Positions 1 to 64,000 of a DNA stretch of 64,000 bases are shown piece by piece. Source of the stretch: Membranipora membranacea. Lineage: Eukaryota; Bryozoa; Gymnolaemata; Cheilostomatida; Membraniporidae. Both the position numbers and the translations under genes were made by a program. The DNA is taken from positions 12,013,493 to 12,077,492 of the forward strand of contig OU612071.1 in NCBI GenBank assembly GCA_914767715.1, in the 5' to 3' direction. Each line of letters starts with the position of its first letter. The stretch's first letter is position 1. Below the pieces are notes generated by a model that was given only the letters and a program-made list of their open reading frames with translations, was not told the DNA's origin and ran no database searches.

Positions 1-1096
1 TCTTTAACCAGACCACTCAAATGGCCTGCTTCTGCTCTGCCATACTTTAGAGTGTCGGATGGAAACTGATTGTAAGATTTTCTTCGGCGCTCCCACAAAC
101 ACAGCAAGTGCACTTTTACAGGTTTACCAGCTAATTTTGTCTAAACTGACTCCTCTGCATAAAGCGCCCCAAATTGATTTTGCTAAATTTGTTTAAAACC
201 TCTATCACTGAAATTTCATTTGCAAATCAACCAGGGAACATTTTCATGCTTCAATATCACTGACTGCAGTACTATCAACTTGCCTAGGTCCTGATTTGAC
301 ATCAGTCATACTAATCATTTTAATTTCGAGGAGGGGTGCAAAAAGTTGACCTAATTAAATTACAGCTGTATTACCTAATGGTGAGCATGGCGATTGCCAA
401 TGACATAAATATGCTGTCCTAGAAAGCTAGAGCATGTATCCTACAAGGATCCGGGATTTTATGACAATCGGGGCATTACAGACATATCCAGACATGTTGT
501 AGACACAGGCACTCGATGTGTATTCGCTTACTTTTTCAGCCATCTGTTTTCAGTAGTTTCAGAAATATGACCCTCTGATAATTGCACTCTCGGTAACAAC
601 GTGCCCTCATCCAGATACCTAGTTGGAAAAAAGTAATACTGGGGTCAACAGCCTACTCTAGTCACACTACCATGTATGTTTCAATATCTATTTTGCCTTT
701 AACGCATAAAGAGTTGCCTGCTCTTGATACCCGAGCAAGAAACTCCCGTTTACAGGTAACTGTGGGTTGCCTGAGCCATTAGAATACCAAGAATACAGCA
801 AACTAAGTAAGAGTGCATGTCACCTGCAAGGTAGCTTGTCTATAATCATGCCACGTTTAAATAAAAAGCGAATCGCTAGTAAGCGTAATGGATTTCAGCA
901 AGGCGATGATAGAATAGCGACACAAGTGTTTAGCCCACAATGCAGCCGCAGAACGGTGAGACTCGACAGCAGACAATAATATAGGCATATCATTGAAGAG
1001 AAAAATGGGTGAGCTTGACTTGACGCATGAAACTGATGTTTTATTGGCTTTGACCAGTTTTTGTTCATTCTTAACGGGTGTAGTCACAAACACACG

Positions 1097-1560
1097 CTTT
1101 CATTGTTGATTGTTCCAGCCCCCAGCACTCTAGGGTGTATACCTCTCCTGTGTACTTGTCTACTGACTGACTCATGGGAAGACATGTGGCAGCATGGAAA
1201 GACATGCTGACAAGCTGGAAAGACAGCTAAACCTACTACAAGAGGTCCCAGCAATGGGCAATGTAAGGCCAATAACCCTAACACGTACGCTGTGTTTCAT
1301 AGGGTGGCAATGGTGGATTGGAATGTGCTGTGGGATGAGAGAACACAACTCCGAGTAGTGAATAGTGGGTTATCTAATTAGCGCCATCGACCCATTTTTT
1401 TTTGGGGATGGTGAGATGGCGCAATCGGTTAGCGCGCTTGCTATTCACTGCCAGGCGATAAGTGCCGCAGGAGTTGTGGGTTCGAGTCCCACTGGGGGAG
1501 CTTTCACTGTTGATTGTTCCAGCCCCCAGCACCCTAGGGTGTATACCTCTCCAGGTAATA
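1097..1560 (+). repeat. tRNA-derived SINE with an extra tail copy (left duplicate)
   Basis: A tRNA-like head begins near 1404. It has an A-box-like TGGCGCAATCGG at 1417-1428 and a perfect B box GGTTCGAGTCC at 1479-1489. A tRNA-unrelated tail follows (…CCCCCAGCACCCTAGGGTG…), ending near 1556 in an AT dinucleotide run. The same tail without a head is at 1100-1147, so a 5'-truncated copy lies upstream. The same family recurs at 16105, 16828, 20602-20790 and 36063-36245. Confidence 0.75.
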
Positions 1561-1663
1561 AATTATATATATATACAAATATATATAAATGAAGACTGAC
1601 ATCTGCTGGTTTTCTGTTTGCAGACATCTGGTGGCGTGAACAGCTCGAGGAGAGAATGCTGGT

Positions 1664-2890
1664 ATGAGAGTTCTTCAGCCCCAGGCAACCTGCAAAGATA
1701 AAAGTAAACAGCAATCAGATAGCGAAGAGAGGCTAAGGGTGTGGGGAACTTTGTGGTTAACATGGACATGATGCTGCTGATGATGATATGCGCTGCAGGA
1801 CTTCCAAAAGGGACACAGGACATTGGAAACTTCCAGGATTGTCTCATCGGGATGAGCGTAACAAGAAAGAAAGGCCTTACATGCAGCATTTCGTTAACAT
1901 GCTGGTCAAAAGGCTGCATCGGTTCTACAAAGCAGCGCAGGAGAGCAGGAGGGGCAGAAGAGGGTAGCTACCAACAAACAGATCGGACATGCTGTGCAGG
2001 ATAGCTACCTTGGCATGCACGGGGCATGTCAGCTGTTTGCATCACTAGACATGTCACCGCTGGCTCAATCAAACTGCCAAAAGCTGGCCAAGCTGGTGGA
2101 CAATGAGATGACAGACATAAATAACAGAGACCTGAACAGACTGGCAGGGGAAAAATTTAATGATAACAAACCATGAGGCCTGAACGGGGGAGGGAGGGGA
2201 GATTGCCATAATCCGTTGACAGCCGCTACAATTCAGTAAGGTTTGGCAATAAAGAGAAGATTGGCCTATGTGCCACACAAGCGGTAACAACTGCCATCGG
2301 ACAACGATGGGCAGGGTGCAAAGCCCTATCAGGCTTTGATGAGAACGAGGCCAGAAAAGTGGACTGTTACAGCTCAGTCCGACCCCTCTCACCCGGGCAA
2401 CTCACAGGTTAGAGCTATAAAGAAAGTGAATTTCAGGAAAAAGACATTCAGTTGCGCCAGGGTAAAGACAATTCACTCACTTAAGAAGTTGGTGGCAAAA
2501 GATGTCAAGTGCCGTTCGAGTATCGTTGCACAGCAGTTGTCCAAGCTGGGTTTATCAATAATCCAAGTAAATCATCTGGTCAGCACGGCCATGGAGTGCT
2601 TCGACGGCAATCATCAGATGTGTTCCAGACTGGTTGGCAGCAGCTGCTGCGGGACAGAAGAGGACAACTGGATGCTCAGTAGTTCACTGTTCCGGTCTGG
2701 GGTGTATAAACTGCAACGAAGAAGAGAAAGAAAAAAACTGTTAGATGTTTTCAATATACGCCTTCATACCAACGCCCTTCAAGCGACAAAGCTTGGAATT
2801 AGTACGCAGCGCAACCAGGCATTTAACAGGGCATTGATTAAAAATATGCTAAAGAATGTCCTATTTAGTAGCCAAGAGCAAATACCATGA
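1664..2890 (+). pseudogene. Decayed Mutator-like transposase (left duplicate)
   Basis: Remnant of a metazoan Mutator-type (MULE) transposase in three disjoint frames. The N-terminal part has the order expected of this family, with an LGMHGACQ-type stretch followed by a short PLA-type motif and KLAKLVDNEM. The middle is frame-broken: a region resembling the NN-x-SGGG…TAATIQ segment lies at about 2160-2240 in other frames. The C-terminal frame (ATG at 2339, stop 2890) carries SQVRAIKKVNF, KDVKCRSS, CFDGNHQMCSR and the family-typical STQRNQAFNRALIK motif. The left copy also carries 72 extra bases between two CATCGG repeats that the right copy lacks. It is non-functional as it stands. The family call rests on remembered motif order, not a search. 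Confidence 0.58.
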
Positions 2891-4889
2891 AGAACAAAGA
2901 CTAAGTGTTCTGAGCTTTTAAGCATTTAGTTGACAAAATTACATTCGAAATCGGACCTTACTCACGGGCCATTAGTGTTTTCCATCTTACGTCAACACGT
3001 CTGACAGCTGGAAAGATCAGATGCAGCTGATTAGCTAAAATTCTGAGCAAAACCTTGAACTCTGAAAAGTTGACGCACCATTTTTCATACAAATGTTAAG
3101 ACCAGAAACATGCTACATAGCATGTGTTGTTATGGCACACACAATATCTGATGGCACGGTATACTGATCAAATTTTATACTTCATTAGTACATGTTGAGT
3201 AAAACTCACCGGTTTTACCCAGTTGTAGTGGTAATATTTAGAAAGAAGGTCTGTTATTCATACATTACATTTATGGGGAGAAAACTCCTCTTCTGACCTA
3301 TGCGCAACAGAGAAAAAGTGAATAGCGCAGTGACGCTGCGTCACTGAATTAGAGAAGACACTGAGCCTGTATCAAATAGTCAATAGTTTCCAGTCTATAG
3401 AGTATATATATGTTTATGATAGAGACAGTCAGTACCAATCTTTATGTATTTATTTGCTTATTCTCATTCTTTTTAGCAAATTTATGCACCAAATAAAAGG
3501 TTTTTGTTCTTGTAAATTAAACAAACATGTAAATTTTTCTAAATGAAAGACTGAAAGAACTGGACTTTGAATGAACTACCCCAAATACTTTTGCTGAAAA
3601 TGCATCGCTTATTCCAATTAAAACACCCCCTGGGTCATTCTAATTGAAAACATCCAGAGCGATTTGCGCTCAGAGGGAGGAGGAAGACAGTCTATAATAC
3701 CCTCTGTTCTAGCCCCTTACACAGAACCACTTAGAAGTAGCGGTCGAATCTAATGTTATGAAGAAGGGCAACATTTGTGTCCAGTGACAACTCCAAATAG
3801 AAATACAATGTTGTAAGGAAATGCAGGCTAGTCATAATTATCTAAACCACAATGTTGTTGATTGAAACAGACCCTAGACAAGCAAGGGCCCCTTTGACTA
3901 ACATGCCTTTACTTTGCCAACGTCCAGTATCAACAACTCAATACACCAAACGTTCGGTGTTTTGGGGCTGGTTGATACTGGACATCAGCAAACTACAGGC
4001 TTGCATGTCCACGGGGCCAATGGCACCAACCACTGATTCCCCTTTTAATTATCTCCTCATATGACCTGTATTGAACAAGCTTGTCAAGACAGGCTAGCTT
4101 TCGCATCGTATCGCAGCATGTATTTTAAGACTTGATGTAGTGACAATAGGCACTACATTCAAAACTATAGAGTAGCTTTTATTGTGGGATATACTTTTTC
4201 ATCGAGTCCTCCTAGCCCTATGCTCTACTAATCATTGCCTACCTACCTTAACCTATTTGTATTGTAAATTATCTCTCAATAGTCACAGTGAATGTGATAG
4301 TGTTTGACTGTAGAAATTAGTGACTATGTAGTTTGACCAAGAGGTAATGTGTAGTGTAGCCATAAGAACAATGAGAAGGAATTACGATATTGACATCCAT
4401 GATTATATATTTTTGTAACCACACACTATACCAGAGGTAACACAATTAAGCCTCAATTAAACTCTAACACTTTTGAAGACACCTTTTACAACCGCATGCG
4501 ATCACATGTTAAATGCTAACACTTAGATTAAATGATTCGATAGCCCTGATCACAATGACTCATGCTCAACCGTAACAATGTACTAGGATATGCCAATAAC
4601 TTTTTGGTTTGTGTGCATTATGATTAAATGGGCATGCAACAACAACACTTTATTTTTGCGTTTCAGAGGCAAATATTTTATGCTTATTATTTATAGATTT
4701 TCTATGCCTGAAAGTTGATTAACTGTGTCTATAAATGTTTTTTTTTCCATGAGTCTACTGCAGACGCTGACTTCAGATTCAACACTGATCAACGCTAGAC
4801 CTGAGCAATCAAAACTACACTTCCGTCTTATGCTTTTCCCCAAAGGCGGGTCGGAGTAACCTGAAAAGAGAGAGAGAGTTCATTTGACT
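2891..4889. other. Gene-free stretch with hairpins and a foldback fragment
   Basis: No coding signal was seen. It holds a MITE-end remnant near 3605-3680, a hairpin at 3924-3986 with 13-bp perfect arms (GTCCAGTATCAAC and complement) enclosing a second inverted pair, and a half-copy of the AGCCTGTCTTGACAAGCTT family at 4077-4096. The same holds for the right duplicate at 57709-59708. Confidence 0.6.
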
Positions 4890-5132
4890 GGGGGGTCTTT
4901 CAATTAGAAACAGCGAAAATTGCAATCTGCTCGCTCACCCAGTGAGTGAGCGACACCTGCTACCGCTACTAGGCTCTCGCTTTCAGCTAACTCACTCATG
5001 ATGGAACTATATACACTTTGAGTGCGCGATTTGGGAGCGATTGTGTCCATCCATTTGAAAGAGCAAGTGAGTGATAAATTTTAGCGATGTGATAGTGATA
5101 ACTTGCATCTCTCATTTTAATTGAAGCCCCCC
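4890..5132. mobile_element. GGGGGTCTTTCAATTAG MITE (copy 1)
   Basis: Non-autonomous inverted-repeat element. The left end is GGGGGTCTTTCAATTAGAA and the right end ends in AATTGAAGCCCCCC. Inside are several GCTCACTCA / TGAGTGAGC inverted motifs and a central TGGAACTATATACA block shared by all family members. There is no coding capacity. Its partner in the right duplicate is at 59709-59951. Confidence 0.85.
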
Positions 5133-5148
5133 TGGTTAGACCAAGTAA

Positions 5149-5326
5149 TTTATTTATTTATGTATTTATTTATTTATTGAGGTTTTCTAAAAGTTTATAA
5201 TTAAAGCAAATTAAAAATAACTTGTTGACCTCATACACATTAACATAGATACAAAAAATGACTTGAATAAAAAGATATAAGTGGTAGGGTGTTACATACT
5301 ATATAGTGTGTAGGATAATGAAAGCA
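5149..5326 (-). repeat. Retroposon-like insertion with (TAAA)n tail, left duplicate only
   Basis: About 178 bp present here and absent from the right copy, where the flanks join directly at about 59968. It starts with a (TTTA)n run on the + strand, so read on the minus strand it ends in an (AAATA)n tail as SINE/LINE 3' ends do. No coding frame is recognisable and target duplications are unclear. A deletion in the right copy is the alternative. Confidence 0.5.
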
Positions 5327-5419
5327 TTGACTCCCTGCTTAGCAATTGTATATTATATAAAGATGATACATAAATAAGAGGATAATGAGTGAATGGATAA
5401 TACTAAACCTGCAGAGTTG

Positions 5420-5830
5420 AAGGTATAATAGATAAGTTCAATACTGGTATTCAGACTGAAGCTCCTGTAAGTGAGAAATACTATTTCTTCAGATTGTCTG
5501 CTTTTCTGTTACCTGATAACAATGGATTCTATCTTCTTGTTTCATGTGAGAAGTGTAGACAACTCTGTTGAGTCACAATGAGGTCCAGGAAAATAAAATT
5601 ACCAAAACACCATTGGAGATCAATGAGCAAAAGAGGGAGCTTTGTTTCAAGCAAGGCCCTTCAAGAATCTCACTTCTATTTTATTTAAAGAGTTCTCCTA
5701 GTATTATATAAGGCCAATGAAATGTAAATAGGAATAGCTCACCAAACCCTCAACTGGGATTCTTATACACAGGTATTTGAGAAAAGGGCTGGAGTTTAGC
5801 CATATCTTCTTTTTTTTTGGAAAAAGAAAC
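5420..5830 (+). repeat. Dispersed repeat also found inverted at 30705-30810
   Basis: The part around 5490-5595 (TTCAGATTGTCTGCTT…CAACTCTGTTGAG) matches the reverse complement of 30705-30810 at roughly 85 percent by eye. It is present in both duplicates (right copy about 60065-60480). No coding potential is seen and the family is not identified. Confidence 0.6.
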
Positions 5831-5919
5831 TGTTGTTCTAGGCCAGCAGCAGCTATACATAAAAGGCTCTAAAAATTACATCTGCGTAAGTGTCTTGAAC
5901 AGAGAAAATTGAAGACTGT

Positions 5920-7115
5920 ATCTGGTGTAGTTTTTTATGGCCGTTCTGATGACGCATATGTACCATTTCAAAAATGGGGCAAAAAGGGGCGAATCCAAGT
6001 AAGAAACACGGAAAAGGGGGTTAAAAGGGCGTTTTTTGCAATTTAACTTCTCTTGGCAAAGTTCATAGAATGAAGCAGTGTCATTGAATTTTTTTTATCA
6101 ATATCATGCATATCTTGAGTAGTTTTTGGGAAAATATCATACAGCTAAACCCAATGGTTGACGTTTTACAGACAAATTGTAGTCACCCCTCGAACACAGT
6201 TGCGGCATAATAATAGGATTTGTGCAAGCGTGCAAGAATAACAGTGATAAATGTACTTCTCATGTCATTTTTCATGATTTGTTTTTAAAAAGACCCCATC
6301 ATAAAGTATCTGGTAGCAGTGTAATAATAAATTGAGAATATATGAGAAAGGGGTGGATCCAGTTGGGATGTGAAAAACAGGTAAACGTTTATGAAGTTTT
6401 ATTCTGGTAAAGCGTGTAATCTGATTATGTATTTTGAACTTAATAGCTATTTTAAATAGCACATAAGTATCACTGCTAAAACAAAACAAAGAAAGGATGC
6501 AAATTCATACTAGTTTAAAGGTCAAGGTCTTCATCATCGGTAATTTGGTCATACTCATCTTGCTGAGTGTCGTCCCTGCCATTGTCGCATTGAAGGCATC
6601 CACACAATTGCGTACAATGCAAACCGGCCTTCAAACATGAGCATCCACCGCTTTTGTCTGGGGTAGTTTTGTATGGCCGTTCTGATGGCGCATATGTACT
6701 TCTTTACAAATGGGGCAAAAGGGGGCGGATCCAAGTAAGAAACGTGGAAAAGGGGGTATATAGAGCGTTTTTTACCATTTAACTTCTTTCGGCAAAGATC
6801 ATAGAATGAATTGGCGTCATTGAAATTTTTTTATCAATATCATGCATATCTTGAGTGGTTTTTGAGAAAATATCATACTGCTAAATCCATCTATTGACGT
6901 TTTACAGACAGATTGTAGACACCCCTCAAACACAGTTGTGGCATAAAAATAGGTTTTGCGCAACCTTTCCAGAATAACAGCGATAAATAAACTTCATATG
7001 TGATTTTCATTATCTTTTTATAAGAAGACCCTATTATAAAATAACTGGTAGCAGTCTAATTATGAATTGGGAATATATGGGGACAGGGTGGATCCGGTTA
7101 AGATGTGAAAAACTG
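5920..7115. repeat. Direct pair of ~460-bp repeats inside the 4.2-kb insertion
   Basis: About 5920-6380 and 6657-7115 are diverged direct copies (both contain GGCCGTTCTGATG, a GGGGCAAAA tract, ATCATGCATATCTTGAGT and a GTGGATCC near the end). The spacer between them carries the cysteine-rich coding relic. Confidence 0.8.
6515..6703 (-). pseudogene. Cysteine-rich C-terminal relic of an unidentified TE protein
   Basis: A short open frame on the minus strand ends at 6515. Read there it contains SGGCSCLKAGLHC, then TQLCGCLQCDN, and an acidic tail TDDEDLDL. The spacing C-x-C-x6-C-x3-C-x-C-x2-C is a compact zinc-binding-like knuckle, similar to cysteine clusters at the C-termini of several transposon-encoded proteins. 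An in-frame stop lies just upstream (near 6703), so only the tail survives. It may be the last trace of the enzyme that moved the surrounding element; that is a guess. Confidence 0.4.
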
Positions 7116-7439
7116 TTAAGATGCGAAAAACAGGTAGAGTCCAGAAACTTCTTGCCAATGAGTGATCAAAAAATTGCATTTAATAATTATTATCTCTCTG
7201 GGGTTACCTAGAATTGAGTGAAACTAGACCCGAATTTCGCTGCGAATCCAATTATGTAAAGCTCATAACTCTCAGAGTGCATATTCTTTCTACAGAGGCT
7301 AAGAAAAGACAAAAAAAAGTTGCAAAATTTCGTTTTTTAATGAGCATTCTGTATGTGTATTATCAACCAAGGCACAAACAGATCCTCTTTATTGACTTAT
7401 TGAGAGGCGCAATACATGTACACACCAGTATAAACAAAG

Positions 7440-7745
7440 ATATATCCACAATGTGACCAGTGTCAACGTGAAGGAAAGCAAAGAAAGACGAACTAATGTG
7501 CTTATCAAATGCATCGAAAACCTGTATTGATATAATACATTCTTTATCAAGGTAAAAATCCAGTCAATGACTAATTGGAAGGCGAGATATATGTACAAAC
7601 ATATATAAAATTGTTACATAAAAATACAACAAGTGAATACCAACAATAATATGACCTGTGTAAACAAGAAGGAAAGCAAAAAAAAGGAGTATTTCCTGCT
7701 GTGAAAACCAGTATTGATAAATACATTCTTCATTGACTAATTGGA
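7440..7745. repeat. Short direct repeats inside the 4.2-kb insertion
   Basis: Two diverged copies (about 7440-7570 and 7645-7745) share a GTGTCAACGTGAAGGAAAGCA-like block, an internal CTGTATTGAT block and ATACATTCTT. The open frames drawn across this area are not conserved between the two repeats and look accidental. Confidence 0.55.
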
Positions 7746-9004
7746 AAGTAGATTTTGGTACAAGCCTGTATCAAATGAATATATACAGCAGTAAAACACA
7801 TACCTGCAATGTGACCTATGTCAACGTGTGGGCATGCAACAAAGGACATCAAGAATATAAAATTCATGTGAAAACATGCTTTGACACAAATGCATGCAGA
7901 GTATTTTTGTACTTGGTCATCTTGTTAAATTTGGTGCTTCTTAGTCTTGGACTTTGGCAATGATCTGTGATCGGAATAGTTATTTTAAGCCTTTTTGCGT
8001 GGTTCTTCCTCCTTCGCTGTATCACTGAAAGAATGATGAAACTCAAGATTAAGGAGCGGAAATATAATCGCATAACAGGATCTCAACTCAAGTTAACAGC
8101 AGGAGGTAGAACAACCTTTGAACAAAAAATGATTCTATCTCACATCACATCTAGCAGCTAAGTTAAAGAGCTTGCAGAACAAATCTGTTGGAGGAATATG
8201 TTATTCGTATTACAAGCAAGTAGATATATAAACACGGGGGAGGAAGGGGGGTTATGGCTTTCTTGTAATGGATGTCAACTGCTTAGACCTATGACATCAC
8301 CCTACACATATTTTACAAGCAGACTCTTCTTTAAATGAAACATAGATGCTGAAATAGATATAACACTACAGAAATAACCTATAGTTACCCTAGAGGAGTA
8401 ATATTTGGCTTAGTTTAGCTAGTTTATGGGTGACTTAATGTTAGCTAGCACTAACTTTTGGCAAGCTGAGGTGAGAGTCTAAATGAAGTAAGGCTTGGAT
8501 GTCACCTGTCTTAGGAGTGTGTGAAATGGTGAACATCTCCTCCAGCAAACTATTTACTCCTCTAGAGTTTTCAAGGTTTTGAATTATCCTTCACCTTTCA
8601 TAAGTCTTCCTGGAATAGTATTTGATGGTAGTGTGCTTCTCCTGCCACATCATCAGAGTTTTCAAATATATAATAGTAAGCTCTCTATTTCATTAGCTTG
8701 AGCCGCTTGGTACAAGCCAGCTGAAAAAAAAACGAATCGAACATCTGTAATTCATAAACACTGAACAGTAAAGAGTAACCAAGCTGTCGCCTTGTTTCCG
8801 TTGTCATCATCACTACTAGATGTATCTTCATTCTAAATGCATAAATGATAGTTTGATAACACTGCTATCACAACACATTAACACTACTAATAATGCTAAC
8901 AGCAGTGTTACGCCTTGCTAGTAGTAACAGCAATCCAGTCCCACTAGCATTAAAAGGCTGATGAGTAACTGGCATGCTTTAAATGTAGTGATTTGGACCA
9001 CAGT

Positions 9005-9120
9005 CCTTCTGTAGTTGGTGCAAGTCCAGTGGTCGAGTGCCCCAGTGGTCGAGGCCTTTTCTCTCTTAGGCCTTGACCACTGGGGCACTCGACCACTGGA
9101 CTTGCACCAACTACAGAAGG
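9005..9120. repeat. 52-bp-arm hairpin
   Basis: Arms 9005-9056 and 9069-9120 pair at 51 of 52 positions around a 12-base loop of mostly T and C. The arms are GC-richer than the surroundings and contain two tandem AGTGGTCGAG/CAGTGGTCGAGG-like blocks. It lies in the 4.2-kb insertion and has no counterpart in the right duplicate. Confidence 0.92.
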
Positions 9121-10258
9121 CCTGTGATTTGGACTGGAGTAAGCTGTAATAGCAAAGTTACTCCTTGCTGAAAGTAAAGTCAACAATTACATAGACCTAT
9201 TTTTTTTACGTAAACCCAATCCTTTTAAATTATTGATTTTCTAATAATATTGATAACCTACCATCGTATTGAAACACCTGGGATGAGGATAGGCTACTAG
9301 TACTAGAAGAGACACTAGTATGTTCATGAAATAAACAAATAAATGTACTTGTAGTAAACAAAAACATTGAAACCTGAAAGTGAAGTAAACTATCACAATC
9401 ATTCATCTTAACACTCACATTTTTTCCTGGTGTGGGCTTTCTGTGCAGCTACTAGTTTTGTTATGCAAATCTCAGATAGCAGATTTCGTGAGCATAGAAA
9501 GAATGTTCATTTCTATTGTCATCATTCTCCATTCTTCTATCACAATATTTATCCCATGATGATCATATCAATGAACTATGATGGTAGCTTATCTCTCTGA
9601 TCCAGAGTAATTCAGTAGCTTCCTGCTGCTCAGGCTGTTTGACTAGCAAAACCCAATCCTCAGCTTTGCTCAGAGCATTGTCCAGTTGCTGTTGTGACAA
9701 TTTAATCAGTGGATTTTATCATATACTCTGTGTTGTGGGAATTGATGCAGCAAGCCTCCAGGTTGGCGACCATCTTTTATAAACAAAAATGCTCTGCACT
9801 GTCATTGGCTAATCATCAAAATTATCCATTTTGATTGGCTAAATGTTGCCAAGTAACTTTTGCAAGTTAGTTCTGCAGAAATATTGTAGAATCTGCATCA
9901 GAAAATAATTTTAGCAAAACATTTTTTATTGCCCCACTTATGGAATAGTACCACTTCAAAAATCCAAACAATAATAAATATCATTTGATTATTTGCTATT
10001 AATTTTCTCTGTTCATCATCCTTACACACAATGAAACAATAGTGAGGTGCTGCTGCTGGCCTATTCTAACATTTTATGATTATGATTATATGTTATTTAT
10101 ATGAGCAATAGTACCTATATAGAAATTGTGGAGTGTTCCTATCACAGGGTTTGTTTGTTGTCATGTTGTTGTCTGTTGTGCATGTACCGTGTCCATGTAT
10201 CTTTGAGTTGTCTTCTCTGTTCATACTACTGAGAAGTGACCACCATTCTACCAACCCT

Positions 10259-10514
10259 GGGGGTCTTTCAATTAGAGACAGGCAAAATCGCGATCTTGTC
10301 GCTCACTCACTGAGTGAGCGATACCTGCTAGGGGTCTTGCTTTCAAATCGCTCAGTCACTTGATGGAACTATATACATTCTGAGTGAGCGATTTGGGAGC
10401 GATTTTCTCTAATTGAAACACCAAGTGAGTGTTAATTTTGAGCGGTGTAATAGTGATGTGATAGTGATAACTTGCTTTAGTAAAGGATCACTCTTTCTGA
10501 TTGAAAGACCCCCC
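10259..10514. mobile_element. GGGGGTCTTTCAATTAG MITE (copy 2)
   Basis: Complete member with both termini (GGGGGTCTTTCAATTAGAG … GATTGAAAGACCCCCC), the TGGAACTATATACATTC core and the flanking GCTCACTCACTGAGTGAGCG palindrome. The right duplicate counterpart is 60671-60926, which differs by one visible base. Confidence 0.88.
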
Positions 10515-10663
10515 TGACCCAATTTATGACAGAGACTGACTTGACCTGTCCTGCGGCTGTAGCCTTAAAAAGAATACACATTAGGCACATTTCTCTACTG
10601 ACTTCGCGGTGAGTGGACTGCATTGTTATAAGCTAGCCATCCTGCTTAACCCAACCATCTTTT

Positions 10664-10871
10664 CGCTCACTCGACTACTAGTGAGCTTTACCTGCTAGGC
10701 TCTCGCTTTCATATCACTCAGTCATCGATGGGACTATATACATTCTAAGTGAGCGATTTGGGAACAAATTTGTCCAGTTGAAAGACCGAGTGAGTGATAA
10801 TTTTGAGCGATTTGTTATAATGGCAACTTGCTATAATAAAGCAACGCTCCTTCTAATTGGGAGACCCCCTG
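10664..10871. mobile_element. GGGGGTCTTTCAATTAG MITE, 5' end lost (copy 3)
   Basis: Begins inside the family at a TCGCTCACTCG motif, retains the ACTATATACATTC core and ends at TAATTGGGAGACCCCC. The left terminal repeat is missing. The open frame through this element into 11017 is explained by the element and is not called a gene. Right counterpart: 61077-61284. Confidence 0.8.
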
Positions 10872-11017
10872 TTGAACCCAACTGCTCCTGGCTTTTGGCT
10901 GATATGCTCGAGGTTGTCCCTCATTCCACAAGCATTGCAAGAATTTTCCTTTTAGCACCCCTCCCGTGCCCATATGTTCTCTGGCTGAAACCAGGCGACG
11001 TTATTGAGGTAAAGTAA

Positions 11018-11924
11018 CAGCGCTGGTGAACTTTCATATAACCTGTGTTGTTGGATAGGTAATTAGAAATTAATGAGTGAACAAAATCAATCTTATTGCT
11101 AATTTAATTATTTCTTACAATTACTACGATTGCTGTTACTACTAGCTTGATGACTCGGTAGGGCGAAATGAGTGGACTCTTTAGCTAGCTGAAGTTTTTG
11201 TACATCGGGCCAAATATATATCGATTGCCTCCTAGTCACAAAGTTAAGTAACTCATATTTCTATGTCTGCAATTAAGCTCTTCTCTTGGTAATGGTGGGA
11301 AATTTCTATATTAGCACGCAAACTCGTTGGTGTATGCAAGGGAACAGATCTGGTAAAACTTTACGCAAGCACGATTCAGCCTTTGCTTTCTCTAAATCCC
11401 TATCCTATTCATATTGCAGGTCATGCTACAAGATCATACAAAAAGTAAGGGACAGCGGAGACATTTTAATAAAATTATGCGATTCGGAGAGAAAGAAAGC
11501 TCAAGTTGAGAGCGGTGAGTTCATCAGCAGTAAACTGGTAAGTGTTAACAAGTACTGAATAAGTGCCGATATTGTGTGACTGTAGATGTGTAGATTCTTG
11601 GTGGAGCTCCCTTCAGTTAACATCAGCGACCGACAGATATTTGCTGGTCAAGACTATAACCAGAAGAGAGCTCAGGTTATTCAAGCGGTCACAAAGCGAT
11701 TTAGTGTTTTCAGTATACCTCTGTCCGGAAAATTTGGCCGAAAAATTATCCTCACAATGACTTGCTATCTACCTAAGACATTGCATATTAGTGTGTGATC
11801 ATCACTCGGATTGGATCGATCGTAAAATAACTTGAACCCCAAATGAATGCAAAACTGATTTTTGGCCTGAATATGATTACGACAACTACCAATAAAGTGG
11901 TGACTTAGAGTTATCCTGACATGG
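11018..11924 (+). other. Stretch with unassigned open frames (both duplicates)
   Basis: Frames at 11286-11558 and 11586-11798 (right copy 61699-61971 and 62011-62211) are open but resemble nothing I recognise. A splice-like arrangement is possible, with an acceptor TTGCAG before 11421 and a GTAAGT after 11538, but no reading frame is favoured. Both copies are so alike that conservation gives no information. No function is proposed. Confidence 0.25.
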
Positions 11925-12265
11925 TCAAAGAACAGATAACAACTAATAAATATATAAAAATTTACTCTCACAAACATACAATGTGAATCACCTAAGAGGA
12001 TTAAAGTTTTGCAGGTAAATTTCCCATTCTGGAAATAGCTCATTTTAAGGAGAGCTAACAATAAGTCAGGGTTATCCTCATAACAGTCCTGCCTCCCAGT
12101 CCACATATTTTAGCACTACAATTGTGAACTTGGTAGTCTGTAAGCTAGTCCTATGAATAAGCTGATTTCTTTTGTGTTTGCTCACTAAGTTAAACATATG
12201 CCTACAAAAAGAACTTATCTCATGAAGTGTGGACAGCTGGTAACATTTTATACCATCATGGTCTG
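11925..12265. repeat. Dispersed repeat, second copy at 33745-34140
   Basis: Contains ATGGTCAAAGAACAGATAAC, ATAAGTCAGGGTTATC, TTGTGAACTTGGTAGTCTGT and TCATGAAGTGTGGACAGCTG, all repeated in the same order at 33745-34140 and in part at 34420-34460. The minus-strand frames here (for example 11765-12106) are therefore repeat-borne. Also present in the right duplicate at about 62338-62678. Confidence 0.8.
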
Positions 12266-15200
12266 CGACCTTCATGCCATTAACCTAGAATATAGCTGAA
12301 TAAGTTTACTAGCTTTGAGCTGACAAGCCCTGATTTCTATAATTCAAACTAAATCTCCCGATACATGGTACCCACCTCAAGCGTTCAGATTCTTGTATCT
12401 TGTATCTACTTAAGCCCCTCTTGACAAGCTTTGGTGGGGGAGGGGTTCCCTGCTCAACAATGCCTGACAAGTCAGATTTATACCAACCCTAGAGGAGTAA
12501 TATAATCACATGATGATTCATAAGCTTTTTTATAAGTGCGCCAGATTTTTAATTTATATGAATTTTCCAACATAATAAATTCAACCATTCTTTATCTTCT
12601 TTTAGACAGGGTATTACTAAGATCTGCCTTTTATGGTATGAGGTGATTTTGATGCATTAGCTATACTGCTGAAAGATGGTTATTGTGCCATTTAAAGGAC
12701 ACTTCAGAGTAACCTAGCAACAATTTTGGCTCAAACTTATTCAATCCGTTTTCAATTGTTGCTAGAAATCTCAAAAAATCACACACATTTTGACCTGACA
12801 CGTAAACAGTCACTTTAGGCTCACCATATCTTATATTAAACCAATAATTGTGATGAACGCAACCAGTGGTGTGGGAGCAGCTCCAAAAGTGTGCAAATTG
12901 ACAAAATTTGCTCTACCGACTCCCATAAAGTTATTATATAATGACCAACTCCCAGAAGATACCAATCACCATTTCAAATATAGGGGTTGTCACTTCATTA
13001 ATATTAAGGTAATAACTCTAAAATAGAGAAATCATTTGTTTTCAAGATCATTAATGCATTTTTGTTAACCAGACCGAATAATCAATTCAATAGCAGAACA
13101 ACAGTACCCCTAGCTTCACAAACTGTCTGCAAGTTCGCTATTGAGATTTCTCCAATGTTTTCTAACATTTCAGACACCACACCAGCTAGTTTTGACTTTG
13201 AGACACCAAACACATCGAGCAGTCGGCTTCTTTAAAGGTGATAAAGTTAAAAGTAGATCAGCCAGTTCTAATGTTAACTCATCGAGTGGTACGTTATATC
13301 CAAATTAACAAAATTAAAAGACTTATCTCCAGTCATCTGATGTTTTGCCATAGCAGATAATTAGTAGTGGCACTTGCTATATCAATAAATGCTTACCTGC
13401 TAAGTCATCGAATACTGTAGTCTGGGCAGGTTGTCCCTACCTCCCCACCGATGACAGCCTGCACAGGCCAGTAATGCCGACTAACAAAAATATTACATAA
13501 TGTCATGTAGTAAAATTATTAACTCACTCAGGTATTTGTACATCCTTCTAAGGTCCTAGCTATAGATTTATAATTTTAAATACCAGTTTTTGTATTTGAA
13601 TCATATGATTAAATCATATAATATGGTCTGATTTACTGGAAACGCCACTTGTCCCAACGTCTCAAAGTCATACCAAGACAAAGAGCGTCTGTACACACAA
13701 TCCACATGTCTATACTATCACTCCTAATCTGGTTTTATGTTTTTTATAGTTAGAAGATGCACAGTAACCTTTAGCAAGTATGGAAGAGCAGGCAGCTATA
13801 GAAGGTAACCCAACTAAACTAAAGACATTGACTTATGTACCAGTGAATGCTGTCATGTGAGTCTTACTAACATGTATTATGTTTTTTTTTAAGCCTATGT
13901 AGATGTAGATAAAGGCTAATGTAGATGGTTAGTGCAATACTTAGATTCAAACTTAGAACAACTTCCTCAAGGTACTCTCTAAAATCTGTATGACTACATT
14001 TTTTTTATTGTAAACATGGTGATATACAATGTTTATGTCTGTTTTGAGTCTATGTCAAGGTCATTTGGTAAATAGAAGATGCCTCTTTCAATGATCATGT
14101 CGACATCAATGTTGCTTTGAATATTAAGGTGGTGAATTTAGGTGATGTACATGGATTCTGTGGCTCACTCTCTGACAACTTTGGGAACCTTGAATTTAAC
14201 CTTATATGTCAGAATCTGTGTAATATCTTATCGATTTTATATACCTTACTGCTCCATCGCAGGTATAATGTAGCATGGACGGAGCTAACAGCTGAGGAGA
14301 AGATTGAGTTAGCCAGTAAGGTCAAGGTCATGAATTCCACTGCTACTCAACTTAATGAGAACCCATTTGAAGAGCCAGCGGCATCAAGCAGCCAGAACAT
14401 GAAGTTCTTCAAGGGACTACCTGGTATGTAGGGATCGTAGTCTATATTTCTGTATTATTGTTGCAGAGATCCATAGTATCAGTTAGATGACCCTTTATGA
14501 GTGGTACTTTTAGGGTTTTTCTATATATGAATAAAAAGTCGACTGGCCGATTATTCTTACTAAAATTTACCCAACTGTAAGTCGTTGCAGATCATTGAGT
14601 CTTAGCCGTGAGAAATTTGACATTCATTTTCTCTTCTACTGTTGAACAATCATTATGTCGCTCATAATTAGACAGGAAATCAAACATTGGATATGCTCAA
14701 ATCTAAATTAAGACTGAATCTATCACTATATTTTTTTACTTTCCTAGGTAGAGTTGATATAAGCGAGGAGATTAGACCCCCAACTCCTCGGGTACGGGGT
14801 TATAATTTTGTATCCACCCCTTTACCGAACCCCGACGCAGCGTGTTCAGAGTAGCTGATGATAACATGGGGAGAGATTGAGGGTACTACTTTCCTTTTAG
14901 ATGCTAGTGACAAACCGATCAAACCTGTCACATCAGGGCCAGTGTTCAAGGTACCGTAATGTGGCTGCAAACCAGCTAGCATCACTGTTTGTTCAATTTG
15001 TTGGTTAAATGACAGTGAGGTCCTTCAATTGAAAACTGCCAAAATCATTATCTGATCATTCATGCTGAGAGGACAAAAAATACCTCAGGTCCAAAATCCA
15101 AATCATTCACTGATTGGTGAAATTATCAATCTTCCAAGTGAGAAATATTTGAAAATATTAGCCAAAAGAGGCAGAGGACTTAAACTGACGATGAGGATCT

Positions 15201-16104
15201 GAGTACAGAGAAAACTTAACACGGACTACTAGTGTGTTGTTCATGTGTGACTCATATCTAATCATGTTAATGTATGGACAGCTACCGGAAATCCTCGTAT
15301 TGATATGTTGTCGGATATCCGGACATACCTTGTCGGCTTTGGCCAGGCCAAAACTAGATCATAGTTTTGTACCAAACAGTCAATTGAAATGAGCGAAAAG
15401 CAGATTCTTTTGCTGACAATAACATGTGCAATAACGAAACAATTTTTATCAAATTACCACTTCACCCCTTCCTGTCATATCTTTTTTCTAAATAATAATG
15501 TAGTAGTGTATTTTATTAGCTGAAGGACGAACCTAAGAGAGACAGGATCGGGAGAGAGTTAGCAGGAAAAGTGGCTAAACAATACAGAGATAAAAAAGCT
15601 AGGCTGTGGAGAGGATTAAGCATCTAACACGTATGTTTCCCTGTATAGATAGCTAGCCTGGTACAGATTGACTGTGTCTGGACAAAACTTATAGGGATTT
15701 AGCATTTAGAGGGGCTCAGTTGAATTGACCTCAGCCTGCCCTTCACATTGATAAAGGCCCTGGGTTCACATGCTGCTGCAGTGCACTCACTACTTGTAGT
15801 TGTTTGTGCCCAACGGGTTCGCTCAGACTTTCTGCGATCAACTTGATATCATTATTGTAGTCCCTCCTGACATTGTCACATTCAATATTCTCACTATCGA
15901 CACTTTTGAAAGGAGATTCTTTTCTCTCATCTAATTAATCTCACTTGGAGCGCTTTAAAGACAACCTGTCACTGTCATCAAAATCTTTTCTAATTATCAA
16001 GAACCTACAATCATGTTTGGCTTTGTTTTACGCCTAAAAGAGCCAGAGGACTGAAACTTACGATGAGGATCCCCTGTAGTATTTATTAGCACAGAGAAAT
16101 ATTG

Positions 16105-16250
16105 ATCTGGACTCAATCGGTTAGCGCGCATGCTATTCACTGCCAGGCGATTTGTGTCGCAGGAGCTGTGGGATTGAGCCCCATTGGGGGTGCATTCTAG
16201 GTTCAAGCCCCCAGCACCTTCAGGTGTATACCTCATCTTTGTGTGTTGTT
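16105..16250 (+). repeat. tRNA-derived SINE copy
   Basis: Same family as 1404-1556: CAATCGGTTAGCGCG head, TGCTATTCACTGCCAGGCGA, a degenerate B box (GGGATTGAGCCCC) and the CCCCCAGCACCTTCAGGTGTA tail. It lies between the two ESS2-like exon pairs. Confidence 0.75.
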
Positions 16251-16827
16251 CTTGTGTGATCCTGATTAGCTGTTAGGAATTTAACATTTATATTCTCTCC
16301 TACAATGGAATACACATTGGGTCCCTCATAATGAGAAAGCAAAATAAACATTGGATAAGCTCAGATCTAAACTAAGACTGACTTCACTTTTTTTTTACTT
16401 TCCTAGGTAGAGTTGATATAAGCGAGGAGATTGGACCCCCAACAACTCGGGTACGGGGTCATGATTCTGTATCCACCCATACACCGCACCCCTACGCAGC
16501 GGGTTCAGAGTCGCCAATGATAACATGGGGAGAGATTGAGGTTACTCCATTTCTGTTAGATGCTGGTGACAAACTGATCAAACCTGTCACATCAGGGCCA
16601 GTGTTTAAGGTACTGTAATGTGACTGCAAACCAATTAGCATTATTGTTTGTTCAATTTGTGGGTTGAATAACAGTAAGGACAAAAAAAACCTCAGGTCCA
16701 AAATCCAATTCATTCACTGCTTGATGGATTTATCAATCTTGCAAGGGAGAAAGATTTGAAAATGAGCCAGAGGACTGAAACTTACGATGAGATATCCCTG
16801 TAGTATTTATGATTACAGAGAAATATT

Positions 16828-16965
16828 GATCTGGACTCAATTGGTAAGCGCGCGCCTGCTATTCACTGCATGGCGATTGGTGCCACAGAAGTTGTGGGAT
16901 TGACTCCCATTGTGGGAGCTTTCAAGGATGATTGTTCAAGGACGGGCGTACACATCTTCTTTGTG
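16828..16965 (+). repeat. tRNA-derived SINE copy, more decayed
   Basis: ACTCAATTGGTAAGCGCG head, CTATTCACTGCATGGCGA, B-box remnant GGGATTGACTCCC, then a damaged tail. It sits in the intron between 16609 and 17251, while the upstream unit's intron has no obvious copy. Confidence 0.65.
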
Positions 16966-17499
16966 TGTTGTTCTTGTGTGACTCTATCTAATCATGTAAA
17001 TGTTTGGACAGCTACCGAAAATCCTCGTGTTGATCTGTAGTTGGATATCTCGACAAACCTTGTCGGCTTTGGGCAGACCAAACCTAAATCATAGTTTTGT
17101 AACTGACAGTCATATGAAACGAGTGGATAGCAGATTCTTTTGCTGACAATATTGTGTGCAATAACGAAACAATTGTTATCAAATAGCCACTTAACCCCCT
17201 TTCTGTCATATCTTTTTTCTAAATAATACTGTAGTTGTGTACTTTATTAGCTGAAGGACGAGCCTAAGAGAGACTGGATTGGGAGAGAGTTAGCAGAAAA
17301 AGTGGCTAAACACCATAGTGATAAAAAAGCTCAGGCTGTTGAGAGGATTAAGCGTCTCAACACGTATGTTTCCCTATATAGATAAGCTAGCCTGGTACAG
17401 ATTGACTGTGTCTGGCCAAAACATATAGGGATTTAGAATTGAGAGTGGCTCAGTTGAATTGACCCAGCCATCCCTTCACATCGATAAAGGCCCAGGGTT

Positions 17500-18485
17500 C
17501 ACATGCTGCTGTCGAGCACTCACTACTTGTAACTACCTCCCAGTCACAAATTTATGTCATGTCACTCATAGTATCTGTGCAGTTAAACTCAGCAAGTGTT
17601 AATTGGGCACAAGGATATCTCAACTTTAGCAACACCCCCTTTTTTTGTAACTTTATAACATTCCCACAACCAAAGATTTTCCAGGGAAGAAACTGAGAAC
17701 ACGTTTTTGCGAGCCTGATACTGTTTTTTTTTGCATTGAAGTGAGACTGAACTGAACGAATTGAACATTTGAGCTCTTTGAGTGTAGGTATTTCCATGCA
17801 ACGAACAGCTGGAAATTTGTTCAAGGCTGTCCCATGGAAACACAATGATTTCTTATTGTCATCCCATTCCAATATTGTTCTGCCTCTGTGTTTCAGAATG
17901 ACAGCGGAGCAACTGGTTTGACCATGAAAAATGTGGTCCTTCAAACCTTGCGACTGGAGACATTGGTAAAATGTAAGCAAGAGAAATCTAAGCTGGCATT
18001 ATAAAGTGTTGGTATACACTATACAGAGGGCAGTGTGATAACAGAATTAAATATCACCTGGAATTTAGAACCGAGAATGAGTTTCTATAAAAGTTCCGGG
18101 CCATTTTACCATGGAACAGTGCAGAAAAAAAAAAATTCATCCTTGGGGCCACACAATGATGACACAGTGGTTGGCGACAATGCAATACCCATGACTATGA
18201 TTCATCGAGATAAAAACGGCATATATATGACGCAACAGCGTGATATTATTTTGATAATGTTACTGAACTTTCAAATAATATGACATGCACCACCATGCTT
18301 TGAAAAACAGCACAAAAAATAAAACTTGTTCTCCTTGATAAGTCAACGTCTTCTAAAACCACATATAACCCATACCCTTACGTGAAAATATTGTAAAAGG
18401 GTTATTAGTATGTATCTTTGTTTAGATCTTAACCACCGATTCAATTCAATTGCAACTTTTGTCTTTATTAGCTGAAAATCTTTTA
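17500..18485. other. No gene seen
   Basis: Overlapping minus-strand frames at 17552-17980 and a plus frame at 18035-18283 show no recognisable domain, no sensible splice context and poly-A/poly-T interruptions. I treat this as non-coding. Confidence 0.5.
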
Positions 18486-18489
18486 GTTT

Positions 18490-18860
18490 TGTTGAGCGTG
18501 GTTCACATTGTCCCAGATGACATAGGATGCCATCCCAGATGCTTATCCCAGATGGTCACAGTCTTATGTTCACATTGTAAAATTCATCCCAGACTAGCAA
18601 TTAGGTTTTTGTTTGGAATAGTGCCGGGATAATGTTCACATTGTTTAGGATCGTCCCAGATCATCCCAATGTGTGGTTCACGTAGCACCCAGAAGTAAAA
18701 GGAGTCCGGGTCCGTCTTGGACAGTATCGGGAAAGTTTAACGCTTACGAACTTTCCAGATACAGTCCCAGACGGACCCAGACGGACCCAGACAGACTGGG
18801 ATTGCGTCATTTTCATGTTCACATTGACTGGGATGGTTGACTGGGACAATGCGCACCAGC
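18490..18860. repeat. Palindromic cluster built on TGTTCACATTG and CCCAGA blocks
   Basis: GTTCACATTG occurs at least four times, with an inverted CAATGTGTGGTTCAC near 18667, interleaved with GTCCCAGAT/ATCCCAGA motifs. A hairpin at 18704-18780 pairs GTCCGGGTCCGTCTTGGACA-type sequence with its complement across a TAACGCTTACG loop, followed by a short direct repeat of ACGGACCCAG. It is likely a decayed foldback element or nested MITEs; the family is unknown. Confidence 0.65.
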
Positions 18861-19745
18861 CATTACCTTCTGAGAGTGAGTTCAAAGTCTGTCAAATTTT
18901 TGGCAAGAGACGTCACTATCATGACTTGACTGTGCACATACCTTGTACAGAATTACTGCCACCTGCATTAAATTGGAATTGGCTTTGCAATGCTATCTGA
19001 TTGACACAAGAAAAATCATTTCAATTTTGATGAATCTGATTTGCTTCATTTCCTGCCATGGCATGATGTTTTGAGATAAAACAATAGTGCTATCGATGAT
19101 CACTAATGAAATGATTATTATCACGTAGAATAGTATTAAAACCTAACTATGATTGACTTCAACTCTGCTGACTTAAGATATGCTGCCTTACTGCTACAAC
19201 TGGGTACACCCTCATTCTTTGATTCAGCACATTTTAGTACCATTAAGTCATTCTGTTTTTTTCCTGCCATCAAAATTGCTTGTTACGTCCTTTTTAGAGC
19301 GCGTCTTGTTATGCAGCTCTATCTGGCCTACATCCCTCTTTAAGCGTTTTGAGCTGCTAATGGTTGTTTTCAAATATTATTTGAGATTGACAGTTGTATA
19401 AAGCATACCGCTTTGATTCTGAAACCTGACCGTTGCACTAAAAGCAAATAATCCTACGATGCAAAAGGTCAAGTTTATCCAATGTGAAGAATTCATAAAC
19501 TTTAATTTCATAGACTAAGCCGCTATCTATTGTAAGTTCTAAAGATATGCAAAACAACAAAAAATCCTAAATAGCAAGCTTGACTCAAAGAATGAAAGCA
19601 AAGTGTGCTAGGTGGAATTTGGTATTATTAAGACAATATTACGTAGTAACTAGCATTAATTAGTTTTCATCAGGGAGTTACAGAGACTCCTTGGTTTTCA
19701 TGAACAGCTCACAAAGGACTACATGCACTTTTATTCAGTTGACAC

Positions 19746-19845
19746 CATAGAGTTTAGCCTATCTTGACAAGCTTTGTTCGGTGGGGGGGGGGGGGGTTCC
19801 CCCCCCCCACCGAACAAAGCTTGTCAAGACAGGCTACATAGAGTT
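19746..19845. mobile_element. 82-bp perfect-arm foldback MITE with 9-bp target duplication
   Basis: The palindrome 19755-19836 starts TAGCCTATCTTGACAAGCTT and ends in its near-perfect complement, with a G-run and C-run meeting at the centre. It is flanked by CATAGAGTT at 19746-19754 and 19837-19845, a clean 9-bp duplication. The homologous upstream region of the paralogue (before 35802) lacks it. Half-copies of the same terminus occur at 4077-4096, 12420-12450, 32108-32128 and in the right duplicate. A 9-bp duplication fits Mutator-type transposition. Confidence 0.88.
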
Positions 19846-19895
19846 ATGCTTGACACGAAGAGAATCCAACAATCAAACAAACCGATGAAAGAAAG

Positions 19896-22800
19896 ATGCC
19901 TAGACAAGGACGAGAAAGCTCTCTCAACAAGAATAAGGTGTTAATCGCTGGGTTGACACTGCTGCTTGTATCTGGATTCATCCTTGTAGGAGCGTGCTGT
20001 GGGCTTGTACTCACCCAACTGGAAGAGCTCAACATGAAGATGAGCGACATGGAAGGAAAGATTCGTCAAAATACTGACACAATCAACGACCTAGGTAAGA
20101 TAATACCACAATCACAGTCTAAAGATCATCAAATACCCTTGTAGGGGAGTATTTGACTTGAATGAAGATATGTTTAGTTAACTTCATGCAAGCCTGCACC
20201 GAGTGTCAGCTAGTTGGTAGCTTTTATAGAATAATACTTGACCATTCTAGGGCGCATTTCTTCAGATCTTGTGACTGCTGTGTATTATAGTGCATTGAAT
20301 GGTATTTATATCAAATTTAACCAATCGTCAATGCTAAAATATGTTGCAAAATTGATTGAAGATTGTAATAATGATGATACATACATGATTTTCATTATTT
20401 CAACGTAAAAACAGGGATGAAATTTAACTCTCAACATTGTTACATTGCAGCTTCAAATTTCATTCATTTGTGTGTTATGTATACGCATAGTACATGGAGT
20501 GGAAGCGCCACACTTTGGCCAAGCCATGCCAACTTTTTCCAGGTCCAACTTGGTCCATTTCAAATTAGATTCCATTCAATCCTAAACTAGGCCAACACAG
20601 GAGGTAAATACACCCAAAGGTGCTGGGAGCTTAGGCAAGGGATCGTGTAAGCTCCCCCAGTGGGATATGAAGCCACAACCGATGGCACCATGTCAACTTT
20701 GGAATGGTGAGATGGCGCTATTGGTTATTGGTTGCCATACAATTCATGACACATGAGTTGTGGCTCCATTCAGTCATTCGCCATGACAAGCAACAAGGGT
20801 ATTGTCGTGTGAGCTATCAACTTAGATTTCAGAAGAAATCCATCCAGTTTATTGTTAGCTTCTCATTTTCAATTGTTGACTCTCTGTGTATCACATCATG
20901 TCCCCATCATGTTAACATGATGTTAATAAATCCGGTAGTTAATAAAGTTCATAATAATAACATGCATGCTTGCAACTATGATAAATATTAGGTTATTGTT
21001 GTCAAGTTCATGAATGTTAGAATCCCATTACTCAAGTAGTTAAGTGTTCTCAAACAAACAAATTTACAACGCTTCCGCTTCCGACCAAAATTTAACAAGT
21101 ACAATTGTTGTGGACAATAGTCGGCAACAAGTTGGAAGTTTGTTGAGTTGATGCAATGACTATCATTATTATATTTATTAAAGGTGGTACAACAAACTTA
21201 TTTGGTTTAAGTGGCCGCGTGACAAGGCTAGAGGCTTAATAAATTAAGTTGGACAATTAAAAAGTTTAAATTGTTATTTTATTTGTAGAACGTTACATGA
21301 ATCAGAGTTTGGCAGAAATTATGAAGCAGCAAAAGGAGAATGACGACGTATTTCAAAATCTCAGTGAGGGTTTGCTATATACCATTCCACTCAATGACAT
21401 CATCAGTTACTGGATTCCATAGCAACACGTTCAATATAGTCATAGTTTCATACCAAAAGTCGACTTGGACCATTGAATAGTGCATTATTAGCAATCAAGC
21501 AGCTGTATTGTAGCAGAAAAGTTGTAAAGGTTGTCAGCCACTATAGGTCAGGTCGTCAGCGACAGTCCTACTCAATCTTTCAGGTTTATTTTCACTTGAA
21601 TCAAGACGAAAGTTACTGTCAAGTGACAGCAGGGAGAATGGTGACAGGGTATAGTGATGTTGTTACCATGTTGCACATTGAAATGGCCAATTGACGGTGA
21701 GCTAATGATTCTGTTTTTTAAAGGTTACCCAACCAAACAACCAGGAGGAGACACCACCGTTCAAGGACATCAAGGAGTGAAACATCAACTGTACCAGCAA
21801 CTCGGTGAGAGCTCACAAACTCATAAGATTCTGCAAATATCTCAGTTCTTCAATTTAATCATAATTGGGTGGTTTTACTATTTAACATACCCTATAGGAG
21901 TTTAGTTTTCGCGGCATTTAGGATTCGCTTTTCGCGTTTTTGCCTAAGTAGCAAAATTAAGTGTATCTTAAATTAAACTCACTCACCATAGTTACATAAA
22001 CAATGTACAATTATACAGGAATACACCTTCTCTAAACATGCAAGGTTGTGTGGTGTAGTGGTCCAAGTATCTGCCTTGCTATCAGGTGGAGGGTTATGCC
22101 CTGGGTTCGAATCCCAGCTTGGACATTTTTTTTTAATTTTCACTAATAAGCCTACTAGTGAAATTTAGTACTAGCGAATTTTAGTACCAGGTCCAGATAG
22201 CGAAATTAAACTCTATCTAAATTAAACTCCTATATGGTAGATTGATGGAAAGAACAAAAGCTGCAATGGTGTGTCAGAAAAAATAGAATAGAAATAAAAG
22301 TTTTCTCGAGTCTAGATAGACTACGTTCGATTCAGTGATCCTACATTCTGGGGGTCTTTCAATTAGAATGATCATCGCATTTTCAAGCAAAGGTATCACT
22401 ATTACCCTGCTCAAAATTATCGCTGATTTTGGCTGTCTTTAATTGTAATACTCTCCTTGGTCAGTTTAATTCTATTGGTGAGCCACCTGCACATAGGAAA
22501 TAGGACCATGTGCTCTCATGTATTTAAAATTAGGAGTCACTATGATTGTAAACCGTGGGAGAAGTCATTGATATACATCCTTGTATATGCCTGCGAACGT
22601 GTGAAGTAGAAACAGAAGTCAGGCTGGCCCTTAGGAGGATGTGATGCATCCTAGAAGCTAGGATGGGTTCTGCATCAAATGTAGGGTTGTAACAAACTAT
22701 GTCCTGATGATGCTGATGCTGAATCATAACAACTTGAATACTTATAATTCTGAGTGATGTTTTAATAATATGATATAATACATAAAGGTGCATTCAAATA

Positions 22801-25800
22801 CCAAATTTATTTCCCTACCATACCCCGGTAAGTCTTAATGGTGCTGAATCTTAATAATGACAATCTCAGTATACAGTTAATTTTTCTCAAGATATAGGCA
22901 ATTTCAATATTATTTTGAGACTAGCTTCTATCTACAATGGGAATATGAGGCCATTCTCGCAATCTAATATTCGATTTCTCTGGATTGCAGCTATGTCACT
23001 CGAGAGATTTGAAACAAAGATCAGCAACCAAGCGACCGAAATTGCCAATTTCAGAACGGATTTGCAAGCAGCCGACGATCGATACAAAGGTACATTCAAA
23101 TGCCAAAACTATTTCCCTGTTACACCCCGATAAGTCTTAATGGTGCTGATTCTAATTAATGAAAGTCTCAGTATACAGTAAATTTTTCTCAAGATATAGG
23201 CAATTTCAATACTATTTGGAGACTAGCTTCTATCTACAATGGGAATATGAGGCCATTCTCGCAATCTAATCTCATTTTCTTTGGATTGCAGCTATGTCAC
23301 TCGAGATATTGGAACTAAAGATCAGTAACCAAGCAACTGACATTGCAAACCTCAGAACAGATTCACAAGCAGCCGATACTTCAATGATCGTAGACATCAC
23401 ATCGCTAAATGAATCTATAAATCATGAAATCTCACTTCTACATACCATGTTGGAAGGAACGGATAACGCCTCTGACAGCATGTTGTTCCACAAAGCTAAG
23501 TCACATCCTTCCACACCCTCGATAGAGATGATTGACCTACTGCACACCAAGGTTGAGAATATGAGCACTGCAATAGTTGAGGTTCAAGACTTCCTCCATA
23601 GCGCTACAGCACTCATGACATCAATCAATGAATTGGGTTCAAGGGACAGAAATCTATTGTATACTCAACTAAACAACTTAGAAATTCATCTAAATGGTAC
23701 AAGCCGTGATCAGCAGAATATGCGAGAAAGCATCAACTCCTTGAACACACAGTTAGATAACCTGGAAAAATCCACACCTACGGCAATGGATGAAAGCTTG
23801 CAAAACTTCGCGAAAATCTTCAACAAGACGCTTGAAAACATTGAATCAAAGATGAACCAACACATTGCGATGATGGAGTCAATAAATGACACGGCCTCGG
23901 CTCAGAGGAACTCCTTGTACATACAGTTGAACGAGATGATGGCCTCAATGAACGATTCGGCCTCGGCTGAGAGGAACTCCTTGTATGTGCAGTTAGAAAA
24001 CCTGGATAAGTCCACTACAATGGCAATGGCTGAAACCTCCCAACACATCTCGAACATCAACATGACAATTAATCAACAGACAGCAATGATGGAGTTGATG
24101 AATGACTCAGCGATGGTTGAGAGGAAAACCTTGTACACACATTTAGACAACCTGAATGAGTCAACAACCACGGCGATGGATGAAGCCGCTCGAAACATCT
24201 CGAACATCAGCTTGAAAATTAATGAACAGACATCAATGTTTGAGTTGATGAATGATTCGGCCTCCGCTGAGAGAAACTCCTTGTACATACAGTTAGAAAA
24301 CCTGAATGATTCAACAACAACGGCGATGGATCAGTTGTATACTCAACGAAACACCTTCTTAACACATCTTAATGAGCTCACAACAATAGCGATTGATGAA
24401 AACATGGACTTCTCAAGTGCCTCTGCTTTGGTACAACCCTACTTTTGTAAGTTAATTGAGTCATTCATATGCAGTTTGATCCCACGTTTCGAATCGGAGG
24501 CATCTAATGATTTGTCCGATTCTGATATGAATGAATGCGATTTTCCTGATAAATTTTAGGTTATGTATTATGAAACGCAGCCATAGGTCATCCTTGTTGG
24601 GACAATTCTGGCAGGAAGAGCGTCCATGAGCAAGGGCTCCTGTGTACCAAAATTAGTCATTGGGTCATTATCAAGTTGTCATTATGCATTGCTGGCCCGT
24701 AGTACTCATGTTAAACACTAGGTTCCGCTCCAAAAGTGTGTCATTGGTTACCATATTTTGTCACGATATCAAATCAATCATCCTCTAGCAGTCCATTGTG
24801 TCGAAACTATAATGGAAAGGGATGTCGATCATTGTGCTCGAAATTTACTGAGAACTTTGCGTGTTTTTCTGCTCATGCAATGCAATCAAGACTTTATTGA
24901 TAATGTCCAATAACCATGACCTTTTGCTAAAAGACCTTTCATAGAGCCATGATTCTTGGCTAGATGCTAAAGTGGATTATGATCTCATCACTGAGGTTGG
25001 GCACCTTAACTCTATTGTGCTATTCTCCGGCACTTTCGCATAATTATGTGGCCTTTATGGCGATCCCTCATGTCGATCCTCAATGTTGATGCTGTAAAGT
25101 TTGTGATAATCTTCAATGCATTTTTACAACATTAAAACGTCGACGATCAGTACTACATAGGGTGAATAATGATTATAATTATGTTCAAAGGTGGTCAATG
25201 TACCGATGAGTCAAGCCCATGTACACTTGGAGAGTTTGACGAACTCCTCTGTCAGCGGGGTTTCCTGCAGTCGCATAAAAGATATGGGGAAAGAAGTTAT
25301 TCAAATTTACTCCGTTATTCTACAATACTAAAGAATCCAGGATTCAAAGGATTGAGCATAATATTCCATGCGTATGAGGTTCGTTGAGTAATAATAATAA
25401 TAATAAATAATAATAAAATATGCCGAAAAAGATGTGATACAAAATATCAGCCTCAAAGTAAGTCTTCAAGTCTATGCCCCACACTGATAGCTAATGCGTC
25501 TGGTTACGGGACAAATACTCAATAGTGTGTTCAAGCCTACATGCGGTTGAAGCCCTTTTCACCAGATGTTTCTAATAAAATTAGCCATATAATTATACTT
25601 ATTGCTCCAACAATTATTAGCTCAAATCCCATACGTGTACAATCTGCATCTTTTTTTCTTCTTTCGGCCGTTTGATATAATTTCAGAAAATCAGGGACAT
25701 TCTGATCAAAGATTTTCTACTGTTGATCAATAAATTCACAATGGTTTCACACTATTAGAATATATTAGAAGCACTAGTAGTGCAGATCATACAGAGAAAA

Positions 25801-26339
25801 CCGATCCCTTGCCGAGCACTCATTAATTTGTTTTACTATAATAACCCCAAGATGGAAATCTACTCGAATGCGCAATAGTGGCATAATTTGTCGCCCTAGA
25901 TACAAATGTGAGAGCAGTCGCTAATCAAGAGAGAGTATGAGTGTCATATTAATTTATTTTGCATTGCATATTGCTTCATATTATTACGCATTGTCGCTTA
26001 TAGGTAGAAGAAGAATATGACTGGCTGGAAATCGGGATTGCTGATAAACGCTACCAGAGATGCGACAACTCTGTTGATCCTTTGATTTACAACTTTAACG
26101 TTTCAGAGGCTGACGATATCTACGTAACTTTTATGTCTGATTCTTCTGGAATTAGACCTGGTTTTATGATTGAGTTCAACTTCGAATTAATCCCTAATAC
26201 GGAATCAGCATACAAAGCAACCATAGATCATATTAAGTGTATAGTTTATGAATCGCCTCAAGCATTCCCTGATCCCTGGTCAACGGACACTTTCACATCT
26301 TCAACTCCTGAAACCATTGCCGACCCTGACGGCAAGTAA
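19896..26339 (+). CDS. Type II membrane protein with coiled-coil stalk and CUB-like domain (gene 1)
   Basis: Exons: 19896-20094, 21184-21204, 21289-21363, 21724-21804, 22991-23089, 23292-24446, 25191-25378, 26004-26339. They total 2154 nt, 717 aa, all joins in frame. Residues 1-14 are a basic tail (no signal peptide) and 15-39 a hydrophobic helix ending in GACCGLVL, so the C-terminus should be extracellular. Residues 40-543 form a heptad-like stalk with many N-x-S/T sequons and repeats marked by SLYxQL and MNDSAS. Residues 544-717 form a CUB-like domain: cysteines in CGQCTDE and SPCTL, FHAYEV|EEEYDWLEIG across the intron, and a GFMIEFNFEL strand. Exons 2-6 are phase 1-1. The start is at 19896 because an ATG at 19885 opens only a six-codon upstream frame. 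Weak points are exon 2 (21 nt, donor GTTTAAG) and the donor GTTCGT after 25378. It is probably a cell-surface receptor or adhesion protein; the ligand is unknown. Confidence 0.8.
20602..20790. repeat. Head-to-head SINE pair in gene 1 intron 1
   Basis: A minus-strand SINE tail (ACCCAAAGGTGCTGGGAGCTT…AAGCTCCCCCAGTGGGA) is followed by a plus-strand head (GGTGAGATGGCGCTATTGGTTA…GTTGTGGCTCCATT). The paralogue has a similar pair at a different place in its intron 1, so these are independent insertions after gene duplication. Confidence 0.65.
21889..22239. mobile_element. TACCCTATAGGAGTTTA MITE carrying a tRNA-like gene
   Basis: Terminal inverted repeats TACCCTATAGGAGTTTA and its near complement, with TA at the outer edges (mariner-like TA target is possible). 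Inside are a CGCGGCATTTAGGATTCG motif and a tRNA-like unit at about 22044-22126 with GTGTAGTGGTCCAAG and a B box GGTTCGAATCC, followed by TTTTTTTT. The 7-base stem GTCCAAG…CTTGGAC pairs around the anticodon and T arms, but a proper D arm is lost. The same composite is inverted at 39774-40139. Confidence 0.78.
22349..22452. mobile_element. GGGGGTCTTTCAATTAG MITE, internally deleted (gene 1 intron 4)
   Basis: Left end GGGGGTCTTTCAATTAGAA, then ATCACTATTACCCTGCTCAAAATTATCGCT and an abrupt right end (GGCTGTCTTTAATTGTAATACTC). It sits at the same place relative to the spacer exon as the MITE in each gene 2 repeat unit, so it predates the gene duplication. Confidence 0.75.
24450..25190 (+). pseudogene. 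Fossil open frame in the penultimate intron of gene 1
   Basis: The intron contains a frame-broken coding-like stretch shared with gene 2 (46495-46860): an MQCNQD block, NNHDLLLKDLS, and after a shift DYDLITEVGHLNSIVLF. Both paralogues keep the words but break the frame in different places, so it predates their split. The source protein is not recognised. Confidence 0.4.
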
Positions 26340-26505
26340 AATGATATTGTGATGTCTAAGCCTGAGCAATGAGAATACAACTTTAACTGAGTTGTGTAGA
26401 TGAAGTGGTTTTTGGTGTGATGAAACATGTAACGCATTGAAAGCATTGTTGGCGAATACTTTCATGAATGTCTACGGGTTCAGGTTTCAGTTCACAAGAT
26501 TTGAT

Positions 26506-26511
26506 AATAAA
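26506..26511 (+). promoter_or_regulatory. Candidate polyadenylation signal, gene 1
   Basis: AATAAA 167 bases after the gene 1 stop codon. The surrounding stretch (ATGTAGAATGAAAGCCA just after it) is conserved downstream of gene 2. Confidence 0.5.
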
Positions 26512-26559
26512 ACGATACATGTAGAATGAAAGCCAGCTCACTTTATCTCTTCATTGTAA

Positions 26560-26896
26560 AAGCCTAAGTCTAAGTCTAAGTCTTCATTGCGGAGAGGGTT
26601 ACCCCTCTAGAGTACAGGTGCAGGGACCCATGGTACTCAAGCCGCACCCTATGCCCTTGCCCGCCGGAATTCCGGCTACTCTTTATATCGAAGAGGCAGA
26701 GGGGGATATTTTTACTGCATGAGGGGTGTGCAAACACACAGTGGACCTCCGGTAGTTTTAGTCCCATTCCGCAAGGACCTGGCTAGGATGAATGGCGCGC
26801 CAGTACCAAATCAGAAATGACTGCCGGTGCTGGGAATTGAACCTGCACCTCACAGATCGCAAGTCCGCCCCTTAACCATCAGACCACTCCCGACTG
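26560..26896 (-). repeat. Full-length tRNA-derived SINE with (GACTTA)n tail
   Basis: Read on the minus strand: GTCGGGAGTGGTCTGATGG head, A-box TGGTTAAGGGG, B box GGTTCAATTCC, a long conserved-looking body, and at the 3' end (lowest coordinates) three GACTTA units. It is a different family from the 1404-type SINE. The minus-strand frame at 26576-26767 is the SINE body. Confidence 0.8.
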
Positions 26897-27180
26897 TAAG
26901 AGCCTTTACATTGACTTTTATGAACATAGTAATAGAAAAAGAAAGTATACCCATCACTACATCCAGAAAGGTTTTGCACATGTCTTGAGTGCTACACAAA
27001 CCTTTAAGTTAATTACCAACGACAAGTATTGTGAACAATATGGATCTGATAAATTTAAGAACAGTCTAAGTCAATTAATGAGGATTCTCTGTGATAACTT
27101 CTCTCTCCAATATTCCTTGTGAAGTTTTTGCAATGGTTGTAGTGATCAATTAATTCTTCTAAAGTTGAAAGTGACTGACA

Positions 27181-29880
27181 ATGAAAGTCTTACTAAGATG
27201 TGTAGTGGTAGTTGTCTCCCTGTTTTTCAACACTTATATTACAGTTAAGCAGAAAATCCTAGAATTTTCAGGGATCACTCTTTTCTATCTTGTTGGCAAA
27301 GGACATCAATCCTTTTGCACTGGCACAAGCTGTGCTGTTCAACCACAGTTAGGTTTTTTGTCATTAATAGTAACTGTTATAAGGATATACCTTCAATGAT
27401 AAAACAGCGTTCTCCAAGTAAGAAATACTCAGTGTTAAGATGGCTGCAAGGCGAGTTAGTGATATAACAATGTGATATTTGATAATGCGCTGCCCTAACT
27501 CACATTGCAGCTATTGCATTGGGACTTTCACCTTATCATAAAGACTGAAATTGTCAGACAGTGAGTTTGGTTGCAAACATGTACACCACGGTGTAATTCA
27601 TATAAAAAGAAGCCTGATTGATGTTAGTCTAAGTGATCAGACAGCTTCAATGCGAGTTAGTGGTATTACATTATCAACCATTCCCATGGGTGATAATGTA
27701 ATACCACTAACTCGCATTGGAGCCATCTGAGCACGTGGACTAGGTTGATGAATCCATTCAACCAAGAAGAACAAATCTGTGTGCTATGCTGCCATCACAC
27801 TGCTATAAACTAGATCAAGCATGATCCGACTGGCCTGCATTTAGAGTTTTGAGCCACAGCTTGCCATTGTAAATGGGAATGATCGAAATGTGGGTTGGAT
27901 CATACTTGATATAATCGAAGACTCTAACTTGGGTTCGAATCCCGGTGGCCGCAGATTTGTTTCGATGTTATTTTTTCTCAGCTCTATCATGGAAATGGCT
28001 GCATATTTCGTGAATGAGCCAAGAGGTGACAACTCAGCTCGATGAAGGCCGACCTTGAAATTCACATGGAAACATGGTGAATGGCTCCCATCAGTGAGTG
28101 AATTTTCAAAATTCTTCATTTTGATGCGCATATTATATTATTCGGGCGGACAGGCAGTGCGCCTTGCAATGCTATAATTATAATTTTAATACAACCTCTG
28201 ATTTGACCGGTGCCTCTGAGGTAATCTATTAACGGAAACATTCACATAAATTTTACCTTTTTGGTGTGCCGGATCGTCTCAGTCTTGTTAGTTACTTGTT
28301 TTGCTCACAATTCCATGTACTTATTAATTAAATTATTATTGCGCATCGAGCATAGTAATTAACACCCATTATTTTAATTACAGTGGACTAATTCAAAAAG
28401 ATATTTTGTGTGTAAAATGCATTGATATCAAAGGGTCATATTATCGAAAAAGATAATTTTCCTAAGCAGAATGTGCACAAAATCCGAAAAAATATCATAA
28501 TATAAAGTGTCAGCTGCAAAGTCATGGTATCAATACCTCATAAAATCCAACCACAAATCCAACCATCAAATGACAGCTGAAGAAGAAAAAACTAAAAAAA
28601 TACCAAATAGGGTCATAAAAAAACATAATTTGATCAGCAACAAAAAAAGTACATAAGGCTGGAGGAATATAAAAAAAAACGAATATTCTGTGTAGATAAC
28701 AGCGAATAAACTCGACCTTAACCGAATTAACTACCTAGTGATTAGCATACCGAATGCGGTTATAAAATAAGATAAGTTTATAATCAGTTTATCAGCGATG
28801 GAGTCAAGTTGTTTTGTGTCACCCTCGTATACACCACATGGTTACAATATCGCAATGTGGGTTCTCCGGTTTACGGAGTCACCACATTAACTCTCTAAGA
28901 CTGAGATCTGTGCTCACGAGCTTGGTACGATGATTCTCGCTATGTGACACTGTCTTTGTACAATTATCTAGATACGATCTCATTTAATTCGAGCGCAAAA
29001 ATCTGACTCAAGAGCATGTCTTTAAATTCTTATCAAGTCATTTAAAATCAAACGCAATTCAACTTAACACTGCATGTCTTCTTTTAACAAGTTATATTTT
29101 CTATTTAATAATACCATGCATGCTCAATTTAATTCATTTATTCTATTTCCCTATAGAAGTCAACTACTGTACAATAAATGAAATAAATATGACATGTAAA
29201 ACTTTCATGTTTAAAAAGTGACCTGACTCCAAATGAAGATGCAAACAAAGCGCCAGCCTGCCGACCAGAAGGCCGCCAAACAGATCATGATTTTCAATTG
29301 ACAACAATGTTCTTAAATAGTATAAACCCAGACACATTAACAAACTGTTGACACCAATAAGCAAAAAAAAACAAGATTTAAAACACAATTTTCAATTACT
29401 GCAAAAAGAGGGTTGATCCGCAGCAAGAGTGAGTTGGTGTAAGTCAGCCGATGGTGTTTTATGCTAATTCTGCATTGTCTCCGTTGGCGCCACCTTTACT
29501 GCGTTGTCACGGTTGTGGCGTTAGGTGGTACGGGCTAAAATTAGCATTTTTAATTTAATTGAATTGCGTGACCTCGACTTGAAGTTTAATGTCCTGACTG
29601 TTAACAGCGTGTCCTCGAGTCGAGGTTGAGTGTACTACTGATGATGATATGAATATTGAATATTGTCTGACGTTGTTATCCTATGGTGGTTTTCCCTGGC
29701 TAGATATGTCTGCTACTGTGGATCGGACAGCAATACGGGATCAGTCACGTCTCGTAATCATAGTATATACAAATCTGTCTACAAAAGAAGCAGTGATATA
29801 TTATGGATAAGATAGCAATCGCAAAAGCTTCTGATGTTTTATTGAAAGAAATCAATTAAAAAGTCTGAGCACAGAAAAGG
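27181..29880. other. Intergenic stretch; hairpins and a tRNA-like B box only
   Basis: No gene was recognised. The start (GTTGAAAGTGACTGACAA at 27163) is homologous to the 3' flank of gene 2 at about 48567. An isolated B box GGTTCGAATCCCGG at 27924 suggests a SINE remnant. The open frame at 27181-27399 lacks any supporting feature. Confidence 0.5.
27437..27730. repeat. Two related hairpins (foldback element)
   Basis: The strong hairpin has arms 27637-27676 and 27691-27730, pairing at 37 of 40 positions around a 14-base loop containing CCCATGGG. A weaker relative lies at about 27440-27525 with CTGCAAGGCGAGTTAG facing CTAACTCACATTGCAG. They look like two copies of one palindromic element at different decay stages. 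Confidence 0.85.
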
Positions 29881-29884
29881 AGAC

Positions 29885-30335
29885 TCTGTGTGAGCTGGAA
29901 CGGGTATTGAACCCGATCGTAACCAGTGGGTTTAACCACCTCTGATCAGTACCGGGACGAGTCGGGTTTTACCTTTTCGGGTTTTAACTTCCTCAGGCCT
30001 AGCTTGTGAATTCATATACACTACCAACTTGTAATTACTAGCTGGTCATAGCACTGCCTGCACCAAGACTCAATCCCGGGACCTCATGCTACATTGGAAA
30101 TGAATGCTATATGCTCATAACAACAGCTTTTAGTCATAATTATGCTGTGATCATTTAACATTTCAACATTACATAAAGCTTTCTTCAGACATCTATAAAT
30201 CAAAATAAATCATTATACTTGACAGAAAATGATGAAATTTAGTCTTAACATAGCTCCTTATGTCTAGATGAGAATTTACAAACTGAATCAAACTTAATAC
30301 AGCAGTCTTTTATCCAATAGATATATTGGCTTAAA
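29885..30335 (+). repeat. Dispersed repeat, inverted relative to 42838-43010
   Basis: The part from about 30110 (AAAGCTTTCTTCAGACATCTATAA, CTTGACAGAA, TATGTCTAGATGA, TTACAAACTGAATCAAACTT) matches the reverse complement of 42838-43010. The upstream part has a tRNA-like minus-strand unit with ACGAGTCGGGT motifs also seen at 42680 and 43190. Confidence 0.7.
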
Positions 30336-30704
30336 GTTTTTGTTTCAAAAAGCATGACGTGCTTTGGGTCCCAAGCGCTTTTATAGTAGCCACTGTACAT
30401 GTACTGTACATTAGTTATTTTCTATGATATCAAAACGTCACTTCGTCAAAAAACGAGTTCTTGTCATAGGAGACAAAAATTAATTCAGTACCATAAACAA
30501 GGGACGTAAACATGGTTCGCTTACGAAAACAGAGGGAAACGACAATGGTTGTTTTCCAAGTTAGCTACCAAAACATTCAAAATCCGGTGAAGAAGAATTG
30601 TCTGAGCTCCACTGTCTCTACATATTTCGCACCCCATCCCGTCCTTGACGAGGTCATCTGATTTATATGTTACACACTCATAGACCATATATTGAATATT
30701 CATT

Positions 30705-30930
30705 AATTTTTGTGGACCTCATTGTGGCTCAACAGAGTTGTCTACACTTCACACATGAAATCAGATGATAGATCATGCTGTTATCAGGTAACACAAGCAG
30801 ACAATCTGAACAAAGCAAGGGCTTTATACACAACCACTTGAAGAAAAAGTCATTTTCACTGACAGAGGCTATGTCTGTGTAAAATCAATGAACTTTGTTT
30901 GAAAACAATCTCACCTAACATTTGTATACC
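30705..30930 (-). repeat. Dispersed repeat related to 5420-5830
   Basis: The reverse complement of 30705-30810 matches 5490-5595 (CAACTCTGTTGAG, TTTCATGTG, ACCTGATAAC, TTCAGATTGTCTGCTT). Confidence 0.65.
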
Positions 30931-31019
30931 AGGGCTGTTCAATCCTTAACTCCTTATTCACTATCATCTCTAAATGTGCAGTCAAGGAGTACTTCTTCTT
31001 TATACAGTCTAACCACTCA

Positions 31020-31400
31020 TAGGTTGATGTAAGACTAAAGAGGAGTTAGCTATACCAAGGAGTTGGAGACTCCTAGGTTGATGTAAGACTAAAGAGGAGT
31101 TACTGTTAGCTATACCAAGGAGTTGGAGACTCCTAGGCTGATGTTAGACTAAAGAGGAGTTAGGCTTGGTATAGCTAGGCTTGGTATAGCTAACTGAGTT
31201 AGCTATACCAAGGAGTTGGAGATTCCTAGGTTGGTGTAAGACTAAAGAGGAGTTGGCTATACCAAGGAGTTGGAGACTCCTAGGTTGGTGTAAGACTAAA
31301 GAGGAGTTGGCTATACCAAGGAGTTGGAGACTCCTAGGTTGATGTTAGACTAACAGAGGTCAGGAGCTAGTTATACCAAGGAGTTAGAGACTCTAGTCTA
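31020..31400. repeat. Minisatellite, ~57-60-bp unit
   Basis: About six imperfect units built from CTATACCAAGGAGTTGGAGA, CTCCTAGGTTG-TGTAAGACT and AAAGAGGAGTTAG. One unit boundary (about 31165-31212) is inverted, giving a local palindrome of TTGGTATAGC and GCTATACCAA. A short unrelated (AT)n(GT)n tract follows at 31459-31487. Confidence 0.92.
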
Positions 31401-31606
31401 ACTCCAGTCCTTGGTTATTATACATACACACCACTCCCTTGGTCGAACTGTTTTATATCATTATATATATATATATATGTGTGTGTCACTCATCGTATTG
31501 GTTTAACTAAATGATGAAAGTGCACCTTCACAAACTATACACTGTGACTGTGACTATAATTGATAGAATGTTTATAAATAATAATGTAATTTAATACGTG
31601 AGTTAG

Positions 31607-31690
31607 GGATCGGGAAAAGCTCAGTTGGTAGAGCCTTGGACTCTTGACTGCAAGGTAGTGGGTTCGATCCTCAGTGGTGCTCTCCGGTGC
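31607..31690 (+). repeat. tRNA-like sequence (SINE head)
   Basis: AGCTCAGTTGGTAGAGC forms a good D arm and GGTTCGATCC a good B box, separated by normal tRNA spacing. The anticodon stem (CCTTG…CAAGG) has a 12-base loop and no acceptor stem closes, so it is a SINE or tRNA relic, not a working tRNA. It abuts the MITE at 31699. Confidence 0.6.
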
Positions 31691-31698
31691 AACCTCCT

Positions 31699-31959
31699 GG
31701 GGGGTCTTTCAATAAGAAAGAGCCAAAATCGTAATCTGATCGCTCACTCACTTAGCGAGCGATACCTGCTATGGCTCTCGCTTTCAGATCGCTCTCGCTT
31801 TCAGATCGCTCACTCATTGATGGAACTATATACATTCTGAGTGAGCGACCTGGGAGCGATTTCGTCTAATTGAAAGACCAAGTGAGTGATAATTTTGAGC
31901 GATGTGATAGTGATAACTTGCTTTAGTAAAGCATCGCTCTTCCCAATTGAAAGACCCCC
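31699..31959. mobile_element. GGGGGTCTTTCAATAAG MITE (complete)
   Basis: Both termini are present (GGGGTCTTTCAATAAGAA … CAATTGAAAGACCCCC), with a short internal duplication of GCTCTCGCTTTCAGATC. The 31625-31840 frame is SINE plus MITE sequence. Confidence 0.88.
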
Positions 31960-32628
31960 AGATTAACAATTTGTGTTTTCGACTTGAAACCTGAAACAGG
32001 AAAACCAAAGACTAGTGCAGCTTGATAAAGTATATACCACAATAAATCACTAACTAACTAGGCACTAAAACATGCATAGTATGCATGCAATCCTACAGCA
32101 ATAATACTAGCCTGTCTTGACAAGCTAAATAGCCTACCTTAATACCTGCTGGCATTACATTGGCAGCAGCATTAGTCGGATCTTTTTGACCGATCAATGA
32201 GGCATAGCACACCTATTTACGGGTCCCACTCATATCTTTTCGTTGTGATACATTGAATAGACTAGGCCCCTATTTCTTGTCGTTCAACTAACGGATTGTT
32301 CACTTTTAATCAAAGTTGCATTTTGTTATCCAGTGGTTTTATTCACTTTTCATGTTAAATGCCAACTTAGCAGTCCCAAAAATTAAAATGTCAATATCAA
32401 GCTAATGTAATTTATGTGATGGTAAGACAGGCAGGGCATATTAGGAGATAAAGAAGAGAGAATCGGGTGGCAGGGTTTACGCCATGATCGGTCACTTGGA
32501 CTTGCAAGCCTGTATTTCGCCCATATCCAGTCATGAACCACCCAAAACCTATAACGGAGTATCCATTCAACCATACATCCAATAATCCAACTCAATCTCC
32601 AGTTAACCTTGTACATAGTTAGTAGTAG

Positions 32629-32770
32629 GAGGTGGCTCAGTCGATTAGAGCGCCGTTCCTTTATTTAGCATGGATATGTTGACGGTTGTGGGTTCGAATC
32701 CCACTAAGTCCATCGGCTATTGGGGTTCTGCTGGCCCCCAGGTGTGCTCCGACCTGCCTGGTAACAGAGA
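32629..32770 (+). repeat. tRNA-derived SINE
   Basis: A-box region GTGGCTCAGTCGATTAGAGCG, B box GGTTCGAATCC, then a GC-rich body (CCCCCAGGTGTGCTCCGACC). The overlapping frames at 32661-33014 derive from this repeat. Confidence 0.68.
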
Positions 32771-33052
32771 GCAATCTGGCACAGATATTGCGGCCTCGCC
32801 AATAAGGCAACCACATTTTCGCCGTCCATGCTTTGGGATGTGGCTTGTGATGAGACAACTGATTTTAATCAACTTTTTTTCAATCAAAGAGTCAGCTTCC
32901 AGTTCCCCTGAGGTTTTATGGCATTTATTACTGCGGTATTATCATAATAAGATCAGGCTTTGTAAAAGCTACAAACAGTTTTTTTTGGAAGCGGTTAGCA
33001 CTGGGCCTAGATAGGAAGCCTTTAAATTAGAATAAGGGATGCTTTAAGAAAG

Positions 33053-33215
33053 AAAAATATCACTATCACATTGCTCAAAATTACCATTCACTTGGTCTTG
33101 GGGCTCCCAAATCGCTCACTCAGAATGTATATAGTTCCAACAATGAGTGAGCAATTTCTGAGGTAGCGTTCATTAAGTGAGCGACACAGATTGCGTTTTT
33201 GGCTGTTTTTAGTAT
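33053..33215. mobile_element. GGGGGTCTTTCAATTAG MITE, both ends worn
   Basis: Inner part of the family in inverted orientation: ATCACTATCACATTGCTCAAAATTA, TCGCTCACTCAGAATGTATA, AGTGAGCGACACAGATTGC. The termini are not recognisable. Confidence 0.7.
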
Positions 33216-33447
33216 ATTTATGTGTATATAGTGTATGACCATTGTTTGTATGATGGAATATTTATGCTAATTTTGTTTCAATTTTCACGATTATCAGCTT
33301 TGAGAAGACCCTGAGTAGGTCTGTAGACATATGTGTCCAGAGAGGAGGAGTAATGATCCATCACTGCCCAGGATCAAGAAAAAATGTGATAAACCTCTGG
33401 CCCGAAGTCCTTTTCATTAGATAACCTTCCTCATCAAAACCTAGAGC

Positions 33448-33545
33448 AAGTTTGATCCATTTTCCCTCATTGGACATCCCCCCCCCCCATACTGACACAC
33501 CGGTTGAGGGGGGCAATTCCAATGAGGGAAAAATGGATCAAACTT
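33448..33545. repeat. Hairpin with C-run centre
   Basis: Arms 33448-33474 and 33518-33545 (AAGTTTGATCCATTTTCCCT and complement) are almost perfectly paired. A poly-C run and a GAGGGGGGC face each other inside. The outer CAAAACC motifs are direct, not inverted. Confidence 0.85.
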
Positions 33546-33744
33546 GATCTAATCAAAACCAGGGCTCCAGTAGGGCCTATTGGCTCTTTCTCAAATTTAC
33601 ACTGTTTGAGGCTATAGTAGCACTTTAGTGGTTGTGATATTTGCTGAGGTAAAATAAATGGTGAATCAAAGCCAATTATCGTATTATTCAGAGATCGCCC
33701 CCACCCCAAATTCAGGGCACAATGATATGAAATTTGAGCATTAC

Positions 33745-34500
33745 ACGGTCAAAGAACAGATAACAACTAAAATAGTTGGAGATTTACTCACTCAAAACAT
33801 ACAAAACAAAGCACTCTTTAGTAGTATTTTCAGGCAAACTTGCAATTCCAGAGATGCTTGAAATAGCTAAATTAAATACTGGTGAACAATAAGTCAGGGT
33901 TATCTTCATAACCCCTATGTTTTAGTACTAGAATTGTGAACTTGGTAGTCTGTAGCTAGTCCTATGATTCAGCTGATTTCTTTTGTATTGCTCACAAAGT
34001 TCTAACAAACGCCTACCAAAAGAACTTGTGTCATGAAGTGTGGACAGCTGACATGATTAGACATGCTTAAAATAGCTTAATTAAACGCTAGAGAACAATA
34101 TGTCAGGGTCATCATTATAACAGTTTTGCCTCCCACTCACAATTTTATGATACTGCTTCTGCTTTCTCTATAGCCCAATTTTATTCAAATTGCAGGTGAC
34201 TCTACAAATAGGAGCAGCAGAGGGTGAGACTGGGGACAAGTGAGCCATTATATTAAACTCAAGATTCTCTGAAGGTAAGAAAATCACATGAAGAAAGCAA
34301 ATTAGTCTCAAGCAATATAACCAGTTTACCATTCCTGAAAGATGTCCTCGCTAGTGTAAGCTGTTGATAACACAGAACCATCTAGAGTCATATTTATTAT
34401 TTCTGTTTTCTGGCCTTAGAGTTATCCTCACATGGTCAAAGAGCGGATAATAACTAATATATTTAGAAACCAGAATCCAATTATTTGTGAGAGGAAAATT
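33745..34500. repeat. Dispersed repeat related to 11925-12265
   Basis: Same ordered words as the 11925-12265 repeat, then a second partial pass near 34055-34140 (AACAATATGTCAGGGTCATC) and 34420-34460 (GTTATCCTCACATGGTCAAAGAG). No gene is seen from 34500 to 35200. Confidence 0.7.
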
Positions 34501-35194
34501 TACCCCATGTCATACCTGACAAGTCTCCCTATTTGGTAGGAAGGCTCCGAGTTCATAGGAGTTTTCCATCCCCTCTCTATCTCCCCTTTTCCTCCCTCTT
34601 TTTGCATCCTTCATCCAAAAAATTGTAAACTGGTAAATTTGCCCTCTTTCTTCAATCAAGCAGTTAGAGACAACTCCTGTCGCTCAAATTTATCACTCAA
34701 CTGCATATGTGATTTTTACCTCATCATCTTACCAATTTGGGCGGTTGAGCGGTTTTCACAAATCTTTTCTTGGTGATGACAATTTTAATCACTCTCAGCT
34801 AACATTCACTACTGACACGCCCTTCTACAACGACTGCTTTTTTTTAACACTTTAATTGGCAGTCTATTTCATTCCAGTAGCGGAACGTTTTCCGAATGGT
34901 GCCGAAAAAAAGCGGAAAAGGAAAGAAAGAAAGCTTGTGAATGAAAATATAAGTTAAAATGGAAATAGCTTATTTGCATAACTATGAGAGATGAAATATC
35001 TTTGAGAAGAAAAATCCAAAAAATGTAAATGATATTTCCATTATAGTATCGTGCAGAGGCAAAACTTGTTGCAGAGATAAAAAGATAATGTTGTAATTTC
35101 AACAAAAGATATTTGAAAACTCCTGATTTAAAGCATTTATACCTCAACACACAGGCTCGTTTGGTATTCCATCAGAACAAATAATCTTAAGGGG

Positions 35195-35801
35195 CAATTG
35201 GTCAAGTTTATCCAATGGAGAAATCATTTTTTCTTTTTCATAGACAGAGCTGCTATCTACCTTCAGTTTTAAAAATATGCAAAGCGAAAAATTCCTAATA
35301 ACATGCTTGACTCAAAAAATGAAAGCAAAGTGTTTTAGGTGGAATTTGGTATTATTTAGACAATGCTATGTAGTAACTAGCATCAAATAGTCCTTGTGAA
35401 CACACACAAAAATAAGATAAAGTTGATTTGATTCTGAGATAGTTCCCCTACTTTGCCATTGCAATAAACTATTTTGACCCTATAATGACCTGCTAATTGA
35501 AGAACAATCAGCTGAAATTTGACACTTTGAAATAATAAACTTACTTTTGATATTGCCTGAAGGTGAATAAAGAGTAAAATTAGCTCTAAAATTTGTTGCC
35601 AAGTCAATTAATTTAGGTTCAAGTGGGGGAACAATCTGAGAATTTGACCTATTGACCTATTGATATTTAATAATAGAGTCATTTTGATTCTAACTTTTCT
35701 TTGTGTGCAGTTAACAAAGGTCTACATGCCATTTTGTTTTGTTGTAATGCAGAGAATCCAATAATCAAATTCGTTCCGATCGACACGGGAGTCGACGAAA
35801 G
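35195..35801 (+). promoter_or_regulatory. Conserved upstream region of gene 2
   Basis: 35195-35400 aligns with 19460-19665 upstream of gene 1 (GTCAAGTTTATCCAATG, GCTTGACTCAAA, GAATGAAAGCAAAGTG, GGTGGAATTTGGTATTATT, AGTAACTAGCAT). The block just before the start (GAGAATCCAA-AATCAAA) is also shared. Retention in both paralogues could reflect promoter function or simply the age of the duplication. No TATA box is assigned. Confidence 0.45.
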
Positions 35802-38800
35802 ATGGCTATTATAAGACGCGGTCAAGATGTCGTCTCTATCAAAAACAAAACTAAGATGCTGCTTGCTGGCTCGACGATGCTGCTTATCACCGCGTTCATC
35901 GTCGTAGGAGCCTGCTATGCGCTTGTGCTGTCCCAACTGGAAGAGCTAAAAGATAAGATGGCCGACATGGAGGGAACAAAACGCCAGAATGCTGACTTTG
36001 AAGACTTAGGTAATATAATACCACAATCACAGTCTAGAGATCAACAAATACCCTAGTTGTAGAGGCTTACACCAGAGAGTGCTTGGGGCTTGAACAATCA
36101 ACCTTGAAAGCTCCGAAAGAATTCGAACCTACAACTCTAGCGGCAATGATCGCCTGTCAGTGGACAGCAAGCGCGCTAACCGATTGCGCAATCTCCCCAT
36201 CCCCAGAAGGTGAGATGGCGCAGTCGGTTAGGACGCCTATGGGAGTTAATATTAGGAAGACTTGATTGAAGACATGTTTGGTTAACTTCATGCAAGCCTG
36301 CACTAAGTGTCAGCTAGGCGGTAGCTTAGATTAATAATTTACCACTCTAGGGTAGAATTCTTCTGATCTTACGACTGCTGTATATTATATTACATTGAAT
36401 GATATTTATTTCAAATTCAAAGACTAGCTTTGAGGCGGCTTTTTCGTAAGACATCATATTCTCCATATTCTATTCCATCATGTGAGCAATTTCCAGCTTT
36501 AGAATCTTAATATTGAGGGAGTTATGGTCTCTCAAACTTTCAAGGAGATATCTGTCGATCGGCATTTAGAATCCCCACACTAAAAATAGATTCACAAACA
36601 AAACATAATGGGTGCAAGTGGGTGTTGTACCCAGGTCCTTGGGATCGGCAGGCAACGCCACTACCATCGGACCACGACGTCCGGCTATATGAGGCCATTG
36701 ATAATAAAGCGCAGTGGTAGCGGCGTTGCCTGCTGGTCAATAAGACCTTGGTTTGTGACCCACATGCACCCGTATTATTATGATATAAATGAGACATAGT
36801 GTGAGGATTTTCAATGCCGATCGAGAATAAGATGTGATACAAAATAGCAGCCACAAAGTAAGTCATTAAGCGATCACCGATGCTAAAATATGCTGAAAAG
36901 TGATTGAAGTTTGTAATAATGATGATACATACATGATTATCATTATTAGTACTTGGTACAGTAGAAACAGCGCTGAAATGGAACTCTCAACTTTGTTAAA
37001 ATCCAGATTAAAATTTTATTCAATTGTGTGTTAAGTATAATATGCATAGTATTTAGGACTTTTTCCAGGTTTAACTTGGTCCAAGTGAAATTTGATTCCA
37101 TCCAAGACTAGGCCATCACAGGATTCCACCCATAAAATTCTGCATTTATATCTCAGTTCTTGAATTCAATCATAATTGGGTAGTTTGACCAAATTATAAT
37201 TTATACTGAAATCCATAGCATAGTGGTTAAGTTCGTGGACTGCTGTGCACTAGGTTCTCGGTTCGAGTCCAGGTGCGAGCAGTATTTTGCCTATCACTCT
37301 AGTAGTTGAAACCCCTAAGGATGTAGACCTCTGACCCGACTCGACCCTTACATGACCCGACCACAGAAACCCAAGACCCGACCCATCGACTCGACCCTGA
37401 ATACAACACTTATCAGCATAGATTGAAAGGAAGCAAATAAGCTGCAGTGATGTAGCAGAAAAAGTTGTATAAGTTTTCTAGACTCTAGATGGATAATGTT
37501 TGATTCAGTGTTCCTGCATTTTGAAGGTTTTCAATTAGAATGGGCATTGCCTTTTTATTAAAAAGTACCACTATCACCCGCTGAAAATTATCGCTCATTT
37601 GGTCTTTCGATATGTTCCTGAACTCTGAAGGTTATACTTCCTTCCAATGACTAATCTATTTGTGAGCTAGACCCTATCGATAATATAACGATTTTGGCAG
37701 TTTTTAACTGAAATTCTCCCCTTGATTGATTTATTGATTTATTGATTGGTTGATTATTTGATTGATTGATCGATTTTATTCCTATTGCTAAATTGATATA
37801 TGTTGTGAAATACTGGGCCCATGATATTAAAAATGATTGGACGGTCCCATACTATTGGGGAGCTTCCTGCAAATAGAATTGTGTCTTCTCATACATCCAG
37901 TTCATTATTAGCTTCTCAAACATTTTTAAATGTTGACATCTCTGTGTATCACATCATGTTAACATACATGCTTTGAACTATAATAAATATTATGTTATTG
38001 TTGTCAAGTTCATGAATGTTAGAATCCCATTACTCAGACAATTTGTGGTTCTCAATCAAACACGTTTGCATCGCTACCCCCCCCCCCCCACCCTGGACTT
38101 AGATTAAGTGAGAACAATTGTTGGGGACAAATAGTCAGCAACTCATTAATAACAGCTCAATATTTACCAAGGACTGGAAGTTTGTCAAGTTGTTGAAATG
38201 ACTATCATTATCATATTTATTGAAGGTGGTACCACCAATGAGCCACACGGAGGCACTTTTGATGTGAATGCTCGTATTGACACCCTGTCCCGAGCCCAAA
38301 AGGAAAACCATCAGATGCTACGACGGTTCGGTGAGAGCTAGTTAACTCTGCACATATCTCAGTTTAAAATTCATTATTCATCATTATTGTGTAGTGTCCG
38401 TAATAACAGGGTAGTTTCAACACCAACGAATTGAATCATGTATGGCTCAAGTATGTAATTGCCTTTTTACATTGAAAAGAGCTAGAAGGCAAATGTCTCG
38501 TATATCACAGGTTATGCAAAAATTGATTAAAAGCACACTGAAGTCCAGTAGAAAAACAATTAGGAATATTTTCAGGCACTACAGGCACAGTCCCATGTTT
38601 TATCTTTCCTTACCTTCTTTCTCAGAGGGACAGAAAATTTGGTTAGATACCAAGAGTTGTAGATATTGGAGCCGTATTTGAGCCACACTAGCCCTGTCAC
38701 GGGCCCACTTATTTTGTTTAAGGCTTGAGGAGCTTAATGTTGGTTAATTAAAAAATCTTATTTTGTTTGTAGAGCGGAGTTTGGCCGCAATTACAAAGAG

Positions 38801-41800
38801 GCAAAAGAAGAATGACGATGAAATTCAAAATCTCAGTGAGTGTTTTCTATATCATTCCACTCTCAGGACATCATCAGTTCCTGAATTCTATAGCAACAAG
38901 TTCAATACTGTTGTAATGTCACGCCAAAAGTCTACATGAATCATTGAATAATGCATTATTAGCAATCAAGCAGCAGTGTTGTAATGTAGTGTTATGTAGC
39001 AGAAAAACTGCTATTATTGTAGGCTATAGGCCAGGTAGCCATTGAAAGCCCTGCTCCGCGGTCCAGGTTTAATTACAATCTGAATGAGTGTCAAAATTTG
39101 AATGTCCAATTTTATTGCTATCACTAACTCAAGTAATTGTGAAATATGCCCAAATGACGGTGAGCTTATGGAAGGATAGGATGGGCTTTATTTGTCATGC
39201 GATTATACTCTCATGAAAATGAGGCAACAAAAATTATCTCAAAAAGTAAGACAGAACTATTTGCTAGCAATTAGCATATTGGAAAAAGAAACTTCTATTC
39301 AACTTCTCAGCCCTACTGCGAAATATATATATTATGTTTTATATGTTATGTTTATCTTATATTTTTGAAGGATACCCATCCAAGCAACCAGTAGAAGACA
39401 CGACCTTTCAAGGACCTCAAGAAGTGAATCATCAAATGTCCCAGCAACTCGGTGAGAGCTCAAAAACTCTTAAAATTCTGCACATATCTCAGTTCTAGAA
39501 ACAAATCATGATTGAGTAGTTTAGCAGGGGTATCCTTTGATTAGAAAGAGCGATGCGCTACTAAAGCAAGTTAACACAATCACATCGCTCAAAATTATCA
39601 CTCTTTTGGTTTTTCAATTAGACAAAATCGCTCCAAAATCGCTCACATATAAAGTATACAGTTCAATCAATGAGTGAGCGATTTCTTAGCGAGACCCCAA
39701 GCAGGTATTGATCACTCACTGAGTGAGCATTGCAATTTTGGCAGTTTCCAATTGAAGGGCCCCCTGATTAGCATACCCTATAGGAGTTTAATTTAGCTAG
39801 AGTTTAATTTCGCTACTATGGTGAGTGAGTTTAATTTAAGATACACTAAATTTCGCTAGTAGGCTTACTAGGGGAAATTTTAAAAAATGTTCAAGCTGGG
39901 ATTCAAACCCAGGGCATAACCTTCCATCTGATTGCAAGGCAGACACTTAGAACACTACACCACACTGCCTTGCATGCATATGGTAAGGGGTATTCCTGTA
40001 TAATTGTACATTGTTTATGAAACTGAGTGGTGTTTATTGCTTAGGAAGTAATTTCCGCTATCATATAATTTCGTTACTTAGGCAAAAATGCGAAAAGCGA
40101 ATCCTAAATGCCGCGAAAAACTAAACTCCTATAGGGTAGATGGAAAGGAAGAAAAAACTTCATTGGTGTAGCAGAAAAAAATTGTTAAAGTTTTCTAGAG
40201 TCTGGATAAATAACATTTGATTCAGGGTTCCTGGATTCTGGGGGGTCTTTCAATAAGAATGAGCATTGCCTTTTTCATAAAAAAGTATCACTATCACCGG
40301 CTGAAAATTATCACTCACTTGGTCTTTCAATTAGATAAAATCGCTCCCAAATCTTTAACTCATAGTGTATATAGTACCATCAGTGAGTGAGCGATTTCTG
40401 AGCGACACCCCTAGCAGGTATCACTCGCTAATGATAGGATAGGATAGGATTTATTTCTTCCTCCATATATCAGAAAGTATGTGGCCTTGAGTGAAAAAAA
40501 TGATGTAAAAATGGATTACGATTAGAAATAAATTGATAAGAAAAAATAGTCTGGAGCTCTACATGAAAGTGAGGCAAATTATCTCAAAAAGTAAGACAGA
40601 ACTATTTGCTAGCAATTAGCATCTTGGAAAAAGAAACTTCTCTTCAACTTCTCAGTTGAAATATATATATAATATTTTATATGTTATTTTTATTTTTATA
40701 TTTTTGAAGCATACCCAACCAAGCAACCAGTGGGAGACACCACCATTCAAGGACATCAAGGAGTGAATCGTCAAAAGTCCCAGCAACTCGGTGAGAGCTC
40801 ATAAACTCATGAAATTCTGCACATATCTCAGTTCTAGAAACCAATCATAATTGGGTAGTTTAGCAGGGGGTCCTTTAGTTTGAATGAGCAATGCGCTACT
40901 AAAGCAAGTAATCAGTATCACATCGCTCAAAATTTTACTCTCTTTGTCTTTCAATTAGACAAAATCGACCCCAAATCTGTCACTCATAATGTATATAGCA
41001 CCATCAGTGAGCGAGCGATTTCTGAGCGTGACCCCTAGCAGGTATCACTCGCTAATGATAGGATAGGATAGGATTTATTTGTTCCTCCATATATCAGAAA
41101 GTATGATGCCTTGAGTCAAAACAATTTTAAAAAGTGAATTACGATTAGAAATAAATTGAAAAGAAAAAATAGACTGGAGCTCTACATGAAAGTGAGGCAA
41201 AAAAATTATGTCAAAAAGTAAGACAGAACTATTTGCTAGCAATTAGCATAATGGAAAAAGAAACTTCCCTTCAACTTCTCAGTTGAAATATATATAATAT
41301 ATAATATATTTTATATGTTTTATTTGATTTCATATTTTTGAAGAATACCCAACCAAACAACCAGTAGAAAACACGACTTTTCAAGGGCCTCAAGGAGTGT
41401 ATCATCAAATGTCCCAGCAACTCGGTGAGAGCTCTCAAACTCATAAACTTCTACACATATCTCAGTTCTAGAAACCAATCATGATTGGGTAGTTAAACAT
41501 AGATTAGCATAGATCGAAAGGAAGCAAAAAGGCTTCAATGGTGTAGCAGAAAAATTATAAAAGTTTTCTAGAGTGTAGATAATATTTGGTTCGGTGTTCC
41601 TGCATTCTGGGGGGTCTTCCAATAAGAATGAGCATTGCATTTATAGAGAAAAGTATCACTATCACCCGGTGAAAATTATCACTCACTTGGTCTTTCAATT
41701 AGACAAAATCGCTCCCGAATCGCTAACTCATAATGTATATAGTACCATCAGTGAGCGAGCGAATTCTGAGCGTGACCCCTAGCAGGTATCACTCGCTAAT

Positions 41801-44800
41801 GATAGGATAGGATAGGCTATATTTGTCCCTCCATATATCAGAAAGTATGATGCCTTGAGTGAAAACAATTCTAAAAATTGAATTACGATTAGAAATAAAT
41901 TGAAAAGAAAAATTAGACTGGAGCTCTACATGAAAGTGAGGCAAAAAAAATTATCCCAAAAAGTAAGACAGAACTATTTGCTAGCAATTAGCATATTCGA
42001 AAAAGAAACTTCTCTTCAACCTCTCAGTCCCACTGCGAAACATGTATATTATGTTTTATATGTTATATTCATCTTATATTTTTGAAGAATACCCAACAAA
42101 GCAGCCAGTGGGAGACACGACCGTTCAAGGACCTCAAGGAGTGAATCATCAAATGTCCCAGCAACTCGGTGAGATCTCACAAACTAATAAAGTTCTGCAT
42201 GTATCTCAGTTCTAGAAACCAATCATGATTGGGTAGTTAAACATAGATTAGCATAGGTCGATAGGAAGCAGAAAAACTTCAATGGTGTATCAGAAAATAT
42301 GGTATCAGTTTTCTAGAGTCTAGATTAATACCGTTTGATCCAGTTCTCCTGCTTTCTGGGAGATCTTTCAATAACAATGAGCGTCGCAATTTTCAATAAA
42401 AACTATAACTATCACCCGCTGAAAATTATCACTAACTTGGTCTTTCAATTACACAAAATCGCTCCCAAATCGCTCACTCATAATGTATATAGTACCATCA
42501 GTGAGTGAGCGATTTCTGAGCGAGACCCCTAGCAGGTATTGCTCACTTAATGAGCGGATGATCAGATTGCAATTTTGGCAGTTTCTAATTAAAAGACCCC
42601 CTGATCAGCATTAGTGTTGTATTGAGCCAGCAAAAATGAAAATGAGCCGAGCCACTTAAATTTCCCTAAATTCGGGTACGAGTCGGGTCAAGTCGAAAAG
42701 AGCGCATGAATTGGATTTACATTACGACTTCATAAGTCGATGTCCTACTCCTACACTGTCTTCAGATATCACAATTTAAAAGAATGATGGATATTCATCC
42801 ACTAATCACTAGTGCAATTAGCTAATAGTACATGTCAAGTTTGATTCAGTTTGTAATATATCATCTAGACATAATGAACTATGTTGAGACCAAGTTCCAT
42901 CAAATTCTGTCAAGTATTTATCGAATTATAGATGTCTGAAGAAAGCTTTATGTAGTGTTGTAAGCCGTTCATAATAATCACAGCAAAAGCATGACTTATA
43001 GCTATATGTTTTATCATCGCATAGTCTCTATTTCCAAACTTATATACTGAAATCCATAGCATAGTGGTTATGTTCGTGGACTGCTGTGCACTAGGTCCTC
43101 GGTTCGAGTTCAGGTGCGAGTAGTATTTTGCCCATCACTCTAGTAGTTGAGACCCCTAAGGATGTAGACCTCTGACCCGACTTGACCCTAACATGACTCG
43201 TCCACAGAAACTCAAAACCCGACCCGTTGACTCGACCCTGAATACAACACTAATTAATCAGCATAGATTAAAAGGAAGCAAAAAAGCTTCAATGGTGGAG
43301 CAGAAAAATTGTAAAAGTTGTCTAGAGTCTAGATAAATAACGTTTGGTTCAGTGTTCCTGCATTCTGGGGATCTTTCAATTAGAATGAGCATTGCCTTTT
43401 TGATATAAAGTATCACATCACCCGCTGAAAATTATCACTCACTTGGTCTTTCAATTAGACAAATGCGAACTCTAAAAGTTATAGTTCCTTCCAATGGCTA
43501 AGCTATTTGTGAGCTATACCCTAGCTATTAGATAGCGACATTCAATTCCATATCCTCACCATTAGCTATCTTCTGCCAAACAATGGGTATGCAAAAAATA
43601 ACCAGTCCCTAGTAGTATTCTAAGAAAGCCTAAATCAGCGATACTGAAGGGATTTCATTGCTGTTTGCAACCATACTGACTCTCGTGATCTGACTGGCAT
43701 GTAGATCACTGATAAACTAGGCTATCATTACCATAAAGCAGGTGTCTTAAGGCTAAATATGCATCATGCGTGACTTGAATTTGCGCATGTGCAAGAAAAA
43801 AGAGTTTAATTTGGGTTCTGATTGCAACTTTGGAAAGGGGAAATGAGATATTCCCGGCATAAACTGTCAATCAAAATCAGCTAATTATGACAAGAGAGGA
43901 TAACTATTAATAACAAATCCGCACGCTTTGGGGAGTATGTCACCAGAGCAGGTAGCCAATCAGATGGCTTCGGAATTCCGAGACTCAATTTTGCAGAGAT
44001 CAGCTCATGCCCAGAGCTGAGCATGCGCAGAATGGTTTGCAACTTTGTAATCAAGTCAATTTCCCGGGCTAAATTATTTTTGCTAGTAGCTAGACAGCAA
44101 ATCAAAACAACATCTGACAAGTCGCTGTGCTGAGTGTTCTTCTTTATGGTGTTATGATACTATTTCCGTTCCACGAGAAAAATTTAATTCAGTAGATAGC
44201 GATTTTGGCTGTTTTTAACTGGAATCCCCCTTGGTCAGTACCATTCTATTGGCGAACTTCCTAGGATTGTGTACTATCGTAGGAGGCAACTCGAAATTGA
44301 GCAATTTGGATTGATCCAACTTTCACGGGGACAAGAAGTATTAAAATGAAGGCTTTTTAGTATCATTCTGGAGTTCACAGTCCAATTTAGAAAACTGCCA
44401 TAAAGTTTATTTACAACATTATGCCCATGTCACCTCAAAGGTGAGATTTGAAGGTTCTAAAAATAAAGTTTTTGGTACAAAAAAATGATTTTTTTCTGCC
44501 CTTATAACACTCTCCTTGTCTTGGCAATCAATCCCAAGACATGACAAATAAAAAAGGTCAACTGAATGAGAAGTTGCCCTCCCTCAACAATCTAAGGAAA
44601 ACCTATTGGTATGGAAAACTTAGAAGTCCTGTTCACAGCCATTGATAGGCTTTTATGTTATTCACATCATCTTTCCTTCAATCTGATATCCTGTCAGCAT
44701 GCCAGTATTGAAAGAAAAAAGTCTGCTCATATCGTCACTTTCGGTTACAAATGAAGCGCCCATGTTTTTTCCCCTAAAATATGTTACATTATAAGAGAGA

Positions 44801-47800
44801 AAAAAGGTACTATTTTAATAACAGTTTATACAAAATAGTACCTTTTTAGTACCTTCCAATCTTAAGTTCGGCCAACTTTGAGTGAAAATCAGCTGAAACT
44901 GTGCCACTTGCTGTTAATAAACCTTATAGCAGTTTTCTAAATTAGACTGAGAAGGCTAGAATGATACCAAAAACCTGATTCCTTCACAGTCACTTTAAGG
45001 GAAGTTATTTTAATCACCAATATTATAGGGGTTGTCTTGCTTTTATGATTCATGGTGTAAGTAATAGAGAACAGAGAGAAATATGATCACTATTGAACTA
45101 ACTTTTTTCTGGATTGCAGCAATGTCGCTTGACAGTTTGGGAACCAAGATCACTGAACTCACAACAGAATTTGGGCGCCAAGCAACTGACATTGCCAATC
45201 TCAGAACAGATTTAAGAGCAGCCAACACTTCAATGAGCGAAGACTTCGCATTGCTAAATGAATCTCTTAATTTAGAGATCTCAGTACTACGCAGCATGTT
45301 GGACGAAACGGATAACGCCTCTGATAGCATGTTGCTCCTCAAATCTAAGGTACATCCTATCACACCCTCGATGGAGATGATTGACCTACTACATACCAAG
45401 GTTGAGAATATGAGCACTGCAATAGTTAAGGTTCAAGACCTCCTCCATAATGCTACAGCACTCATGACATCAATCAATGAATTGGGTTCAACGGACAGAA
45501 ATCTATTGTATACACAACTAAACAACTTAGAAAATCATCTAAATGGTACAAGCCGCGATCAGCAGAATATGCGAGAAAACATCAATTCCTTGTACACACA
45601 GTTAGATAACCTGGAAAAATCCACACCTACGGCAATGGATGAAAGCTTGCAAAACTTCTCCAATAGCTTCAACCATACGCTTGAAAACATTGAATCAAAG
45701 ATGAACCAACACATTGAGATGATGGCCTCAATGAATGACACGGCCTCGGCTGAGAGAAACTCCTTGTACATACAGTTAAACAACCTGGACAAGTCAACAA
45801 CGATGACAATGGCTGAAAACTTGCAAAGCATCTCAACTATCCTGAACCAATCCCTAGAAAACATTGAATCAAACATGAACCAACATATCGAGATGATGGC
45901 ATCAATGAACGATTCCGCCTCGGCTGAAAGGAGCTCCTTGTACACTGAGTTAGAAAACCTGGATAAGTCCACTACAATGGCAATGGCTGATAACTTGCAA
46001 AACATCTCAACTATCTTTAACCATACATTAGAAAAAATTGAATCAAACATGAACCAACACATTGAGATGATGGCCTCAATGAACGATTCGGCCTCGGCTG
46101 AGAGGTACTCCTTGTACGCACAGTTAGAAAACCTGGATAAGTCAACAACCACGGCAATCAATGAAACCTCCCAACACATCTCGAACATCAACATGACAAT
46201 TAATGAGCAGGCAGCAATGATAGAGTTGATGAAAGTGTCAAATACTATGGCGAAAGCCTACTCCTGTGAGTCAATTGAGTCATTCGTATACACTTATGTT
46301 ATGTATTATAAAGAGGAGCCATAGGGCATATGTAGGCGCAAGTATTTCATTCTTGTTAGGACAATTTTAGCCGGAAGAGCATCCAGGACCATGTGCTCCT
46401 GTTTACCAAATTTAGTCATTGGGTCATTATCAAGTTTTTATTATGCATTGCTGGCCCCAAGTACTCATGTTAAACACTAGCTTACGCTCCAAAAGTGTGT
46501 CATTTTGTCACGATATCAAATCAATCATCTTCTAGCAGTCCATTGGGACAAAACTATAATGGTAAGAAAGAGGGATGTCAATCATTGTGCTCAAAATATA
46601 CTGAGAACGTTTTTCTGCTCATGCAATGCAATCAAGACTTGATTGATAGATACCGTCCAATATTTGGTGCCAACAACCATGACCTTTTGCTAAAAGACCT
46701 TTCAATGAGCGATGATTCTTGGAATAGATGCTAAAGTGGGTTATGATCTCATCACTAAGGTCGGGCACCTTAACTCTATTGTGCTATTCTCAGGCACTAT
46801 CCCATATGTGGTCTTTATGGCGATCCCTCATGTTGATGCTCAATGTTGATGCTGTGAAATTTGCGATAATCTTCAATGCCTTTCTACAACACTAAATCAT
46901 CAACTTATCAATACTACATAGGGTGAATCATCATTTAATAATAATTATAATTTTTTTTTAAGGTGGTAAATGTACCAATGAGTCAAGCGCTTGCACACTT
47001 GGAGACTATTCAGAACTCACCTGCCAGAGGGGCTTTTTTAAGTCTCATGATGGCTTTGATGATCGAAGTACATACACCTCCTTTGGTCAAATTAGAACAG
47101 ATCTGAAGAATCCGGGATTTAAAGGACTCAAGATTACACTTCACGAGTTTGATGTTAGTTGAGTATTTATATACATGAAGACTTTCATGGTAGATTGATT
47201 CTTGAACGGTTCATCATTTTGGCAGGAAAATGACCCACGCTGCTGCTCTGTGTATGATATATTAGTTGATATTCTGGTAGAAACTGATTGTCTCGTTACA
47301 ATTCATACCATTCTAAGTCCATTTCACCAGATGCACTTGTTAATAGTTATCCACAAAATTGAGTCTTAGCTCAGTTTAATATAATTCCAGATAAATAAGG
47401 GACATTCTGATCAATAAGAAAGTTTCTACTGTTGATAAATACACAAATTGTTCCCAATTATTTACGCATTCAATATTTTGACTGTTAAAATCTAATATGT
47501 GCTACGTTTCCATATGTTAGAATATAGGAGAATTTGTAGTGCAGTTCATACGGTGAAAAAAGCATCCCTGCCAAAGCAGACATTAATTTGTTGTGCTATA
47601 ACCCCACAATGATAATTTGCTCGAATGGGCAATAGTGGCATGAAATCCACCTTGATTCAATTGTGAGAGAATGAGTGTCATATTGATTTAGTCGAGTTGA
47701 TTTTATTTTTTTGTATGCATTTTGTATTATATTGTTAAACATTCTCTTTTATAGTCGGCAAGCCCTACATCTAGCGACGACGATTGCGATTCAGATTTTC

Positions 47801-48042
47801 TCTATATAGTCGTATCTAGAAAGAGCTTTGAGCTCTGTGGCACTGCAATTAGTGATTTAGTATTATACTTTGATGTATCAGCGGTAGATGAGGGATTCAT
47901 AGAGATAACTTTTTGGGTTGAAACTAACAACCTACATTACGGTTTTATGATTGAGTTCGATTTCCAATTAATGCCTTTTCCTGAATCAGCTTACAAATCA
48001 TCCGAGAATGATGTGGTATATTTTTATGAGGATACCGGATGA
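35802..48042 (+). CDS. Type II membrane protein with amplified stalk exons and CUB-like domain (gene 2)
   Basis: Tandem paralogue of gene 1. Exons: 35802-36009, 38226-38330, 38773-38835, 39371-39451, 40710-40790, 41344-41424, 42088-42168, 45120-46265, 46963-47153, 47755-48042. They total 2325 nt, 774 aa, all joins in frame. Residues 1-18 are a basic tail, 19-43 the membrane helix (GACYALVL end), then coiled coil SQLEELKDKMADMEG. Residues 126-233 are four copies of a 27-residue spacer (YPTKQPV…QQLG). Residues 234-615 form a coiled-coil stalk with three perfect-length 58-residue repeats (SLYxQL, NLDKSTT, MNQHIEMMASMND) rich in N-x-S/T sequons. Residues 616-774 form a CUB-like domain (cysteines, ITLHEFD across the intron, YGFMIEFDFQL strand). 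All internal exons through exon 8 are phase 1-1. It lacks gene 1's 99-nt exon. The donor after 47153 is GTTAGT; reading through would stop three codons on. Likely plasma-membrane, extracellular C-terminus; function unknown. Confidence 0.83.
36063..36245. repeat. Head-to-head SINE pair in gene 2 intron 1
   Basis: A minus-strand copy (reverse-complement B box in AATTCGAACCTACAACTC; A box complement CGATTGCGCAATC) ends at 36205, followed by a plus-strand truncated head GGTGAGATGGCGCAGTCGGTTA. Gene 1 has the flanking sequence uninterrupted, so insertion followed the gene duplication. Confidence 0.75.
36556..36823. repeat. Foldback element with two opposed tRNA-like heads
   Basis: The outer ends CGATCGGCATT…CCCCACAC and GTGTGAGGATTTTCAATGCCGATCG are inverted. 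The left half read on the minus strand has GTCGTGGTCCGATGGTAGTGG and a B-box-like GGGTACAACACCC. The right half on the plus strand has GCGCAGTGGTAGCGGCG and GGTTTGTGACCC. A related single unit with the same GATGTGATACAAAATA flank lies at 25425-25560. Confidence 0.65.
37205..37410 (+). repeat. tRNA-like SINE plus ACCCGAC-rich tail
   Basis: Head ATCCATAGCATAGTGGTTAAG, B box GGTTCGAGTCC, then CACTCTAGTAGTTGA and several GACCCGAC repeats ending in CTGAATACAACACT. A near copy is at 43036-43255, where it forms part of a larger inverted-repeat element. Confidence 0.7.
37525..37725. mobile_element. GGGGGTCTTTCAATTAG MITE, diverged
   Basis: TTTTCAATTAGAATGGGCATTGC left part, CACTATCACCCGCTGAAAATT, a rearranged middle (GGTTATACTTCCTTCCAATG) and the right part CGATTTTGGCAGTTTTTAACTG. 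It shares the rearranged middle with the 43366 copy and gives the empty site for the insertion found there. Confidence 0.7.
39774..40139. mobile_element. TACCCTATAGGAGTTTA MITE carrying a tRNA-like gene (inverted copy)
   Basis: Same terminal repeats as 21889-22239. The tRNA-like unit is on the minus strand (reverse-complement B box in GGGATTCAAACCCAGG) and the ATCCTAAATGCCGCG block is at the right end, so the element is inverted relative to the gene 1 copy. An extra TTTAATTTAGCTAGAG step is present near its left end. Confidence 0.78.
42356..42601. mobile_element. GGGGGTCTTTCAATTAG MITE after the last spacer exon
   Basis: Complete-length member with left end GGGAGATCTTTCAATAACAA and right end TTCTAATTAAAAGACCCCC, the CTCACTCATAATGTATATAG core and the GTGAGTGAGCGATTTCTGAG motif. 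Confidence 0.85.
42604..43258. mobile_element. Inverted-repeat element TTAGTGTTGTATT…AATACAACACTAA with SINE inside
   Basis: The left end ATTAGTGTTGTATTGAG faces the right end CTGAATACAACACTAAT. Inside are GAGTCGGGTCAAGTCG / CCCGACTTGACCC inverted motifs, the dispersed repeat 42838-43010 and the tRNA-like SINE 43036-43130. The terminal repeats are about 16 bp; no target duplication was resolved. Confidence 0.55.
43366..44246. mobile_element. MITE split by a 653-bp insertion
   Basis: MITE left part 43366-43539 (GGGGATCTTTCAATTAGAAT…) and right part 44193-44246 (GCGATTTTGGCTGTTTTTAACT…). The insertion 43540-44192 is flanked by TAGATAGCGA on both sides (43530-43539 and 44193-44202), and the related MITE at 37525-37725 shows the unsplit order. 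The insert has no recognisable gene; the minus-strand frame at 43881-44120 has no supporting motif. Confidence 0.75.
44320..45000. mobile_element. Element with ~75-bp imperfect terminal inverted repeats
   Basis: The left arm around 44350-44425 (TTTTTAGTATCATTCT, CAATTTAGAAAACTGCCATA, AAGTTTATTTACAAC) pairs with the complement of 44905-44980. The ~480-bp interior holds GTTTATACAAAATAGTACCT and related GTACT palindromes. There is no coding frame. It lies just upstream of the large stalk exon of gene 2 and is absent at that place in gene 1. Confidence 0.7.
46495..46860 (+). pseudogene. Fossil open frame in the penultimate intron of gene 2
   Basis: Counterpart of the intron relic in gene 1. Here the first frame is open through MQCNQDLIDRYRPIFGANN and NHDLLLKDLSMSDDSW. 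A +1 shift then continues as DAKVGYDLITKVGHLNS and FMAIPHVDAQC. The source protein is unknown. Confidence 0.42.
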
Positions 48043-48086
48043 GGGTCCATGAGTATTATGATGATGATGATTTTCAATTTTTTTAG

Positions 48087-48206
48087 TTCACTTTCAAATT
48101 AATGCCTTTAACTGAATCAGCTTACAATGCAACCACAGATGGTGTGGAATATTATTTGGATTATGCAGTTTATTTTTTTGAGTATTATGAAACTTATTAT
48201 TCATAA
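48087..48206 (+). pseudogene. Extra copy of the terminal CUB exon end
   Basis: After an acceptor-like TTTTTTTAG, a 39-codon open frame (FTFKLMPLTESAYNATTDG … stop at 48204-48206) duplicates the end of exon 10 just upstream. TESAYNATTDG is closer to gene 1's TESAYKATIDH than to gene 2's own PESAYKSSEND. It could be an alternative last exon or the stump of a third paralogue. Confidence 0.5.
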
Positions 48207-48279
48207 ACTTTCTTTCCATGTGAAAAACCAATATGTCTAATTTAATTTTAACTGTCTTATTTTAATTTATAAGAAATTG

Positions 48280-48285
48280 AATAAA
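48280..48285 (+). promoter_or_regulatory. Candidate polyadenylation signal, gene 2
   Basis: AATAAA 238 bases after the gene 2 stop and 74 after the end of the extra terminal exon copy, so it could serve both. Confidence 0.5.
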
Positions 48286-48639
48286 ATCTCATTTCAAAGC
48301 TTTCATTATTTATTGCTTATGATGTCAGTACAGAGTTAATTCATAAGGATATAAAATTATATGGGAAGCCTTGGCGATGAGAAGACAGCTATATTATGAA
48401 TGTTTATTGGGTCAGGCTTCAGAACTCAAAATTTCATAAAATTATGCATGTAGAATGAAAGCCAACCCCTGAGTTCATCTCTTTATCTGGAAAGGTTTTG
48501 CATGATGTTGTGAGCTCTCCACAAATCTTATTCTTATCTGGTTCAAGCGATCAATTGATTCATTTAAAGTCGAAAGTGACTGACAAAAGTCTGGCTCAGA
48601 TCAGGGAGAATGGAACATTTTTTCCTGCTCAGACTCACA

Positions 48640-48699
48640 GCCAGCCCTTAAAAGCGTCCGGGATGGCGATCGCCATCCCGAAAGCTTTTAAGGGCTGGC
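48640..48699. repeat. 60-bp near-perfect palindrome
   Basis: GCCAGCCCTTAAAAGC at the left pairs with GCTTTTAAGGGCTGGC at the right around the central GGCGATCGCC, with two mismatches in 30 pairs and no loop. It interrupts sequence otherwise homologous to the gene 1 3' flank (AAAGTGACTGACAA just before it). Confidence 0.93.
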
Positions 48700-50660
48700 A
48701 TAAATGACTGGGGCTTGACCAGTAGTTGGGGGACCACTCCAAACACATTTTGATGTTCATGATAAGCTGCAGAACTCAATATTTGCGTTTCGATGGCCAC
48801 TGAGAACGGCAGGATAGAGGCTTATGGATGTTGATTTTTTTACATTGAGAAGTAGGCAGGTTTTTCGCAGTAGCTTGAAGTGTGATTCCAGGCTTGATGA
48901 AGAGCACTTGGGCCAGTGAATAGTATACTTGCTTGATGTGGTGTAGAATCATGCACTATACATTCTCCTTTGTATATTTTGTAATACATAGCGATATAAT
49001 CTGCATATTTGACGAATAGATGGACAAAAGTCTTTTGTGAATACGTTCCAGGGAGAAGGCCTAAGAACCTGTCCCATGGTACTCCTGGAGTTGTATCCTT
49101 GAGAGAGGACATGTATCATCTGATCTTTACACATTGCTGGCAATTGTTCAGAACTCACAATCACAATTAATTTTTTAATTGATGCTCCACTACATGGGCT
49201 GTCAGATAATAAGACTCCAGATAAAATCATCTCTACTTGCCGGTTTTGTTGAGGCGCTTTTCAATAATTGATAGCAGCTGGTGTGAACTCGACATCTTGA
49301 TTATTTTTATTCGATTTCGCTCTACAAGAGTTATCAGACTAAACGACCTCTTATTAAAAAATATTAATAAATATTTTACTTGTAATAAATACAAGTATCA
49401 GTGATTTGATCTCGATAAATTCTTGTGCAAAAATTATCAAGATTTAATAACTTCAATAGCACGATGCAACTGTATTATTGTAAGATCATAACCACTTAAA
49501 CTGAAAATAGAAAAGTTGATCAGAGGTGATAAAATGATTTAAAAGCAATCCAATACAAAAATACATAAATTGTCTAGTCTTAATTTTTACAAGTACAGAC
49601 AACTACCAACTTTAAACCTGCACAATAACGCAAAGATACAAAAGTAATATCGGTCATAAATGCAATCAGAGAAAAAGCGGTATCAACAACTGAACACTGT
49701 ATAGAGAAAAATTTGATGCTGAACACCGCATATCAGCTATGAAGGAGGGAGAAAAATATCATTGACTTAAATTATTTGTCCTGATGTCGATAACCTTATA
49801 AGGCTGTCAGTCTAAGAAGAGTTACGCTGCTTGAGTATTTAGGCATTGAAGTCTGAATCGTCATAGCAATATGATGAACAAGCTACAAAATAAACAGCAA
49901 GGTTGATAGTAAGACCATAAGTCTTTATCTGTAGATATAACTTAATGAAGTATGAACCAACAAGTTATTTACTAACAACAAGGTTAACACTTGAGGCACC
50001 AATGCTATCATCCGATCGCATACGTGTTACTCCTGCCCAATCCGGAATGAGTTGATTCTTAACATTCATAATATATCCATATTTACGATAATAATATGTG
50101 TTTTTGGCTTGAGAAGCATTTATTTCAATGTATTACCTAGTTTGCAGAACAGTACAGCCATTATAGCTTTAACACAAGTTTGTTGTCAGAGTGCTTACCT
50201 TACTGGATCTCGTGTTTATTATTGTGAATGGTATATCTGGTAACTGGTGTCCATGACATGACACACGCAGGAAACCCTAAACAAATCAAAACAGTAAATC
50301 AAGAACTGAGACATCTACGTCTAAATTTGCCTAGGTCAAGTTGAAGTGGAAGATAATCACATGTTAAAGGACAACCCTATATGACGGATAGATTGGACAA
50401 AACAGCTCAATGTGCTTGGCTAAAGCAAAGAGTCCAAAATGTTGGGGCAGCAAAACTCAACCTCCACTTTGTGTTTTTTCCGTACCCACAATACCAAACT
50501 ATGATAATTAAATGACTACATAAACACTCAATCTCGCAGCATACCTAATGTTTGTGACAAAATAAACCAACCAACCAACCAACCAACCCTAGCATTCCTC
50601 TTTTCTATCAAAGAAGTAACTGATCCTCAGAGCTGATCCCTAAATATTACGCAACATACC
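48700..50660. other. Gene-free stretch with weak minus-strand frames
   Basis: Overlapping minus frames at 48840-49112 and 48949-49230 (90 and 93 codons, with a SEQLPAMCKDQM stretch and a frame shift near 49095) could be a transposon relic, but no domain is recognised. From 49300 to 50550 the sequence is AT-rich and featureless apart from a (CCAA)n run at 50571-50590. Confidence 0.4.
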
Positions 50661-50715
50661 TTTATTTTTCTGTTGATGAACAGTCGAAGCTGACAAACAG
50701 CTTTTTGCCATATCC

Positions 50716-50868
50716 CTAATTGAGTAAATTCTCAATGTCCATCAAGTATCCAAGTGTAGGTGCAAAAAAGGATGCATGATGTTCTGCACCAGTGATAAGC
50801 TCAGTTATATCCTCGTCAAACTTTTTTTTTGGATCCGAACCGCTTTGGAAGCTGATGATGGTAGCCAT
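50716..50868 (-). CDS. Small hypothetical protein or terminal exon, 50 aa
   Basis: The minus-strand ATG at 50866-50868 opens MATIISFQSGSDPKKKF … TLGYLMDIENLLN and stops at 50716. Just upstream on the same strand is a good acceptor (TGTTGTTTTAG ending near 50903), so the ATG would lie in a second exon behind a 5' UTR intron. An AATAAA lies downstream near 50665. Composition is balanced (acidic and hydrophobic, no repeats), unlike the surrounding noise. There is no signal peptide or membrane segment. No family is recognised. Confidence 0.33.
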   Translation of the reverse strand: MATIISFQSGSDPKKKFDEDITELITGAEHHASFFAPTLGYLMDIENLLN

Positions 50869-50949
50869 GATTAGGATTCAACAGCAGTTTGGAGAAGCTA
50901 AAACAACATAGAAAAGTTCATTGATGATATTTTTCAAGTTTCAAGTTTG

Positions 50950-53900
50950 GTAATAAAAACAATATTGTGGATACCATGGTGGTGGTTAAGTGGTGGTTAA
51001 GTGGTGGTTTATGGTAAATGGTGGTTAATGGATACCACACATAGTATCATAGAGTGACAAGGAGAGTGATATGAATTAACAGACAGAGAAGAAGACAGAA
51101 GACAGAAGACAAAATTTCTGTATATTAACCAGCCCTTGGAAATACTAGAATCGATTCATGATAATTCAAGTAGTCTTTATTGCTATCAAGGGTATGTTTA
51201 GATGTATCAAACCATCCATGAGGAATGACACATAGCCAATGTTTTAGAGCAATCCTGTTGCCCGCTTGTAGAGTTGCATGGTAGAATAAAAGATGTAAAT
51301 AGCTTTACCAAATTTCAGCAGCAAAGCTGGGGTGTGAAATTGAAAGATTTTTGTCCAGTTTGCTGTGAACTATGTGTCAAAAGAGGCCAGCAATAGGACG
51401 AAAGCTCATTGGATCAAAATGTATTATAAAGATGAATACTGTACCATATTTGTTTTATTTTCAGTTCAATTTTAGCTGATAGAAGACACGGTAATATAAA
51501 CATCCTTGTGCGCAGTATAATTTGACAGGTATTGATCGGTTGCCGTATTGTTTTTAAGCCCACAGGTTTCACAAAGGTGGTGGGAGGTTCTCTAGATCAA
51601 TGCATTGATTGTAATTTGTATCTGGGTGTCCCTATGAGAATAAAACGCCTAAGAGCTCGGAGCAGAGTTTTCAGTGGGAGTTGGACATAAAGCAGTAGAT
51701 TATCAAACAATCTACACTTGTCATCGAAAACAGATTGCAGGACATTGAATAATGTAAATTTTGTATGTCAACCGACCCGGCTATATTCGGCTGCTTGTTG
51801 TTAGTAGTAACGCTAATCGCAAACATGAATTTATGTTTCCATCCTTACGGCAGCAAATTTTTCAAATCCGGACAGCAATTAGCAGCGTTTTTGAATCTTC
51901 TAATTGATAGCCATTGGATGAGTTTCGCAAAGTATAACAACAGCAGGCTCTGGATGTCATTTATAACGCATGGGTTAGACTGACCTCCCTTTTAGGGGTT
52001 GGATGGCTGGGAATCAGTGGCAGACTGTAATGGTGTAGGATGGTCATAACCAGCGTGGTATTGAAGTCTGAAACCATCATAGGAAACTATTTACATATCC
52101 GATCAGTAGAGATTTGAAGACTTCACCAACAGCCTGTCAGCTTGATTGAGAGGAAAACCTAAAACGAGACAGTAAAAATAGATTGTGTAGTGTATAAATT
52201 CAAGACAGTTTTATTTATACTCACTACAATGTGACACTTTATCTTGCCTCCAAAAAATAGTTGAGTAGTTGTTCAAAACACTCAATCTACAAAACAATTC
52301 ATCATTATAATTGTGGATATTGTGATAACCAAAATCTATAATGTTGTGATGTAATATAGTCCACTGAAAGTGGTCAAAAAAGTACACATGCTCAAACTTA
52401 ATCAATCATAATAAGCGCTACATGCGCAGATCAGGCATATCTTTGGGAGGGAGGGGGGGAGGGTGTTTCTATGCATATCTGAGCCTAGGGTCACACCAAG
52501 GCAAGATGATCAACTACCAACGTGTTTAAAAGTTAAATTATGTGCACCAAGTGACATCACAGACAGTAGTTAGATGATTGTATTTAGAATATTTCTTGAG
52601 TGACATTTTATAGATTTGTCATGTGCGAAAGTTATTACAAGAGCTGAAATCAGTTCCCTGAAACTGTAACACAATATCCTTTGACTACCGCGGCATAAAC
52701 TGTCAGGCCAAGTCTGTTGCACATGAACTGGACTTGGACTTAGATTTGCCAACCTACGTCAAGAGGATGACGAAAATCCTTCACGCATCTACGTTAATAA
52801 TGTTATATTGCTATCATTTTCAGTGTGTTGCATACAGGGCCTAAATTTTTTATAAATGTTAGTATAGTCAAACAACTGAGAGCTTCTTGGTAAAATTAGC
52901 GGTTAACCTTACTCTAAGAATCTATGTTTAAGTACCACCGGTGGTTAAGAGTTGATTTTGAGTGAACTCGATTATCTCCACATTTTGGCCTGTGTTTCTG
53001 GTGCCCGGTTACAGATAAAATAATGAAGACTGTAGTTACAGAGGTTTTGCCATGTTATGATCAGGTGGTTTCAGTGAGCATATCAGATAATGTCTCCTAT
53101 CATATCTCAACCATTCAGCTTAGAACGAACTGGCTGTGGTATGGTTTGAAGGGAAAATATATGTGAACATTCACAAGACTTCACTAACCGCAAGTATGTA
53201 ATTCTATTTCTTTAATTTACTTTATATTGCTGTTATTGTTGTGTGTCAGGTTTTGCTTGGTTGCCAAACAAATTTTTGTTGCAACACTCCTTAACCCTAA
53301 AGTGTATATGGAAATTGAACAATGGCACTGCCATACTGCTCTATTATAGAAGGTTGAATATCGGGACTCATGGATAACTCATTCCGCGTAAACTTTTTAT
53401 GTAAAATAATAACACATTTTCTTCAAGGGGAGGGGGGGAAACAGTTATCAGTCTAAGATTGGACACGTCATTGAAAACTCAATACTAGAGGTGCTTGCTA
53501 ATACAGTGAGTTGTAGCGTATACTTATATTATTGTAGCTGTACTCACAACCAATCTTACATTTTCACAGCCGCACAGCTCTATAACATCTTATTCTAAAG
53601 CCATCATGTCCTTGCATCACTTTCACCTGCTTCGGTTTTGCTGTAATCAGATAAAATCAATTGTAGATGATGGCTTTTGGCCACTTAGAAATTTGAGACA
53701 CACATCTTAGATACACCAATACAGCCTCCCCATTTCACCAAAATTATATATATTTGAGATACTTTTACACACAACCTGTAGTAATTGAAATATTATTACA
53801 CTCAACTAAGGCTTTCTGCATTGATAACTACTGAGTCATGATCATAATTACTGCATGCTATGCTCAACTGTATTTATTCCAGTCATTATCTCTTTTAGCC

Positions 53901-54735
53901 AGCACAATAGCACACTATTTAAGTTGTAACTTGGAGAAGGTGGGGTCAAAACATTGGCATAGCTCTGGGAACTGGCGCGTTCTGGGCTGTCGCTGACACA
54001 TAGTCGGAAAACCCTGACTGGCATTCTGGGATGACATCTGCTTAGCCGGCAAAATCCATGACTGGTGGTATTCCACTACATAGATTGAGCATACATACAG
54101 ATGGTCAAATGGCCATTACAACTAACTTGCTCAACTATCTGACCTAACAAGGTTACACACTTATCACACACCATTGGTATCCAATCCATTCCATTCATAC
54201 TCTCACCTGGACATACTGACTTACAAACTCGACATCTATCTCTCTGGTAATTATTATTTACATCTAAGCCTTCTTGCATACTGATATAAATCTTAGCTGG
54301 GCTAAGTTGAACCACCTTGCGATTGCTTCCAACCACATATCACAATATTACATATTAATTCTGTTAGGTCATAGGTCTGGGGACTTTTGTACGTAACCAA
54401 AGATATGATCGGTTACTTTAAAAAGAATAAACTGGAAAAGTCTATGTGTGAGCTGACAGTTTTAACAGACTCCCTATAACATAGCTTAGTTTTATTTTTT
54501 TAGTTTTACAGGCATCAGGCTAGCATCTATAACTTGTCTCCCTTTTGTTCAATTTGGATTTATGATTTTTACACACTAAATTTGCAACCGAAATCATTAT
54601 TATGACTTCAAGTCCAAGCAGATTTGATTTCACATTCACTCCGGAGGCGGAGAGGCATTTTTGATCAGGCGGTGAGTGATCATGACCTGTTAGGGAGCTC
54701 GTTACCAAATCACGCAGTCATTGTTAAAAGAAACA
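50950..54735. other. Gene-free stretch with simple repeats
   Basis: GTGGTTAA repeats at about 50983-51030, AGAAGACAG repeats at 51088-51110, and G-rich runs at about 52446-52462 and 53430-53440. The minus-strand frame at 54076-54336 contains CRVCKSVC and CDKC, zinc-binding-like spacings, but lacks an ATG at its upstream end. I do not call it a gene. Confidence 0.4.
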
Positions 54736-54739
54736 GAAT

Positions 54740-54850
54740 ATGCAATTTGGGAACAAATTTTCCTATTTGACAGACCAAATAAGCGATGATTTTGAGCAAA
54801 GTGCGAGTGATGATTTGTTTAAAAAGCCTCGCTCGTTATAATTGGATGAC
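54740..54850. mobile_element. GGGGGTCTTTCAATTAG MITE fragment
   Basis: The right half of the family only (CAATTTGGGAACAAATTTTC, AAATAAGCGATGATTTTGAGC, CTCGCTCGTTATAATTGGATG). The end is replaced by a duplicated GGATGACCAGCTAGTG. Confidence 0.65.
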
Positions 54851-56009
54851 CAGCTAGTGGATGACCAGCTAGTGATCTCAGTTCCCAATGGCTGACTATT
54901 TGATGAATATATGTTTATGTACACTCTGAATAAACTATTTGGAAGCAATAGGACAAATATTGATGAATGAATGCCAAGACTGAGCAATCCAGAACAAGAT
55001 TCGCCTATACGCTGCTAAAACTAAACGCCTAAACATTGCTCTGATGAAAATATAATGGTCCAACCCCTCTCTTCATTTCCCCATTGCTTTACATGCAAAT
55101 TATATTGACTTCCCACCTCCAAAAGCCTGCTTCAGGTTCTTTCAATTCTTTAACCAGACCACTCAAATGGCCTGCTTCTGCTCTGCCATACTTGAGAGTG
55201 TCGGATGGAAACTTATTGTAAGATTTTCTTCGGCGCACCCACAAACACAGCAAGTGCATTTTTACAGGTTTACCAGCTAATTTTGTCTAAACTGACTCGT
55301 CTGCATAAAGCGCCCCAAATTGATTTTGCTAAATTTGTTTAAAACCTCTATCACTGATATTTCATTTGCAGATCCACCAGGGAACATTTTCATGCTTCAA
55401 TATCACTGACTGCAGTACTATCAACTTGCCTAGGTCCTGATTTGACATCAGTCATACTAATCATTTTAATTTTGAGGAGGGGTGCAAAAAGTTGACCTAA
55501 TTAAATTACAGGTGTATTACCTAATGGTGAGCATGGCGATTGCCAATGACATCAAAATGCTGCCCTAGAAAGCTAGAGCATGTATCCTACAAGGAACCGG
55601 GATTTTATGACAATCGGGGCATTATAGACATATCCAGACATGTTGTAGACACAGGCACTCGACGAGTATTCGCTTACTTTTTCAGCCATCTGTTTTCAGT
55701 AGTTTCGGAAATATGACCCTCTGATAATTGCACTCTCGGTAACAACATGCCCTCATCCAGATACCTAGTTGGAAAAAAGTAATACTGGGGTCAACAGCCT
55801 ACTCTAGTCACACTACCATGTATGTTTCAATATCTATTTTGTCTTTACCGCATAAAGAGTTGCCTGCTCTTGATACCCGAGCAAGCAACTCCCGTTTACA
55901 GGTTACTGTGGGTTAACTGAGCCATTAGAATACCAAGAATACAGCAAACTAAGTAAGAGTGCATGTCACCTGTCACTCTTAACGGGTGTAGTCACAAACA
56001 GAAGCTTTC

Positions 56010-56462
56010 ATTGTTGATTGTTCCAGCCCCCAGCATTCTAGGGTGTATACCTCTCCTGTGTACTTGTCTACTGACTGACTCATGGAAAGACATGTGGCAG
56101 CATGGAAAGACATGCTGACAAGCTGGAAAGACAGCTAAACCAACTGCAAGAGGTCCCAGCAATGGGCCATGTAAGGCGAATAACCCTAACACGCACGCTG
56201 TGTTCCATAGGGTGGCAATGGTGGATTGGAATGTGCTGTGGGATGAGAGAACACAACTCCGAGTAGTGAAAAGCGGGTTATCTAATTAGCGCCATCGACC
56301 CATTCTTTTTTGGGGATCGTGAGATGGCGCAATCGGTTAGCGCGCTTGCTATTCACTGCCAGGCGATAAGTGCCGCAGGAGTTGTGGGTTCGAGTCCCAC
56401 TGGGGGAGCTTTCATTGTTGATTGTTCCAGCCCCCAGCACCCTAGGGTGTTTACCTCTCCAG
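56010..56462 (+). repeat. tRNA-derived SINE with an extra tail copy (right duplicate)
   Basis: Counterpart of the 1097-1560 element, with the same A and B boxes (head starts near 56312) and the same headless tail upstream. It was already present before the segment duplicated. Confidence 0.75.
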
Positions 56463-56571
56463 GTAATAAATTATATATATATACAAATACATATAAATGA
56501 AGACTGACATCTGCTGGTTTTCTGTTTGCAGACATCTGGTGGCGTGAACAGCTCGAGGAGAGAATTCTGGT

Positions 56572-57708
56572 ATGAGAGTTCTTCGGCCCCAGGCAACCTG
56601 CAAAGATAAAAGTAAACAGCAATCAGATAGCGGGAGAGAGGCTAAGCGTGTGGGGAACTTTGTGGTTAACACGGACATGATGCTGTATGCGCTGCAGGAC
56701 TTCCAAAAGGGACACAGGACATTGGAAACTTCCAGGATTGTCTCATCGGTTCTACAAAGCAGCGCAGGAGAGCAGGAGGGGCAGAAGAGGGTAGCTACCA
56801 ACAAACAGTTCGGACATGCTGTGCAGGATAGCTGCCTTGGCATGCACGGGGCATGTCAGCCGTTTGCATCACTAGACATGTCACCGCTGGCTCCATCAAA
56901 CTGCCAAAAGCTGGCCAAGCTGGTGGACAATGAGATGACAGACATAAATAACAGAGACCTGAACAGACTGGCAGCGGAAAAATTTAATGATAACAAACTA
57001 TGATGCCTGAGCGGGGGAGGGAGGGGAGATTGCCATAATCCGTTGACAGCCGCTACAATTCAGTAAGGTTTGGCAATAAAGAGAAGATTGGCCTATGTGC
57101 GGTAACAACTGCCATCAGACAACGATGGGCAGGGTGCAAAGCCCTATCAGGCTTTGATGAGAACGAGGCCAGAAAAGTGGACTGTTACAGCTCAGTCCGA
57201 CCCCTCTCACCCGGGCAACTCACAGGTTAGAGCTATAAAGAAAGTGAATTTCAGGAAAAAGACATTCAGTTGCGCCAGGGTAAAGACAATTCACTCACTT
57301 AAGAAGTTGGTGGCAAAAGATGTCAAGTGCCGTTCGAGTATCGTTGCACAGCAGTTGTCCAAGCTGGGTTTATCAATAATCCAAGTAAATCATCTGGTCA
57401 GCACGGCCGTGGAGTGCTTCGACGGCAATCATCAGATGTGTTCCAGACTGGTTGGCAGCAGCTGCTGCGGGACAGAAGAGGACAACTGGATGCTCAGTAG
57501 TTCACTGTTCCGGTCTGGGGTGTATAAACTGCAACGAAGAAGAGAAAGAAAAAAACTGTTAGATGTTTTCAATATACGCCTTCATACCAACGCCCTTCAA
57601 GCGACAAAGCTTGGAATTAGTACGCAGCGCAACCAGGCATTTAACAGGGCATTGATTAAAAATATGCTAAAGAATGTCCTATTTAGTAGCCAAGAGCAAA
57701 TACCATGA
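56572..57708 (+). pseudogene. Decayed Mutator-like transposase (right duplicate)
   Basis: Better preserved than the left copy: the first 143 codons (56572-57003) stay in one frame before a stop. The frame is then lost through 57004-57156 and reopens at the ATG of 57157 to the stop at 57708. The C-terminal frame is identical to the left copy apart from one Met/Val difference. The catalytic middle of the protein is missing or shifted, so it is a fossil. Such an element could have supplied the transposase for nearby palindromic MITEs with 9-bp target duplications (see 19746-19845); that link is inference. Confidence 0.58.
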
Positions 57709-59708
57709 AGAACAAAGACTAAGTGTTCTGAGCTTTTAAGCATTTAGTTGACAAAATTACATTCGAAATCGGACCTTACTCACGGGCCATTAGTGTTTTC
57801 CATCTTACGTCAACACGTCTGACAGCTGGAAAGATCAGATGCAGCTGATTAGCTAAAATTCTGAGCAAAACCTTGAACTCTGAAAAGTTGACGCACCATT
57901 TTTCATACAAATGTTAAGACCAGAAACATGCTACATAGCATGTGTTGTTATGGCACACACAATATCTGATGGCACGGTATACTGATCAAATTTTATACTT
58001 CATTAGTACATGTTGAGTAAAACTCACCGGTTTTACCCAGTTGTAGTGGTAATATTTAGAAAGAAGGTCTGTTATTCATACATTACATTTATGGGGAGAA
58101 AACTCCTCTTCTGACCTATGCGCAACAGAGAAAAAGTGAATAGCGCAGTGACGCTGCGTCACTGAATTAGAGAAGACACTGAGCCTGTATCAAATAGTCA
58201 ATAGTTTCCAGTCTATAGAGTATATATATGTTTATGATAGAGACAGTCAGTACCAATCTTTATGTATTTATTTGCTTATTCTCATTCTTTTTAGCAAATT
58301 TATGCACCAAATAAAAGGTTTTTGTTCTTGTAAATTAAACAAACATGTAAATTTTTCTAAATGAAAGACTGAAAGAACTGGACTTTGAATGAACTACCCC
58401 AAATACTTTTGCTGAAAATGCATCGCTTATTCCAATTAAAACACCCCCTGGGTCATTCTAATTGAAAACATCCAGAGCGATTTGCGCTCAGAGGGAGGAG
58501 GAAGACAGTCTATAATACCCTCTGTTCTAGCCCCTTACACAGAACCACTTAGAAGTAGCGGTCGAATCTAATGTTATGAAGAAGGGCAACATTTGTGTCC
58601 AGTGACAACTCCAAATAGAAATACAATGTTGTAAGGAAATGCAGGCTAGTCATAATTATCTAAACCACATTGGTGTTGATTGAAACAGACCCTAGACAAG
58701 CAAGGGCCCCTTTGACTAACATGCCTTTACTTTGCCAACGTCCAGTATCAACAACTCAATACACCAAACGTTCGGTGTTTTGGGGCTGGTTGATACTGGA
58801 CATCAGCAAACTACAGGCTTGCATGTCCACGGGGCCAATGGCACCAACCACTGATTCCCCTTTTAATTATCTCCTCATATGACCTGTATTGAACAAGCTT
58901 GTCAAGACAGGCTAGCTTTCGCATCGTATCGCAGCATGTATTTTAAGACTTGATGTAGTGACAATAGGCACTACATTCAAAACTATAGAGTAGCTTTAAT
59001 TGTGGGATATACTTTTTCATCGAGTCCTCCTAGCCCTATGCTCTACTAATCATTGCCTACCTACCTTAACCTATTTGTATTGTAAATTATCTCTCAATAG
59101 TCACAGTGAATGTGATAGTGTTTGACTGTAGAAATTAGTGACTATGTAGTTTGACCAAGAGGTAATGTGTAGTGTAGCCATAAGAACAATGAGAAGGAAT
59201 TACGATATTGACATCCATGATTATATATTTTTTGTAACCACACACTATACCAGAGGTAACACAATTAAGCCTCAATTAAACTCTAACACTTTTGAAGACA
59301 CCTTTTACAACCGCATGCGATCACATGTTAAATGCTAACACTTAGATTAAATGATTCGATAGCCCTGATCACAATGACTCATGCTCAACCGTAACAATGT
59401 ACTAGGATATGCCAATAACTTTTTGGTTTGTGTGCATTATGATTAAATGGGCATGCAACAACAACACTTTATTTTTGCGTTTCAGAGGCAAATATTTTAT
59501 GCTTATTATTTATAGATTTTCTATGCCTGAAAGTTGATTAACTGTGTCTATAAATGTTTTTTTTTCCATGAGTCTACTGCAGACGCTGACTTCAGATTCA
59601 ACACTGATCAACGCTAGACCTGAGCAATCAAAACTACACTTCCGTCTTATGCTTTTCCCCAAAGGCGGGTCGGAGTAACCTGAAAAGAGAGAGAGAGTTC
59701 ATTTGACT

Positions 59709-59951
59709 GGGGGGTCTTTCAATTAGAAACAGCGAAAATTGCAATCTGCTCGCTCACCCAGTGAGTGAGCGACACCTGCTACCGCTACTAGGCTCTCGCT
59801 TTCAGCTAACTCACTCATGATGGAACTATATACACTTTGAGTGCGCGATTTGGGAGCGATTGTGTCCATCCATTTGAAAGAGCAAGTGAGTGATAAATTT
59901 TAGCGATGTGATAGTGATAACTTGCATCTCTCATTTTAATTGAAGCCCCCC
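59709..59951. mobile_element. GGGGGTCTTTCAATTAG MITE (copy 1, right duplicate)
   Basis: Same element as at 4890-5132, with the same ends and the same internal GCTCACTCA motifs. It is followed directly by the point where the left copy has the extra AT-rich retroposon fragment. Confidence 0.85.
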
Positions 59952-60670
59952 TGGTTAGACCAAGTAATTGACTCCCTGCTTAGCAATTGTATATTATATA
60001 AAGATGATACATAAATAAGAGGATAATGAGTGAATGGATAATACTAAACCTGCAGAGTTGAAGGTATAATAGATAAGTTCAATACTGGTATTCAGACTGA
60101 AGCTCCTGTAAGTGAGAAATACTATTTCTTCAGATTGTCTGCTTTTCTGTTACCTGATAACAATGGATTCTATCTTCTTGTTTCATGTGAGAAGTGTAGA
60201 CAACTCTGTTGAGTCACAATGAGGTCCAGGAAAATAAAATTACCAAAACACCATTGGAGATCAATGAGCAAAAGAGGGAGCTTTGTTTCAAGCAAGGCCC
60301 TTCAAGAATCTCACTCCTATTTTATTTAAAGAGTTCTCCTAGTATTATATAAGGCCAATGAAATGTAAATAGGAATAGCTCACCAAACCCTCAACTGGGA
60401 TTCTTATACACAGGTATTTGAGAAAAGGGCTGGAGTTTAGCCATATCTTCTTTTTTTTTGGAAAAAGAAACTGTTGTTCTAACATTTTATGATTATGATT
60501 ATATGTTATTTATATGAGCAATAGTACCTATATAGAAATTGTGGAGTGTTCCTATCACAGGGTTTGTTTGTTGTCATGTTGTTGTCTGTTGTGCATGTAC
60601 CGTGTCCATGTATCTTTGAGTTGTCTTCTCTGTTCATACTACTGAGAAGTGACCACCATTCTACCAACCC

Positions 60671-60926
60671 TGGGGGTCTTTCAATTAGAGACAGGCAAAA
60701 TCGCGATCTTGTCGCTCACTCACTGAGTGAGCGATACCTGCTAGGGGTCTTGCTTTCAAATCGCTCAGTCACTTGATGGAACTATATACATTCTGAGTGA
60801 GCGATTTGGGAGCGATTTTCTCTAATTGAAACACCAAGTGAGTGTTAATTTTGAGCGGTGTGATAGTGATGTGATAGTGATAACTTGCTTTAGTAAAGGA
60901 TCACTCTTTCTGATTGAAAGACCCCC
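60671..60926. mobile_element. GGGGGTCTTTCAATTAG MITE (copy 2, right duplicate)
   Basis: Counterpart of 10259-10514 with both termini intact. Confidence 0.88.
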
Positions 60927-61076
60927 CTGACCCAATTTATGACAGAGACTGACTTGACCTGTCCTGCGGCTGTAGCCTTAAAAAGAATACACATTAGGCA
61001 CATTTCTCTACTGACTTCGCGGTGAGTGGACTGCATTGTTATAAGCTAGCCATCCTGCTTAACCCAACCATCTTTT

Positions 61077-61284
61077 CGCTCACTCGACTACTAGTGAGCT
61101 TTACCTGCTAGGCTCTCGCTTTCATATCACTCAGTCATCGATGGGACTATATACATTCTAAGTGAGCGATTTGGGAACAAATTTGTCCAGTTGAAAGACC
61201 GAGTGAGTGATAATTTTGAGCGATTTGTTATAATGGCAACTTGCTATAATAAAGCAACGCTCCTTCTAATTGGGAGACCCCCTG
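61077..61284. mobile_element. GGGGGTCTTTCAATTAG MITE, 5' end lost (copy 3, right duplicate)
   Basis: Counterpart of 10664-10871 with the same truncation, so the truncation predates the duplication. Confidence 0.8.
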
Positions 61285-63586
61285 TTGAACCCAACTGCTC
61301 CTGGCTTTTGGCTGATATGCTCGAGGTTGTCCCTCATTCCACAAGCATTGCAAGAATTTTCCTTTTAGCACCCCTCCCGTGCCCATATGTTCTCTGGCTG
61401 AAACCAGGCGACGTTATTGAGGTAAAGTAACAGCGCTGGTGAACTTTCATATAACCTGTGTTGTTGGATAGGTAATTAGAAATTAATGAGTGAACAAAAT
61501 CAATCTTATTGCTAATTTAATTATTTCTTACAATTACTACGATTGCTGTTACTACTAGCTTGATGACTCGGTAGGGCGAAATGAGTGGACTCTTTAGCTA
61601 GCTGAAGTTTTTGTACATCGGGCCAAATATATATCGATTGCCTCCTAGTCACAAAGTTAAGTAACTCATATTTCTATGTCTGCAATTAAGCTCTTCTCTT
61701 GGTAATGGTGGGAAATTTCTATATTAGCACGCAAACTCGTTGGTGTATGCAAGGGAACAGATCTGGTAAAACTTTACGCAAGCACGATTCAGCCTTTGCT
61801 TTCTCTAAATCCCTATCCTATTCATATTGCAGGTCATGCTACAAGATCATACAAAAAGTAAGGGACAGCGGAGACATTTTAATAAAATTATGCGATTCAG
61901 AGAGAAAGAAAGCTCAAGTTGAGAGCGGTGAGTTCATCAGCAGTAAACTGGTAAGTGTTAACAAGTACTGAATAAGTGCCGATATTGTGTGACTGTAGAC
62001 GTGTAGATTCTTGGTGGAGCTCCCTTCAGTTTACATCAGCGACCGACAGATATTTGCTGGTCAAGACTATAACCAGAAGAGAGCTCAGGTTATTCAAGCG
62101 GTCACAAAGCGATTTAGTGTTTTCAGTATACCTCTGTCCGGAAAATTTGGCCGAAAAATTATCCTCACAATGACTTGCTATCTACCTAAGACATTGCATA
62201 TTAGTGTGTGATCATCACTCGGATTGGATCGATCGTAAAATAACTTGAACCCCAAATGAATGCAAAACTGATTTTTGGCCTGAATATGATTACGACAACT
62301 ACCAATAAAGTGGTGACTTAGAGTTATCCTGACATGGTCAAAGAACAGATAACAACTAATAAATATATAAAAATTTACTCTCACAAACATACAATGTGAA
62401 TCACCTAAGAGGATTAAAGTTTTGCAGGTAAATTTCCCATTCTGGAAATAGCTCATTTTAAGGAGAGCTAACAATAAGTCAGGGTTATCCTCATAACAGT
62501 CCTGCCTCCCAGTCCACATATTTTAGCACTACAATTGTGAACTTGGTAGTCTGTAAGCTAGTCCTATGAATAAGCTGATTTCTTTTGTGTTTGCTCACTA
62601 AGTTACACATATGCCTACAAAAAGAACTTATCTCATGAAGTGTGGACAGCTGGTAACATTTTATACCATCATGGTCTGCGACCTTCATGCCATTAACCTA
62701 GAATATAGCTGAATAAGTTTACTAGCTTTGAGCTGACAAGCCCTGATTTCTATAATTCAAACTAAATCTCCCGATACATGGTACCCACCTCAAGCGTTCA
62801 GATTCTTGTATCTTGTATCTACTTAAGCCCCTCTTGACAAGCTTTGGTGGGGGAGGGGTTCCCTGCTCAACAATGCCTGACAAGTCAGATTTATACCAAC
62901 CCTAGAGGAGTAATATAATCACATGATGATTCATAAGCTTTTTTATAAGTGCGCCAGATTTTTAATTTATATGAATTTTCCAACATAATAAATTCAACCA
63001 TTCTTTATCTTCTTTTAGACAGGGTATTACTAAGATCTGCCTTTTATGGTATGAGGTGATTTTGATGCATTAGCTATACTGCTGAAAGATGGTTATTGTG
63101 CCATTTAAAGGACACTTCAGAGTAACCTAGCAACAATTTTGGCTCAAACTTATTCAATCCGTTTTCAATTGTTGCTAGAAATCTCAAAAAATCACACACA
63201 TTTTGACCTGACACGTAAACAGTCACTTTAGGCTCACCATATCTTATATTAAACCAATAATTGTGATGAACGCAACCAGTGGTGTGGGAGCAGCTCCAAA
63301 AGTGTGCAAATTGACAAAATTTGCTCTACCGACTCCCATAAAGTTATTATATAATGACCAACTCCCAGAAGATACCAATCACCATTTCAAATATAGGGGT
63401 TGTCACTTCATTAATATTAAGGTAATAACTCTAAAATAGAGAAATCATTTGTTTTCAAGATCATTAATGCATTTTTGTTAACCAGACCGAATAATCAATT
63501 CAATAGCAGAACAACAGTACCCCTAGCTTCACAAACTGTCTGCAAGTTCGCTATTGAGATTTCTCCAATGTTTTCTAACATTTCAG

Positions 63587-63650
63587 ACACCACACCAGCT
63601 AGTTTTGACTTTGAGACACCAAACACATCGAGCAGTCGGCTTCTTTAAAG
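63587..63650 (+). pseudogene. ESS2-like exon in the right duplicate
   Basis: Copy of the 13174-13237 exon (TTPASFDFETP motif) in the right duplicate, again running into an in-frame TAA. Whether the downstream ESS2-like exons are duplicated too lies beyond the window end. Confidence 0.55.
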
Positions 63651-64000
63651 GTGATAAAGTTAAAAGTAGATCAGCCAGTTCTAATGTTAACTCATCGAGT
63701 GGTACGTTATATCCAAATTAACAAAATTAAAAGACTTATCTCCAGTCATCTGATGTTTTGCCATAGCAGATAATTAGTAGTGGCACTTGCTATATCAATA
63801 AATGCTTACCTGCTAAGTCATCGAATACTGTAGTCTGGGCAGGTTGTCCCTACCTCCCCACCGATGACAGCCTGCACAGGCCAGTAATGCCGACTAACAA
63901 AAATATTACATAATGTCATGTAGTAAAATTATTAACTCACTCAGGTATTTGTACATCCTTCTAAGGTCCTAGCTATAGATTTATAATTTTAAATACCAGT

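Follow-up and report, generated by a model that had tools for sequence, protein, structure and literature searches.

Tandem copies of an 81-nt exon in one of two neighbouring paralogous genes of Membranipora membranacea, and their predicted effect on stalk length

Two neighbouring genes of the bryozoan Membranipora membranacea raise the question of how one of them came to carry four copies of an exon that the other holds once, and whether these copies lengthen the encoded protein. The window, which is the whole stretch of 64,000 nt analysed here, has the content of animal-like genomic DNA, with introns and short dispersed repeats. Its + strand carries the paralogous gene 1 (19896-26339) and gene 2 (35802-48042). 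We consider it fairly probable that these paralogs were set apart by the insertion of a short element (denoted X) and by exon gain in gene 2, that all four exon copies are spliced into the mature transcript, and that stalk sequence has been exchanged between the two genes.

Both genes were rebuilt with exon borders predicted from the DNA sequence, giving the following models.

35802-36009, + strand: gene 2 exon 1, encoding a basic N-terminus of short length and a predicted transmembrane helix (type II anchor)
38226-38330, + strand: exon 2 of gene 2 (105 nt, phase 1-1), of which gene 1 retains no more than a decayed trace near 21184
38773-38835, + strand: gene 2 exon 3, 63 nt, phase 1-1
39371-39451, + strand: 81-nt exon copy 1 of gene 2, phase 1-1, putative founder position, retaining upstream sequence common with gene 1
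40710-40790, + strand: 81-nt exon copy 2, phase 1-1
41344-41424, + strand: 81-nt exon copy 3, phase 1-1
42088-42168, + strand: 81-nt exon copy 4, phase 1-1
45120-46265, + strand: gene 2 big stalk exon (exon 8), with helical periodicity and 58-aa (174-nt) tandem repeats
46963-47153, + strand: gene 2 head exon A, CUB-like only via homology to the gene 1 head
47755-48042, + strand: gene 2 head exon B and stop, CUB-like only via homology to the gene 1 head
21724-21804, + strand: sole 81-nt exon of gene 1
22991-23089, + strand: additional 99-nt exon of gene 1, copied in tandem from the 5' end of its big stalk exon
23292-24446, + strand: gene 1 big stalk exon
19896-20094, 21289-21363, 25191-25378 and 26004-26339, + strand: further exons of gene 1

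Spliced in silico, the 10 exons of gene 2 make 2325 nt and translate into 774 aa with no internal stop, while gene 1 yields 710 aa. Closure of the gene 2 frame at 774 aa requires that exon 9 end at 47153; a donor at 47157 breaks the frame. The four 81-nt exons and exons 2, 3 and 8 (the last of 1146 nt) are all of phase 1-1, and the head exons A and B are of phases 1-0 and 0-end. The rebuild thus agrees with the preliminary description of gene 2 in coordinates, exon length, phases and protein length, and in its statement that the internal stalk exons are symmetric.

That description had also counted four 81-nt exons in gene 2 against one in gene 1, and this is what we found. All five, in both genes, have phase 1 on entry and exit, an AG acceptor and a GT donor. 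Within gene 2 the copies start 1339, 634 and 744 nt apart, leaving introns of 1258, 553 and 663 nt, and all six copy pairs are 0.840-0.901 identical (8-13 differences per 81 nt); against the gene 1 exon the identity is 0.827-0.864. Since the best ungapped identity for this same exon in 10 Markov-shuffled windows was 0.469-0.506, the array is not a product of chance. The similarity extends into the introns, with identities among copies of 0.853-0.920 over 75 nt downstream and 0.849-0.932 over 160 nt upstream. The array shows sequence features by which tandem exon duplication is recognised: adjacent homologous exons on the same strand with homologous intron flanks, and splice sites and frame retained in every copy. 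In-frame exon amplification, as first proposed, is supported by the copies, their phases and the closed frame; the term exon shuffling that accompanied the proposal does not apply, the process being intragenic tandem exon duplication.

Could the array be an artefact, a single exon expanded to four during assembly? The two ends of the window, 50-55 kb apart, are 95.7-99.9% identical, and uncollapsed haplotypes may therefore exist in this assembly. The left end recurs at 55147-64000, which suggests that further copies of genes 1 and 2, possibly allelic, may lie about 50 kb onward. However, the array copies differ from each other by 10-16% in the exon and by 7-15% in the flanks, and their upstream flanks carry individual indels. 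Exon copies that are 84-90% identical within flanks that are 85-93% identical are separate duplicates rather than an assembly stutter. The preliminary description had itself raised an assembly error as a danger to its reading; given the divergence between exon copies, we regard such an error as very improbable.

The DNA upstream of the exons bears on the direction of change. Two elements are needed to describe it.

39171-39370, + strand: X, short form, inserted upstream of copy 1 and supplying its acceptor region; gene 1 lacks X
42356-42600, + strand: repeat M, with an internal hairpin and MITE-like, closing the array on its downstream side

The upstream sequence TGACGGTGAGCT(A/T)ATG is common to gene 1 and copy 1 of gene 2; from its start to the exon there are 32 nt in gene 1 and 216 nt at copy 1. 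In gene 1 the exon begins 16 nt past this sequence, whereas at copy 1 X, of about 185-190 nt, intervenes. All four copies carry X directly upstream, in a longer form of about 270 nt at copies 2-4. Before copies 2, 3 and 4, repeat M is cut at an identical point and fused to X, a junction that is not present at copy 1. Dispersed copies of M also occur elsewhere in the window, apart from the gene 2 array, including on the opposite strand, and exon copies 1 and 4 are followed downstream by longer M copies that continue beyond the junction point. Within the window, the array is the only place where X or the M-X junction was found.

The presence of X upstream of all four copies, its absence from gene 1, and the junction common to copies 2-4 indicate that gene 2 gained copies. 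The opposite history, in which the ancestor had four copies and gene 1 lost three, draws some support from the loss of exon 2 in gene 1 (gene 2 retains this exon). Yet gene 1 has no X at its acceptor, and X and the M-X junction are confined to the array in the window, so we judge such a loss improbable. As for the gain in gene 2, a repeat element would have inserted just upstream of its 81-nt linker exon, supplying the acceptor region; the exon with its flanks may then have been duplicated in tandem, up to four copies, by recombination via the intronic repeats. X, matched only inside the array within the window, is a candidate mobile element, and the insertion of X would have preceded the repeat-mediated duplications. 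A tree of the units has weak branch support (48 and 75), and the downstream contexts, compared by eye, pair copies 1 and 2 and copies 3 and 4, suggesting a history other than simple serial duplication. Exon 2 was considered as a further copy of the 81-nt exon but not taken as one, its nucleotide match being clear only in the downstream intron flank.

What would each duplication add to the protein? Since each copy is 81 nt long and of phase 1-1, 27 residues are gained per duplication without a frameshift. The four 27-aa units contain 11 prolines in 107 aa and lack helical periodicity (74 of 500 shuffles were equally strong), implying that the amplified part is a linker and not the helical stalk. 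Hydrophobic residues in the big stalk exon, by comparison, recur with a period of 3.62; in each gene, none of 500 shuffles had a 3.6-residue period of equal strength, and this exon resembles helical or coiled-coil rods in its sequence; the stalk part of exons 1-3 is intermediate (28 of 500 shuffles). We therefore infer that the 81-nt exon encodes a Pro/Gln-rich linker, probably flexible, and that each copy would insert 27 residues of it between the membrane-proximal part and the helical stalk. The best Pfam matches of the stalk (Apolipoprotein, DUF349 and Snapin_Pallidin) were below cut-off and were taken as coiled-coil noise.

By the borders used here, the stalk is 573 aa long in gene 2 and 496 aa in gene 1, in keeping with the earlier suggestion that stalk length is an evolving property. 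The stalk has also changed in ways that the preliminary description omitted. The big stalk exon contains tandem repeats (unit 174 nt in gene 2, 150 nt in gene 1); the additional 99-nt exon of gene 1 matches the 5' end of the big exon at 88% over 292 nt; exon 2 was lost from gene 1; and the tracts described below were exchanged, as it seems, between the genes. An evolving stalk length fits these changes together better than it fits the exon array alone.

Whether all four copies are used is a question about splicing. If the exons were alternatively spliced, in any subset or as mutually exclusive choices, one gene could make a range of stalk-length isoforms; all 16 exon subsets preserve the frame by phase, and tandem duplicates are often tied to mutually exclusive choice (PMC9013439). 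The splice sites, however, give little reason for choosing among the copies. Counted against the donor consensus MAG|GTRAGT, a crude measure, the four donors match at 6 of 9 positions each (5-7 at the other sites of both genes), and the acceptors have 11-12 pyrimidines in 15 (8-11 elsewhere in both genes), so that the copies are roughly equal to each other and no worse than other sites. Steric exclusion of neighbouring exons needs short introns, and the three introns of the array exceed the length that this rule allows. As to competing intron structures, the predicted hairpins are those of the dispersed repeat M; when five stretches of M were folded, each alone, the hairpin was weak at 40955-41055 (z -0.99), and the other four gave z values of -2.46 to -6.30. 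Moreover, the copies encode a near-identical peptide. We thus hold alternative splicing to be unlikely; most likely all four copies are spliced in to give the predicted protein of 774 aa.

A more serious alternative is that the array is a neutral by-product, in which the duplications drifted to fixation and the linker has no effect, or in which some copies are skipped pseudo-exons. Divergence between the copies is equal in exons and introns, so that selection for a longer stalk would be hypothetical, and the neck repeat of human CLEC4M has been deemed neutral in one report (PMC3261175). On the other side stand four open frames with intact splice sites, and exons that are free of indels against several in the 160-nt upstream flanks, even if the 75-nt downstream flanks are free of them as well. 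The dN/dS ratio is 0.14-0.36 in five of the six copy pairs and 0.95 in the sixth. In 20000 runs that started from a star-like consensus, we simulated the substitutions seen in the copies under neutrality. On single measures neutrality stands: in 29% of runs no copy acquired a stop, and the observed changes, 8 of them synonymous and 11 non-synonymous, compare with neutral expectations of 4.8 and 14.3 (p 0.08 and 0.10). The joint outcome has a p of 0.013, for a combination chosen post hoc. Strong purifying selection on the four copies was rejected as a reading, since the exons are conserved no better than the introns and the simulation result is weak. Taken together, the neutral reading is a real possibility although not the one we favour, and the array is likely to be functional.

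Stalk sequence also seems to have passed between the two genes, by gene conversion or a similar process. Two tracts stand out in their alignment.

23328-23985, + strand: tract 1 of gene 1, apparently homogenised, 90% identical to gene 2 45156-45768
24636-25233, + strand: tract 2 of gene 1, apparently homogenised, mostly intron, 90% identical to gene 2 46395-47005

In an alignment that is 71% identical as a whole, these tracts score 307 and 295, and no score above 66 arose in 2000 permutations. In 60-bp bins, identity is 0.77-0.87 where the stalk exon starts, rises to 0.93-0.97 midway through it (23521-23946), drops to 0.47-0.87 across its repeats, and returns to 0.88-0.93 in the intron that follows (24681-25123). 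Over the two head exons, together with their shared intron (25244-26248), it is 0.38-0.68 in 13 of the 16 bins and 0.75-0.83 in the other three. The region between the tracts holds internal repeats and aligns poorly; within it, 23933-24102 matches 46064-46233 at 91%. Synonymous sites show the same pattern, with a divergence between the genes of 0.30 in the stalk exon and of 1.02, 0.70, 1.12 and 1.45 in exons 1, 3, A and B (49.9 differences in 202.3 sites for the big stalk exon against 85.5 in 146.0 for the other four together; Fisher p 1.4e-10 on rounded counts).

Because the conserved sequence includes an intron, protein constraint cannot explain it, while conversion between the genes or an unequal exchange can. 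On this reading, conversion or unequal crossing-over would have made the helical stalk exon and the intron after it alike in both genes as the anchor and head diverged further. The 81-nt exon also has a dS to gene 1 (0.12-0.36) below that of exons 1, 3, A and B; it may therefore have been exchanged as well, which blurs the order of events.

Both genes probably encode type II membrane glycoproteins, with a short tail on the cytoplasmic side, a single transmembrane helix, a stalk of ~500-570 aa and, at the C-terminus, a CUB-like head that contains cysteines. On sequence grounds, each product has a basic N-terminal stretch, one hydrophobic helix, and a large C-terminal ectodomain with sequons. 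Past the membrane anchor, each protein contains cysteines only on the C-terminal side of the stalk, six in number. The designation CUB receptor, given earlier to gene 2, goes further than this evidence: hydropathy and charge point to a type II membrane protein, receptor is a guess, and CUB is weak. The gene 1 head matches Pfam CUB (PF00431) at 13.2 bits, below the gathering threshold of 21.4 (E 0.12, profile positions 30-110), and the gene 2 head has no Pfam match. A sequence search of PDB with the gene 2 head or a two-head profile gave no match up to E 10. The predicted fold of gene 1 exon B alone, with that of gene 2 as second row, has five strands at a pLDDT of 48 and is unreliable. A CUB-like head is thus weakly supported.

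Between the genes the head exons are 0.670 and 0.560 identical and the intron between them 0.578. Their dN/dS values of 0.30 and 0.39 (bootstrap upper limits 0.64 and 0.82) suggest selection that is purifying on average. Positive selection on the whole head was considered, since its exons seemed to have diverged more than introns, and rejected in view of these ratios and of an intron that is similarly divergent; the odd part of the alignment is the conserved stalk tract. Protein searches found no match at E <=1 for the whole of gene 2 among the best 7995 candidates scored, none at E <=1 for its head among 60 candidates, and none at E <=0.1 for a neighbouring ORF among 97 candidates. Among the titles and abstract openings listed by searches of open-licence PMC papers, none described a type II membrane protein that combines a CUB head and a coiled-coil stalk.

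Tandem exon duplication is a common and familiar route to a change in protein length, of which gene 2 is another instance. CLEC4M (DC-SIGNR/L-SIGN) is a surface protein of type II topology in which neck length varies through in-frame repeats, as linker length differs between the two genes here. Its neck VNTR has a 69-bp unit in 4-9 repeats (PMC3261175) that lie within exon 4 (PMC11945572). The repeats of CLEC4M are thus inside one exon, whereas the unit in gene 2 is an exon with introns, known from one sequence. According to a 2002 survey cited in PMC9013439, some 10% of animal genes contain exons duplicated in tandem; gene 2 resembles these cases in its adjacent homologous exons within one gene, here with copied intron flanks, but its four near-alike copies are probably additive and not a mutually exclusive set. 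Drosophila hydra, with recurrent first-exon duplications and the transposon DINE-1 beside most copies (PMC9013439), likewise combines recurrent exon duplication with a flanking repeat element, although alternative first exons are duplicated there and internal coding exons in gene 2. In B7-H3, an immune surface protein is lengthened by tandem exon duplication in some lineages (PMC3172298), but by whole Ig domains (2Ig/4Ig) and with an alternative short isoform known.

The gene pair is a readable case of such lengthening, since introns and repeats allow whole in-frame length steps and the single-exon sister adjoins. If the copy number of the array varies in the population, nature would offer one linker in a series of lengths; if not, the case is an ordinary example of a common process. 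A bolder and doubtful proposal is that stalk and head evolve under separate rules, with the exon array as a copy-number locus for linker length, a stalk homogenised by conversion, a diverging head and anchor, and variation in copy number among individuals that may set reach. If this were true, the two genes would represent a surface protein family so far described nowhere.

The two ends of the window (1-13587 and 55147-64000) share five mutually repeated blocks of 95.7-99.86% identity, the two copies lying 50-55 kb from each other. Either this DNA underwent segmental duplication not long ago, or the assembly has retained both haplotypes next to each other. Comparison of the two ends revealed a segment of about 4.2 kb (5839-10063) that is carried by the left copy alone. 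This segment has inverted termini (TAGGCCAGCAGCAGC and GCTGCTGCTGGCCTA) and is flanked on both sides by TTC. It resembles a DNA transposon that occupies just one of the two window-end copies. A fragment of a Mutator-like transposase was found at 56548-57000 (Pfam PF20700, E 3.3e-6), scoring 26.7 bits where the family cut-off is 26.5. Rfam further detected a tRNA-like sequence (32.5 bits) at 1416-1493 and at 56324-56401, and ARAGORN called no tRNA at either position; these are perhaps copies of a tRNA-derived SINE.

Both paralogous genes harbour a repeat of about 360 bp downstream of the 81-nt linker exon (in gene 2, downstream of copy 1, 39371-39451), in opposite orientations:

39774-40138, ~360-bp repeat, gene 2
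21888-22239, ~360-bp repeat, gene 1, inverted

The ends of this repeat are inverted (TACCCTATAGGAGTTTA). By eye, it also appears to contain a tRNA-like core.

A stray copy of the downstream flank of the 81-nt exon lies in gene 2 intron 1 (37128-37189), and no copy of the exon itself was found next to it. This orphan flank is possibly the trace of a lost exon copy.

The tail of the last exon of gene 2 is incompletely duplicated at 48082-48210 (79% identity over 75 nt). The partial copy is preceded by a T-run and an AG, and its reading frame stays open for 39 codons in phase 0, which is also the phase at the end of exon 9. It may be an alternative last exon of gene 2, or a relic.
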